Source: Candidatus Poseidoniaceae archaeon (GTDB lineage: Archaea; Thermoplasmatota; Poseidoniia; Poseidoniales; Poseidoniaceae). Taken from it: a stretch of 47,876 nt of DNA. The notes beneath the pieces were generated by a model. That model was given only the letters and a program-made list of their open reading frames with translations. It ran no database searches and was not told where the DNA came from. A program made the position numbers and the translations under genes. The DNA lies in the NCBI GenBank assembly GCA_028822845.1, contig JAPKCS010000012.1, forward strand, positions 1 through 47,876. The letters are read 5' to 3'. Shown piece after piece: positions 1-47,876 of this stretch (positions are counted from its first letter, which is position 1; each line of letters begins with the position of its first letter).

Positions 1-76
1 TAGCGTTGTCTTCTCCACCCGTAGCGTTGTCTTCTCCACCCGTAGCGTTGTCTTCTCCACCCGTAGCGTTGTCTTC
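1..76 (-). repeat. 21-bp tandem repeat encoding DNATGGE units
   Basis: Three identical 21-bp units (1-21, 22-42, 43-63) and a partial fourth (64-76) lie in frame inside the peptidase gene. Each encodes Asp-Asn-Ala-Thr-Gly-Gly-Glu, so each adds one N-x-T glycosylation sequon. The array continues past the window edge, so the copy number is unknown. It probably forms a glycosylated, acidic stalk between the catalytic part and the cell anchor. Perfect identity of the units suggests recent slippage or expansion. Confidence 0.9.
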
Positions 77-3000
77 AAAGGGTGCTGGGAGAGGAATAAC
101 TCCGGGTACATTTTCACAATTCACTTCAAAATACAGGCAAAGGAGGGTGTCGATTCGATCTAATCCGGCCTGTCCTGTAGTGTGATCATATGTGACAAGA
201 TAAGAGGCAACCTGTGGACCTTGCCAGGCCCCAATACGTCCTTCGATGGACGTATGCCATTCAGTGAATTGTTCATTATTCTGAGGGAGAATTCCCCGAT
301 ATTCAAGAAGTAATGACTGAACAGGTTCTGAACGAGGCATTAAATTCACGATATCAAGTGTTTCTTGGTCAACTTCTAACCCCCAGAATTCGAAGAATGG
401 CGCCATATTTACGCCAATTACTTCGGATGATGTCTTGGTAAAATCAGAATCACTGGTCACGCCCACTTCGCTTAATTTCGTAGAACCATCCACTATACGC
501 TGATAGAACACATCGTGTGTCCCGCCAACGGAGTCCCACCCATAGAGGTAAGCCATGTCGACATATCTTGCAGTCCCTCTCGACTGGTAACTCACTTGGT
601 CGAGTGGGTATCCTTCCTCAGTATAGCCTTTGTATCCTTCACCGATCCGTTCACCGTTACGGAAATTCGAGGTAATCATCCAATCTATTGCCGTTTCGCT
701 GCGATTAAATCCTTGAAAAGTAGCATTTGCTAATGAGTCATCGAGCGATTTATTGAAGACAGTATTGAGAATGATTGCGGCTGGAACATTGACGACAGAT
801 TCCCCCTCACCCAACAGTGATGGAATATTGTGCAAATGACCCCATTCATGCCAAACTGTCATTATGCCCTTGTTGAAGACGTCTTCCGTTACAACCCGAG
901 GGTCTGCCCACCATGATATATCTCGGCGTGATGCCATCCCACTTTCCGTAAACGAGTTCACATCCGCTTTCATACTCATTGGGTTTTCAGCAGGCGCAAC
1001 TGTTCCCGCAGCCGGAGTTTGGATATCGGGCAACAGCCACATATGTTGCTGTGCATCTCCTCGCTCTAATGGCCACCCTCCTAGGACTAAGAATGAATCA
1101 ATCGCGCTGTCCCAAAGTTCAAGCATTTCAGTCGGATTGTAGACTTTAGAATAATCCATGACCGCCCCATAAAATGTTGCTCCTCCGTTTCCTTCAGAAC
1201 TAATGAGTTCAACTCTATACTCTCCACTTTGGTTTGAAACCTTGGAGAAAACGCCACTACCTGATGAATGCCACTCGGGTTCTGGTTCGCCTTCTCCCTG
1301 CGCCGAGTCATCATACAGCGTGTTTAAGTCATACGTAATAACAGTCAAATTAGGATATGTAATTTTTATTGTAACTTCTTCATCATGATGGCCAACTGCA
1401 GGTTCAATTGTGACGTTTTCACCTTCAGGCACTGTAAAGATACAACTTCGAGAAGTGTAGGTACCCGGGGTTCCGTCGATCGAACACAGTAAATCCCTTG
1501 AATATTTCAAGTACTTTAGAGGGAAACTGGCCATGAATCGGTCGGAGGCAATATCTCCCCATGGAGCATCGTTACTTTCCACAGCAGCCTTCCACTCTTC
1601 ATACGAAGTTTGGCTGAGTTCTCTGGTTGAAAACAAAGGCGATGAAACAGCTCCTGTGATGGTAAGTTCAAGATCTCCTTCTTGGGCTCCGTTTGGAGTC
1701 ATAATGTATATCGAACCACCAAATGGATTGGCTACATGTGTCGTCGCTGAATCGATTGGGAAAGACGTACCAACCTTGGGAAAGCGCGCATATGCTCCGT
1801 CGGTAGAGACCCGCAAGTCACTTTGGTGGGCTCCAACCCACGCCACGAGTCCACCATCGATATGTTCTGATGCGACTTCAATTGTAACGATTTCACCTGC
1901 TGGTGCAAAAAATCCAGTCGGTTGTATTAACCGGTTATCGTCGCCGAAACTCCGTGCTGGATCTGTTTGGTAGGTTCCTCGAATCATTGCTTTGCCATCT
2001 GTGACCCTCACAGCATTTTCGCCCACAAGGCCCGGGAAGTATTTGGCATCAGGAAAATCAATGCCCTCTGAGGCAAGGATATTCTCAGGGGTAAATACTG
2101 ATTCAAGGACATATACTTGCATTGTAAATCCAATATATCGCAAGGGGTAATCTGTAGAAGGAGTCCACGGTATTTCTCCAGCATCAAATATTGCGCCTTG
2201 AGTTGCAGCATATGTCTCAATGTAACGAACTGCATTTACTCCAATATCAGACCATGGGACATAGAGGTTTGAAACGACTTTTTCCAAATTTCCATCGATG
2301 GCAGTTGCATCAAGTGTTGTGTTACCATTCATATGCTCAATGAGCGCATTTAATGCATCATTCATGTCAACAGATGATCCGAAAGGAACGGGTGAACTCG
2401 AACTGAAATTCCGCACATACATTCCGATCGATGGTGTTGAATTTATTTCGCCCCACACGCCTTCACTGTTCCAATCGTAAGAAACAAATTTATTCCCACC
2501 TAAATCTGAGCCAATTCGAATAGGATTGTCAACCAAATAGGCTTTAAAACATTCAACATCATCAATTTTTGGCGTTAATGAATACACATAGCGTTGTGAG
2601 TTTAGAAGAATTTCGACCGTTGGAATCTCCAATGAAAAATCATAGGTAATCGTCAAGGTATACCATTTTTCAAATGAAAGATTACGATTGAGCATGGGGT
2701 TAAGGAAATGGTTTCCTTCTCCGGGTTGGGTGATCTGCATTGAAAGTCCGTAATTTTGTTCATCATCAACACCGCTCTTCACCCATAATGAAAAACCGAT
2801 GTCACCAAATCCTGCGGCTTGATTGGAAATTAAAATTCGAATCCCGTCTCCGGTTTTTCCTTGGTAGTCAGAACTGGAGTTCCCAGCAGTTAGGTGTGAG
2901 TTATTAAAATATGAATCATTTAGATTGAAATCAAAAGAAAATTGAATCCGGCCTGAGTGATTCAATCCATTGGTAAGGTTGTTCGGAAAGTCGACTGCGT

Positions 3001-3985
3001 CATAGCCGCCCAAATACAATCCATCTTCACCGTTCAAATTCTCAAAGGTTGGAGTTCCTTGACTTACAGCAGGTTCGAGTTCAGAGTTTGATTCGTTGAA
3101 AGATTCGCTCAAGAGATACTCACGAACCCCTGCGCCATCAACTGGACTGGATTGGTAATTTGTACACGGGTCCCTAGAGTCGTCCCAGAAATCATTATCA
3201 TCATCATCATCTTCATCGATATCTCGGCAACCATCAGCATCTGCATCGGTCAATTCAGTCGAAGTCCAATTCTTTTCGCCAAGCATACATAAGTCGAGGG
3301 AATCAACAATTCCATCACCATCATCATCAAGATCTTCAGCATCTTCTGAACCCACCAAATACACAAAGAGAGAGACGCCTCCGTTATCAGAATCGTATCC
3401 ATCATCGTAATAATTCTGATCATAGTCGGTAATGTTAATTGAATAATTTCCAGGTTGGCTCCACGAATCAGTGATTGAAAGGTCGCCATAGCTTACACTT
3501 CCCAGCATTCCCGAGATTTGTGAGAGTCGCCCAACCGAGTTCACGTAAAATGGGAAGGTTGATTCCCGTGATTCGTCAATGAAATAACTCCCCCAAAATA
3601 CAGAATCTCCACTTGGTTTTTCCATCGTGATTAATGTTTCATATCGGCAACTTGGATGGCATTCATGGTATACATCGAAGGCTTGACCAGGCAGGATCGA
3701 AAAATTGAATTCCTGATACGTCCAATCTTGAGTATCATAAAGGTCAATCAACACAGAACGGTCTTTACATCCATCGCCATCGTAATCGCTTGTCTCATTT
3801 GAAGTCCAAGAGAGTGTTCCAGTTGGGCAAGCATCATCAACGTCTGCAACTCCATCTGAGTCATCGTCCAAATCCTCTGCGTCAGGAATGCCATCATAAT
3901 CATAATCTGCGTAGGCTTTGGGGATGAAAACCGTTGAAAAAAGGAAAAGCAGAACGAGGAAGAGTGGAAGGATTCGATTGTTCAT
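1..3985 (-). CDS. Secreted M60-like (enhancin-type) zinc metallopeptidase, C-terminus cut by window edge
   Basis: Open from an ATG at 3985 to the window edge (1328 codons, no stop). It begins with a signal peptide ending near AYA, followed by Asp-rich DxDxDG calcium-binding stretches (about residues 24-60 and 215-260). A concanavalin/laminin-G-like beta region follows (about 290-560), then the peptidase region. Peptidase evidence: HEWGH at residues 1046-1050, with Glu1062 in GEGESVVN, matches the M60 HExxH...E zinc site. Upstream, an ANPFGG-like segment is typical of the M60 fold. The visible end is a run of DNATGGE repeats, each carrying an N-glycosylation sequon; related proteins in this window end in a membrane helix, which may lie beyond the edge. 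M60 enzymes typically cleave mucin-like glycoproteins, so a role in degrading extracellular glycoprotein is inferred. A weak TATA-like stretch (about 4005-4018) precedes the start. Confidence 0.75.
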   Translation of the reverse strand, partial: MNNRILPLFLVLLFLFSTVFIPKAYADYDYDGIPDAEDLDDDSDGVADVDDACPTGTLSWTSNETSDYDGDGCKDRSVLIDLYDTQDWTYQEFNFSILPGQAFDVYHECHPSCRYETLITMEKPSGDSVFWGSYFIDESRESTFPFYVNSVGRLSQISGMLGSVSYGDLSITDSWSQPGNYSINITDYDQNYYDDGYDSDNGGVSLFVYLVGSEDAEDLDDDGDGIVDSLDLCMLGEKNWTSTELTDADADGCRDIDEDDDDDNDFWDDSRDPCTNYQSSPVDGAGVREYLLSESFNESNSELEPAVSQGTPTFENLNGEDGLYLGGYDAVDFPNNLTNGLNHSGRIQFSFDFNLNDSYFNNSHLTAGNSSSDYQGKTGDGIRILISNQAAGFGDIGFSLWVKSGVDDEQNYGLSMQITQPGEGNHFLNPMLNRNLSFEKWYTLTITYDFSLEIPTVEILLNSQRYVYSLTPKIDDVECFKAYLVDNPIRIGSDLGGNKFVSYDWNSEGVWGEINSTPSIGMYVRNFSSSSPVPFGSSVDMNDALNALIEHMNGNTTLDATAIDGNLEKVVSNLYVPWSDIGVNAVRYIETYAATQGAIFDAGEIPWTPSTDYPLRYIGFTMQVYVLESVFTPENILASEGIDFPDAKYFPGLVGENAVRVTDGKAMIRGTYQTDPARSFGDDNRLIQPTGFFAPAGEIVTIEVASEHIDGGLVAWVGAHQSDLRVSTDGAYARFPKVGTSFPIDSATTHVANPFGGSIYIMTPNGAQEGDLELTITGAVSSPLFSTRELSQTSYEEWKAAVESNDAPWGDIASDRFMASFPLKYLKYSRDLLCSIDGTPGTYTSRSCIFTVPEGENVTIEPAVGHHDEEVTIKITYPNLTVITYDLNTLYDDSAQGEGEPEPEWHSSGSGVFSKVSNQSGEYRVELISSEGNGGATFYGAVMDYSKVYNPTEMLELWDSAIDSFLVLGGWPLERGDAQQHMWLLPDIQTPAAGTVAPAENPMSMKADVNSFTESGMASRRDISWWADPRVVTEDVFNKGIMTVWHEWGHLHNIPSLLGEGESVVNVPAAIILNTVFNKSLDDSLANATFQGFNRSETAIDWMITSNFRNGERIGEGYKGYTEEGYPLDQVSYQSRGTARYVDMAYLYGWDSVGGTHDVFYQRIVDGSTKLSEVGVTSDSDFTKTSSEVIGVNMAPFFEFWGLEVDQETLDIVNLMPRSEPVQSLLLEYRGILPQNNEQFTEWHTSIEGRIGAWQGPQVASYLVTYDHTTGQAGLDRIDTLLCLYFEVNCENVPGVIPLPAPFEDNATGGEDNATGGEDNATGGEDNA

Positions 3986-4151
3986 TATTCTTGGTTCTTG
4001 CTTCAAGTCATAAAGATATCGAAAATGTAAATTCTTCCCGAAATCCCCGAAGATCTAGATTGATTTATGATAAGAATCCAAAAGTCTGCGAATGATTCTA
4101 GCAAAGTTGCTCCATCAAGAACTCTGTCGAGTTCGTGTTCGAGGAAATCGT

Positions 4152-4679
4152 CTACTCCTCTTCACGATAACTTGTTCCTTGATTCCACTCTTTCATCAGC
4201 AAAATGATGATGCCTAATTCAGCTATTTTCGTTGTAAGACCCAAGTAATCTTCGAGGATGTAGTGTACATCATGATTGGATACAAAATATGCGCCAAACA
4301 TGACAGCAACACCGAGTCCCAATCCCAACCTCGCAACTTTTTCCTGCCATTGACTAAATTTAACCAAGAAGGAGAAACCCAGAATGGCAATGACCCCAAC
4401 TCCACCGAACAGGAGCAGATTATCGTTCAAACCCAACAAGATATGCACGGAACCTGTGAATGATGCAAGTGCAAATACCAATGGACTTGAGAGGCACGTT
4501 TGAAGTTCAAGGAATCGAGTGATTAGGATATATATGGATGCAGAAAGAACAATTGAAATGAGCATGATTTGCAAATTTGTAGGACCGCTCGTGCTTTCGT
4601 CACCATGCGCAGAAGCGAATGGTACTGACAAAACTGCAAGCACCACAGATAATGTGAGAACAAGCGTTCGGTGCTGCAT
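4152..4679 (-). CDS. Small secreted/membrane protein, unknown function
   Basis: About 175 residues. A signal peptide (QHRTLVLTLSVVLAVL then PFASA) is followed by a short HGDEST stretch and four to five hydrophobic helices. I do not recognise a family. An upstream in-frame ATG at 4697 exists, but 4679 is preferred. A TATA-like box at 4703-4711 sits about 25-30 bases before 4679, and a GAGGGG stretch lies just upstream. The gene lies downstream of the ZIP transporter gene on the same strand with about 100 bp between them, so a link to metal handling is possible but not shown. Confidence 0.6.
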   Translation of the reverse strand: MQHRTLVLTLSVVLAVLSVPFASAHGDESTSGPTNLQIMLISIVLSASIYILITRFLELQTCLSSPLVFALASFTGSVHILLGLNDNLLLFGGVGVIAILGFSFLVKFSQWQEKVARLGLGLGVAVMFGAYFVSNHDVHYILEDYLGLTTKIAELGIIILLMKEWNQGTSYREEE

Positions 4680-4702
4680 ATTCACCCCTCGACGCATGAT
4701 GG

Positions 4703-4711
4703 TAATTTAAC
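4703..4711 (-). promoter_or_regulatory. TATA-like box for the small membrane protein
   Basis: GTTAAATTA read on the minus strand, about 25-30 bases before the ATG at 4679. The spacing fits an archaeal TATA box with a very short or absent leader. Call by eye only. Confidence 0.35.
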
Positions 4712-4796
4712 TTTGGAATGGGTTTCAGTCGACCACTATGCAGTCTACCCCTGGAGGCACAGAGGGACAAGCGATTCGAACCCAATGGTTTCAAAC

Positions 4797-5939
4797 TCAA
4801 TGTCCGTGTTCGATGAGGCCAGTTGCATCTGCACCAACCAAGAGTCCCACAAGCAACAATGCCCCTGCAAGAACGCAAAGCATGGCCTTCCGTCCGGTAA
4901 CGGGATTGTGAATGTCAGGCAACGTATCGACGGTTGCGACGTAAAGGAAGGTTCCAGCCGAGAACAACATAGCCAAACCGATGGTATGAGTCTCTAAATC
5001 TGCAAGAGCAAAGAAGGCGATGATCATCATAACCGGGGTGGCCAGGGAAAACACAAGGACGTCAATGATTGATTCTTTTCGTGTTTTACGTTCGTGCATC
5101 GAAAACACTCCAAGACTAAACGCTGCAGGGGCTTTGTGAATGAGCACTGCCATGGCCACTGTGGCAGTGATAGCGACGCTACCGGTGGCGGCTGCGGCTC
5201 CAATGGCTAATCCGTCTGTAGCCGAATGAAGGGTCAATCCAAGAACCATCATCCAACCACCACTTCCATGATGAACATGTTCGTGTCCGTGTTCGTCATC
5301 ATGATCGTGATGTTCTTCATGAACAGCATGCCCAATTCCTGAGCCTTCGAGAATGAGCATCAACGCAAACCCGGCAAGAATCGCTCCACCGAGCAACCAG
5401 CCGTCGCCATGTGAATCATGTGAAGCATGAGAATCCGATGCCTCATGGGCATGGCCTGTGATCAGTTCCTCGATTTCATTCAAGCCAGTTGTAGCATTGA
5501 TGTCGCCATCTTCGACTTCTTCAATTACATGGAGCACGGATGCTGAAAGGGTTTCTGCCCCTGATTCGTCCTCATGGGCATCTTCTTTCTCAGATCCATC
5601 TTCACTGTGGGCTTCATGCCCACCTACAAGCATTTCAATCTCTTCGATTGCCTGCGAAGCATTGATTTCACCGTGATCGACTTCCAACATCACCAAAGCA
5701 ATGCTGCCTGCAATTCGATCATCCTCTGCATGTGAATCATGCTCTTCTGTCGTGGCCAATTCATACCCTTCCGGAATCACAACCATCATCGCAGAAGCAA
5801 TAATAATTCCAGCAGCGAGGCCAGTGAGAACTTTCAAGCGTTCAGGGTTTTGTTTTATCGATGATAAAACAGGGAGCAGTCCACCGAATAAGGCGATTAC
5901 AAGGGTCAGTGCTGCGTAGAACAATGGTGCTGTGGCCAT
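4797..5939 (-). CDS. ZIP-family divalent metal transporter with large acidic/His-rich insert
   Basis: 380 residues. It imports a divalent metal (Zn, Fe, Mn or similar) across the cytoplasmic membrane. Family marks are HSATDGLAIG at 238-247 in the fourth helix region and HKAPAA at 268-273, both carrying ZIP metal-binding residues. A strongly His-rich loop (about 204-224, HEEHHDHDDEHGHEHVHH) precedes them. Between the second and third helices is an unusual stretch of more than 100 residues, rich in Asp, Glu and His. It contains a duplicated segment (about 79-107 and 132-162, shared pattern EVxxGxINA...EIExLxxG). The gene is divergent from a NikR-like regulator with a 62-bp shared promoter region, which suggests metal-dependent control. 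Metal specificity cannot be told from sequence. Confidence 0.87.
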   Translation of the reverse strand: MATAPLFYAALTLVIALFGGLLPVLSSIKQNPERLKVLTGLAAGIIIASAMMVVIPEGYELATTEEHDSHAEDDRIAGSIALVMLEVDHGEINASQAIEEIEMLVGGHEAHSEDGSEKEDAHEDESGAETLSASVLHVIEEVEDGDINATTGLNEIEELITGHAHEASDSHASHDSHGDGWLLGGAILAGFALMLILEGSGIGHAVHEEHHDHDDEHGHEHVHHGSGGWMMVLGLTLHSATDGLAIGAAAATGSVAITATVAMAVLIHKAPAAFSLGVFSMHERKTRKESIIDVLVFSLATPVMMIIAFFALADLETHTIGLAMLFSAGTFLYVATVDTLPDIHNPVTGRKAMLCVLAGALLLVGLLVGADATGLIEHGH

Positions 5940-5960
5940 GGCCTTTTGTCCGATAATAGG

Positions 5961-5972
5961 TATTTAAAAAAT
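5961..5972. promoter_or_regulatory. AT-rich box shared by the divergent ZIP and NikR-like genes
   Basis: TATTTAAAAAAT lies 30-41 bases before the regulator ATG (6002) and 22-33 bases before the transporter ATG (5939). It can serve as a TATA box in either direction in this 62-bp intergenic region. The regulator also has GGGAGGG at 5993-5999, unusually close (2 bases) to its ATG. A repressor bound here would affect both genes. Confidence 0.45.
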
Positions 5973-6001
5973 GTTATTAATTCTAAGCGAATGGGAGGGC
6001 C

Positions 6002-6427
6002 ATGAGCCGTGTCTTATCGTTCAGCACCGACCATGATTTTGCAGATCAACTTCCAAGCCTCATTCACAAGTCGGGCTACAGCAACCGAAGTCAGTTTCTT
6101 CGAGATGCAAGCATCCACTTCGCCGATGCGAAACAGCGCGGAGACTTACAGTCGATGGCCAAGGAGCTCATGGTTGAAGGAACGATGATCATCTATTACC
6201 AACACGGAGTTGAAAGCAAGTTGATGGAATTGAGGCACTCAAAGGACATCGAAGTGTTTTCATTCCATCATAACTGCCTGACTGATTCTCACACCTGCGT
6301 TGACACAATGCAAGTCAGAGGTACGGCACGTACCTTCCAGAATGCGATTGATCATCTCAACAACACCAAAGACATTGACAAAGTGAGTTTTGTCGCAGCT
6401 CCAATCCGTGAAACTGGATGCTGTTGA
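6002..6427 (+). CDS. NikR-like metal-responsive transcriptional regulator
   Basis: 141 residues. The N-terminal 50 residues fit a ribbon-helix-helix DNA-binding domain (RVLSFSTDHDFADQL then SGYSNRSQFLRDA). The rest fits the ACT-like metal-sensing half of NikR, with GTMIIYYQHG at 60-69 corresponding to the NikR GTIxIxYxH strand. Possible metal ligands are His79, His89, His90, Cys92, His97 and Cys99. Their spacing differs from the classical nickel site (H76/H87/H89/C95), and the protein ends in a Cys-Cys pair. The metal sensed is therefore uncertain. Its divergent position next to the ZIP transporter makes that gene the likely target. Confidence 0.75.
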   Translation: MSRVLSFSTDHDFADQLPSLIHKSGYSNRSQFLRDASIHFADAKQRGDLQSMAKELMVEGTMIIYYQHGVESKLMELRHSKDIEVFSFHHNCLTDSHTCVDTMQVRGTARTFQNAIDHLNNTKDIDKVSFVAAPIRETGCC

Positions 6428-6464
6428 TCGATTCGTGATCAACAGGGGCATCGTAGTCGACGCA

Positions 6465-9400
6465 TTAACCCTGGAAAGCAGGGTAGTAATGTTGCGTGTA
6501 GCCAATGGCGTCAGCAGCAGGATAACCTTGGGCTAACAATCCGTTGTAATAATCGCGAGCTGGGTCAGCGACTGGCGCTGGTTGTGCAACTGGCTGGATT
6601 GCTTGGACTGCTGGGGCTGCGTAGGTTGCAACTGCCTGTTGAGCCACTGGTTGGGCTGCGAAGTTTGGCATTGCAACGGCTGCCGGTTGAGCATCCATCG
6701 GAGGCATGCTGGGCATACCACCGGCTGCAGGCTGTGCCCATGCTTTTTGTTCATCATCGGCACTCCGGCCTCGGAGGAAGAAAGCCCCACCAGCGAGCGC
6801 ACCAATCAATATCAAGCCGCCAAAGCCGTACATAGCGACCGAGCCACTGGAAAGCGAATCGCTTGATGTCTCTTTTTCTTGAATCCATCGAGTTGGGTCA
6901 TCGATGTAAGCGTCTGCGCCATCATCGAGGGTCCAATCTGTACTTGGGTTGGAATAGCCATCACCGTCTTTATCGTAGCATCCGATGCGGTCGAGTGTGG
7001 AGTTGCCTCGGCCATTCACGCAAGCATCAGCACCATCAGCAAGCGTCCACTCAGCATCAGGGTCAGAGTAGCCGTCACCATCGGTGTCAGCGCATCCAAG
7101 ACGATCGATGTTTGATGTGTCTCGAACAGTTGGGCAATCGTCAGGTGTGACACCGGTTGGGTTGTCTCCGTAGCCGTCGAGGTCTTCATCGGCCCATTGT
7201 GTTGGTTCAGCAGGGAATGCGTCACCGCCTTGTGTAGGCATCCAATTGATGTCGGGGTCTGAACGAAGGTCACCATCGGAATCGAGGCATCCGTATCGGT
7301 CGAAGGTGGAGGTGCCGGCCACGCTTGGGCATGCATCAGGTTCGAACCCTGTTGTATTGTCACCAAAACCATCGTTATCGGTGTCGAGGTACTGAGTTGC
7401 TTCCTGTGGGAAGGCATCCATCACATCGTACCAGCCATCGCCATCAGCATCGGGGCACCCGATCATTCCGGCTTGCCAAGACGTACCTGACTGGAGTGGA
7501 CAGGCATCTTGTGAAGTAGCATCAGCGTTGAATTCACCAGGCCACATTGTATTGCGGTCTGTCCACGTAACATTGGCCCAGTTGTCACCAAAGCCATCCT
7601 CGTCGAAATCTGACCACTGAGTCGGATCATTGCCAAAGGCGTCAGCTCCATCTTCGGAGGACCAGAAACCATCAGCATCTGAATAACCGTCTTCATCAGC
7701 ATCGAAACAGCCGAGGCGATCAAGGCTTGAGGTTCCTGGTTGATTTGGACAGTCGTCTGGAGTTGTGCCAAGTGTGTTGTCACCATAGCCATCGTTGTCA
7801 GCATCAGCCCACTGTGTGGCGTCAGCATCGAAGGCGTCGTCGATGTCAGCCCAACCATCGCCATCGGCGTCAGGGCAGGCGTTCTTCCCACCAAGGGTTG
7901 AGTCGCCAGCCTCATTCGGACAGTCGTCGAAATCATCGGCCCAACTGTCACTATCGGAATCAAGGCAGCCTTGAGTCCCGTTGAGAGAGGTACCAGAGAC
8001 CGTCGGGCAATCATCGCTAACGTCACTGAAACCATCGGCATCATCATCGGTGTCTTCATCGCTGTCACGGCAACCATCGCTGTCGATGTCAGAACTGGCA
8101 TCGGAGACCCATGTTGGACGAGGTGGGGCGTAGGAGGTCCAAGGACAGTTGTCATCGGCATCGTCAATTTGATCGTTATCGTCATCTGAATCTTCGCCAT
8201 CATCTTTGCATCCATCATTGTCCCAATCTGTTGAAGCAGATGGGTTGGATGTGTCTTGTCCACTCGTCCAATTGAATTCGCCTCCACGAGGGCAGAGGTC
8301 AGGGAAGTTATCGGTGATTCCGTCATTGTCGTCATCGGAATCACAAGCATCACCGCTCGTATCCCCATCCGTGTTGGCTTGAGTTGGGTTCGAAACATTT
8401 GGGCAGTTATCTTGAGAATCAGGAACACCGTCCACGTCTGCATCTTTCTTAGCGCTGGGGTCAAGTGACCACAAGATAGCGTCCCAGTTGGAAGTGGAAG
8501 TGAGTGTTAACCCACTCTTACTCATGGAACCGCCGCCAAGTCCGCCACCGACGGTGACGATATCGGTTTCGTTGATGGCGATGGAATAGAGCACTTCGTA
8601 ATCAGCACCAGAAGTTGTTTCCATCCAGTTCCATATACCGCTTGAAGACAATGCGCCGACCATTCCATCGAAATTGCCACCAACCACGGCAGATTGTTGG
8701 CCACCGGTGAAGGTAGCATCGAGGACTGTGACAACGAACACTTCGTCCATCGAGTTGATGGCGATGTCACGAATGGAGTCGACAGAAGAACTGCCCCCGG
8801 TCGCTGCCCAACTGGTACCAGGAAGGGTCGCGAAGGGGTTTTTGAGCACAAAGGCATCTTGTTGACCTTGAGTGGCTGTAATGGACCATGAACCCGAAGG
8901 ACCACTGCCTTGCAGGGTACCGTCATACAAACCTCCAATGTAGAGATCGTCATTCATACTCATCGCCATGGAAGTCGCTTGAGTGTCTTGATTCGGAGTG
9001 CCGAGTCCGCTCAGTGTTTTCACGGTGCCAGATGAATCAAAATTGATGAAGAAGGCGTCACTGGTTCCGGATGGAATATAGGAGTTGGTCCCGAAAATCA
9101 TGTTGCCAAAGGTGATTCCAGTGATGAAAATATCGCCCATTGAATTTACTTCCACTCCGGATACGATTTGGTTACCTACACCGCCGCCGGATGCCGCCCA
9201 AACGAGGGATCCTGCTATACCGTCAATTTTCGCTACAAAAACTTCTTGATCGCTCACATTGAATGTAATTCCGCCGAAATCAGTCTCCCCTTGATGGACG
9301 CCTGTGACAATGACATCGCCGTTTTGATCAATGGTCACCGATTCGATTTGGCTTGTTTCTTGAGAATTATTTACCACGGTCTGGAAACTATGGGCCCAGA

Positions 9401-9968
9401 GCCATTGACCACTGGTGTCGGCCATAGCGATGAATCCGTCAACGGATGGGGAAGCGATGGTAAACATACCAAATTGAATCGAGCCAGTGTATAATCCAGC
9501 GACGACAATTTCGCCACCCATACCCACTGCGAGATCACCGAACACGGAGACTCCAGGATTGTTAGGAAGGTTATGATCTGCTCCTTGCAGGTTTTGGTAC
9601 TGACCTGAACTGTCCACTGTTCCAATGTAAAATTCCTGTCCAAAAGGACTCGATGGGTTGAGGGTCTGGGTTCCAAAGGTAAGGGTTTGAGCGTTGCTCG
9701 TGTTCCAAGTACCGCCGAAAGCATAGGTACCAAAGGTAAATTCCAAGGCTTCAATGAATTCTGCACCAGATGGCGTACCACCGCCAACCAGCATTGGATT
9801 GGCACTGTTGGCACGTGCTTGAACACGCTCTACGGAGGTCGGTTCAGACAACTCAGAGGGGTTATGTAATTCTGAATCTGAAGCGAGGCTTGCCATCGGT
9901 GCCAAGACCGATAGAAGCATCAAAAGCATGATTGAGGTTGCTGATGTGCGAAGCAATACGGTTGCCAT
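6465..9968 (-). CDS. Giant surface protein: beta-propeller repeats, thrombospondin-3-like Ca repeats, C-terminal anchor
   Basis: About 1167 residues. A signal peptide (to about residue 30) is followed by about 450 residues of SBBP-like beta-propeller repeats (for example GDVIVTGVHQG, GDIFITGITFG, DDLYIGGLYDG). About 550 residues of DxDxDG/CP calcium-binding repeats resembling thrombospondin type 3 follow. One membrane helix (about 1075-1098) precedes a cytoplasmic tail rich in Pro, Ala and Gln that ends in an aromatic segment (YYNGLLAQGYP...YTQHYYPAFQG). I chose the ATG at 9968 over a TTG two codons upstream. The gene follows rpl30e on the same strand, but a 73-bp gap suggests its own promoter. 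A role in adhesion or particle binding is inferred from architecture only. Confidence 0.8.
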   Translation of the reverse strand: MATVLLRTSATSIMLLMLLSVLAPMASLASDSELHNPSELSEPTSVERVQARANSANPMLVGGGTPSGAEFIEALEFTFGTYAFGGTWNTSNAQTLTFGTQTLNPSSPFGQEFYIGTVDSSGQYQNLQGADHNLPNNPGVSVFGDLAVGMGGEIVVAGLYTGSIQFGMFTIASPSVDGFIAMADTSGQWLWAHSFQTVVNNSQETSQIESVTIDQNGDVIVTGVHQGETDFGGITFNVSDQEVFVAKIDGIAGSLVWAASGGGVGNQIVSGVEVNSMGDIFITGITFGNMIFGTNSYIPSGTSDAFFINFDSSGTVKTLSGLGTPNQDTQATSMAMSMNDDLYIGGLYDGTLQGSGPSGSWSITATQGQQDAFVLKNPFATLPGTSWAATGGSSSVDSIRDIAINSMDEVFVVTVLDATFTGGQQSAVVGGNFDGMVGALSSSGIWNWMETTSGADYEVLYSIAINETDIVTVGGGLGGGSMSKSGLTLTSTSNWDAILWSLDPSAKKDADVDGVPDSQDNCPNVSNPTQANTDGDTSGDACDSDDDNDGITDNFPDLCPRGGEFNWTSGQDTSNPSASTDWDNDGCKDDGEDSDDDNDQIDDADDNCPWTSYAPPRPTWVSDASSDIDSDGCRDSDEDTDDDADGFSDVSDDCPTVSGTSLNGTQGCLDSDSDSWADDFDDCPNEAGDSTLGGKNACPDADGDGWADIDDAFDADATQWADADNDGYGDNTLGTTPDDCPNQPGTSSLDRLGCFDADEDGYSDADGFWSSEDGADAFGNDPTQWSDFDEDGFGDNWANVTWTDRNTMWPGEFNADATSQDACPLQSGTSWQAGMIGCPDADGDGWYDVMDAFPQEATQYLDTDNDGFGDNTTGFEPDACPSVAGTSTFDRYGCLDSDGDLRSDPDINWMPTQGGDAFPAEPTQWADEDLDGYGDNPTGVTPDDCPTVRDTSNIDRLGCADTDGDGYSDPDAEWTLADGADACVNGRGNSTLDRIGCYDKDGDGYSNPSTDWTLDDGADAYIDDPTRWIQEKETSSDSLSSGSVAMYGFGGLILIGALAGGAFFLRGRSADDEQKAWAQPAAGGMPSMPPMDAQPAAVAMPNFAAQPVAQQAVATYAAPAVQAIQPVAQPAPVADPARDYYNGLLAQGYPAADAIGYTQHYYPAFQG

Positions 9969-10047
9969 AGACAATGCTTGAGCCTAGAGGACAAGAAGGC
10001 TTCCATCCATTGACCGCGAGCCTTGAACGCCAAAGAGGCGCTTAAGT

Positions 10048-10347
10048 TCACTCGAGGTTGGTTTCAAGGGTGAGCAGATCACTGTCACCAGCATCGATGA
10101 TGCTGAGTGTGGAAACCGAAAACGGCTTACCACAAGCAATACCGAGTTCTCGGTTGACCAATGCTGCACGGAACTTTGTCACTTCAGGGTGACGGGCGTG
10201 CAGATCATCCACGAATTCGGTCGGACAGTTTGCTGCCAAAATCACGAGTTTAGCTTCACCACGAGCACATGCATCGAGTGCTTGTCGTTGTCCAAATCGT
10301 AGGTTTCCGGTTGCAATTGCGTTTTTTAGTTGTCGGCTTAGATCCAT
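10048..10347 (-). CDS. rpl30e: Ribosomal protein L30e
   Basis: 99 residues, the usual length for archaeal L30e. Family pattern: an N-terminal LxxAIxTGxLxFGxRQAL segment, then KLVILAANCP and a C-terminal GxACGKPFSVSTLSIIDAGDS. L30e is a large-subunit protein of archaeal and eukaryotic ribosomes and lies after rpoA'' in many archaeal RNA polymerase operons, as here. A strong GGAGG lies 8 bases before the ATG. In many archaea nusA, rps12 and rps7 follow; here the next gene is a surface protein. Confidence 0.88.
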   Translation of the reverse strand: MDLSRQLKNAIATGNLRFGQRQALDACARGEAKLVILAANCPTEFVDDLHARHPEVTKFRAALVNRELGIACGKPFSVSTLSIIDAGDSDLLTLETNLE

Positions 10348-10391
10348 TTTTTATTCCTCCATACTCCACTCTGTTTCTCATGGTTGGATAC

Positions 10392-11954
10392 TCACTCAGG
10401 GATGTAGTACAGTTCGACACTGCCAGTTCCCAATGAAATTGGTTGTCCGACAATGATGTTTTCTGCAACACCGGTGAGGTAGTCTCGCTCGCCGATAATA
10501 CCGGCCTTGAGCAAGTGATTGACGGTGACTTCGAAAGCAGCCCGAGCCAAGATACTGTGCTTGGTTCCGGACACACCGTGACGGCCAATAGCCCGCACTT
10601 CACCTTCGGAGGTCATGACGTCTGCGACGAGCAACAAGTGACGAACGTCGACTTCGAGTCGTGCGCCGTCAAGGGTCGCTTGCAGTTCATTGATGATCGA
10701 TTGTCGAGCAGCCTCGATTCCAAGGAACTCGTAAATTTCAATGATGTTGTTGGTGTAGGTTCGTGTGCGGTCGATGGTTTCGATTTCGCTGACACGAGTG
10801 AGGTTTGAACCGATGGTCGAAAGGTAGTATTCGCCCGTCTTATCGTCAAGTTGAACGTTTGCTCGTTCGATGTTTGGAATTCCCTTGAGTCGCATGTCAC
10901 GTATCTTTTCTTCAAGTTGAAGCAGCATTGTGTACGATGGAGGGTTTTCAGCAAGTTCGGCGAGATCTTCTGGTGAGTGAACACCAGGGATCAACGTCAA
11001 TGTGGACGGGTTCTTGTCCTTGTCAGGTTGAACCAACAATCGGGTTGCACGCTCGAGTTTGTCTTTCACTTCCAAACCAGTCATGTTCTTCTGCTTGAGG
11101 TTGCCTTTGTTCAGCTTCAAAACCAATCGGCGTTGAGCGACGTCGGTTTCAAGAGAAGCGATGTTGACCGTTGTGGTCACTTCGATAGCAGCCGCGAGTT
11201 TTCGAGCTTCCTCTGCTGAAGTTTTCTTCTCAGCGGAGAGACGGATGGTCATCGTAGGGGTGTTTGGGACCTTACGAGCGTCGACAATTTCGATGATCCG
11301 TGGAAGACCTTGGGTCACGTTGACCGTTGCAACTCCTGCATAGTGGAATGTACGCATGGTCATCTGTGTACCTGGTTCACCAATGGATTGAGCGGTGATA
11401 ATACCTGCAGCTTCGTAAGGATCGATGCTTGCTTTGTCAAGTGCGACAACGGCTTCATCGACGACCTTCTTGGCCTGAGGCTTGGTCAACTTCTTCTTCC
11501 CACGTGCGTGAATAGCCACGGTAAGGTCGTGGAAAATTCGGTCAGTGAAACGAACGGTTCCGTTGGTCTCGACAGCAGCGACGAGGGACTTGAAGACGGG
11601 GTCGTCTGCCAATGGGTCGATCGAGGTCAAGAGTTTCTCTGATGGATCGTAGGTGTCCATATCTGCTGCAGTCTTAGCACGGGCACTCAAACGACCAGTT
11701 CGGCGCTTGAGCCGGACGGATGTTGTAGGACCTGTGTTTTCACTGTTGGAGTCGCCGCCTTTCTTGCTGGCAGCGTCGATGGTTGCCTTGATGGTTGCAG
11801 CGGTTTCTGAATCAGTTTCACACAACTGTGCGATTTCTCCAGCGCCAAGGATCTTGACGTCGTCCCACTTCTTATCATCAGCAAGGGTGTGAGCGTAGTT
11901 TTCTGCAATGCCCAAATCCATGAGCTTCTTCTTAGTTGCACTCTTTACGACCAT
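10392..11954 (-). CDS. rpoA2: DNA-directed RNA polymerase subunit A'' with extra N-terminal domain
   Basis: 520 residues against about 390 in typical archaea. The core (from about residue 105) has the hallmark [20 protein letters not shown] and [10 protein letters not shown] segments (trigger-loop and bridge region) and completes the largest subunit begun by A'. The extra length is N-terminal: residues 1-65 form a small predicted helical domain, followed by a basic, Ser/Thr-rich linker (66-103). Residues 1-42 match the start of RpoH in this same operon at 24 of 42 positions (both begin MVVKSATKK). The domain resembles a helix-hairpin-helix fold. The ATG at 11954 shares its A with the TGA of rpoA', indicating translational coupling. 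Confidence 0.95.
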
Positions 11955-14900
11955 CAGTCATCGCCTCCATCGGCATTTCCAGCTTCACCATGCTCGAGAT
12001 CATCGGAATCGATTCGGGCAGTTGTTGGTTCAAAGGAATCGCGTACGTCGAGTTTTGCACCTTCGGTTCCTAGGGCTTCATCGACAATGACGTCGATGTT
12101 GAATGGTGAACCATGCACACCACGGGATGGGTCAATACCATCTTCACCGTAGCTGAATTGAATGATTCGGTTTGCAGTGTTACGGACAGATAGCATACCA
12201 TCGTCGTAGACCTTCAAGTCGTCCATAGCGTTGATCAGTCGACGTTGCATGTATCCGGACTTTGCAGTACGGACAGCGGTATCGACCAGTGATTCACGGC
12301 CAGACACGGAGAGCATGAAGAACTCCGTAGGCTCAAGACCACGCTTGAATGAACTCGAGATGAAACCACGATCGGCTGCTGCACGACCGCCACGGCGGAA
12401 GTGGGGCAGAACACGTTCGTTGTAACCACGCTCAAGACGCTTTCCACGAACCTTTGCTTGTCCAATGGAACCGGCCATCATGTTCAGGTTGTCCATGGAA
12501 CCACGGGCTCCAGAGATTGCCATGTTGACTGCAGCATTGGTGGAACCGGACTGAGCCAGTTCGTTCTTTGCTACGTCACCAGCTTCTTGCTTACCACCAT
12601 CGAGGATGACCATGATGTCTTCTTCGAGGGTTTCACGAGGTGTACGACCTGGGCGAGATTCGTAGCCGCGACCGTCCTTACCGAACTTGGCAAGGGCTTC
12701 TTCAACCAATTCTCCAGCATCCACGTTAGCCTTGACGATCGCTGAGAGTGCTTCAGCACTCAAATCTTCATCATCAATACCAGTTGTGAATCCAAGTGAG
12801 GTACAGGCAGCGATGGTAAGTCGTGTGAACTCATCGAGGAAACGAGCACCTTCTTCAGGGCCGTTGGTTTGAACAATTGCATCCAGCAATCGTCCGTCTT
12901 CTGCACCAATGGCACGCTTGTCGAGGGTTCCTTCGACCTTACCGTCCTTGACGACAACTTCGTCGTTCGATCGGCTTCGGAATCGAAGATGGATGTTGTC
13001 GGGGATGATCAAAGAGATGATGTCTTGGCCACGGAAGCATTCCTTGCCTCGGTGATCCAGAACGATCTCAGGCAATGCGCCTTCCCAGTTGATGCTACCG
13101 AGCATTTCCAAACCGTGACGTCGATTGATGAGGGTCCCAGGACGTGACAATAAGTACGCACCGGAAATGTGGTCGTGAATTCCACCGATCACCGCACCGC
13201 CGTAGCGAGGGGTCAGGATGTGTTCTTGAACACGCATCAAAATCTTAGCCTCAGCACGTGCTTCTTCAGACTGAATCACGTGAAGGTTCATTTCGTCGCC
13301 GTCAAAGTCAGCGTTGTACGGGGTACAAACTGCAAGGTTAAATCGGAACGTTTTACCTTCCATGACACGAACTTCGTGCACCATCATGGACATGCGGTGA
13401 AGCGAAGGTTGTCGGTTGAAGATAGCAACGTCGCCATCGATCAAGTGTCGCTCAACAAGCAATCCAGGTTTTGGGTTGCCGTTGCGGTCGATTGTCGAAA
13501 GACGATCTTCGACGCGGGTGTTGTCGCCCCATTCGTCTTGTGGGCTGTGGCAGTGAGGGCAGCTGACCTTGAGTTGCTCTGGAAGAGCATCTGGGTGGAC
13601 CTTATCTGCTTCTGCAAGATCCCACATCCAGCGGTAGTGAAGCTTAGCACGTGGGTCGTCCTCAGGGAGGCGGTGACCTTCTGCGTCTTCGCCACGAAGG
13701 TTAGCGAGGGTTGCGTTGTCATCAACGATGTACGTTGTCTCAGATGTGCCATCGGTTGCGATGGTGATCTGTGGCTTAATGACCAATCCTGGTAGGAAGT
13801 TTGGTGCAGGAAGCACGGAGTGCAAGTCGAGACGGGTTGTGGTTTCGTCGTTGCATTCTGGGTTGTGACATCGGAAACCAGCGTTGATCAATCGGCTGCG
13901 TTCATTGATTCGAACACGTCGACCGTCACCACGGATGATGTAGTTGACACCAGGGTGAACGTCGGGACCGCGGAGAATCATTTGTCGCAATTGCTCTCGG
14001 TTTCGAGAAGTAACACGGATTGGAACGGTCAGTTCCTTTGCAATCTTGGTTGGAACACCAACTTCGTTGACGCCGAGGAACGGATCTGGGGAGATCACGG
14101 ACCGAGCACAGAAGTTGACACGCTTACCAGACAGGTTGCTACGGAAACGACCTTCCTTACCCTTGAGTCGCTGAGTGAGCGTCTTGAGGGTTCGTCCGGA
14201 CCGATGACGAGCTGGAGGAATTCCAGAGGTCTGGTTGTCGAAGTAAGTGGTCACGTGGTATTGCAACAGTTCCCAAAGGTCCTCAACGATAAGTTGTGGA
14301 GCACCGGAGTCACGGTTTTCACGAAGGCGTTGGTTGATACGGAGCACGTCAACGAGCTTGTGCGTCAAATCGTCTTCTGACCGGTCGCCACTGTCGAGGG
14401 TGATCGAAGGTCGAACGGTGATCGGAGGCACTGGAAGCACCTTGAGGACAATCCACTCTGGGCGGTTTTGTTTGTCCATTCCGATAAAGATCAAGGATTC
14501 CGATGGAATACCGCTGAGCCATTCACGGACGTCACGAGGGTTGAGCTTGCGCCATCCTTCGTCCTTACCGCTTTGGCCTTGCGACTCTTTCTTTTCCTTG
14601 AAAGTCGTAGGCTTGTCGAGGGCAATTTTACCTTGTGCTTCACCACAGTGCATGCACACACCACGGCTTGTACCGGTGGTGACCTTCTCGACTTCCTTGA
14701 TGATCTTGGCAAATTCAGTTGAACCAACACCGTGCTTGGTGATGATATCACGGATACGTGCCCGGAAGTAGTCCTGTTCAGACAGTTCTGGGTTCGATGG
14801 GTGGGAACCGCTCTCGCTGTGAAGGAGAATCTCGCTGCACTTGCTGCAAGTGGCCTTCAAAGCGGTCTTGATGAGGTTCACGAATCCAATGTGCATAACT

Positions 14901-15157
14901 GGAAGTTCGAGTTGAATGTGGCCAAAGTGACCAGGCGACTCGTCGTACTTGCAGTTGTCAGTCGGACAGACCAAACCAGGTTCGATAACACCCATGTGAG
15001 GGTCCATGAGACCCTGTCGGTAGGCGTGACCGTCGTCTTTGTAGGTGTCAGCAGTCTTCACTTCGACAGCGGACATCTTGCGGATTTCACTTGGGTCCAT
15101 CAGGCCGAAGCGAATCTGTGCGATTCGCTTTGGGATCATTGTATTTGTTTGGCTCAT
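11954..15157 (-). CDS. rpoA1: DNA-directed RNA polymerase subunit A' with inserted four-Cys domain
   Basis: 1067 residues, longer than the usual 870-910. Catalytic Mg-binding [13 protein letters not shown] has Asp617, Asp619 and Asp621. [11 protein letters not shown] at 580 and [21 protein letters not shown] are also present. The N-terminal clamp zinc site is altered: the usual CPxC...CPGHFGH reads CPTDNC...SPGHFGH (Cys64, Cys69, Ser74, His77). A second clamp site starts with Cys104 and Cys107. About 130 residues are inserted between GRRVRIN and ERHLIDGD, carrying Cys430/Cys435 and Cys533/Cys536, a possible new zinc site. The ATG overlaps the rpoB stop by 4 bases (ATGA). Confidence 0.97.
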
Positions 15158-18100
15158 CGTCGGTCCTCCAGTTCGAGTCTCATGGCAACACCTAAACTCT
15201 TCATCTCATCCAAGAGCAGCTTGAAAGCGTACGAGGTTTGCACCTTGTAAACTTCAGCGCCGTCTCCATGGATTGGGCTGACGTAGGTTCTTCGCTTAGG
15301 ATCGTACCAAGCAATGTGTCCAGATTGAGCGCATACGTACATGTCGATTCCATCGGATTCGTCGAGAAGACGGTCCTTGATAACCATCGAAGCACCGTGA
15401 GCGATGAGGCAGTCACGTTCCATTTCACCGAATCGCAGACCACCTTGTCGGGCACGACCTTCAGTCGGCTGACGGGTAAGAATTTGAACACGGCCACGGG
15501 AACGGGCGTGAATCTTGGACGACACCAAGTGGTGCAATCGTTGGTAGTAGATGCAACCAACGAAGATTTCGGCTGGATAGACTTCACCAGTTTCACCGTT
15601 GATCATGGTTTCACGGCCCGTGTGAGCGTAGCCGTTTCGAACCAAACCATCTCGGAGGCTGCCTTCCTTTTCTCCACGGAAAGCAGTACCGTCAATTCGG
15701 CGTCCTTCGAGGGCGCCGACCTTTCCACCAATCATTTCCAGGACGTGAGCCACGGTCATGCGGGATGGAATAGCGTGAGGGTTGATGATCAAGTCAGGCA
15801 CAACACCGTCTGCGGTGAATGGCATGTCTTCAGGATCAACAAGGCGTCCGATGACACCCTTCTGACCGTGACGAGAAGCGAACTTGTCTCCAACTTCAGG
15901 AATCTTGTGGCTTCGAACCATGACACGTACCAAACGACCGGAGTCGAGTGATTCTGTGACATAGACGTTGTCGACCCAGCCTCGCTCGCCGTGGCGAACA
16001 AGCATGGATGATTCTCGGCGTTCTTGAGCGAGCAAGAATGCACCGCCTGCAGATTCTTCAAGGAACCGAGGAGGGCTGGTCTTACCAACCAACACTTCGC
16101 CACCGATGAGTTCCTTTTCAGGGAGTGGCAAACCGTCAGCTTCCAAGTGTCGGTAGGCTTCTTCGGGCTTGAGGCCCTTCACTTCTTGAAGGGAGCTACC
16201 AGGCCTTTCGATTTCTTCAACTTGGCCACCAGGGAATCGGCGGCGTTCGGCGTTGTAGGTTCGGTTGAAGGTTGAGCGTCCGAGTGCGCGGTCAATTGAA
16301 CCACGGTTCATGATCACAGCGTCTTGCATGTTGTAACCATGCAAAGACATGATGGCAACGATGAAGTTCTGACCACCGGGACGGTCGTCGAAGTGTGTGG
16401 TCTCCATTGCACGGGTTCGAGTGATCGAACGGTGTGGGTAGTGGAGGATGTGAGCACGTGTGTCAGGTCGCATACGGTAGTTTGCGCTTGGGAGACCCAA
16501 GGATTGCTTGACCATTGCCGTACCACCAGTGACACGAGGTGTCGAGTTGTGTTCCGGGTATGGAATCAACGAAGCACAGACACCGAGCACGAGTTGTGGA
16601 TCGATTTCACAGTGTGTGTGTTCTTCTGTGTAAAGCAATTCAACTTCCACATCTGCAATTTGCCATTCGCCGTTGGGCATGCGAACGCGTGCCTTCAGTT
16701 CAGCGACGGTAGCGCCAGGTTCTCCGAGGTTGGTCCATTCAACGTTTTCGTTGGTGAGTGGACGTCCAGCGAGTGGCCCGTCAAGGATGGTTTCTGGCAG
16801 AACGAACGGACGTGGCGAGATGAGGAGGTCTTCTTCTTCTTCAGCGTCAACCCATTCAACGATACCTTCGTTGACCAGGTTCTTGAACGTCATTTCACCT
16901 GCTGTGAGTGCTGCGAGGTGAGCTCCAGTCAAGCGAGGTGCACCATCGTAAAGAATCAACAGAGGACGAAGGATACGTCCCTTATCTGTGTTGATGAAGA
17001 TGTCTTTGTTCTCACGATCGTAGCGAATCGAAACTTCGGCAGGAATGGTTCCTCGTCGGCGAGCGGACTTGAAGTGGCGAACCAAATTCTTTCCATTCTT
17101 GTGAATTCCATAAATGTCACCGTTGACGTGGATTCTGTCACCAGAGGTCCAGTCGTCTGGTTCGAAGACATCCAATTCATCGAGTTGTTGTCGGACTTCG
17201 ACTTCGCTGATGTGTTCGGAGATGTCAATCATTTGAGCTGCGTTCTTCACAAGACCACAGTTCTGACCTTCAGGGGTCTCGTTAGGGCACAAGCGGCCCC
17301 ATTGTGTGGGGTGCAGGTCACGAGCTTCGAAGTGGGGTTGGCTTCGGACCAAAGGAGAGGTGACACGGCGCATGTGTGACAACGAAGCGAGGTAGGTTGT
17401 TCGATCGAGCAATTGGCTGACACCAGAGCGGCCGCCGACCCAGTTTCCTGTTGCGAGAGCGTGCATGATCTTCGAGGTCAAGACATCCGGACGGAGGCAA
17501 GAAGTGATTTTGAGTTCTCGCTTTCGGTTGTGGTGACGTTCGAGTTGGTACTTCAAATCTCGAGCGAGTTGCCCAGATGAAACACGGAACAAATCTTCGA
17601 CAAGGTCACCTGCCAAACGAACACGCTTGTTTGCGTAGTGGTCCTTGTCGTTTGGTTCACGGTTGGTGAGGGCCATCTCGAGAACTTGGCGGACGATGCG
17701 GCCAAGGAAAATTGCCTTCTTTTTGCGAGCGGTAGGTTGGTCGCCCAAGTGAGGAAGGAGTTCACGGTCAAGCAGTTGGTTGACTCGTTGCTCTCGGTAT
17801 TCACGTTGCTGACCGGCTGCGAATTTCTTCTGCAACCATTCGTGAGCTTCAGTCATCGATTGGACTGCATACTCTTCGTTATCATTGACTTCGTTAAGGT
17901 TGGCCACGATGTACTTGAAAGTTTCAGTTGGTCCTGCGATTGCCTGGAACACTTCTTGGTCGTTTTCGATACCAAGTGCTCGCATGAGCAAGACGACAGG
18001 GATGGCGGTTGTTCCAGCAGTGCTGATCTTGACCATGAGCATTCCATCACGACGCTTTTCGACGTTGAGTGGCTTGCGCATTCCATCTTTCTGCGAGAAA

Positions 18101-18762
18101 ATCTTAGCAACTTCGGTTCGCTTTGCGTACCGCTTGTTGATTTCGACGGTGACACGGTTTGGAGCAAGGTCTTCCATGGAGATGAGGACACGTTCTGTAC
18201 CGTTGATGATGAAGTAGCCTCCAGGGTCAAGAGGATCTTCGCCCTTCTTCCGGAGCAAGTTGTCCCAGAGTGCGGAATCTTCTGTTGAGGTTGTTGGGTA
18301 GAGTTGACGGTCGCCAGCAATGTGTCCTGCGTGCAGATTGCATCGCTTGGAGCGAACCATAATTGGCATGCTACCAACTTGAACACCTGTTTCCTTAGGC
18401 GATGGGATGCCGTTGCGGAAAATTTGGAAGTCAATGGTGACTGGGGACATGTATGTCAACTTGCGAAGGCGGCATTCCATAGGAGTGGATGGGTGCTCAG
18501 CACCGTTTGCTTCACGGATGGTTGGTTCGCCAAGTTGGATGTTCTTGAGGCGAATGGTGATGTCTTGGTCAACAACGTCGAGCTTGATGAAGCCGCCGTC
18601 GTCGTCGTGAATTTCTTCATCGGTACCGACACGAATGTTTCGAATGATTTTCTCCATACGGGATATGCTGTTGTCCCCGGAAGGGATGCAATCGTCGTAT
18701 GATGCGAGTTGGTGGTTGACTAGGCTGCGTTCTTTGAAAAATGATTGAATAATTTCTTGCAT
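15154..18762 (-). CDS. rpoB: DNA-directed RNA polymerase subunit B (unsplit)
   Basis: 1202 residues, an intact B subunit and not the B'/B'' split seen in some archaea. Conserved blocks include GDKFASRHGQKGVIG, LIINPHAIPSRMT, HDRPGG-like FDDRPGGQNF, and the C-terminal SYAFKLLLDEMKSLG. The C-terminal clamp zinc ribbon, normally four cysteines, reads Cys1144, Ser1147, Ser1162 and His1165, so three of four usual ligands are changed. The start is supported by GAGGAGGG a few bases upstream, overlapping the end of rpoH. It forms the second-largest catalytic subunit and contributes to the active centre and clamp base. Confidence 0.97.
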   Translation of the reverse strand: MQEIIQSFFKERSLVNHQLASYDDCIPSGDNSISRMEKIIRNIRVGTDEEIHDDDGGFIKLDVVDQDITIRLKNIQLGEPTIREANGAEHPSTPMECRLRKLTYMSPVTIDFQIFRNGIPSPKETGVQVGSMPIMVRSKRCNLHAGHIAGDRQLYPTTSTEDSALWDNLLRKKGEDPLDPGGYFIINGTERVLISMEDLAPNRVTVEINKRYAKRTEVAKIFSQKDGMRKPLNVEKRRDGMLMVKISTAGTTAIPVVLLMRALGIENDQEVFQAIAGPTETFKYIVANLNEVNDNEEYAVQSMTEAHEWLQKKFAAGQQREYREQRVNQLLDRELLPHLGDQPTARKKKAIFLGRIVRQVLEMALTNREPNDKDHYANKRVRLAGDLVEDLFRVSSGQLARDLKYQLERHHNRKRELKITSCLRPDVLTSKIMHALATGNWVGGRSGVSQLLDRTTYLASLSHMRRVTSPLVRSQPHFEARDLHPTQWGRLCPNETPEGQNCGLVKNAAQMIDISEHISEVEVRQQLDELDVFEPDDWTSGDRIHVNGDIYGIHKNGKNLVRHFKSARRRGTIPAEVSIRYDRENKDIFINTDKGRILRPLLILYDGAPRLTGAHLAALTAGEMTFKNLVNEGIVEWVDAEEEEDLLISPRPFVLPETILDGPLAGRPLTNENVEWTNLGEPGATVAELKARVRMPNGEWQIADVEVELLYTEEHTHCEIDPQLVLGVCASLIPYPEHNSTPRVTGGTAMVKQSLGLPSANYRMRPDTRAHILHYPHRSITRTRAMETTHFDDRPGGQNFIVAIMSLHGYNMQDAVIMNRGSIDRALGRSTFNRTYNAERRRFPGGQVEEIERPGSSLQEVKGLKPEEAYRHLEADGLPLPEKELIGGEVLVGKTSPPRFLEESAGGAFLLAQERRESSMLVRHGERGWVDNVYVTESLDSGRLVRVMVRSHKIPEVGDKFASRHGQKGVIGRLVDPEDMPFTADGVVPDLIINPHAIPSRMTVAHVLEMIGGKVGALEGRRIDGTAFRGEKEGSLRDGLVRNGYAHTGRETMINGETGEVYPAEIFVGCIYYQRLHHLVSSKIHARSRGRVQILTRQPTEGRARQGGLRFGEMERDCLIAHGASMVIKDRLLDESDGIDMYVCAQSGHIAWYDPKRRTYVSPIHGDGAEVYKVQTSYAFKLLLDEMKSLGVAMRLELEDRR

Positions 18763-18774
18763 GATAATCCCTCC

Positions 18775-19425
18775 TCAGTTGCCCTCTACTATCAGGCGAT
18801 AGGCGATGATACGTCCAGCTGATGGGGACAGGCGGACGACCTTTAGCACACGGTCAGCGATCCAACCGGCGGCGAGTGGTTTGTGTTCAGGGTCAGCTGC
18901 GAGGCGAGCATTGTCCTCGTTTTCTGACAGTTCCTTGATGACTTGAACAACGGGGTCGGTGATCAAAATCTTTGGAAGCCATTCTTTGGCCAAACGATCT
19001 TCACCGGTTTCGTCATCGGGTTGAATCATGTTCCAAGGAGTCAGTTCAGCGCTTTCAATTTCGAATTGCTCTTCTTCGGAGATGTTCGGGGCGCCAACCA
19101 GTTCTTGGTGGGGGACCAGGAAATGGTTCAGTGCGTTGAAACGGAGGGTGATTTCTGGGCGATCGAAGTCGTCGATGGCCTTTGAACGGATGGTGATTTT
19201 CTTGCTCTTTTTCGCTGCACGTCGGCGGGAACCTTGTTCAGCGATGATGGACATTGTACTGATGAATTGCTCTGAATCCTTTGATTCGCCGAGCGTGGAG
19301 GCTATTTCGTCAGATGACATGGCCTTGATATCGGTCATGTTGCGATCTGTTGCAAGTTTATGTGCAAATTCCTCGGAGACGCCGAGTTCCATGAGTCGCT
19401 TCTTCGTTGCGCTTTTTACTACCAT
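18775..19425 (-). CDS. rpoH: DNA-directed RNA polymerase subunit H (Rpb5-like) with N-terminal extension
   Basis: 216 residues against about 75-85 in typical archaeal RpoH. The conserved core begins near residue 96 (LNHFLVPHQELV, LPKILITDPVV, VLKVVRLSPSAGRIIAYRLIVEG) and matches the C-terminal domain of eukaryotic Rpb5. It holds two extra internal loops. Residues 1-65 form a predicted helical domain closely matching the start of RpoA'', and residues 66-82 are a strongly basic linker (RRRAAKKSKK). RpoH contacts downstream DNA at the lower jaw. Eukaryotic Rpb5 has an N-terminal jaw domain that archaeal RpoH normally lacks; the extension here looks unrelated to it. First gene of the operon, 49 bp after tRNA-Lys. 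Confidence 0.9.
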   Translation of the reverse strand: MVVKSATKKRLMELGVSEEFAHKLATDRNMTDIKAMSSDEIASTLGESKDSEQFISTMSIIAEQGSRRRAAKKSKKITIRSKAIDDFDRPEITLRFNALNHFLVPHQELVGAPNISEEEQFEIESAELTPWNMIQPDDETGEDRLAKEWLPKILITDPVVQVIKELSENEDNARLAADPEHKPLAAGWIADRVLKVVRLSPSAGRIIAYRLIVEGN

Positions 19426-19454
19426 ACAAATTCCCCGCTCAGCCCTGCCCTATG

Positions 19455-19474
19455 TGGCCTTCAGCTCAGTCAGG
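19455..19474 (+). repeat. Inverted near-copy of the tRNA-Lys 5' end in its trailer
   Basis: Plus-strand TGGCCTTCAGCTCAGTCAGG matches 17 of 20 bases of the tRNA 5' end read on the minus strand from 19548 to 19529. In the minus-strand transcript this trailer is therefore complementary to the tRNA acceptor 5' strand and D arm (12 continuous pairs, a wobble, a mismatch and 5 more pairs). It could form a structure competing with the cloverleaf, or be the relic of a duplicated tRNA. Confidence 0.8.
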
Positions 19475-19548
19475 CGGGCCTGACGGGGTTCGAACCCGCG
19501 ACCATCGGATTAAAAGTCCGACGCTCTACCTGACTGAGCTACAGGCCC
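19475..19548 (-). tRNA. tRNA-Lys (anticodon TTT)
   Basis: A complete cloverleaf can be drawn on the minus strand: acceptor GGGCCTG/CAGGCCC, D stem GCTC/GAGC with loop AGTCAGGTA, anticodon stem TCGGA/TCCGA around loop CTTTTAA (anticodon TTT), variable loop TGGTC, and T stem GCGGG/CCCGT around TTCGAAC. The discriminator base is G, and CCA is not encoded (GCCT follows). No intron. It lies upstream of rpoH on the same strand and may be co-transcribed with it. Confidence 0.95.
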
Positions 19549-19589
19549 AATAGTGCACCTTGGGCTTTTGGCCCGACTTACCAACTGTT

Positions 19590-19597
19590 GATATAGG
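19590..19597 (-). promoter_or_regulatory. TATA-like box upstream of tRNA-Lys / rpo operon
   Basis: CCTATATC read on the minus strand about 42 bases before the mature tRNA 5' end. With usual archaeal spacing this predicts a start near 19567 and a leader of about 19 bases. A small GGGC/GCCC hairpin (19562-19574) overlaps the predicted leader. It could drive tRNA-Lys alone or the whole rpo operon. Confidence 0.35.
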
Positions 19598-19724
19598 TTG
19601 CGGCTGCGAAACTTGGACGGTAAATCGACCACAGTCTATCTATTACAAGGACATTTCAACATTAGGAAAGTGGAGATATGGCCGGGGTTGCACGATTTTT
19701 CTCCAGCGGATAGCAATATAGCCC

Positions 19725-21227
19725 ATGTCCATCTCGCCGAAATTGGGGCAAAACATGGACGAGGGTATCTTTGGTTTAGACGACTCCGAGGCCGAAATTT
19801 CTCGTTTAGAACGCGCGGCCACACACCAAAATTGGACCACTCCAGATGGCACATCTTTGGAAGTGATCACGCCCCCGACTGTTTATCCTCCAAAAGAAGA
19901 CACTGACCTGCTTTGCCGAGCATTGAGGAACCTCGGGCCGGGCAAAGGGCAACGGTTGTTAGAAATCGGTTGTGGTTCAGGTGCTGTTTCCCTTTACGCA
20001 GCCTGCCTCGGCTATCGGGTTCGAGCGTGTGACATCAACCCCTATGCAGTGGCAGCAACCCGCGCCAACGCTGAGCGATCAAACCTCAATGTCGACGTCC
20101 ACGAAGGCGGGCCTGGGCCCGTTGAAGACGGAGGCATCGAACAGTGGGCAGGGCCGAACACCCACGATGTGTTGGTTTGGAACCTCCCCTATCTGACGCA
20201 TGATGAAACCATCGATCAGGTGCTCGGACCGTTCGAAGAAGCAGCGCTTCTTGATACCGACCAAATCGGCCTTTCATCGCGCCTCATGCTCCAAGTAAGC
20301 GAAAACCAACTTTTAGCAAAGAACGGGATTATGTTGCTTCTTGTCAGTGGGAATGAGCGCGGGAAACAAGCCGTGCTGGCAGCTCAGAGGCATGGATTCG
20401 CAGCACGGTATGTGGCGGAACATACCTTTGACGATGGTGAAGAACTGCACGTTCTTGCGGTTTGGCATCCTTATGCATCGTCACAAAAACAAAAATTCGA
20501 AACCCTAGCCTCGACCAATCAGACTGCCCTCGAACAAGCCACAACGGTTGGTGATTTTTTCAGGGCAGATACGCAGACTGACGGGCGTGGGCGACGAGGA
20601 AGGTCTTGGACGAGCGAAAGCAAATGCTTCGCTGGATCTTGGCTGATCGCCTCTGGCCAACCGCCCATGAACCCTGGACTGATGCAAATTCTTGGCGGAT
20701 ACGCCGTGACGACCACACACCGATTGCTTGGAATCCCCGACGAAGGTATCGCACTGAAGTGGCCGAATGATGTCTATCATTTGATTGATGACAACTTCGG
20801 GAAAATCGCAGGCGTTTTGGTCGAAGGAACAAGCAAGGGAAACAAAAGCTCCATCGTTCTCGGCATAGGCGTGAATCTTTCTTCCAACAACACGGATTCA
20901 CGGCCCTTTCCAATCGCCCATCTCAACAACCAACTCCCACACATCACTGCTGAAAATTACGCACCCGTTCTTCATGCGGTTATTGCTTCATTTTTTGAGC
21001 AAAGAGAAGGCATCAGGGACAACAAAATACCGGAGATGATCGCTGCTATTTTAGCAGAAATGAAACGCAGTCAAAACCTTCTCGGGAAACCCATCTATAG
21101 AGATGAAACTTGGCAGATTTTTAACCTCGACGACCAAGGGACATTGGAGCTTGTGAATGAGAGTGGAGCTACCGAAGAAATCGCTGATGGCGAGGACCTT
21201 TCTTGGCCTGCCTTCGACCGCATTTAA
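19725..21227 (+). CDS. Fusion protein: HemK/PrmC-type methyltransferase plus biotin-protein ligase
   Basis: 500 residues. The N-terminal half (about 40-250) is a SAM-dependent methyltransferase of the HemK2/PrmC type: VYPPKEDTDLL, the SAM loop LEIGCGSG (79-86), ACDINPYAV, and NLPY (153-156) in place of the usual NPPY. Such enzymes methylate glutamine in release factors. The C-terminal half (about 258-440) is a BirA/LplA-type biotin ligase: STN (263-265), the biotinyl-AMP loop GRGRRGRSW (287-295), KWPND (345-349), GKIAGVLVE (359-367) and GIGVN. No helix-turn-helix repressor domain is seen. The likely ligase substrate is the biotin carrier at 36498-36905. An alternative start is ATG at 19755. 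It converges on the next gene with overlapping stops. Confidence 0.85.
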   Translation: MSISPKLGQNMDEGIFGLDDSEAEISRLERAATHQNWTTPDGTSLEVITPPTVYPPKEDTDLLCRALRNLGPGKGQRLLEIGCGSGAVSLYAACLGYRVRACDINPYAVAATRANAERSNLNVDVHEGGPGPVEDGGIEQWAGPNTHDVLVWNLPYLTHDETIDQVLGPFEEAALLDTDQIGLSSRLMLQVSENQLLAKNGIMLLLVSGNERGKQAVLAAQRHGFAARYVAEHTFDDGEELHVLAVWHPYASSQKQKFETLASTNQTALEQATTVGDFFRADTQTDGRGRRGRSWTSESKCFAGSWLIASGQPPMNPGLMQILGGYAVTTTHRLLGIPDEGIALKWPNDVYHLIDDNFGKIAGVLVEGTSKGNKSSIVLGIGVNLSSNNTDSRPFPIAHLNNQLPHITAENYAPVLHAVIASFFEQREGIRDNKIPEMIAAILAEMKRSQNLLGKPIYRDETWQIFNLDDQGTLELVNESGATEEIADGEDLSWPAFDRI

Positions 21228-21715
21228 CCTTCGAGTTCAGCATCGAGCACTTCCTCTGTCTCGAGGCTGCGCTTGTACAAACCATAACCGACAAACGCAA
21301 TGCCGATTGGGTAGGCGATGAAGTCGAGCATTGTTTGACGGTCGACGTCAACCAGAACTTCGCCTTCACCGTTGGCAAAAGTCACATTATAGGTGTAAAA
21401 GCCACCATCTTCAGCCATGAATTCGAATTCGAGGTCGTCCCCTGCTGCCACATTCCACGATTCTTCACGGACGGCCTCTCCCGATTCATCTTCAATGACA
21501 ATGGTCACTGTGGATTCGGAAATGGCCATGACATCAAATGTGATCGTGTCACTCTTGAGCATCGAAGCCCCACCGTTGAGGCTGGGCTCTTCCTCATCCA
21601 GTGACATTGGATCGACCCAAGCATGCATGATGAGGCCACCGAGAAGAAGGCTCATACCAACCAGCAGAAAGACATCGCTCATCTTCATGCTCGGAGCAGT
21701 CCCACCACCAGCCAT
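21224..21715 (-). CDS. Small membrane protein with extracellular beta domain, unknown
   Basis: 163 residues. Hydrophobic helix at about 11-32 (VFLLVGMSLLLGGLIMHAW), an acidic domain of about 90 residues predicted outside the cell and rich in beta strands, then a second helix near 131-149 and an acidic cytoplasmic tail. I do not recognise a family. Its stop shares the TTAA with the convergent fusion gene. An internal ATG 11 codons in is a possible start. Confidence 0.6.
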   Translation of the reverse strand: MAGGGTAPSMKMSDVFLLVGMSLLLGGLIMHAWVDPMSLDEEEPSLNGGASMLKSDTITFDVMAISESTVTIVIEDESGEAVREESWNVAAGDDLEFEFMAEDGGFYTYNVTFANGEGEVLVDVDRQTMLDFIAYPIGIAFVGYGLYKRSLETEEVLDAELEG

Positions 21716-21752
21716 GAGGTGGCGTGCTGGTTTCGTCTCATGAACGTAGTGG

Positions 21753-22148
21753 TCAGCGACGCCGAGGCGGTCGTACCAAGCTGAGTCGTTCCCTCACGAG
21801 GCGTATTTTACCACTTGATGTGATGCTCTTGATGCCGATTTCCGACAAGGATTCAGCGCTTTGAGAGAGGTCTTTTACGGCAGCATAAATCTCATGTGGC
21901 ACCTGAAGAATTCCGTAGCCGAGGCCAGGTGTTTCTTCATCGCTGGCAAGGGAAAGGTGGCTGGTTTGGGCTTGTTCACTGTCAGATGCATGAAAGTCCA
22001 TCAAACGAATTTCAAAACCTTTTGAAACTTCAACAAACGCATCTTCAATGGCTTTTTTAGCCTCATTGCGATGCTCAATCTTTGGATCGAACGCCACACC
22101 AACCCAGCGGCGTTTCCCCCTCAGGGCTTTTGATAACCGCTTGGCCAT
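21753..22148 (-). CDS. rnp2: Ribonuclease P protein component, Pop5/Rpp14 family
   Basis: About 131 residues from the ATG at 22148; a longer reading would need a TTG at 22175. The family pattern is visible: KALRGKRRWVGVAF at the start (Pop5 LxxxKRYIxF) and a later GLGYGILQVPHEIYAAV followed by IKSITSSGKIRLVRERL (Pop5 GxxILRVxR...SGTI). Pop5 pairs with Rpp30 in archaeal RNase P, which trims the 5' ends of tRNAs. An AT-rich TATA-like box (about 22180-22190) overlaps the start of the divergent gene. Identification is by pattern only. Confidence 0.65.
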   Translation of the reverse strand: MAKRLSKALRGKRRWVGVAFDPKIEHRNEAKKAIEDAFVEVSKGFEIRLMDFHASDSEQAQTSHLSLASDEETPGLGYGILQVPHEIYAAVKDLSQSAESLSEIGIKSITSSGKIRLVRERLSLVRPPRRR

Positions 22149-22191
22149 GAAAACCGGAGAAACCTTCTCCTTCAATAGATTTAATCATCAA

Positions 22192-23598
22192 ATGGGCCAT
22201 AAAGTGAAAACCAGTGAATCGTTCGTGAACGCCGTGGCCCCAGAGGAGATCAGCGAACTCGAGGAGAATCATGGCCCTCAAATCGAGGAAGGGCTCGGTG
22301 AACTCGCTTCAAGAGATTCATCTCTTTTCGGCCTGTTGTTCACGCTCCTCGCAGTCAAAACCCTCCCGCACATCATAGCCTTGACCGTGGCTTCAATCTT
22401 GCTTTATTCGATCGCTGCTGGCAGTGAAGGCCTCGCTGCTGTTGGATTCACCTCCCTTGCAATCGGCTACGCAACCACTGCCTTGCTTTCCAACAATGAT
22501 GGCATCCGTTCATGGACGCACCTGGCCCCCTGGGAAGGCGAACGGCCTCCGTTGTTGAAACGAACACTCCTCAGCACCCGCATTCTGATCGTACCGTTTT
22601 CTGTTGCAGCAGTGTTTGGGCTCTGCTTCCTGATGTTGACAAATGATGCCGCTGTCGATGCCCTTGCCGTTGTGCTGGCGAGCCTGTTTGTCTTCTGGGC
22701 GGTCGCTCAGGGGCGGTCTTTTTCGGCATGGGCTGCATCGGTTGCTGCCAAAAACCTGCCCGCAATGGGTGAAAAGACGGGCAATGGCTATGTTGGCCTG
22801 ACGATGATTGGCACGCTTGTCACCCTCTTAGGGGCAGCAGGCGTCATGGCCTATGCTCTGCTCCATTCAACGAACCCACTTTCAAAGGTAAACATTGGAT
22901 ACGTTCTGCTGTTCACTGGTCTTTCCCTTGGTGTCTTTGTATTGATGAAAGGATTAACTTGGAAGTACAGAAATACGGCCATGAAAGACAAAGCTCTCCG
23001 CCGCTTTCATTTCCGCTGGTCCTTGCTTGCCCATTTGTTCGTCACCTGGCACCTCCTCACCGTGTTTAGGCATATCGTGATGGAACCGAGTGAACTGGAA
23101 GTCTACGTTGAAGAAATTGCGCTGATGATTCTAACCGTGTTCATGGGCATATGGACGCTCACGTCACGTGGTGTTGGGTCGGAACTGAAACTTCTGAACA
23201 ACAACAATGCCTTGCCTTGGGGATTGGCGTTTGGGTACGCCTATGCTGGAAGCGTCGCAGTGATCAATTCTTTTTTGGGAGAAAACCTCCTGCTGGTCAT
23301 GGTCCTAGGCCACCTCATTGCCGCCATGACTGGTGTGCTGATGCACCGTTCAATCCTGAGGAAATTACTGGAACAGCGAGTCAATGAATTGGAGATTCAA
23401 CGCATCATGACGGTTGCAAATCTACACCCCGTGGATGAAGATGGAAGACCCAAGACCATGGACACCGTTCACCTCGAGGAGCCAGAAAACGAGCAAGAGG
23501 ATTGGCGAAGTGAATTGGACAACGACTGGGAAAAACAACAGGATGTTGGCCTAAAGGCTGAAGTTGAGTGGGAAGAAGTCATCACCATCGAAGATTAA
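22192..23598 (+). CDS. Polytopic membrane protein, unknown function
   Basis: About 468 residues from the ATG at 22192. Earlier in-frame ATGs would overlap the divergent rnp2 gene and encode residues that look non-coding. The first 60 residues are soluble and acidic; about ten hydrophobic helices follow (for example LPHIIALTVASILLY, LIVPFSVAAVFGLCF, MILTVFMGIWTL). A highly charged C-terminal tail of about 70 residues follows. No family recognised. The gene converges on the FtsZ-like gene and their stop codons overlap in a TTAA. Confidence 0.6.
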   Translation: MGHKVKTSESFVNAVAPEEISELEENHGPQIEEGLGELASRDSSLFGLLFTLLAVKTLPHIIALTVASILLYSIAAGSEGLAAVGFTSLAIGYATTALLSNNDGIRSWTHLAPWEGERPPLLKRTLLSTRILIVPFSVAAVFGLCFLMLTNDAAVDALAVVLASLFVFWAVAQGRSFSAWAASVAAKNLPAMGEKTGNGYVGLTMIGTLVTLLGAAGVMAYALLHSTNPLSKVNIGYVLLFTGLSLGVFVLMKGLTWKYRNTAMKDKALRRFHFRWSLLAHLFVTWHLLTVFRHIVMEPSELEVYVEEIALMILTVFMGIWTLTSRGVGSELKLLNNNNALPWGLAFGYAYAGSVAVINSFLGENLLLVMVLGHLIAAMTGVLMHRSILRKLLEQRVNELEIQRIMTVANLHPVDEDGRPKTMDTVHLEEPENEQEDWRSELDNDWEKQQDVGLKAEVEWEEVITIED

Positions 23599-24512
23599 GC
23601 AGACCGTCGTATACCTGCTAACAACGTCACAACTCGTATGGTGTCTTCCAAGTCTTCGCTCACCCTTGCTCCAAGAATCACCTGTGCATCAGCATCGAGG
23701 GCCTTGGTAAACAGGTTTGCAACAGCATCGACCTGCCCGATGGTCATGCCTAACCCTCCTTCGACCTGAATAAGGCAAGAGCTCGCACCTCCGACGTCCA
23801 AAGCAGAGAGCGGCGCCATCATGGCCGATTGAAGGATTGATTCAGGATCGTCAGGCCGGCCTGAACCGACAAGCATTGTTGCTTCGCCTTCTTGATCGAC
23901 AATCGCTCGCAAATCCATCAAATCAAGGTTGATGAGGCCCATGCGCATGAGGGTGCGTACCAAACCGTCGACCAAATCCTCAACCCATTCGGCGCCCATT
24001 TGCCAGGTTTGGCCTTTCTGGCGAGCTTGCCGGGCGAGCCGATCAAGCGAAAGTCGAACGGTGACATGGGCGATGTGTTCCAACCGCTCTAAGCCTTGTT
24101 GGGCGATGATGGTTCGTGTTTCTTGAACTTCGAAAGGCATTGCTGCAACAGCAAGAACAAGCGCTCCTGATTGCCTGGCTTGACGAGCGAATTCGTGTGC
24201 TGCACCAGTGCCCGTACCGCCTCCAAGTCCAGTGAGAAGAATGACCAATTCCACTGGCTCGAGGATCGTCGAGGCAAGCGTAGCATAGCCTCGCATGCGT
24301 TGTTCTGCCAAGGGTGGAAGTGCCGCACAGCCAACCGAGTCAAGGGTGTGGCCAAGTCGAAGGATGTTGGCGCTTCCAGCGTCAGCCAAACTCTCATCAT
24401 CTGCATCGATGAGCAGGACGCTGGTGTCGCTGGAACAGCGGACACTTGCCCCTTTGGCCCATGCACAACCTAGACCACCGACACCTGCGATGAGAATTTG
24501 GTCTGCATCCAT
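23595..24512 (-). CDS. FtsZ/tubulin-superfamily GTPase, short form
   Basis: About 305 residues from an ATG at 24512, preceded by GGAGG four bases upstream (a GTG at 24536 is less likely). GVGGLG at 10-15, the tubulin signature GLGGGTGTG at 95-103, and a T7 loop Asn195-x-Asp197-x-x-Asp200 matching FtsZ NxDxxD suggest that GTP binding and hydrolysis are retained. The last segment (DADAQVILGARV...IRVVTLLAGI) matches the FtsZ C-terminal sheet. The protein stops right after it, so the linker and conserved tail used for membrane anchoring are missing. It may be a second FtsZ or a relative of the archaeal CetZ/FtsZ-like groups. A TPR gene lies just upstream. Confidence 0.8.
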   Translation of the reverse strand: MDADQILIAGVGGLGCAWAKGASVRCSSDTSVLLIDADDESLADAGSANILRLGHTLDSVGCAALPPLAEQRMRGYATLASTILEPVELVILLTGLGGGTGTGAAHEFARQARQSGALVLAVAAMPFEVQETRTIIAQQGLERLEHIAHVTVRLSLDRLARQARQKGQTWQMGAEWVEDLVDGLVRTLMRMGLINLDLMDLRAIVDQEGEATMLVGSGRPDDPESILQSAMMAPLSALDVGGASSCLIQVEGGLGMTIGQVDAVANLFTKALDADAQVILGARVSEDLEDTIRVVTLLAGIRRSA

Positions 24513-24566
24513 GAACCCTCCTTCACCCGATGCCACATGAACTTTGGCTGATGGTTGGACGGTGTT

Positions 24567-24860
24567 TCACACATAGCGGAGGTAACGCCGTCGTGCATCC
24601 CTCGCCCAAGCATTGTCTGGTTCAAGGGAAAGAACACGATCATAAAATTCGATAGCAGTTTCGAATTCAGAGAGGTAGCGGCCATAGAGGTGACCTAAAT
24701 TCGACAACACTGGGATGCATTGCTCATCTGATTCAAGCATGGATAACAGAAGTTTTTCAGCAGCGCCAAGGTCATTTCGAACCATCATCTCTTCTGCATC
24801 ATCGAGAAGTTCAAGTTGTTCTGTGGTCAAATCATAGACATTGTCAAAGGTTGTCGACAT
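24567..24860 (-). CDS. Small TPR-repeat protein
   Basis: 97 residues with a tetratricopeptide-like pair of helices: a repeat at about 35-62 and a clearer one at about 55-90 (LSNLGHLYGRY...FETAIEFYDRVLSLEPDNAWA). TPR proteins serve as protein-binding scaffolds. It ends 54 bp before the FtsZ-like start on the same strand, so the two may be co-transcribed and act together. GGTGAG lies just before the ATG. Confidence 0.65.
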   Translation of the reverse strand: MSTTFDNVYDLTTEQLELLDDAEEMMVRNDLGAAEKLLLSMLESDEQCIPVLSNLGHLYGRYLSEFETAIEFYDRVLSLEPDNAWARDARRRYLRYV

Positions 24861-25041
24861 GGGCTCACCGGTCCATTCTCATGGCCTCACCTCAAAGAAC
24901 CCTTCTGCCGTTTGCATAAAGTGCCTTTTTCAGGCCAAATTCGGCATTCAATCCTATGGCAAACACAGTGTTTATAGCACCCCCCAAAACCATGCAAAAA
25001 ACGGCACACTGCAAGGCACTGAACCATCTCCTTGGCTGGGA

Positions 25042-25050
25042 ATGTTTAAG
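25042..25050 (+). promoter_or_regulatory. TATA-like box for the respiratory operon
   Basis: ATGTTTAAG lies about 40-47 bases before the ATG at 25089. With usual archaeal spacing a start near 25072 would leave a leader of about 17 bases. The 228-bp divergent region 24861-25088 shows no other clear element. Confidence 0.35.
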
Positions 25051-25088
25051 GGGCACTTACGATTCGGTTGAATCACCTGGGTGAGGCT

Positions 25089-25907
25089 ATGCTACGCGAG
25101 TCGATTTCTTCTCGAACCGGACTTGTTGCCGGGCTCATCCTTTTGTTGATGATTCCAGGCCTTGTCACGTCCTATCACACGGGCATCGGTGGAGAGCAAA
25201 GCAACGCTGGCGAAACGATTGATGACGTCGCCAAAGAAGGCTGTCTTTGCCACAACGGCGATTCCGATAACTCTGTGCAAGTCATCCTCGATGCAGTCCC
25301 CTATGGATGGGTCGGTGGAGAGACATACACCATGACCCTCCAACTCATCGGCGGCCCTTCGGCCACTGGAACCTACACCGGCGGGTTTGCCATGAGGGTG
25401 TCAACAGGCATCCTTGGCGGAGAAGAAGTCCAGAATTGGGAAGAAGACCCAACGGCCCTGACGCACACTGAAGCCTCATCTGCCTCACCCGAGCGACACT
25501 GGACCATTACCTGGCAGGCACCAGCATCCGGCGAAGGAACGGTCAACTTTTGGATCACCGGCAACTCAGTCAACGGCGATCAACTCCCCGGTGTCGAAGA
25601 CAAGTGGAATCAACTTCTTTTCGCCCTCCAAGAAGGTGATGAAAACACCGATGCTCTTGGCACCCGCACATTGTTTGCCGGTGATGGCAATGTAAGCCCA
25701 CCAGCACCCGAATCCCATGGCGTCGATCTCGAACACATGGGTGCTCAACTCAGAGCGCACTGGCTCGGTCTGCTCGGATTCGGCGCTGTTCTCGCCGTCA
25801 TTGGATTCGCAGGACTTCTGCTCCGATACAGTTTCTCCACATCCTACAAGGGACGCTCCAACCAATTGCGACTCCGATACAAACTCATGCGCCGAGGTGA
25901 CCAGTGA
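25089..25907 (+). CDS. Secreted, membrane-anchored beta-sandwich protein with a CxCH motif (Reeler-like)
   Basis: 272 residues from ATG 25089. A signal or anchor helix at about 11-28 is followed by an outside domain and one C-terminal helix at about 229-252 with a basic tail. Near the start of the domain is EGCLCHNG (Cys52, Cys54, His55). This resembles a heme c motif but has only one residue between the cysteines (CxCH, not CxxCH). The remaining approximately 150 residues are beta-rich and resemble Reeler/DOMON-type domains. It is the first gene of the operon with Rieske and cytochrome b genes, so a role as an outside redox partner or assembly subunit is inferred. Its TGA overlaps the next ATG. 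Confidence 0.65.
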   Translation: MLRESISSRTGLVAGLILLLMIPGLVTSYHTGIGGEQSNAGETIDDVAKEGCLCHNGDSDNSVQVILDAVPYGWVGGETYTMTLQLIGGPSATGTYTGGFAMRVSTGILGGEEVQNWEEDPTALTHTEASSASPERHWTITWQAPASGEGTVNFWITGNSVNGDQLPGVEDKWNQLLFALQEGDENTDALGTRTLFAGDGNVSPPAPESHGVDLEHMGAQLRAHWLGLLGFGAVLAVIGFAGLLLRYSFSTSYKGRSNQLRLRYKLMRRGDQ

Positions 25908-26350
25908 TGGACGATACAATCTCCACCTTGCTCCGTGGTGTCGCCAAGGGAACCATCAGCGTCGCAGATGCACGAAAGGCCTTGGAAGACGCAACCCTCA
26001 CCGAAGAAGAAATGGTTTCTGCCATCGACCACGGTGTCTTCAACCCAGCTGAACCAGGAACGATCGTTAGCGCCTCACTCGCACCGTCTGGAGGCTCATA
26101 CCTCACCATGATGTTCTTCGTATGGGGCATCTTTTGGTCATGCTACTGGGTGTTCTCCCTGATCTATGGGCTCGCCAAAGGCTGGGACCAACAACAATTG
26201 GCCTACCACCTTGGAATTGTCCTCGTCACGCTTTGCATGATGGGCATGGTTTACCTCAAATTCGTCATCCCAGACGCCATCATTGTCAAGCATGCTCAGA
26301 ATAAGTTCATTCCAGAGCATACAAAAGATTGGAAGGAGTACAAGTGGTGA
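25907..26350 (+). CDS. Small two-helix membrane subunit of the respiratory operon
   Basis: 147 residues. The soluble N-terminal half (about 1-60) contains a short helical segment of the type LLRGVAKGTISVADARKAL. Two membrane helices follow (about 68-90 and 101-125), then a charged tail. No family recognised. The ATG overlaps the TGA of the preceding gene by one base, and the Rieske gene starts 6 bases after its stop. Strict linkage suggests a structural or assembly subunit of the Rieske/cytochrome b complex. Confidence 0.65.
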   Translation: MDDTISTLLRGVAKGTISVADARKALEDATLTEEEMVSAIDHGVFNPAEPGTIVSASLAPSGGSYLTMMFFVWGIFWSCYWVFSLIYGLAKGWDQQQLAYHLGIVLVTLCMMGMVYLKFVIPDAIIVKHAQNKFIPEHTKDWKEYKW

Positions 26351-26356
26351 ACCATC

Positions 26357-27202
26357 ATGGCGCGTGACTACAACCTCAAACCTGCACCTGTCGAAGGAGT
26401 CAAAGCCGTTGAGGCTGGTGCATCCTACATCAACCGACGTCAATTCCTCAGGTATGGATTCAACACCGCAACCGGTGTGATGGCAGCCTCGCTTGGCGTG
26501 CTCGGCTTTGCTTCGATCCTCCTACCTCCTGGCGGAAGCACCGCTGGTGAACTCGGCGTGGTCTACTGGGCCAAGGGTCGAGAAGATGAAGCATGGTACG
26601 GAGCCAAGCACGAACAACTGATGACCAAGACTGATTTCGTTGAAGAAGCTGCAAAGTCCAACACTGGCACGGCAGGCGCCGCAGGAATCTGGAACGGCGT
26701 CCCCGTTGTGGTCACCTACGTGAATCACTCAGAAAACAAAGACACACCCGTCTCCGGAGGATTGGCTCGCTTCCAATTCATGGAAGGGGTCGATGAAACA
26801 GGAAAAACCATTGGGCACTTTGAAGATTTGAGTGACACCGACCCTCGGATTTTCCCGTCAGAGAACATTGTCATGATTTTCGCACGCTGCACTCACTTGT
26901 GCTGCATCCCCGGTTGGCAATTGATCTCAAACTCGTTCACTGAAGACTCGTGGTCCCCCGGTGGTGGCGACGATGGTGGCACCAAGTTGTTCTGTATCTG
27001 CCACTCTTCTCGTTTCGATCCAACCGCTCTTGAAATGAACACAAACCGAAACCGTTCCAACGGTTCCACCTTCAAGTACGCAGGTATTCGAAAGGCCGGA
27101 GGACCTGCTCCTGTCGGCCTACCACTGATTCCAATTGAACTCAACGGTGATGTCATCGAAGGCATCACAGACTACATAGATTGGTACACATACTGCGACT
27201 GA
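26357..27202 (+). CDS. Rieske iron-sulfur protein of a bc/b6f-type complex
   Basis: 281 residues. The twin-arginine-like NRRQFLRYG precedes a membrane anchor (about 38-58). The cluster-binding boxes are CTHLCC (Cys178, His180, disulfide Cys183) and CICHSS (Cys213, disulfide Cys215, His216), giving the two Cys and two His ligands of a [2Fe-2S] Rieske centre. The usual Gly of CTHLGC is Cys here, so box 1 has a third cysteine. The longer spacing before the boxes is typical of archaeal Rieske proteins. It takes the first electron from quinol on the outer face. It precedes the cytochrome b gene by 10 bases. Confidence 0.93.
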   Translation: MARDYNLKPAPVEGVKAVEAGASYINRRQFLRYGFNTATGVMAASLGVLGFASILLPPGGSTAGELGVVYWAKGREDEAWYGAKHEQLMTKTDFVEEAAKSNTGTAGAAGIWNGVPVVVTYVNHSENKDTPVSGGLARFQFMEGVDETGKTIGHFEDLSDTDPRIFPSENIVMIFARCTHLCCIPGWQLISNSFTEDSWSPGGGDDGGTKLFCICHSSRFDPTALEMNTNRNRSNGSTFKYAGIRKAGGPAPVGLPLIPIELNGDVIEGITDYIDWYTYCD

Positions 27203-27212
27203 GGTGATTTGA

Positions 27213-28079
27213 ATGACAACAATGTTCTGGATTTTGTGGTTTTTCATCGCTTTCGTCATCGTCTTGGTAGCGTTAACCCTCCGTAAGGAAAACGATGACC
27301 TTCCTCGTCGTGAAATCCTCCGTGCCGTGGAGTCAACCGGCAAAATGGGTTTTGCTGAGCGTTTATTCCTGTGGATCTTCTCATGGCTCGACACACGGTT
27401 CCGCCTCCAAGATTATTGGAACATGTCAAAGGGTGCCTACTACAACATGCACCGACAAATGCCGTTAACGCACGCTGAGAAGTACAAGCTCAGAATCATT
27501 TGGTATTGGTACCCCTTGTATTGCCTCGGTGGCATTTCGTTCCTTTCATTCATTATCCTCGTCGTCACAGGAACCGTCCTGGGCATCTACTACGTGCCCG
27601 GAGGCGAAGGCGATCCGTCCCCCGCTTACGCCAGCATGCAATTCATCATGACCGAATTACCGTTTGGTTACATCATCCGTGCTGTCCATCACTGGGCGAC
27701 GCACTTCATGGTTGCCAGTGTGTTCCTCCATATGTGCCGAGTGTACTTCACGGGTGCTTACCGGAACCCTCGGGAACTCAACTGGCTCATCGGTGTGGCC
27801 CTGATGGCACTCACCATTGTGTTTGGTTACTCTGGTTACCTTCTGCCATGGGACTCTCTAGCGTACGGTGCTGCCGTGATCGGTATCAACCTGGCTAACT
27901 CGAGTCCTCTTGTCGGGAAGTATGTGGCAACCCTGCTGTTCAGTGGTTCTTCATTGACGCCACGAACCGTGACACGAATGTATTTCATTCACGTCTTTAT
28001 TCTCCCTGTGATTGTGACAACGCTGATCATTATTCACTTATTCATTGTCTGGGTGCAGGGCATTGCAGAACCACATTGA
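27213..28079 (+). CDS. Cytochrome b, N-terminal (b6-type) subunit
   Basis: 288 residues. An extra N-terminal helix (1-22) is followed by an amphipathic stretch and four core helices. Heme ligands are in place: His159 and His173 (spacing 14) in helix B, and His260 and His275 (spacing 15) in helix D. The 15-residue spacing is typical of b6f-type and not mitochondrial bc1-type cytochromes, in line with a split cytochrome b. GYLLPWD is also conserved. It carries both b hemes and the quinone sites of the complex. The C-terminal half of cytochrome b is on the next gene. Confidence 0.93.
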   Translation: MTTMFWILWFFIAFVIVLVALTLRKENDDLPRREILRAVESTGKMGFAERLFLWIFSWLDTRFRLQDYWNMSKGAYYNMHRQMPLTHAEKYKLRIIWYWYPLYCLGGISFLSFIILVVTGTVLGIYYVPGGEGDPSPAYASMQFIMTELPFGYIIRAVHHWATHFMVASVFLHMCRVYFTGAYRNPRELNWLIGVALMALTIVFGYSGYLLPWDSLAYGAAVIGINLANSSPLVGKYVATLLFSGSSLTPRTVTRMYFIHVFILPVIVTTLIIIHLFIVWVQGIAEPH

Positions 28080-28097
28080 TCTTTGGAGGTATAAATT

Positions 28098-30926
28098 ATG
28101 GGACTTATTGAGAATCTTGGCCGTGTTGCTTCTTCCTATATGGAAGAAAAGGAACAACTCCAAACTGCTGGAGAAACGCGTGAACGAACCCGAACTGGTC
28201 ACGGTTTTTGGCCACAAGAGGTGCTGCGTGATTCGATTATCTTCGCCTTCATGGGAGCAGTCTTGCTGTTCTACGCTTGGCTGATTCCACCACCGCTCCA
28301 CGGTGCTGCTGATCCCTACGCACAAGCTGGGTTCGTGTTCCCTGATTGGTACGTACTGTTCTCATATGGCTACCTCCGATGGGGCGAATACCTGCCACAA
28401 TTCACCGTTCCAACTGGTTTCGTTGGTGAAATCGTCGGCCAACCTGTGTTCCCTTGGAACGCTGCATGGTGGGGCGCTGCACTGACTGGAATTCCAGTGA
28501 GTATTCTTGCCCTCCCTCCATTCTTGGGTGGCAGAGAGAAGCGACCTGTTGAAGACCCGTGGTTTGCCACTGCCGGTGCGGTCTACCTCGCGCATATTTG
28601 GTTTATCTCAGTCTTTTCGATCAATATCTTCCTCGAGTTATATGGGAAGAATCGTTCTGATTATTGTAAGTTGGACAGCCATGGCGATCTGTTATGTGGG
28701 ACGAGATCCCCCTGGCTAGCAGATGCATTCAACTCGATTCCTTGGGTCATGACCGGTGTTTTGGCTTGGATTTGTATTTACTTCATCTCTCGAGCCTTGC
28801 TCGTCAAAGCATTGGGTGCTGGCTTCAAACCAGGACACGCCAAACAAATCCTCATTGGAACCCTCCTCATTTCGACCGCAGGAACCGTTGCCACATGGGA
28901 CACCTATGATGACGGATTCTGGGACCAAGGTGGTCTGTTGACCATCAAGGGATTAACCCACGATTACTACCCTGAACTGGAAGCAATGCGCACTCAACCG
29001 ACGGATGTCCACGTGCACGATGTCAACGAATTCACTGACGACCGAGGATGGAGTGAAGACGGTATTGTCCCGGCCACTGCATGGCTTGACTGGAGCATTT
29101 ACCAACCCTCACGCTACGTCATCACAGATTTCACCGATTCGAACGGGCATCAAAGCGCTCAATTCGGCATCAACGCTGCTGCCGACTCCACCGCCTTCAA
29201 CGGCGGAGAAGGTTGGACCACCGCTGGCGCATTTACCGTCACCGAGGACCTCAACCACTTCCCAGAAGGGCATCATGAAAGCGTCGAGACCCTGACCACT
29301 GATCTTGCTTGTGAGTACCGAGCCTCTGAGCGGAAAATCAACGATATCGGTACAGTGTCCATGCTCTCGAGCACACTCACCGTCACTGACAGCAACGGCA
29401 AGACCATGACCAGTTTCGATAACTGCGTAGGGGACACCATTGAGCTGCCCGTAGGCGAGTACACCTATGCATACACCGTGGAAGTCAGTGGAGCGCTCGC
29501 CTACAATGACAGCATTGTAACCGAAACCTCGTTCGCCATCGCCTCATTCCAACCTTTGCTGGTTTGGACTGAAGATGCACCACCCGCTCTTGCTGGACGA
29601 ACTGTTGACCTAACCAATGAAAGCCAAATGGCAATCGGCGGCACAGCCTATGCAGCGATTGAAAACCCAACCTTCCACACCAACCCAAAGGCCCTCGATG
29701 CAAAACTGACCTACGCCATGTTCATCCCTTGTTTGACCTTTGGTGCCATGGTCTTCGTCCTTCTTCGTTCCATGGCCCGTGGCTATGAGTTTGAGATGAA
29801 CAAGTGCTACGGCTGTGACCTTTGCGATGACGCATGCCCCGTTCGTTTGTTCAACGCAGGTGACAAACTGAACATCATCTACAACTCGTGGAACAATGAA
29901 GACGACGGTGTACCGTTGTATTCTTGCCTGACATGCACGGCGTGTACCAACGCATGCCCTCAACTGGTCAACTACGATTCATACGTCGACATCCGACGCT
30001 CGTTGATCGTTGGTGGACCACAAGCTGAAATCCCTCACACGGTGTTGCAAGCAGTGCTTGCTGCTGAAGCAGAAGAATCTGCAGACGATGATTTCGTGGC
30101 CGTTGAAGATTACCCAATCACATCCAACATCGGTTACTACCCAGGATGTGTTGATTACCTCGACCAAGAAATGGTCTTCTCCCACGTCAATGAAGGTGAG
30201 ATGAACCTCGGTGATTCAACCACAGCAGCGTTCACCCTCTTCGATGAGATGGACGTTGATGTCAACTACCTCGGACGAGATTTCCTCAAGTGCTGTGGCC
30301 ACGACCAGAAGTGGCAAGGTCTTGATGAGGTCTTTGACAAGCTCAAGGCTTACAACCAGAAGAAGATCAAACAATCCGGAATCGACACCCTGGTGTCCTC
30401 CTGTGCAGAATGTTTCCGAACCTTTGCCCGGGATTACGAACTTGAAGGCGTGAAGGTCATGCACACCACTGAATTCTTGACCGAGAACGGCTTCGATATG
30501 AACCTCAAAGCGGAAGAAGAAACAACGGTCACCTACCACGACCCTTGCCGTCTTGGCCGCCAAATGGGAGTTTACGATGAACCTCGAAACTTGATCGCTG
30601 GCGTCGAAGGTGTGGAACTCGTCGAAATGGAACACAGTGGCGAAGACGCCATGTGCTGTGGTGTCTCAAGCATGATGTCATGCAATGAGAACGCTCGTGC
30701 TCTGCGTGTCACACGGATGGAAGAAATCCGTGCCACAGGTGCTGATACCATGTTGACGTCCTGCCCCAAGTGTGTCTCTCACTTTGAATGCCTCAAGTTC
30801 GAAGGCGATGAGCGCTATGCTGACATCGAGATCCTCGACGTTGTCTCCTTCCTTGCTCGCCAAGTCGATGCCAAGAAAGCCAAAGCAGCGGCTTCAGTTC
30901 AGCCTTCAACAACCATTGAAGCTTGA
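28098..30926 (+). CDS. Fusion: cytochrome b C-terminal domain (subunit IV-like) plus HdrD-like Fe-S/CCG protein
   Basis: 942 residues. The N-terminal part has the Qo-site motif as PDWY (82-85, usually PEWY) and about five helices to residue 266. A domain of about 270 residues is predicted outside the cell (267-536), followed by a last helix (537-556) with a positive RSMARGY stop. Two ferredoxin-type [4Fe-4S] motifs follow (Cys570/573/576/580 and Cys610/613/616/620). Two CCG domains come next (CCG at 732-734 and 853-855, each followed by an SCxxC). The second half matches HdrD, GlpC and LutA-type proteins. Topology places the PDWY loop outside and the CCG half in the cytoplasm, as both functions require. 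It probably exchanges electrons between a cytoplasmic couple and quinone or heme b. The substrate is unknown. Confidence 0.88.
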   Translation: MGLIENLGRVASSYMEEKEQLQTAGETRERTRTGHGFWPQEVLRDSIIFAFMGAVLLFYAWLIPPPLHGAADPYAQAGFVFPDWYVLFSYGYLRWGEYLPQFTVPTGFVGEIVGQPVFPWNAAWWGAALTGIPVSILALPPFLGGREKRPVEDPWFATAGAVYLAHIWFISVFSINIFLELYGKNRSDYCKLDSHGDLLCGTRSPWLADAFNSIPWVMTGVLAWICIYFISRALLVKALGAGFKPGHAKQILIGTLLISTAGTVATWDTYDDGFWDQGGLLTIKGLTHDYYPELEAMRTQPTDVHVHDVNEFTDDRGWSEDGIVPATAWLDWSIYQPSRYVITDFTDSNGHQSAQFGINAAADSTAFNGGEGWTTAGAFTVTEDLNHFPEGHHESVETLTTDLACEYRASERKINDIGTVSMLSSTLTVTDSNGKTMTSFDNCVGDTIELPVGEYTYAYTVEVSGALAYNDSIVTETSFAIASFQPLLVWTEDAPPALAGRTVDLTNESQMAIGGTAYAAIENPTFHTNPKALDAKLTYAMFIPCLTFGAMVFVLLRSMARGYEFEMNKCYGCDLCDDACPVRLFNAGDKLNIIYNSWNNEDDGVPLYSCLTCTACTNACPQLVNYDSYVDIRRSLIVGGPQAEIPHTVLQAVLAAEAEESADDDFVAVEDYPITSNIGYYPGCVDYLDQEMVFSHVNEGEMNLGDSTTAAFTLFDEMDVDVNYLGRDFLKCCGHDQKWQGLDEVFDKLKAYNQKKIKQSGIDTLVSSCAECFRTFARDYELEGVKVMHTTEFLTENGFDMNLKAEEETTVTYHDPCRLGRQMGVYDEPRNLIAGVEGVELVEMEHSGEDAMCCGVSSMMSCNENARALRVTRMEEIRATGADTMLTSCPKCVSHFECLKFEGDERYADIEILDVVSFLARQVDAKKAKAAASVQPSTTIEA

Positions 30927-30971
30927 ATCCTAAAGCAGCCACTTAACTTGGCAGATACGGCAACCACACCG

Positions 30972-30995
30972 CCGCATGGACACAAGTCCATGTGG
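30972..30995 (+). terminator. Stem-loop after the respiratory operon
   Basis: A 10-bp stem (30972-30981 with 30986-30995, one G-U pair) closes a 4-base ACAA loop, 46 bp after the fusion gene stop. No T-run follows directly, so it may be an RNA-processing or stability element, not a true terminator. The symmetry could also be a binding site for a regulator of the downstream dehydrogenase. Confidence 0.5.
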
Positions 30996-31056
30996 TCAGT
31001 GTGTAGGAAAAAAACTGCAACCAGCATCTTAACAAAACAGTCTCAAAGGTGAATAT

Positions 31057-31968
31057 ATGAAGAAGATCGGAATCAAGTGGAAGGTCGAAGACATGACCAG
31101 CCAGAAAGGCAAGCTGGCCATCATCACAGGATCCAACACAGGCATTGGTTACCAAATGGCCTTGGCACTTGCGGATAAGGGAGCGATGGTTGTGCTTGCG
31201 TGCAGGAATCTCGAAAAAGGCGAAAAAGCACGAGCAGAGATCATTGATTCATCACCAAATGCCCTAATCACGGTCGAAGAACTCGATTTGGCGAACCTCG
31301 AAAGTATCGAGGCATTCGGGCAACGCCTTACCAAGAGCCACGACCATGTGGATATTTTGATTAACAACGCAGGGGTCATGATCCCTCCACAGTCAACCAC
31401 TGCGGATGGTTTTGAATTGCAAATCGGTACCAATCATTTCGGACATTTTGCACTCACTTCCCACCTTATGCCACTCCTTTCTGCAGCAAAGCATCCAAGG
31501 ATTGTCACGCTTTCCAGCATTGCCCATTGGTCAGGTCGAATTGACCTCAACGACATCAATGGCAAGGCGAAAAAATACGACAAATGGGCCATGTACAGCC
31601 AGAGTAAACTGGCCAACCTGCTCTTTGCTCTCGAACTCGATCGAAGGCTCAAGGCAGCAGGTTCTCACATCGAATCCTTCGGCAGCCACCCTGGTTATTC
31701 AAACACAGACCTCCAGAGGCATTCCTTGGCCTGGCGATGCTTGAACCCACTCTTCGGCATGAAACCAATAAAAGGTGCAGCACCCACACTCTATGCTGCA
31801 ACGATACCCGATGCCATCAACCATCGATACTGGGGTCCAATCGGAATCCTCGAAGCACGTGGATGGACAGGAAAGGCCAAGATCACCGCAAGGGCTGCTG
31901 ATGAAGAAATGGCTCGTAAATTATGGGAGCACACCGAAGCACTCACTGGCATTAAATTCCAACTATGA
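31057..31968 (+). CDS. Short-chain dehydrogenase/reductase (retinol-dehydrogenase-like)
   Basis: 303 residues. A Rossmann fold with the cofactor loop TGSNTGIG (24-31), ACRN after the second strand (favouring NADPH), a NNAG motif, and catalytic Tyr180/Lys184 in YSQSK with a preceding serine in LSS. Overall closest in pattern to the retinol dehydrogenase/protochlorophyllide reductase branch (WSGRIDLNDIN, SKLANLLFALEL). The real substrate cannot be named; a lipid or terpenoid alcohol or ketone is possible. It has its own upstream region (TATA-like stretch near 31027-31036) and is not tightly joined to the respiratory operon. Confidence 0.85.
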   Translation: MKKIGIKWKVEDMTSQKGKLAIITGSNTGIGYQMALALADKGAMVVLACRNLEKGEKARAEIIDSSPNALITVEELDLANLESIEAFGQRLTKSHDHVDILINNAGVMIPPQSTTADGFELQIGTNHFGHFALTSHLMPLLSAAKHPRIVTLSSIAHWSGRIDLNDINGKAKKYDKWAMYSQSKLANLLFALELDRRLKAAGSHIESFGSHPGYSNTDLQRHSLAWRCLNPLFGMKPIKGAAPTLYAATIPDAINHRYWGPIGILEARGWTGKAKITARAADEEMARKLWEHTEALTGIKFQL

Positions 31969-32023
31969 ACACCAGACAAGCGCAGTTGATTCATGCCCAG
32001 GCAGCGCTAAACTAAGCCATCCT

Positions 32024-35000
32024 TCATTGGTCGTAAACGATCCAGGATTCAGAACTTGCATCGAAGTAGGAGAGGGTTCCATCAGCAGCCTTCGACCAGT
32101 TGACACCGTCTTCTTCCCACTCTTGGGATGTTTCTCCAATCGTTGGAACCGATTTATCTGATGCGTTCATCTGGCTTTCGGTTTGGGAATCAGCGTAATT
32201 GGCTTCGGCAAAGGCCGAGCCCATTTCAGGTTCAGTCTCATTCTGACGGACCACAAGAAGAGCGCCTAATCCGCAGAGAACAAGCAGTGCAATGATGGCG
32301 TAGGCAAGACCTCCTCCACCCTTCTGTTCAACTGCAGCTTCTGAGCGAGTTGCATCAAACGGTGCGTCATCAAAGCGATCGGAAACGCCGTCACCATCGG
32401 AATCAAGCGTTTCGTTGGCATCGAACACGAAGTCATCGACTTCGTCATTCACGCCATCACCATCGGTATCGATTTGGTTGAGGCCACAGCCTTCATCGTC
32501 GATGACAGTTTGATTGGAATCCGTACCTTTGCATAAATCGGCGACGTTGAAAACACCATCTTCATCGTCGTCTTTCTGATGCTCTGAACATCCTTGAAGA
32601 TCGGGACCATGTCCAGCGCCCGTGTCACGGCATTCGTCATATGCATCCTTGATGCCGTCCATGTCCTGATCGGTTTGTGTTTCGGAACATCCTGTTGGAT
32701 CGACCTGTTCACCCTGAGGGGTTGCCGCACAATCGTCAATCGTGTTGTCGATCGTATCATCATCGTCGTCGTACTGTTCTGGCGAACATCCTGATGCATC
32801 CGGAGTGGCATCGAGCGCTGTGTTTGGGCACGCATCGACATCATTGTTGAATGAATCATTGTCGTCATCGCGCTGTGAGTCGGAACAACCAGTTGAATCA
32901 GCTTCTTCGGTCTCTGGAGTCATTGGGCAGAAATCATCTGCATCCATGACGGCGTCCATGTCCGTGTCGCGCTCACTGGCGGCACATCCTTGGCCATTGA
33001 CTGGAACACCTGGGGCGCTCATTGGGCAGTCATCGACGTCGTTGCTAACACCGTCATCGTCGCTGTCCAATTGCTCATCTGAGCATCCTGCAGCATCGAT
33101 GATTGCACCAAGCGTGGTCGAAGGGCAAAGATCGAATGCATCCATTACACCATCGTTATCAGCGTCTTCTTGGGAGCCTGAGCATCCAAACATATCGACT
33201 GATTCGCCGGCTGGAGTTTCAGGACAAGCGTCCTGATCGTTTGCAACACCATCGAGGTCATCGTCCATCTGTGAGGTGCTGCAACCGAATGTGTCAACAA
33301 CTTGGCCAGCAGGGGTACCGAGGCATTGGTCCCCATCGTTGCCCATGGCGTTGTCGCCATAGCCATCGTTGTCTGCATCCATCCACTGTGTTGCATCTGC
33401 TGGGAAGGCATCAGGGGCGTTTCCTGTCGGATTGTCACCGTAACCGTCACCGTCAGCATCCTGCCATTGTGTGCCATCAGTCGGGAAATGATCGGGATCG
33501 TTGCCAGCTTGGTTATCGCCAAAGCCATCCCCATCTTGATCGAACCATTGAGTTGGTTCGTTTGGGAAGAGGTCTGCGTCGTTGCCACCAGCATTGTCAC
33601 CATAGCCATCGCCATCAGCATCGACCCATTGAGTCGAGTCGGTGGGGAAGGCGTCGGGTTGGTTTCCTGCAGGGTTGTCACCATAGCCATCACCATCGGT
33701 GTCGGACCATTGTGAACCATCGTTAGGGAATTGATCACCGTTGGTACCGTTTGGGTTATCGGCGTAACCATCGTCATCGTCGTCAGCCCATTGGGTTGAA
33801 TCAGTTGGGTATTCATCAGCATTGTTTCCAGAGGCGTTGTCTCCATAGCCGTCACCATCAGCATCTGACCATTGCGTCGGGTCGTAAGGGAAGGTATCGG
33901 AATTGTTGCCTTGTGTGTTATCGCCATACCCATCCCCGTCGATGTCTGACCATTGTGATGAATCTGTAGGGAAGGCATCTGGGCTGTTGCCATTGGCATT
34001 GTCTCCATAACCGTCACCATCCATGTCAGAATACTGGCTTGAATCGTATGGGAAGTCGTCGACATCATCGTTGTAACCATCGCTGTCAGAATCTTTTTGA
34101 GAAAGTTCACAACCGTCCATATCGACCATTGAACCAGCGGCCGAGTTCGGACAGAGGTCGAATTCGTTGGCAACACCATCGTTGTCATCATCGATGAAGA
34201 GGTTGAAACAGTCACTGTCGCCAATCAGTTGAACACTGGCTGCAGAGTAAAGCAGAACTTCTGCACAATAGGTTCCAGACATGTTCGGTGTCGAATAAGT
34301 GAAGGTTGGCATGCTCATGTTTTGGGCCGATGCTGTGAAATTCATTATGGTGGATGAAGCAATGTTTGCACCTGCTTGGTCGACAACACGAACTTGGTAT
34401 CGATAGGAATCGCCAGTCACGAGGTCTGAACCCTTGACGTCCACGTTGTTTGTGACTGAGGTGCTGCTTGTTGAGTAGGCATCGATCACCATCGATGGCA
34501 ATTGTGGAATAAAGTCTGAGGCGTGGAAGCCAATGTACCCATCATTTGCGGACAGGTTGATCGGGGTGTTTGCGTAGGAGAGCAAGCCGACCAAAGCATG
34601 GATGTCCCCCGTGGTGATTCCGGTCCAGTTTACGGACCACATTTCCGAAGTGGTTGTGCTGGTGAAGTTCTCGGTTTGTTCGTAGACCACCGAAACTGCA
34701 AGTGCCAACTCCACATCATTGGAAGTAGTATAATTATTTTCAAACTGGACGATATCGTAGACGAACCACCACAAGGTGTAGTCCGTGTTGAGTGAAAGGT
34801 TGGTTGCTGTATGCTCCCCTGTGGTGGAAGAAAGTGCCTCAGATTCGAGTATTTCGAGGTAGGTGCAATCAAAATCCATGTTCAAGAGGTTACCAGAAGC
34901 ATCCATTAGGTCAGATTCTACACAGAAATTTGATTCAATCATGACCGGTGTCGATGTTGTCACAGTCGTCGAATAATTCGAGCCTGTTGCGTTGAAACTA

Positions 35001-36127
35001 ACGGAGGTTGAAGAGCTCACTGCTGAGGTTCCATTATCGAAATATTGCACATCCGAGTAATCATATGTGTAGTTGGTTCCAGCATTGAGTCCATCGATGA
35101 AGATGGTGGCTGTTGAAAGGTTGACTTGGTTCACTTCGATGGATTCGAAGGACTGACCTCCACCCGGGAGATCTGTCGTGATTTCGATGCTGTAGGTGTT
35201 GATGGCGCCGATCCAGCCGTAAACATCGATGTACGTGGTTTGGCTTGATGATGAAGAGACGCTCATGTACTCTGTATTCGTCGAGCCTCCCGAAGAGGAG
35301 AGGTAGTTTCCGTTTGCAGAATCCCAGCCAGCGTCAATGTCACCAGAGGCATGATTGAATGTGATGTTGACATAATATGTCACGCCGCTCAACATGTCGA
35401 CTTGGAAATAATCAACATCTGAGGTGGTGTGAAGGGAGAGACCTGAACAATAGATTGGAAGGTTTGAAGCGAGTGTGGCGGTTGATGTTGCATCATTTGG
35501 CTCGAGGATATCGGAGTTTGTCGTACCGTTACCAACGCAATTGGTTGGTGGCGACGTCCCGTTTCCACCGGTTCCGTTCCCGCCCGTTGAGGTACTGAAG
35601 GTCCAGAAATCAAGCGTGTAGGAACCGTATCCGCTGTATCGCAAGATTTGGACGTACACCGTACCTCCGTGAGGGTTTTGGGTTGCATTGGTTGAAACAA
35701 TCTCCGGATTGTTGTTTAACGAAGAATCGATCCCGTTGAGAGAGGCATCAAAAATGAACAAATCGAAAGCGTTTGAGTAGGTCGACCCGTTTGATGAGTT
35801 GTAAGTGGTGTTGTATGACAATTGGAGCGTGACACCTTCGTTGGCGTCGATGGTGATCGCGAACCAATCTTGGTCATCGCCGACGTCGAGTTCGCCGTAC
35901 TGGGGACCTGACGCAACCGGAGAAAACCCGTTCAGGTTGATGACCGCTGCGGAACTGTTGATCGAAGTGGAATTATCTGGAAGGTCCATGGACGATCCTA
36001 GATCAGATTGGTTTGCGCCGACAGCGGAAGCCATTGGAGCAGTCAAGGTCACCGACATAAGGGCGATAAGAACAGCAAGAAATGTCGCTGTAAATTTCCT
36101 TTGACCAGCGTTGCTTTGCTTGTACAT
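32024..36127 (-). CDS. Giant Ca-binding surface protein with PPC domains and repeat stalk
   Basis: 1367 residues. Signal peptide (1-36, ending ASA), two pre-peptidase C-terminal (PPC)-like beta domains (about 70-170 and 190-310), and Ser/Thr-rich beta domains to about 650. The stalk consists of nine 27-residue DxDGDGYGDN repeats, then about nine Cys-containing repeats of about 36 residues (GCSxxQxDxDxDGV...DxCP). One membrane helix (about 1283-1303) and a short cytoplasmic tail ending in an aromatic WW-like segment (WSKAADGTLSYFDASSESW) complete it. Such stalks stiffen on calcium binding. A role in attachment to particles or polymers is inferred from architecture. Confidence 0.8.
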   Translation of the reverse strand: MYKQSNAGQRKFTATFLAVLIALMSVTLTAPMASAVGANQSDLGSSMDLPDNSTSINSSAAVINLNGFSPVASGPQYGELDVGDDQDWFAITIDANEGVTLQLSYNTTYNSSNGSTYSNAFDLFIFDASLNGIDSSLNNNPEIVSTNATQNPHGGTVYVQILRYSGYGSYTLDFWTFSTSTGGNGTGGNGTSPPTNCVGNGTTNSDILEPNDATSTATLASNLPIYCSGLSLHTTSDVDYFQVDMLSGVTYYVNITFNHASGDIDAGWDSANGNYLSSSGGSTNTEYMSVSSSSSQTTYIDVYGWIGAINTYSIEITTDLPGGGQSFESIEVNQVNLSTATIFIDGLNAGTNYTYDYSDVQYFDNGTSAVSSSTSVSFNATGSNYSTTVTTSTPVMIESNFCVESDLMDASGNLLNMDFDCTYLEILESEALSSTTGEHTATNLSLNTDYTLWWFVYDIVQFENNYTTSNDVELALAVSVVYEQTENFTSTTTSEMWSVNWTGITTGDIHALVGLLSYANTPINLSANDGYIGFHASDFIPQLPSMVIDAYSTSSTSVTNNVDVKGSDLVTGDSYRYQVRVVDQAGANIASSTIMNFTASAQNMSMPTFTYSTPNMSGTYCAEVLLYSAASVQLIGDSDCFNLFIDDDNDGVANEFDLCPNSAAGSMVDMDGCELSQKDSDSDGYNDDVDDFPYDSSQYSDMDGDGYGDNANGNSPDAFPTDSSQWSDIDGDGYGDNTQGNNSDTFPYDPTQWSDADGDGYGDNASGNNADEYPTDSTQWADDDDDGYADNPNGTNGDQFPNDGSQWSDTDGDGYGDNPAGNQPDAFPTDSTQWVDADGDGYGDNAGGNDADLFPNEPTQWFDQDGDGFGDNQAGNDPDHFPTDGTQWQDADGDGYGDNPTGNAPDAFPADATQWMDADNDGYGDNAMGNDGDQCLGTPAGQVVDTFGCSTSQMDDDLDGVANDQDACPETPAGESVDMFGCSGSQEDADNDGVMDAFDLCPSTTLGAIIDAAGCSDEQLDSDDDGVSNDVDDCPMSAPGVPVNGQGCAASERDTDMDAVMDADDFCPMTPETEEADSTGCSDSQRDDDNDSFNNDVDACPNTALDATPDASGCSPEQYDDDDDTIDNTIDDCAATPQGEQVDPTGCSETQTDQDMDGIKDAYDECRDTGAGHGPDLQGCSEHQKDDDEDGVFNVADLCKGTDSNQTVIDDEGCGLNQIDTDGDGVNDEVDDFVFDANETLDSDGDGVSDRFDDAPFDATRSEAAVEQKGGGGLAYAIIALLVLCGLGALLVVRQNETEPEMGSAFAEANYADSQTESQMNASDKSVPTIGETSQEWEEDGVNWSKAADGTLSYFDASSESWIVYDQ
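32430..33330 (-). repeat. About nine Cys-containing thrombospondin-3-like repeats of about 36 residues
   Basis: Second repeat type in the same protein: DxDxDGVxDxxDxCPxTPxGxxVDxxGCSxxQ. Each copy has two cysteines that could form a disulfide between neighbouring Ca-binding loops. Copies are diverged. Confidence 0.7.
33340..34060 (-). repeat. 81-bp tandem repeats (27 residues, about nine copies)
   Basis: In-frame repeats in the surface protein, each with a TQWxDxDGDGYGDN core and a GNxxDxFPxD linker. Copies differ at scattered positions, so the array is diverged and not freshly expanded. Boundaries are approximate. Confidence 0.75.
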
Positions 36128-36176
36128 GGTGTTTGGAGACGGTGCTGGCTTAAGAGCATCTCGCTTTTTAGGACTT

Positions 36177-36416
36177 TCAAATAGCAGTCGGCGCTACGTG
36201 GCCGGGCTTTTTTTCATCGGGTTTACGAACTCGAGACCAGACGCCACCCATCAATTCGTCATGATGGATGGTACAATAGTGAAATCGGCGGTAAGCCTCA
36301 CGAAATGAATAGGCCTTCTTCCCTGTGGCTACGAGGTAACCTTCTGGAGAGAGTCGAGAAACAATCATACCTTCATCTCCACAACCTGGAAAATCGCACA
36401 CTGGTGTTCCGCCCAT
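36177..36416 (-). CDS. Small Cys/His (putative zinc-binding) protein
   Basis: 79 residues from the ATG at 36416; a TTG four codons upstream is less likely. Contains CDFPGC near the start and YCTIHH in the middle (Cys7, Cys12, then Cys and two His about 40 residues later), a possible single zinc site. The rest is basic. No family recognised. It lies between the surface protein (same strand, downstream) and the carboxylase terminator. Confidence 0.5.
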   Translation of the reverse strand: MGGTPVCDFPGCGDEGMIVSRLSPEGYLVATGKKAYSFREAYRRFHYCTIHHDELMGGVWSRVRKPDEKKPGHVAPTAI

Positions 36417-36464
36417 ACCCAAAGACAAACGCTGACACCTCTTTAATGGTCGTACATATCCATG

Positions 36465-36494
36465 AAAAAAAGGGCTTCATCCCTAAACGAAGCC
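36465..36494 (-). terminator. Terminator-like hairpin after the biotin carrier gene
   Basis: On the minus strand GGCTTC (36494-36489) pairs with GAAGCC (36478-36473) and is followed by C and seven T (36471-36465), starting 4 bp after the biotin carrier stop. A stem plus T-run at the end of the carboxylase operon fits termination; T-runs alone also terminate in archaea. Confidence 0.6.
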
Positions 36495-36497
36495 AGA

Positions 36498-36905
36498 TTA
36501 TTCCGCAGTTGGCTCAGGAACGGGTTCGATGATGACCAGCGGTATGTTGGCTTCGATGGCTTGGCCTTCTTCGCATTGCACGGAAATCACGGTTCCTGAA
36601 ACTGGTGCTTGAATTTCGTTCTGCATCTTCATGGCCTCAAGGATCAAAATGACCTGCCCCTCAACCACTTCATCGCCTTCATTCACTTCAACTGTGACCA
36701 CTTTACCAGGAATATTAGCAGAAACGGTTCCTGACTTCTTTTTCTTGCCACCACCGGAACGTTTCTTCTTTGAAACTGGCGCTGCATCTGGAATTTCAAT
36801 GTTGAATGTTTGGCCCTCGACCTTAGCGGTCCATGCCGTACCTTCACCATCGATTTCAACTTCAAATTCTACGCCGTCAACGACGACTTTTCGGGTTTCA
36901 GACAT
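36498..36905 (-). CDS. Biotin carboxyl carrier protein of acyl-CoA carboxylase
   Basis: 135 residues. The C-terminal biotinyl domain has EAMKM with the biotin-accepting Lys93, preceded by the usual hinge-like lysine-rich stretch (about 46-57). An N-terminal beta region resembles the front part of MmdC/oxaloacetate decarboxylase gamma-type carriers. It moves CO2 between the biotin carboxylase and the carboxyltransferase. Four bases separate it from the preceding small gene, in an operon with the carboxyltransferase. The biotin ligase fusion at 19725-21227 probably charges it. The biotin carboxylase subunit is not in the window. Confidence 0.9.
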   Translation of the reverse strand: MSETRKVVVDGVEFEVEIDGEGTAWTAKVEGQTFNIEIPDAAPVSKKKRSGGGKKKKSGTVSANIPGKVVTVEVNEGDEVVEGQVILILEAMKMQNEIQAPVSGTVISVQCEEGQAIEANIPLVIIEPVPEPTAE

Positions 36906-36909
36906 GAAT

Positions 36910-37104
36910 TCACTTCCAAGGTGAGCGGCTTGCTCGTCGGTGCATAAGGCTGGATTGCCCTGTGTTGATTCTGCGGTGATCTTGCGACCAAGCTAAGCCT
37001 GGTTTTCGTGCGATTTGGCCAGGGTCTTCACCTTGCTGTGTTACTTCTGCGAGCACAGCTGCAATGGCTGCCATGCGCAAAGTTGCTGGATCTGTTGCCG
37101 ACAT
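36910..37104 (-). CDS. Small carboxylase-associated subunit (OadG/epsilon-like, tentative)
   Basis: 64 residues. The N-terminal helix LRMAAIAAVLAEVTQQ resembles small subunits found between the carboxyltransferase and biotin carrier of propionyl-CoA carboxylases and methylmalonyl-CoA decarboxylases. A tryptophan follows in a basic tail (LAWSQDHRR). The gene starts 9 bp after the carboxyltransferase stop and ends 4 bp before the carrier ATG, so it is surely in the operon. A role in holding the complex together is inferred. Confidence 0.55.
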   Translation of the reverse strand: MSATDPATLRMAAIAAVLAEVTQQGEDPGQIARKPGLAWSQDHRRINTGQSSLMHRRASRSPWK

Positions 37105-37113
37105 GATAATGCC

Positions 37114-38667
37114 TCACAGAGGGATGTTCCCGTGCTTCCGAGCCGGGCGGAGTTCTTCTTTATCGAGCAGCATTTCCAACGAGCGGCACAACCGACGGCG
37201 CGTTTCATTCGGTTCGATGACATCGTCGATGTAGCCCAAAGCAGCAGCCTTGTACGGGTTTGCGAACTTCTCATTGAAGTCTTCAGTCAAACGACTTCGT
37301 TCTTGTTCTGCGTTGCGGGCGTTGGCAATCCTTCGCTTATGGATGATCTCAACAGCACCGTCGGCGCCCATCACTGCCAACTCGGCGGTTGGCCAAGCGA
37401 CGTTGTAATCGCCACGGATGTGTTTTGAAGACATGACGTCATAGGCGCCACCGTATGCCTTTCGAAGAATAACCGTCAATTTAGGCACCGTTGCTTCGGC
37501 ATAGGCATACAGGAGTTTAGCACCGTGACGGATGATGCCACCCCATTCTTGGTTTGTCCCTGGTAGGAACCCAGGTACATCCTCAAGGGTGATGATAGGG
37601 ATGTTGAAAGCATCACAGAACCGCACAAATCGGGCTGCTTTATCGCTTGCGTCAATGTCGAGGCACCCCGCCAAAACCTTGGGTTGATTGGCGACGATGC
37701 CAACTGTATGCGAGCCGAGGTGGCCAAAGCCAATGACGATGTTTTGAGCCCAATCTGCTTGAACTTCAAGGAATCCACCGTCGTCAAGAATTTCAGTGAT
37801 CACGTCAACCACATCATAGGGTTTGGTCGCCACATCAGGGATGATTGAGTCGAGGGCGTCGCATGAACGGTCGATTGGATCGGATGTCTTCTTGTCAGGA
37901 GGGCGTTCAAGGTTGTTCTGCGGCAGCAGATCTGTGAGGTCTCGCGCCAAAGCAATTGCATTTTCATCATCGCTGGCGGTAAAGTGCGACACACCGGATT
38001 TACTGCCGTGTGTCATTGCTCCGCCAAGGTCTTCGAAGGACACCACTTCATTGGTGACCGTCTTGATCACTTCTGGACCAGTGATGAACATGTGAGCCGT
38101 TTGGTCGACCATGATGACAAAATCAGTGATGGCTGGAGAGTAGACTGCTCCACCTGCGCACGGACCCATGATGACAGAAATTTGCGGGATGACGCCAGAT
38201 GCACGTACATTCCGGAAGAAGATTTCAGCATAACTTCCCAGCGATGCAACGCCTTCCTGAATACGAGCTCCACCTGAATCGTTCATGCCGATCACTGGGC
38301 GTCCTGTTTTGAGGGCCATATCGAGAACCTTGCAGATCTTCAAACCGTGCATCTCACCAAGTGATCCGCCGTAAACGGTGAAGTCTTGAGCAAAGGCAAA
38401 CACTTCGCGACCATTGATGGTGCCGTGACCGGTGACAACACCGTCACCAGGAATGATGTTCTTGTCCATGTTGAAATCTCGGCAACGGTGTTCAACAAGA
38501 GCATCAATCTCTTGGAAAGAGCCGTCGTCAAGCAACATTTCCATGCGCTCACGTGCCGTCATTTTACCACGGTTGTGTTGGGCATCGACGCGAGCTTGGC
38601 CACCACCGGCCTCGCTGCGAGCCTTCCGATTGCGTAAATCTTGGAGTCGTTGCTCTGTCGATGACAT
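37114..38667 (-). CDS. Propionyl-CoA/acetyl-CoA carboxylase carboxyltransferase (beta) subunit
   Basis: About 517 residues from the ATG at 38667 ([11 protein letters not shown]). In-frame GTG (38715) and ATG (38709) codons upstream seem less likely because they precede a typical N-terminus. Conserved blocks include [16 protein letters not shown], the [16 protein letters not shown] acyl-CoA region, [23 protein letters not shown], and [29 protein letters not shown] near the biotin site. Substrate is probably propionyl-CoA, since a methylmalonyl-CoA mutase subunit and MeaB are divergent from it. It could also accept acetyl-CoA, as in other archaea. Confidence 0.92.
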
Positions 38668-38700
38668 AGGCTTCCCAATGTGACGGACTGAAAACCCGCC

Positions 38701-38709
38701 CTTATGCAT
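38701..38709 (-). promoter_or_regulatory. TATA-like box of the carboxylase operon
   Basis: ATGCATAAG on the minus strand, 34-42 bases before the ATG at 38667. It lies in the 107-bp region shared with the divergent mutase subunit gene. Confidence 0.3.
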
Positions 38710-38774
38710 TGTCACTCAGCGCCCGTCAATCGGACGGTTCTGCACGTGACCTGTCAACATCGGCGAATCGAGCC

Positions 38775-39275
38775 ATGAAGGCGCCTCCTCACCCTGAGAA
38801 GGGGTGTGTTGATAGGGAAGCGTTTCGTCCACACCTCATGGACGAGCCTTTGCGCGTTGTTGTAGCAAAACCGGGACTTGATGGTCATGACAGAGGTGCT
38901 AAAGTTGTGGCACGCGCTCTTCGTGACGCAGGCCATGAGGTCATTTACACTGGTTTGCGACGGAGTGCCCAGCAAATCGTCGAAACGGTCCGAGATGAAG
39001 ACGCTCGGTTCCTCGGGCTTTCTTCGCTTTCTGGAGCACACAGCCATCTGTTTCCAAAAGTGTGCGAACTGTTGCGCGTCGAAGGGCTAACCGATGTGAT
39101 CGTGTTCGGAGGCGGCATCATCCCTGAAGATGACCGAGAAGCCCTTTATCAGTGTAAAATCCGAGCAATTTTTGGTCCAGGGACTCCTACCTCCGAAATC
39201 CTTGAATTCATTCAAACATCGAACGCAATGGACGATGCAGGCGTTGGTCAATCCAGCGATTGGCATTGGGCTTGA
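38775..39275 (+). CDS. Methylmalonyl-CoA mutase, B12-binding small subunit
   Basis: About 166 residues from the ATG at 38775 (ATG 38838 is an alternative). A complete cobalamin-binding domain: KPGLDGHDRGAKVVA with the axial histidine His38 in DGHDRG, GLSSLSGAH, and FGGGIIPEDD...FGPGT. Length and start match the separate small-subunit form of the mutase found in archaea. The large catalytic subunit is not in the window. It converts methylmalonyl-CoA to succinyl-CoA with its partner. MeaB follows 20 bp downstream. Confidence 0.92.
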   Translation: MKAPPHPEKGCVDREAFRPHLMDEPLRVVVAKPGLDGHDRGAKVVARALRDAGHEVIYTGLRRSAQQIVETVRDEDARFLGLSSLSGAHSHLFPKVCELLRVEGLTDVIVFGGGIIPEDDREALYQCKIRAIFGPGTPTSEILEFIQTSNAMDDAGVGQSSDWHWA

Positions 39276-39295
39276 AACGCATGAGGGAACCTCCG

Positions 39296-40201
39296 ATGGA
39301 CGACCTGATCAAAGCGGCTTTGGAAGGGGATCGTCGATCCCTTGCGAAGACGCTCAGCGCCTTGGAAAACAGAACGACCAACCTCGAACACATCCTCGGC
39401 TTAATGGGTGAACCAAAACCAAAACCAGATCACTGGCAATCGCTTGCTATCACCGGTGCACCCGGGGTTGGTAAGTCATGCTTGTTGGACGGTTTGCTTA
39501 CGGTTTGGGCTGAATCGGGCCTTCGAGTTGCCCTTCTTGCTGTGGACCCGTCGTCGCCCCGCACCGGTGGAGCGCTGTTAGGTGATCGAGTTCGTATGAC
39601 CGTCGTCGATCATCCCACGCTAAAAGAAAACGTCTACCTTCGCTCGATTGCCACCAGAAAAGCTTCTGGGAGCGTCCCTCTTATTGTTGCAGACATGACT
39701 GAATTCCTTTTGGCACTTGGGTGGGACCGAATTCTCATCGAAACTGTTGGCGCTGGTCAAGCTGAAGTTCGATGCGCCGCTATTGCCGACCGGATTCTCG
39801 TTGTTGAGGGCCCGGCGCGCGGCGATGGGGTGCAGGCAGAAAAGGCAGGATTACTGGAGTTGGCCGATGCGGTGATCGTCAACAAATGCGATCTGCCCGG
39901 GGCTGAACGTCACGCTGATGAATTGCGTGAATCCTACGGTCTTGGTCTTGGGACCCCACCTCCTGTCATGCTCACATCAGCCCTCCATGGGACGGGAATC
40001 AAACCCGCTGCTGACATGTTGCTCGGCCTCGAAGCCTCTGGACGTTCAGAGCGTGCACGCTGGCGGGAACGCTTGCTGGCTCATCATGAACGGCTTATTC
40101 TCGAATCCCCAAAACTCGACGAAATGCTCAAACGTTTGGCGGCAGGTTCAATGACGCTTGATGATGTCATCGAGTCCATCGGGGCAGAAAAGAATGAGTG
40201 A
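39296..40201 (+). CDS. meaB: MeaB/ArgK-family G3E GTPase, mutase chaperone
   Basis: About 301 residues from the ATG at 39296 (MDDLIKAALEGDRR), with GAGGG upstream; ATG 39281 is possible. P-loop GAPGVGKS (54-61), VDPSSPRTGGALLGDRVRM, ETVGAGQAEV and the guanine-specificity motif VNKCD are all present. MeaB protects and reloads the B12 cofactor of methylmalonyl-CoA mutase, fitting the neighbouring subunit gene. Its stop overlaps the start of the next gene. Confidence 0.93.
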   Translation: MDDLIKAALEGDRRSLAKTLSALENRTTNLEHILGLMGEPKPKPDHWQSLAITGAPGVGKSCLLDGLLTVWAESGLRVALLAVDPSSPRTGGALLGDRVRMTVVDHPTLKENVYLRSIATRKASGSVPLIVADMTEFLLALGWDRILIETVGAGQAEVRCAAIADRILVVEGPARGDGVQAEKAGLLELADAVIVNKCDLPGAERHADELRESYGLGLGTPPPVMLTSALHGTGIKPAADMLLGLEASGRSERARWRERLLAHHERLILESPKLDEMLKRLAAGSMTLDDVIESIGAEKNE

Positions 40202-40820
40202 CCACGTCGAATTGACCAACCCTGTTGACCTGTCAGTCGGTGGAATGAATGGCCATCTGTTCCGCCGAGCCATCCACCTTGCCATGAGCGCACTTCCCTT
40301 CATTTACTTTGAATGGGGTGAAAGCATCTCTGAAGCACTTGGCACCTCGGAAAAGCAAGCTGTATCGCTGGTGATCATCGCCATTTTGGCGGTTGAAGCA
40401 TTGCGCCTCAAATTAGGAGTCACCATCTTCGGCCAGCGCGAATACGAAGCAAAACAAGTTTCAGCCCTTGCTTGGGGTACCTTTGGTATTGGCATGGTGT
40501 TCTTACTCACGCCGACAGAAGCCTATGCATGGCCGCTGATTCTTTCACTCTCGCTTGGCGACCCGTTCATGGGTGAACTGCGCCGGAAAGGCATGGAATC
40601 GAAAAATGTCGTGATCTACTCGAGCATCTTCATTGCAGCCATTTGGGTTGCATGCTGGTATTGGTTCGCTACACCACTGTGGCTTGCCGTGATTTTTGGA
40701 CCGCTGTGCGTTGCTTCTGAATGGCCTCGCCTCCGATACATCGACGACAATGCCACAATGATTCTTATTCCAATGGCTGCCTTGCTCATCTTAGAACCGT
40801 TCCTCAAAATAATGTCGTGA
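40194..40820 (+). CDS. Polyprenol/dolichol/phytol kinase-like membrane protein
   Basis: 208 residues, ATG at 40194 inside the end of meaB (8-base overlap). About six to seven helices. Signature pieces of the SEC59/DGK1/VTE5 superfamily: FRRAIHLAMSALP near the start, SLSLGDPFMGELRRKG in the middle, and a C-terminal EWPRLRYIDDNATMILIP (family: E...IDDN...P). These enzymes phosphorylate polyprenols or related lipids, using CTP in several members. In archaea this could serve dolichol-phosphate recycling for glycosylation or salvage of geranylgeraniol. Exact substrate unknown. Confidence 0.65.
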   Translation: MSDHVELTNPVDLSVGGMNGHLFRRAIHLAMSALPFIYFEWGESISEALGTSEKQAVSLVIIAILAVEALRLKLGVTIFGQREYEAKQVSALAWGTFGIGMVFLLTPTEAYAWPLILSLSLGDPFMGELRRKGMESKNVVIYSSIFIAAIWVACWYWFATPLWLAVIFGPLCVASEWPRLRYIDDNATMILIPMAALLILEPFLKIMS

Positions 40821-40880
40821 GGATACCAACGGCTCAATATGTTCAAATGATGGGGACCAGTGGACAAATCGGTGAAGACC

Positions 40881-40991
40881 ATGAGCGATCAGATAAAATC
40901 CTCCGAACCCCCTCAAATCACATACTTCATTGGCTTTTCATTAGCCATCATCCTCATGGCTGTTGTCATGGTCAAGTACCCTGTCTGGTGA
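40881..40991 (+). CDS. 36-residue single-helix membrane peptide
   Basis: ATG at 40881 to TGA at 40989-40991. A short polar head (MSDQIKSSEPPQ) is followed by one strong hydrophobic helix of about 20 residues and a VKYPVW end. An in-frame GTG at 40860 would add seven residues. It lies between the kinase-like gene and asnB on the same strand, and I saw no better ORF in the 221-bp gap. Typical of small accessory subunits, but unproven. Confidence 0.45.
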   Translation: MSDQIKSSEPPQITYFIGFSLAIILMAVVMVKYPVW

Positions 40992-41041
40992 ATCAGAAAC
41001 CAAGCAATGGTTGAAGAAGGGCGAGTCCCCGAATTTCGTTT

Positions 41042-42826
41042 ATGTGTGGCATCGCTGGTATGTTTGGGCGACCAGACATCAACGTCATCCATGCCATGAA
41101 CCGCTATCAAATACATCGCGGCCCCGACGGTCAAAGTACCTGGATGGATGACGGTATAGCCCTCGGCCACACACGACTCGCCATCGTTGACAAAGCGGGT
41201 GGCGACCAACCACTGTTTGGACCATCAGGTGAGGTTCTGATCGCCAATGGTGAAATTTACAACCATCCGACGTTGCGTGCCAGCCTGCCTCATTACCCGT
41301 GGACAACCAACGTCGATTCAGAAGCCATCTTAGCGCTTCATACCAAGGCCAAACAAAGCTCGAGCCATGGCCCTTTGTCACCCGCAGATCACGCACAATG
41401 GATCAAACACCTCGATGGGATGTATGCGTTCAGCCTTTGGGATCCGCAGCATCAACAACTCATTCTTGCTCGAGATCCGCTTGGCATCAAGCCGATGGTT
41501 CGAACGGTGGTTGAAGGCAGTTTGTTGTTCGCAAGCGAGGCCAAGGCTTTACGAGCGCATGAAAGCCATATCCCCGTCCTCGACGAAGTCGCACTCGTTG
41601 CCCGACTTGCTTGGGAATACCCGCTTGATGGAACGACCCTTCTCAAGGATGTGCACCACATCCGACCCGGAACAGTCGAGGTGTGGCACCTCGTCAACGG
41701 CAAGCCTGAACGCATTGGAACAGCCAACGTCGAGCGTCAACGCCTGACACCATCAACATCCTGGGACCCTTCAACTCAATCAGAAGCGTTGCTGGAGTCG
41801 TTTGTCGACAGCGTGAGTCAACGCTTGATGGGAGAAGTACCGATGGGAATTGTGCTCTCTGGAGGTTTGGATTCATCCTTGGTCGCAGCAGTGGCTCACG
41901 AGGCAGCAGAGCGAGCAGGACAACCAGTCCCTGCCTGTTGGACGGTGGCGGAAAGTGAAGACAACCCCGATTGGATTGCCGCAGAGCGGGTCGCTGCGAC
42001 ATTGGATTTAGAACACCACCAACATGTACTCGAGGGAGATACCTTCGACAAAACCCTGCCAGACCTCACATGGCACGGCGAAGACTTCGATGTCACCGTT
42101 CTCTTCTTCCAGCCCCTTTTCCAACGGATGGCAGAAAAGGTGACCGTGGGATTATGTGGTCAAGGTGCAGACGAATTGCACGGGGGCTATCCCCGTTATC
42201 GAGACCTTGAACAGCATGCCTCGTTGGTCGACGCTCGCCTCGCATCAATGGATCACCCTGCTGCTCGTCAAATCGAACAAGGGAAACTCCCCGTGGGCGA
42301 TGCGTGGTACACCAATGATCACAGTGGAAGCGCTCACACTGATTCGCTTGAGTCGTTTCTCAACTTCGAACTCGAACATGGTCAACTTAGCAATTTCCAA
42401 TTAAGGCTTGTCGATCGTCATTCTATGGCGCATTCTTTAGAAGTGCGTGTGCCATTTTTAGGAAGCGCTCACAGGCGCGCTTCGAATGACTTACCGATGG
42501 ATTGGCGTCTTCCTTCATCGATGGAAGAAAAGGCTGCGTTGAGAGCAGCAGCCGATCTTACTCGGTTGCCAACAGACATCGTTCGTCGACCGAAGTTGCC
42601 AGCTGGTCGAGCGACCTCACCGACGCTGATTTCCAACATGATCGAAGAACTCCGTCCTCGGAGTGAAGAAGTTCTTCTGCGCTATCCGAACCTCGTTCGA
42701 GCCTTCAAGGGTCAACCAGAACTTGCCATTGGGATAGGTTTGTTTGAAGCAATTCATATAGTCGACCGTGGGGCTTCAAAACCTAACATGAGTGCTGTGG
42801 CCCTTTTGGATGAGGTGATTGGATGA
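41042..42826 (+). CDS. asnB: Asparagine synthetase-like (glutamine-hydrolysing) amidotransferase
   Basis: 594 residues. The N-terminal glutaminase domain has the nucleophile Cys2 (MCGIAG), HRGPDG, TRLAIVD and NGEIYNH. The C-terminal synthetase domain has the ATP pyrophosphatase loop SGGLDSS at 273-279 and GQGADELHGGYPRY. Both sites look intact. The simplest role is asparagine synthesis from aspartate, ATP and glutamine. Because it overlaps a GshA-like ligase gene by 4 bases (ATGA), amidation of another acceptor is also possible. Confidence 0.88.
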   Translation: MCGIAGMFGRPDINVIHAMNRYQIHRGPDGQSTWMDDGIALGHTRLAIVDKAGGDQPLFGPSGEVLIANGEIYNHPTLRASLPHYPWTTNVDSEAILALHTKAKQSSSHGPLSPADHAQWIKHLDGMYAFSLWDPQHQQLILARDPLGIKPMVRTVVEGSLLFASEAKALRAHESHIPVLDEVALVARLAWEYPLDGTTLLKDVHHIRPGTVEVWHLVNGKPERIGTANVERQRLTPSTSWDPSTQSEALLESFVDSVSQRLMGEVPMGIVLSGGLDSSLVAAVAHEAAERAGQPVPACWTVAESEDNPDWIAAERVAATLDLEHHQHVLEGDTFDKTLPDLTWHGEDFDVTVLFFQPLFQRMAEKVTVGLCGQGADELHGGYPRYRDLEQHASLVDARLASMDHPAARQIEQGKLPVGDAWYTNDHSGSAHTDSLESFLNFELEHGQLSNFQLRLVDRHSMAHSLEVRVPFLGSAHRRASNDLPMDWRLPSSMEEKAALRAAADLTRLPTDIVRRPKLPAGRATSPTLISNMIEELRPRSEEVLLRYPNLVRAFKGQPELAIGIGLFEAIHIVDRGASKPNMSAVALLDEVIG

Positions 42827-44055
42827 GTAAATTACACGACTTAAGCGCCCACCTTGAATCCAAGCGCGACGAAATATCCCAATGGATGGACAAGAAGCGC
42901 TCGGAAGTTCCAATCCCCTTCTATGGAAGCGTGGACGTTCGAGATGCTGGTTGGAAAATTGCCGTTGTCGATGCAAATCACTTTCCTGCCGGGTTCAACA
43001 ACATCGATGAACAGGACATGTCGGCCATTTCGGCCTTGATGGGCACTCACATTGAACGGAATTATGGCATCTGCCGCTGGATTCACCTCTACCCTGAAGC
43101 CCACACCAGAAACAAGGGCTATGTGGAAAACGTTGCAACCATCCAAAAACTCCTCGAGATGGCTGGGTACAGATGCACGATTGGTTCACCTGTTTTTGCT
43201 GACAAAGGTTGGCTTGATGGGCTGTCAGGACCGGTCGATTTAGCCTTGACCGAAGTTGAAATCATCAACGAAGAGGAGGTTTTGCTCGTCGAAGGTAAAC
43301 AACCAGACCTCATTCTTCTGAACAATGACCTCACCGAAGGCATGTTGCCAGGACTTGGAAGTCATGTCTTCCCACCAAAGGAGATGGGATGGCACCGTCG
43401 TAGGAAATCAGAACACTATGTTCAACTTCAAGCCTATGTGAATGAAATGGCCGACATGCTCGGAATTGATTCGTGGCATTTGATGACCGAATGGTTTGTC
43501 TCAGAAAATAAATGCCTCGAGAAAGAGAGTTGCAGGTTGCGTCTCGCAGAAGAAATCGATGAATTCCTCCAAGGCTTAGCCGAGAAGTATGCCGCACATG
43601 GGATCGAAAGAGAACCTGTGGCCTTCATCAAAAACGATCGTGGCACCTATGGCCTCGGCATCATGGTCGTGACCAAAGGAGAGCAAATCCTGGGTCTTTC
43701 CAACCGGAAAATGAACAAATTGATGTACGCTAAAGGAGGAGTTGACGTTGAGAACTTCCTCATTCAAGAAGGCGTACCAACCAGCCTCCTCACCACTGAG
43801 GGAGCCCCTGTTGAGCCGGTAGTCTACCTTGTCGATGGTCAAGCAGCCTCTTGGTTTTACAGGATCAACCCGAAGAAAGGCGACAATGAAAACCTCAATT
43901 CTCCAAGCGCTCGATTTGAATCATATCATGATGTTCAAGAAAAGTACGGTGAACACGCTCAAGGATGGCATGCCTTGATTGCTGAACTCTCAATGTTGGC
44001 AATGGGCAAGGAATTGCTTGCTTATCAAGAAAGCAACGAAGGCGCAGTTGCTTAA
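42823..44055 (+). CDS. GshA-type ATP-dependent ligase (Acidithiobacillus-type glutamate-cysteine ligase family)
   Basis: 410 residues. The N-terminal part has VPIPFYGSVDVRDAGWKIAVVD and HFPAGFNNI, then HTRNKGYVENV. This is the pattern of the GshA family first named from Acidithiobacillus-type glutamate-cysteine ligases (related to ATP-grasp enzymes, not to gamma-proteobacterial GshA). Later blocks include VAFIKNDRGTYGLGIMVV. The family is assigned to gamma-glutamylcysteine formation. If so, the cell may make a gamma-glutamyl thiol, as haloarchaea do by another route. It is coupled to asnB (ATGA overlap) and followed at once by a membrane protein. Family match is from memory of motifs. Confidence 0.68.
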   Translation: MSKLHDLSAHLESKRDEISQWMDKKRSEVPIPFYGSVDVRDAGWKIAVVDANHFPAGFNNIDEQDMSAISALMGTHIERNYGICRWIHLYPEAHTRNKGYVENVATIQKLLEMAGYRCTIGSPVFADKGWLDGLSGPVDLALTEVEIINEEEVLLVEGKQPDLILLNNDLTEGMLPGLGSHVFPPKEMGWHRRRKSEHYVQLQAYVNEMADMLGIDSWHLMTEWFVSENKCLEKESCRLRLAEEIDEFLQGLAEKYAAHGIEREPVAFIKNDRGTYGLGIMVVTKGEQILGLSNRKMNKLMYAKGGVDVENFLIQEGVPTSLLTTEGAPVEPVVYLVDGQAASWFYRINPKKGDNENLNSPSARFESYHDVQEKYGEHAQGWHALIAELSMLAMGKELLAYQESNEGAVA

Positions 44056-44754
44056 GTGAACGTGCATCCTCGGCGAGCCATGCACAGGGCGTGGGTGTAC
44101 ATCCTCACCATCGCCGTTGGCCTATGGGTCTCGGCAACTGGTGCCGGTGGCATGCTGCCCGAAGTCTGGGCAGAATGGCCCGTCAACATCTGGTGCTGGG
44201 GTCTCTTTGCTACGTTGTACCTCAAAGGATCCCGTAAAATTAGAATTGAAATGCTGACTGTTGTGGCTTTCGCTACGCCGATGGAGCTGTACTTTAGCGA
44301 GGTTTGGCGGATTTATGAATATCAGCGTGATTTCATGCCTTTATTTGTCCCTGCAGGGCATTACTTTCTGTTTGATTTGGGCCGCATCATGGCGGAAAAA
44401 ATGAAGCAAAACTGGGCCATGCCCGCCTTGATGCCCTTCGTCCCAATGGTGGCCTATGGCGCTTTGACTGGAGGCGACACGTCTGCTGTGTTTTTGCTTG
44501 TGCTTGTGCTCGTATTCACACGCTATGGACCGCAACCGAGGTTGTATGCAGCCATGGCTTGGGCTGCATTGGGCATGGAGATCATTGGCACTCAACTTGG
44601 TAATTGGGCCTGGGCGACGGAAGTCCCCTGGACTGGATTGACCGCATGGAACCCACCTCTTTTGGTTGGGGCATTCTACTGCTTTGGGGACCTTTTGGTC
44701 AACATGGCCGTCGTCAAGTTTGAAGGGAAGGAGCATCTGGAGGATTCTGTATGA
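44056..44754 (+). CDS. Polytopic membrane protein, unknown
   Basis: 232 residues with about seven hydrophobic helices, starting with GTG directly after the TAA of the preceding gene (ATG at codon 9 is an alternative). Conserved-looking polar residues lie in and between helices: MELYFSEVWRIYEYQRD and PLFVPAGHYFLFDLGR, and later GTQLGNWAWA. The Glu/Tyr/His pattern hints at an enzyme or a cofactor site in the membrane, but no family is recognised. It overlaps the ferredoxin gene by 4 bases. Confidence 0.6.
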   Translation: MNVHPRRAMHRAWVYILTIAVGLWVSATGAGGMLPEVWAEWPVNIWCWGLFATLYLKGSRKIRIEMLTVVAFATPMELYFSEVWRIYEYQRDFMPLFVPAGHYFLFDLGRIMAEKMKQNWAMPALMPFVPMVAYGALTGGDTSAVFLLVLVLVFTRYGPQPRLYAAMAWAALGMEIIGTQLGNWAWATEVPWTGLTAWNPPLLVGAFYCFGDLLVNMAVVKFEGKEHLEDSV

Positions 44755-45083
44755 CCACCTCCGAGGACCTGAGGAATCGCAGAGAGGCCGAGGCCTTGCG
44801 TATTCGAAGTTCCCTCAACCGTCAACGCGGAGAACAACACGCTGCGTCCAAAGGCGGTGAAACAGCAGTCGCCTTTGTTGAAGAACGGCTTTGCATCGGT
44901 TGCGATCAATGCACCATTGTTTGCGACGATGAGGCAATCGATCTTTACAAGGTGGCCATGGCCAGCCCGCTCATCAATGTCCAATCGAACAGAAAGGCGC
45001 GCATCATTCGCGACCCATGCACGGGATGTCGACTCTGCGTCCTTGCCTGCCCAACCGATGCCATCACCATGATTGACCGCTAA
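44751..45083 (+). CDS. Ferredoxin with two [4Fe-4S] motifs
   Basis: 110 residues. A basic, polar N-terminal extension (about 40 residues) is followed by CIGCDQCTIVC and CTGCRLCVLACP. Both have the CxxCxxCxxxC spacing, but the first lacks the usual proline after its last cysteine (Asp instead). About 28 residues, including a hydrophobic bit, separate the two motifs, more than in small clostridial ferredoxins. It overlaps the membrane protein gene (ATGA), so it probably passes electrons to or from that protein. Confidence 0.85.
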   Translation: MTTSEDLRNRREAEALRIRSSLNRQRGEQHAASKGGETAVAFVEERLCIGCDQCTIVCDDEAIDLYKVAMASPLINVQSNRKARIIRDPCTGCRLCVLACPTDAITMIDR

Positions 45084-45096
45084 GGAGGATACACCA

Positions 45097-45384
45097 ATGT
45101 CAAAGAAAGGAAAAGAAGAAACTGCGCAACGTTTCGGTGGAGAGTTTGGACCTTACCGCAAGGAAGGAACGCCTGGCGTGACCCTTTCGACGTTCAAGAC
45201 CTTGGTCTGGATTTCGAACATTGGTGGAATGCTCTTGGTCGTCGTGGCCTTAGAAATGTTATTCGTTCAACAAATGTTTGGATGGGGTCTTGTTTGTTTG
45301 ATCCTTGGTGTTGGAATCGCCTTATTCCCATCCAACTATGAGATTGTTGGCATGGAAGAACCAAACGGCCCACCAGAACCTTAG
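45097..45384 (+). CDS. Small two-helix membrane protein
   Basis: 95 residues from ATG 45097, preceded by a clear AAGGAGG at 45083-45089. A charged N-terminus (about 30 residues, SKKGKEETAQRFGGEFGPYRKEG) is followed by two helices (about 41-60 and 65-82) and an acidic tail. No family recognised. Last gene of the asnB cluster. Confidence 0.6.
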   Translation: MSKKGKEETAQRFGGEFGPYRKEGTPGVTLSTFKTLVWISNIGGMLLVVVALEMLFVQQMFGWGLVCLILGVGIALFPSNYEIVGMEEPNGPPEP

Positions 45385-45448
45385 ATTTACAGAACTTCAA
45401 GACTCGGACCAGGTCTGTTCAGCGGTGTAAAATGAACCCTTCGAGGGT

Positions 45449-45652
45449 TCAAGAAAAGTGTATGTTGACACCAACTTCGGGGTAAGGACACTCAACACTG
45501 AGACTCCAACCGCAGGAACGAGCCGATATGGAATCGGAGTGGACAACGAGGATATCCCAAGGTCCTGAAACATAAATCGGTTTACGGTATTCGTTATCAA
45601 ACTCAACTTTTACGCCCCAATCATCGATGGTCAGATTGACCGTCCCGTCCAA
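45449..45652 (-). CDS. Small ORF or gene remnant in the 366-bp gap
   Basis: About 67 residues if started at TTG 45652; the frame stays open back to a TGA at 45716-45718 with no ATG or GTG. The residues look protein-like (a WGVKVEFDNEYRKPIYVSG stretch, two Cys separated by six residues, beta-rich). It may be the end of a decayed secreted protein gene. The rest of 45385-45750 shows only AT-rich promoter-like sequence for the next gene. Confidence 0.3.
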   Translation of the reverse strand: MDGTVNLTIDDWGVKVEFDNEYRKPIYVSGPWDILVVHSDSISARSCGWSLSVECPYPEVGVNIHFS

Positions 45653-45750
45653 TTGTACTCGGCCTTCATCAAACCATATTTTCCGACCTTGGAGACCTTT
45701 GAAGTGGATACCGACTCAATCTTTATCATCAAAAATTGTATGGATTGTCC

Positions 45751-46377
45751 ATGGTGGAAATTCAATGCCCTCATTGTGAAGAGGTTGTGGAATTGGAAGA
45801 CAACTCCTTCGGATTATTTGATTGCCCGCATTGCGGTGATACCTTCGAGTATGAATCCTCGAGTTCGGATCACGATTCGAGTGACTCAGGTTCGTCGGGT
45901 CTTACTCAAAACCAATTGTCGTTAGCCATATCCATAAGTGGATTAATTCTGGGCGTGCTAGCAATCATGGTATTTTTCAATGCATTATCTTTTGATACAA
46001 TATGTCCTGAAGAAGATCGCAGCACCAGCATGATTGACGGTGAAGAATTCATATCGTGTAATTCAGATGAGTTTCTTTGGGAGACTCAAACGGTAAAACT
46101 ACTGTTTGGTTCCTGTTGCCTAATGGTCCCTGGTTCGTTTTTTCTGACCATTTTGGGATACAGTATGCGTAAACAACACCTCGGCATTAGCAATCGAACT
46201 TTAGGAACTGAAACAACCCCTCATGCTTCGAAAACCTTCCCTGATTCAAAATTAGCCGCAGCAATTCAGGCTTCTGCAATGTTTTTTGGAATTGGAATAT
46301 CTGCCATGGTAGCCATAATGGGAGCGGTCTTGATTGGCTTTATTGGATTCTTAATCTTCGTGATTTTCGGGCAGTGA
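45751..46377 (+). CDS. Zinc-ribbon membrane protein
   Basis: About 208 residues from ATG 45751 (an upstream TTG at 45736 is less likely). The N-terminal zinc ribbon has two CPHC knuckles (CPHCEEVVELE and FDCPHCGDTFEYE). A Ser/Asp-rich linker, one helix (about 56-78), a short outside loop with two Cys, a second helix (about 113-137) and a final helix (about 180-207) follow. This layout is common in archaeal membrane proteins of unknown role. Function not known. Confidence 0.65.
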   Translation: MVEIQCPHCEEVVELEDNSFGLFDCPHCGDTFEYESSSSDHDSSDSGSSGLTQNQLSLAISISGLILGVLAIMVFFNALSFDTICPEEDRSTSMIDGEEFISCNSDEFLWETQTVKLLFGSCCLMVPGSFFLTILGYSMRKQHLGISNRTLGTETTPHASKTFPDSKLAAAIQASAMFFGIGISAMVAIMGAVLIGFIGFLIFVIFGQ

Positions 46378-46460
46378 TCCCGGTTTGAGGGTCATTCATA
46401 TCCCTTTATTTGTGAGTGATTTCAAGAGTTGGGTCTAAGGTTGATCGATAAAACTGGGAA

Positions 46461-46479
46461 TGTATTTTTTTGTAATACA
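46461..46479. promoter_or_regulatory. Inverted repeat TGTATT-N7-AATACA
   Basis: A perfect 6-bp inverted repeat with a T-rich 7-base spacer in the 228-bp gap 46378-46605. It could be an operator, or an archaeal T-rich terminator for the zinc-ribbon gene. A second weak stem (46493-46498 with 46514-46519) lies nearby. Nothing else is seen in this gap. Confidence 0.4.
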
Positions 46480-46605
46480 CTATTCAAGAGAACAGTGGCC
46501 CGTGAGAAAGAGCCCACTGCGAGTCTATTTCAGTCCATAGAGCCACACCATTTCTTGGTGAGAGGAAAACACACTGTCATAAACCCCACTTTCCTTCTTT
46601 GACTC

Positions 46606-46842
46606 ATGGACGGAATTATGTCAAAGACCAAGAAAATGTTTACAGCGACCAACGTGATTGTGTATGCCCTCAGCCTGCTCGGGCTATCGGTTGTTGCAGC
46701 GACGCAATTTATCACAGCCCTCTTGCCATTGTTATTTGCACCAATGGTTTGCGGGATGTTTGGTTTGCTCCTGTATGCATCTCAACCAACTCTGAACTCA
46801 GATCTCACCGTTGGCCCCACGGGCTCGCCGACTCAAGAGTGA
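46606..46842 (+). CDS. Small two-helix membrane protein
   Basis: 78 residues from ATG 46606; ATG 46618 (MSKTKKMF) is an alternative. A basic start is followed by two adjacent helices (about 16-36 and 40-58) and a Thr/Pro/Gly-rich tail. No family recognised. The 119 bp after it hold no visible feature. Confidence 0.5.
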   Translation: MDGIMSKTKKMFTATNVIVYALSLLGLSVVAATQFITALLPLLFAPMVCGMFGLLLYASQPTLNSDLTVGPTGSPTQE

Positions 46843-46961
46843 GTTCAAACGCTCTGAGCTGAAGCGATCGGCTGCTAATCTTCCGGCATCGCCTTGATGT
46901 TGCAATGGGCACTGTCATCGTATCATTATGAAACTACATTTGAAGTGATGGAAGCCATGGT

Positions 46962-47846
46962 ATGCTCATGGTCGAGCGGTTCCAAGTTCAATCCCGCTCC
47001 CCATTTGAGATTCATCACATACTGACTGGTTTGGAAAAGACGCCAGAAACAACTGTTGAGGCAGAATTGTTTCTCCCAGAAGGTGAAGGACCATTCGGTT
47101 GCGTGATCGCTCTTCACGGAAGCATTGGCTGGGCATCTCATCATCAAGACCACGTCGATGGTTGGCTCGATGCTGGCCTCGCAGTTTGTAAGGTGCATTC
47201 ATTCACATCAAGATCAGTTGATTCTACGGTTGACGATCAACTCTCAGTCACCCATTCAATGATGCTCGTTGATGTTTTCAGGACCCGTTCTGTGCTCGAA
47301 CAGGATCCTCGAATTGGAAAGATCGGCATAGCAGGATGGAGCCTTGGCGGAACGGTCGCATTGTATTCTGCATGGGCGCCAATGATCGATCTTCTAGGGA
47401 CTCCATTTGACGCCCATCTGCCATTCTATCCAGCAGCTCATCTCCGCCCTGAAGTTCAGAATTGGTCTGACTCGCCCATGTTGATTCTTCACGGAGATGC
47501 TGATGATTGGACTCCAGTTCATTTTGTTGAAGAACTGATGCCCCAACTACCGAATGCGACCCTGCACGTCTACCCAGGAGCGCACCATTCCTTCGACAGC
47601 GAGAAAGAATTCACACTGCTTCCAAAGGCAGTGCGTTTGAAAAAGCGAACTGTGACAATCAACAAGAACGGAAACATGTCTGGAGAATTGTTTCTCGGCA
47701 TCCGACTCCCTTTGAACCAACGCTGGCAACGACGCTGGGTGATCCGAATCTTGCGAAACCGAGGCGCTCACGTGGAAGGAAACCCCGCTGCTCGTGCGGA
47801 TTCTCTCGTTCGGGCGAGAGCGTTCTTCATGGAGCAACTTTGCTAG
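46962..47846 (+). CDS. Alpha/beta hydrolase, dienelactone-hydrolase-like
   Basis: 294 residues. Alpha/beta-hydrolase fold with nucleophile Ser127 in GWSLGG, probable acid Asp181 in HGDADDWTP (177-185), and histidine His208 or His209 in GAHHSFD. The oxyanion strand is IALHGSIG. Overall it resembles the dienelactone hydrolase family, but the nucleophile is Ser, as in the esterase branch, not Cys. The C-terminal approximately 80 residues are basic and extend beyond the usual core. Soluble; substrate unknown. Ends 30 bp before the window edge. Confidence 0.78.
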   Translation: MLMVERFQVQSRSPFEIHHILTGLEKTPETTVEAELFLPEGEGPFGCVIALHGSIGWASHHQDHVDGWLDAGLAVCKVHSFTSRSVDSTVDDQLSVTHSMMLVDVFRTRSVLEQDPRIGKIGIAGWSLGGTVALYSAWAPMIDLLGTPFDAHLPFYPAAHLRPEVQNWSDSPMLILHGDADDWTPVHFVEELMPQLPNATLHVYPGAHHSFDSEKEFTLLPKAVRLKKRTVTINKNGNMSGELFLGIRLPLNQRWQRRWVIRILRNRGAHVEGNPAARADSLVRARAFFMEQLC

Positions 47847-47876
47847 CACTTTGCTTCAGGTTGAATCCATGGCTAG

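Follow-up and report, generated by a model that had tools for sequence, protein, structure and literature searches.

A cytochrome b fused to an HdrC-HdrB-like iron-sulfur protein in Marine Group II archaea, possibly part of a ferredoxin-linked complex III

The DNA stretch analysed here (the window) comprises 47,876 nt from a Candidatus Poseidoniaceae archaeon (GCA_028822845.1, contig JAPKCS010000012.1, positions 1-47,876, forward strand). One of its open reading frames, gene 5, joins half of a cytochrome b to an HdrC-HdrB-like iron-sulfur protein and, as originally predicted, lies in an operon directly behind the genes for a Rieske protein and a cytochrome b6. Two questions are raised by this locus: whether the join is genuine, and with which cytoplasmic partner such a complex would exchange electrons, a thiol/disulfide or hydroxyacid reaction having been proposed in the original prediction.

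The fusion was compared among 42 loci of Marine Group II (MGII; L005-L046, including the window's own) and with loci of Marine Group III (MGIII) and further relatives. The MGII sample is non-random, 30 loci (family f1) being the best matches of the search and 12 (family f2) being picked by hand; in further MGII genomes the fusion locus is cut by contig ends. Gene counts at genome level refer to 14 genomes, including 7 MGII and 4 MGIII. Pfam matches were listed at E<=0.01, and HdrA/MvhD-like proteins were searched for at 1e-5.

The frame of gene 5 is open across all 942 codons. In 42/42 of the MGII loci a single open frame runs through the cytochrome b C-half, the two Fer4 motifs and the CCG domains, one of these loci lying in a single-contig genome (G002), which rules out an assembly error as the source of the fusion. 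Including two further loci, chosen because their search matches were broken, the one-frame fusion is found in 42 of the 44 MGII loci read, from two families; the frames of the remaining two break at different places, near the second Fer4 motif (G073) and in the outside domain (G026), a pattern suggestive of isolated errors or of decay. The predicted single-ORF fusion is thus real and lies at the coordinates given for it. Four pattern matches were obtained among viral contigs, none of them a relative. The features of the locus are collected in Table 1.

Table 1. Genes of the locus and parts of the fusion protein, with the evidence for each assignment.
Feature	Position	Strand	Evidence
Gene 1, exported, membrane-anchored "choice-of-anchor V" protein, CxCH motif (GCLCHN)	25068..25907	+	NCBIfam NF041895 8.7e-24
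Gene 2, DUF7318-like membrane protein	25904..26350	+	PF24002 0.00039, below cut-off
Gene 3, Rieske protein, CTHLCC ... CICHSSRFD	26357..27202	+	TIGR01416 6.2e-9, below curated cut-off; motif in translation
Gene 4, cytochrome b6	27213..28079	+	PF00033 1.2e-41
Gene 5, cytochrome b C-half / HdrC-HdrB-like fusion, 942 aa	28098..30926	+	translation, Pfam, alignment
Gene 5, cytochrome b C-half: helices E, F, G, H and PDWY Qo loop, residues 38-240	28209..28817	+	alignment, hydropathy, models
Gene 5, outside domain, residues about 290-530	28965..29687	+	alignment with relatives, model
Gene 5, late transmembrane helix, residues 537-555	29706..29762	+	hydropathy 1.99
Gene 5, two [4Fe-4S] motifs, HdrC-like, residues 570-620	29805..29957	+	Pfam, motif reading
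Gene 5, two CCG domains, HdrB-like, residues 684-892, full 5+5 cysteines	30147..30773	+	PF02754, cysteine audit, Foldseek
Gene 6, RnfB-like 2[4Fe-4S] ferredoxin, 110 aa	44751..45083	+	TIGR01944 3.7e-12, below cut-off
Gene 7, small two-helix membrane protein (..NYEIV..), overlapping gene 6	45073..45384	+	neighbourhood comparison

Gene 5 runs from the cytochrome b C-half, whose Qo motif PDWY (residue 82) is invariant across 25 aligned rows, through an outside domain and a further helix to two 4Fe-4S motifs (570-580 and 610-620) and two CCG domains (motifs at 732 and 853). Pfam recognised the CCG domains (1.3e-22, in two stretches) and Fer4_9/Fer4_8; Cytochrom_B_C gave no match in gene 5 itself at E<=0.01 and was matched in relatives that align with it: L105 (the same record as L147; 7.8e-10), nzgw66 (1.4e-4) and L129 (6.5e-5). 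Besides the late helix, four clear helices are given by hydropathy (46-64, 126-144, 161-179 and 221-239). Of the "about five" predicted ahead of the outside domain, four are therefore well defined, while the fifth (about 245-266) lies under the hydropathy cut-off and appears as a low-confidence helix in the AlphaFold model. Mean pLDDT is weak both for the whole-protein model (56.1) and for the model of the cytochrome b/Fer4 part (59.8). By Foldseek, the confident part of the whole-protein model is closest to EtfD (1.4e-13), then LutA (6.0e-10) and HdrB (6.1e-8); EtfD is also the single solved relative found by sequence.

The outside domain, modelled with pLDDT mostly below 50, is confined to MGII among the aligned loci and absent from the nzgw66, CSMAG and MGIII relatives. 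In relatives lacking it helix H leads directly to Fer4, so that the number of membrane passes made by the insert must be two or zero. As segment 537-555 is strongly hydrophobic, this parity speaks for the fifth helix in spite of its low score, and helix parity also supports a cytoplasmic location of the iron-sulfur half. Unfused relatives end in L[NS]..Y.[RK].R, and the fused ones continue there as YEFKLNRCYQC and alike, which in the alignment places the fusion point at the native C-terminus of cytochrome b. The topology originally proposed, with a cytoplasmic CCG half, agrees with both observations.

Among the genes that precede the fusion, gene 1 recurs with its place and CxCH motif in MGII and MGIII loci, and possibly acts as electron acceptor on the Rieske side; no cytochrome f or c1 was seen in the operon, where this CxCH motif is present. 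Relatives of gene 2 at the same place match PF24002 at 2.3e-12 and 4.3e-12, DUF7318 being a haloarchaeal family. Gene 3 has no Pfam Rieske match at 0.01, and the Rieske cluster motifs can be read in its translation. The best solved relatives of gene 4 are cytochromes b6 (5.9e-44). Its four heme b histidines, 159, 173, 260 and 275, show b6 spacing (14 and 15), and Cys104 aligns with b6 Cys35, the heme ci position. This cysteine is present in 37/37 MGII proteins read (40 loci, 3 unread) and in 5/5 other Fer4-fused loci; in the sample it appears only among fused forms, the six unfused loci having none (0/6). The position is occupied by serine in 14/18 MGIII loci, so that heme ci would not be obligatory, and its role as an obligatory port is weakened.

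The original prediction had missed a partner, encoded by genes 6 and 7, which adjoin the fusion in 33/42 MGII loci. Gene 6 scores 46.2 bits against the RnfB model TIGR01944, whose cut-off of 68.7 it does not pass. It lies within 1.5 kb of the 3' end of the fusion in 33/42 MGII loci, on the same strand in family f2 (12/12) and mostly convergent in family f1 (21/30). It is absent from the fusion flanks in 8/42 loci, including the window's, where it stands 14 kb from gene 5; in one further locus (L018) the contig ends first. It follows directly in nzgw66 (as a 4-cluster form), CSMAG_355 and MGIII. Of the 18 MGIII loci scanned, 7 have a zinc ferredoxin as the N-terminal part of gene 6 and 7 a flavodoxin, the other 4 not being read as far as this gene; one profile match of each kind is NF041165 at 3.8e-21 (CG-Bathy1) and PF00258 at 2e-26 (L134). 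Zinc ferredoxin is described as the acceptor of 2-oxoacid:ferredoxin oxidoreductase (PMC2946596, in excerpt), and proteins with the POR_N domain of this enzyme occur in 13/14 genomes, including 7/7 MGII. In G422 and G423 (CSMAG_707) an HdrA/MvhD-like gene is found where gene 6 would stand. Gene 7 resembles, by eye, small membrane genes of MGIII, nzgw66, L129 and L149. An "orphan RnfB" and an "MGII specific complex III" are reported for MGII (PMC6336850, in excerpt); the former is probably gene 6.

Relatives of the fusion form a series: unfused, Fer4-fused, CCG added, all fused. In L129 the cytochrome b is joined to Fer4 and a CCG gene is absent on the stretch available; in MGIII the cytochrome b and the 4Fe-4S part are fused, with CCG as a separate adjacent gene. 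Separate halves in related genomes had been named as what would speak against the fusion; the CCG half is indeed separate in MGIII, as an earlier evolutionary stage and not through an error. In a tree of the CCG part (16 rows; the extraction pattern gave no row for L074, L076, L077, L078 and L056), fused and split forms cluster together (88/95); three cytosolic HdrC-HdrB rows fall outside this cluster, as does the type represented by L002, a second CCG protein of the window's genome. The tree is used lightly, because long branches were flagged.

The reading that we favour, with a probability of roughly one half, is that a ferredoxin/flavodoxin:menaquinone module has been built into a b6-type complex III. 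It builds on the observed domain order, operon, conservation, ferredoxin linkage, heme ci cysteine and stepwise fusion series. The cytochrome b C-half is proposed to be extended into the cytoplasm by the HdrC-HdrB-like iron-sulfur wire, with the RnfB-like ferredoxin as dedicated partner. The direction of the electrons, the occupancy of the clusters, their contact with heme and the identity of quinone and acceptor are inferred as follows. Oxidation of 2-oxoacids would reduce ferredoxin (or flavodoxin), which would pass single electrons to gene 6; from there the CCG clusters and then the Fer4 clusters would carry them to heme ci/bH and the Qi site, on the n-side of cytochrome b, where menaquinone would be reduced. 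At the Qo site, marked by PDWY, the Rieske protein would take up the electrons of menaquinol, which would proceed to the oxidase, a single machine thus acting both as complex III and as ferredoxin:quinone oxidoreductase. For EtfD, a CCG/Fer4 string of this kind has been proposed to act as the wire that leads to menaquinone (PMC13083937, in excerpt), an analogy that supports a wire in gene 5.

What counts against this model is complex I: NuoF is absent in 6/7 MGII and 4/4 MGIII genomes and NuoD is present in 13/14, so that complex I may already oxidise ferredoxin, as it is named a candidate for doing in haloarchaea (PMC8305020, a review, in excerpt). The full HdrB-type cysteine pair of MGII exceeds what a plain wire needs. 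Further points against the model are the MGIII serine at the heme ci position, the distance or absence of gene 6, L129 without CCG, the HdrA/MvhD-like gene of G422/G423 and the weak structure models. A wider formulation is offered only tentatively: through the covalent wire, the Qi side would trade electrons with ferredoxin or flavodoxin, in MGII perhaps with a disulfide, and the complex could act in two ways, as ferredoxin:quinone oxidoreductase and also, when under load, as a bifurcating enzyme based on quinone.

The CCG cysteines bear on the rival that survives best, although we consider it unlikely: a thiol/disulfide enzyme in which the CCG pair, as in HdrDE, would cleave or form a cytoplasmic disulfide and exchange electrons with the quinone pool via cytochrome b. 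All ten HdrB-type cysteines (5+5), including the bridging ones, are present in 42/42 MGII loci, nzgw66 and CSMAG_327. The L002 protein, composed of a membrane part, Fer4 and CCG, has a four-cysteine, EtfD-type first motif, and the contrast with gene 5 looks selected. Disulfide chemistry may thus operate in MGII, and bridging cysteines are tied to catalysis in Hdr (PMC13083937, in excerpt). However, one cysteine of the first CCG domain is missing in 18/18 MGIII loci, where the operon is otherwise alike, and one also in CSMAG_355. The conserved neighbour is a ferredoxin, flavodoxin-fused in part of MGIII, and the operon revealed no flavin hydroxyacid or thiol enzyme; an HdrD-type thiol or hydroxyacid reaction is therefore not supported as the main reading. 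Gene 5 reaches 19 bits against the 345 of the curated HdrB model TIGR03288, and the partner of the fusion is Rieske/b6, not HdrE-type. CoM and CoB are not expected in aerobic heterotrophs, which also counts against this reading.

Less probable still is a reverse flow, in which the two electrons of menaquinol part at Qo: one would go to Rieske and oxygen, and the other would bypass the Qi quinone and leave by heme bH/ci, Fer4 and CCG for a ferredoxin or disulfide in the cytoplasm. The parts that such quinone-based bifurcation calls for occur in linkage, namely Rieske, Qo motif, two b hemes, iron-sulfur wire and ferredoxin. An HdrA/MvhD-like protein, related to flavin bifurcation parts, stands behind the CSMAG_327 fusion, where its gene is cut by the contig end, and behind the G423 CCG piece. 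This flow would run uphill against the membrane potential and, for ferredoxin, uphill by roughly 0.3-0.4 V (our estimate), and the sequence gives no sign of direction. HdrA-based bifurcation in MGII was rejected, no HdrA/MvhD-like protein being matched at 1e-5 in any of the seven genomes.

A succinate or hydroxyacid-type module (TfrB, GlpC, LldE-like) is improbable: TfrB is the best NCBIfam match of the CCG half (1.2e-31), but reaches 110 bits against a cut-off of 385, no flavoprotein gene was seen in the operon, and the same model is also best for L002, so that it marks the domain pair only. Entry of electrons from acyl-CoA oxidation through ETF is the least probable reading and is rejected as the main one: EtfD is the closest solved relative and ETF genes occur in 14/14 genomes, but the place of an ETF partner is filled by the separate L002 protein, whose MGIII counterparts adjoin EtfBA in G001, G005, G013 and G036, and no listed ETF match stands beside the fusion in the 14 genomes. 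In MGII itself, as read in genome G000, the L002 protein is encoded on another contig than ETF.

Reoxidation of ferredoxin in aerobic archaea is called not known for thermoacidophiles (PMC2946596) and haloarchaea (PMC8305020), both in excerpt. The proposed ferredoxin-linked complex III may be the missing route by which ocean archaea burn ferredoxin electrons with oxygen; if the complex oxidises ferredoxin, the question can be put to a direct test. Two items reported for MGII, the orphan RnfB and the MGII specific complex III (PMC6336850, in excerpt), would then belong to one machine. The fusion series illustrates the steps by which a cytoplasmic wire is added to a cytochrome b. The wider formulation, if true, would make the complex a respiratory equivalent of the ferredoxin-driven cyclic flow that passes through heme ci.

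No published description of this layout was found among the best-ranked literature matches, as the original prediction had supposed. Its components recall several known systems. With cytochrome b6f (b6, subunit IV and Rieske) it shares the split cytochrome b, the b6 histidine spacing, the cysteine at the heme ci position and the Rieske protein; it differs in that the operon revealed no cytochrome f, its C-half possesses a fourth helix along with the HdrC-HdrB module, and a ferredoxin gene is attached. The haloarchaeal petABD Rieske/cytochrome b, reviewed as b6f-like (PMC8305020, in excerpt), has a C-half that ends in the same tail (L152, Halospeciosus), but lacks the iron-sulfur extension and, in L152, has alanine at the heme ci position. 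The Fer4 pair, the two CCG domains, the HdrB fold match and, in MGII, the 5+5 cysteines are shared with HdrDE/HdrBC, whereas a Rieske-type cytochrome b half takes the place of HdrE as partner in the membrane and the neighbour is a ferredoxin. Gene 6 matches subunit B of the Rnf complex best, but below the curated cut-off, and RnfACDEG are reported absent in MGII (PMC6336850, in excerpt). EtfD/EMO/FadF likewise join a membrane domain to a Fer4 pair and a CCG pair and are proposed to feed menaquinone, whereas the fusion belongs to another cytochrome b family, has no ETF neighbour and, in MGII, carries a five-cysteine first CCG motif.

Translation of the window gives 942 open codons for the fusion ORF, and all of its modules (listed in the table) were found in a single open frame in 42/42 loci (L005-L046) of Marine Group II (MGII). 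This non-random sample comprises 30 loci from family f1 and 12 from family f2, both of which we infer to be Poseidoniales. Among 292 genomes drawn from the class, 289 match the fusion protein at 1e-10 when weaker matches to the other CCG protein are counted too. Two loci, read after match lists had shown them to be broken, are interrupted at different places, near the second Fer4 motif (G073) and in the outside domain (G026). The fusion as such is no assembly accident, and the original prediction holds on this point.

Features of the window (part of a genome of 1.92 Mb in 57 contigs)
Feature	Position	Remark
Fusion ORF	28098-30926	
Cytochrome b C-half with PDWY	residues 38-240	followed by a weak fifth helix
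Outside domain	residues about 290-530	
Strong helix	residues 537-555	
Two 4Fe-4S (Fer4) motifs	residues 570-620	
Two CCG domains	residues 684-892	
Ferredoxin gene (gene 6)	44751-45083	homologue of MGIII polyferredoxin; 14 kb downstream of fusion
Small membrane gene (gene 7)	45073-45384	overlaps ferredoxin gene
Three very large proteins	2-4006, 6465-9974, 32024-36127	leader-like N-termini, acidic D.D.DG.-type repeats

Genes for an anchored exported protein (gene 1), a DUF7318-like membrane protein, a Rieske protein and a cytochrome b6 lie 5' of the fusion on the same strand. The cytochrome b6 aligns most closely with those of b6f complexes. In this alignment Cys104 takes the position of the heme-ci cysteine, and the histidine pairs 159/173 and 260/275 show b6-type spacings; these residues would have the corresponding heme roles. 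In non-MGII relatives, exported Ig-like (Big_5) domains precede the membrane part of this protein (L073, 10086-11948; L105, 788-3613; and, judged by eye, L106, 1420-4644).

Successive stages of fusion were recognized in a series of 30 loci drawn from named genomes. The cytochrome b C-half stands alone in a haloarchaeon (L152) and in five euryarchaeal MAGs (L148, L150, L154, L155, L157), where it ends in a common L[NS]..Y.[RK].R tail. In the alignment the Fer4 motif begins at the position of this tail, which is cytoplasmic in a cytochrome b of eight helices. Two Fer4 motifs are fused to the C-half in a groundwater MAG (L129), where a small membrane gene follows and no CCG domain was seen on the stretch read, which stops at the contig end. 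In Marine Group III (MGIII; family f3 of the class), 17/17 loci carry C-half and Fer4 in one frame and CCG in the following one, as does L149 (CSMAG_355). The fusion is complete, with no outside domain, in L128 (nzgw66) and L147 (CSMAG_327), and includes this domain in MGII. The MGIII operon also occurs in L140 (NZTZ01000011.1), titled Chloroflexi bacterium, probably through a binning error.

The fusion has a ferredoxin partner, which the original prediction missed. In MGIII a polyferredoxin gene directly follows HdrB; in L149 a two-cluster ferredoxin gene does so, and in nzgw66 a four-cluster ferredoxin starts at the first base past the fusion stop codon. In 12/12 f2 loci the gene lies no more than 1.5 kb past the fusion and on the same strand. 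Family f1 has it convergent and adjoining in 21/30 loci; in 8, namely the window and the loci most closely related to it, it is missing from the fusion flank, and the remaining stretch (L018) stops before its position. The best NCBIfam match of the window ferredoxin is RnfB, below cut-off. Tully et al. (PMC6336850) report that many MGII families have RnfB but no RnfACDEG, and also describe a non-canonical complex III; their RnfB is taken to be gene 6.

Of 18 MGIII loci scanned, 7 have a zinc ferredoxin joined to the RnfB-like part and 7 a flavodoxin (two of these, L137 and L153, being contigs of one MAG), while 4 stop short of the gene; profile matches, on one representative each, were 3.8e-21 and 2e-26. 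Such an exchange in one slot is as expected of a low-potential one-electron carrier. The zinc-ferredoxin-type N-part is found both stand-alone and fused in MGIII genomes, and gave no match at 1e-5 in seven MGII genomes (G000, G002, G004, G012, G016, G042, G034). In G422/G423, the pair CSMAG_327/CSMAG_707, an HdrA/MvhD-like protein takes up the ferredoxin slot (G423 copy: PF02662, 1.4e-17; HdrA2, 1.9e-37, below cut-off). In two unfused Rieske/cytochrome b operons a gene 7-like membrane protein is fused to glutaredoxin-like DUF836 (L148, 4376-4849, 1e-14; L154, 5714-6313, 4.1e-10), which looks like a thiol link of this protein outside fused operons.

We propose that reduced ferredoxin or flavodoxin would donate to gene 6, and that electrons would pass through the CCG/Fer4 clusters to the n-side of cytochrome b and on to menaquinone; menaquinol at Qo would then feed the Rieske protein and an oxidase. 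The direction is part of the proposal, as the sequence gives none. POR_N proteins, as ferredoxin sources, occur in 13/14 genomes, and two reviews call ferredoxin reoxidation in aerobic archaea unresolved (PMC8305020, PMC2946596). A candidate acceptor of Rieske electrons is gene 1 (25068-25907), with a putative reduced heme-c or other metal site; CxCH variants (GCLCH, GCTCH, GCSCH, GCNCH, GCYCH) were read there by pattern in 9 of 20 loci. A different large protein near an unfused operon (L148, 4891-6660) has a canonical CGGCH.

Some observations have to be set against this path. The heme-ci cysteine is present in 37/37 MGII loci read and in 5/5 other Fer4-fused loci, and missing in 6/6 unfused ones, but the position is a serine in 14/18 MGIII loci. 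Complex I may also take ferredoxin, since its NADH subunit NuoF was not found in 6/7 MGII and 4/4 MGIII genomes, while NuoD was found in 13/14 (6/7 MGII). The MGII NADH dehydrogenases are nevertheless called canonical in PMC6336850.

The CCG cysteines bear on the thiol/disulfide chemistry that the original prediction named as one option, beside a hydroxyacid reaction. The second domain is complete in 63/63 loci. The first is complete in 42/42 MGII loci (5+5 cysteines over both domains), in L128 and in L147, and in 0/18 MGIII loci, of which 15 have CSG and 3 CAEG; L149 also has CAEG. According to the EtfD paper (PMC13083937), the cluster in a four-cysteine first motif is a linear 3Fe-4S one, and in Hdr proteins, which have one cysteine more, it is a noncubane 4Fe-4S cluster. 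Going by these cysteine sets and cluster types, the MGIII pair looks like a wire, and the MGII pair could still carry out disulfide chemistry, a rival reading that we consider improbable. That the fusion serves as an ETF outlet is also unlikely, because this place seems taken by the type of L002, the second CCG protein of the window's genome, which has a four-cysteine motif, a membrane part (NarI-like cytochrome b by eye) preceding its Fer4 and CCG domains, and MGIII matches adjoining EtfBA in G001, G005, G013 and G036.

For EtfD, the sole solved sequence match of the fusion and also the best by fold, a CCG/Fer4 string that serves as a wire to menaquinone has been proposed (PMC13083937). No description of the layout appeared among the best matches listed by literature searches, in line with the original prediction, to which no complex of this layout was known. 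In a survey of archaeal fusions (PMC11237513), the respiratory-complex section reports Hdr, complex I and complex IV fusions and no cytochrome b/Hdr fusion; a figure legend names Qcr among the fusion events. The component parts belong to known families, and their assembly is a new form of complex III.
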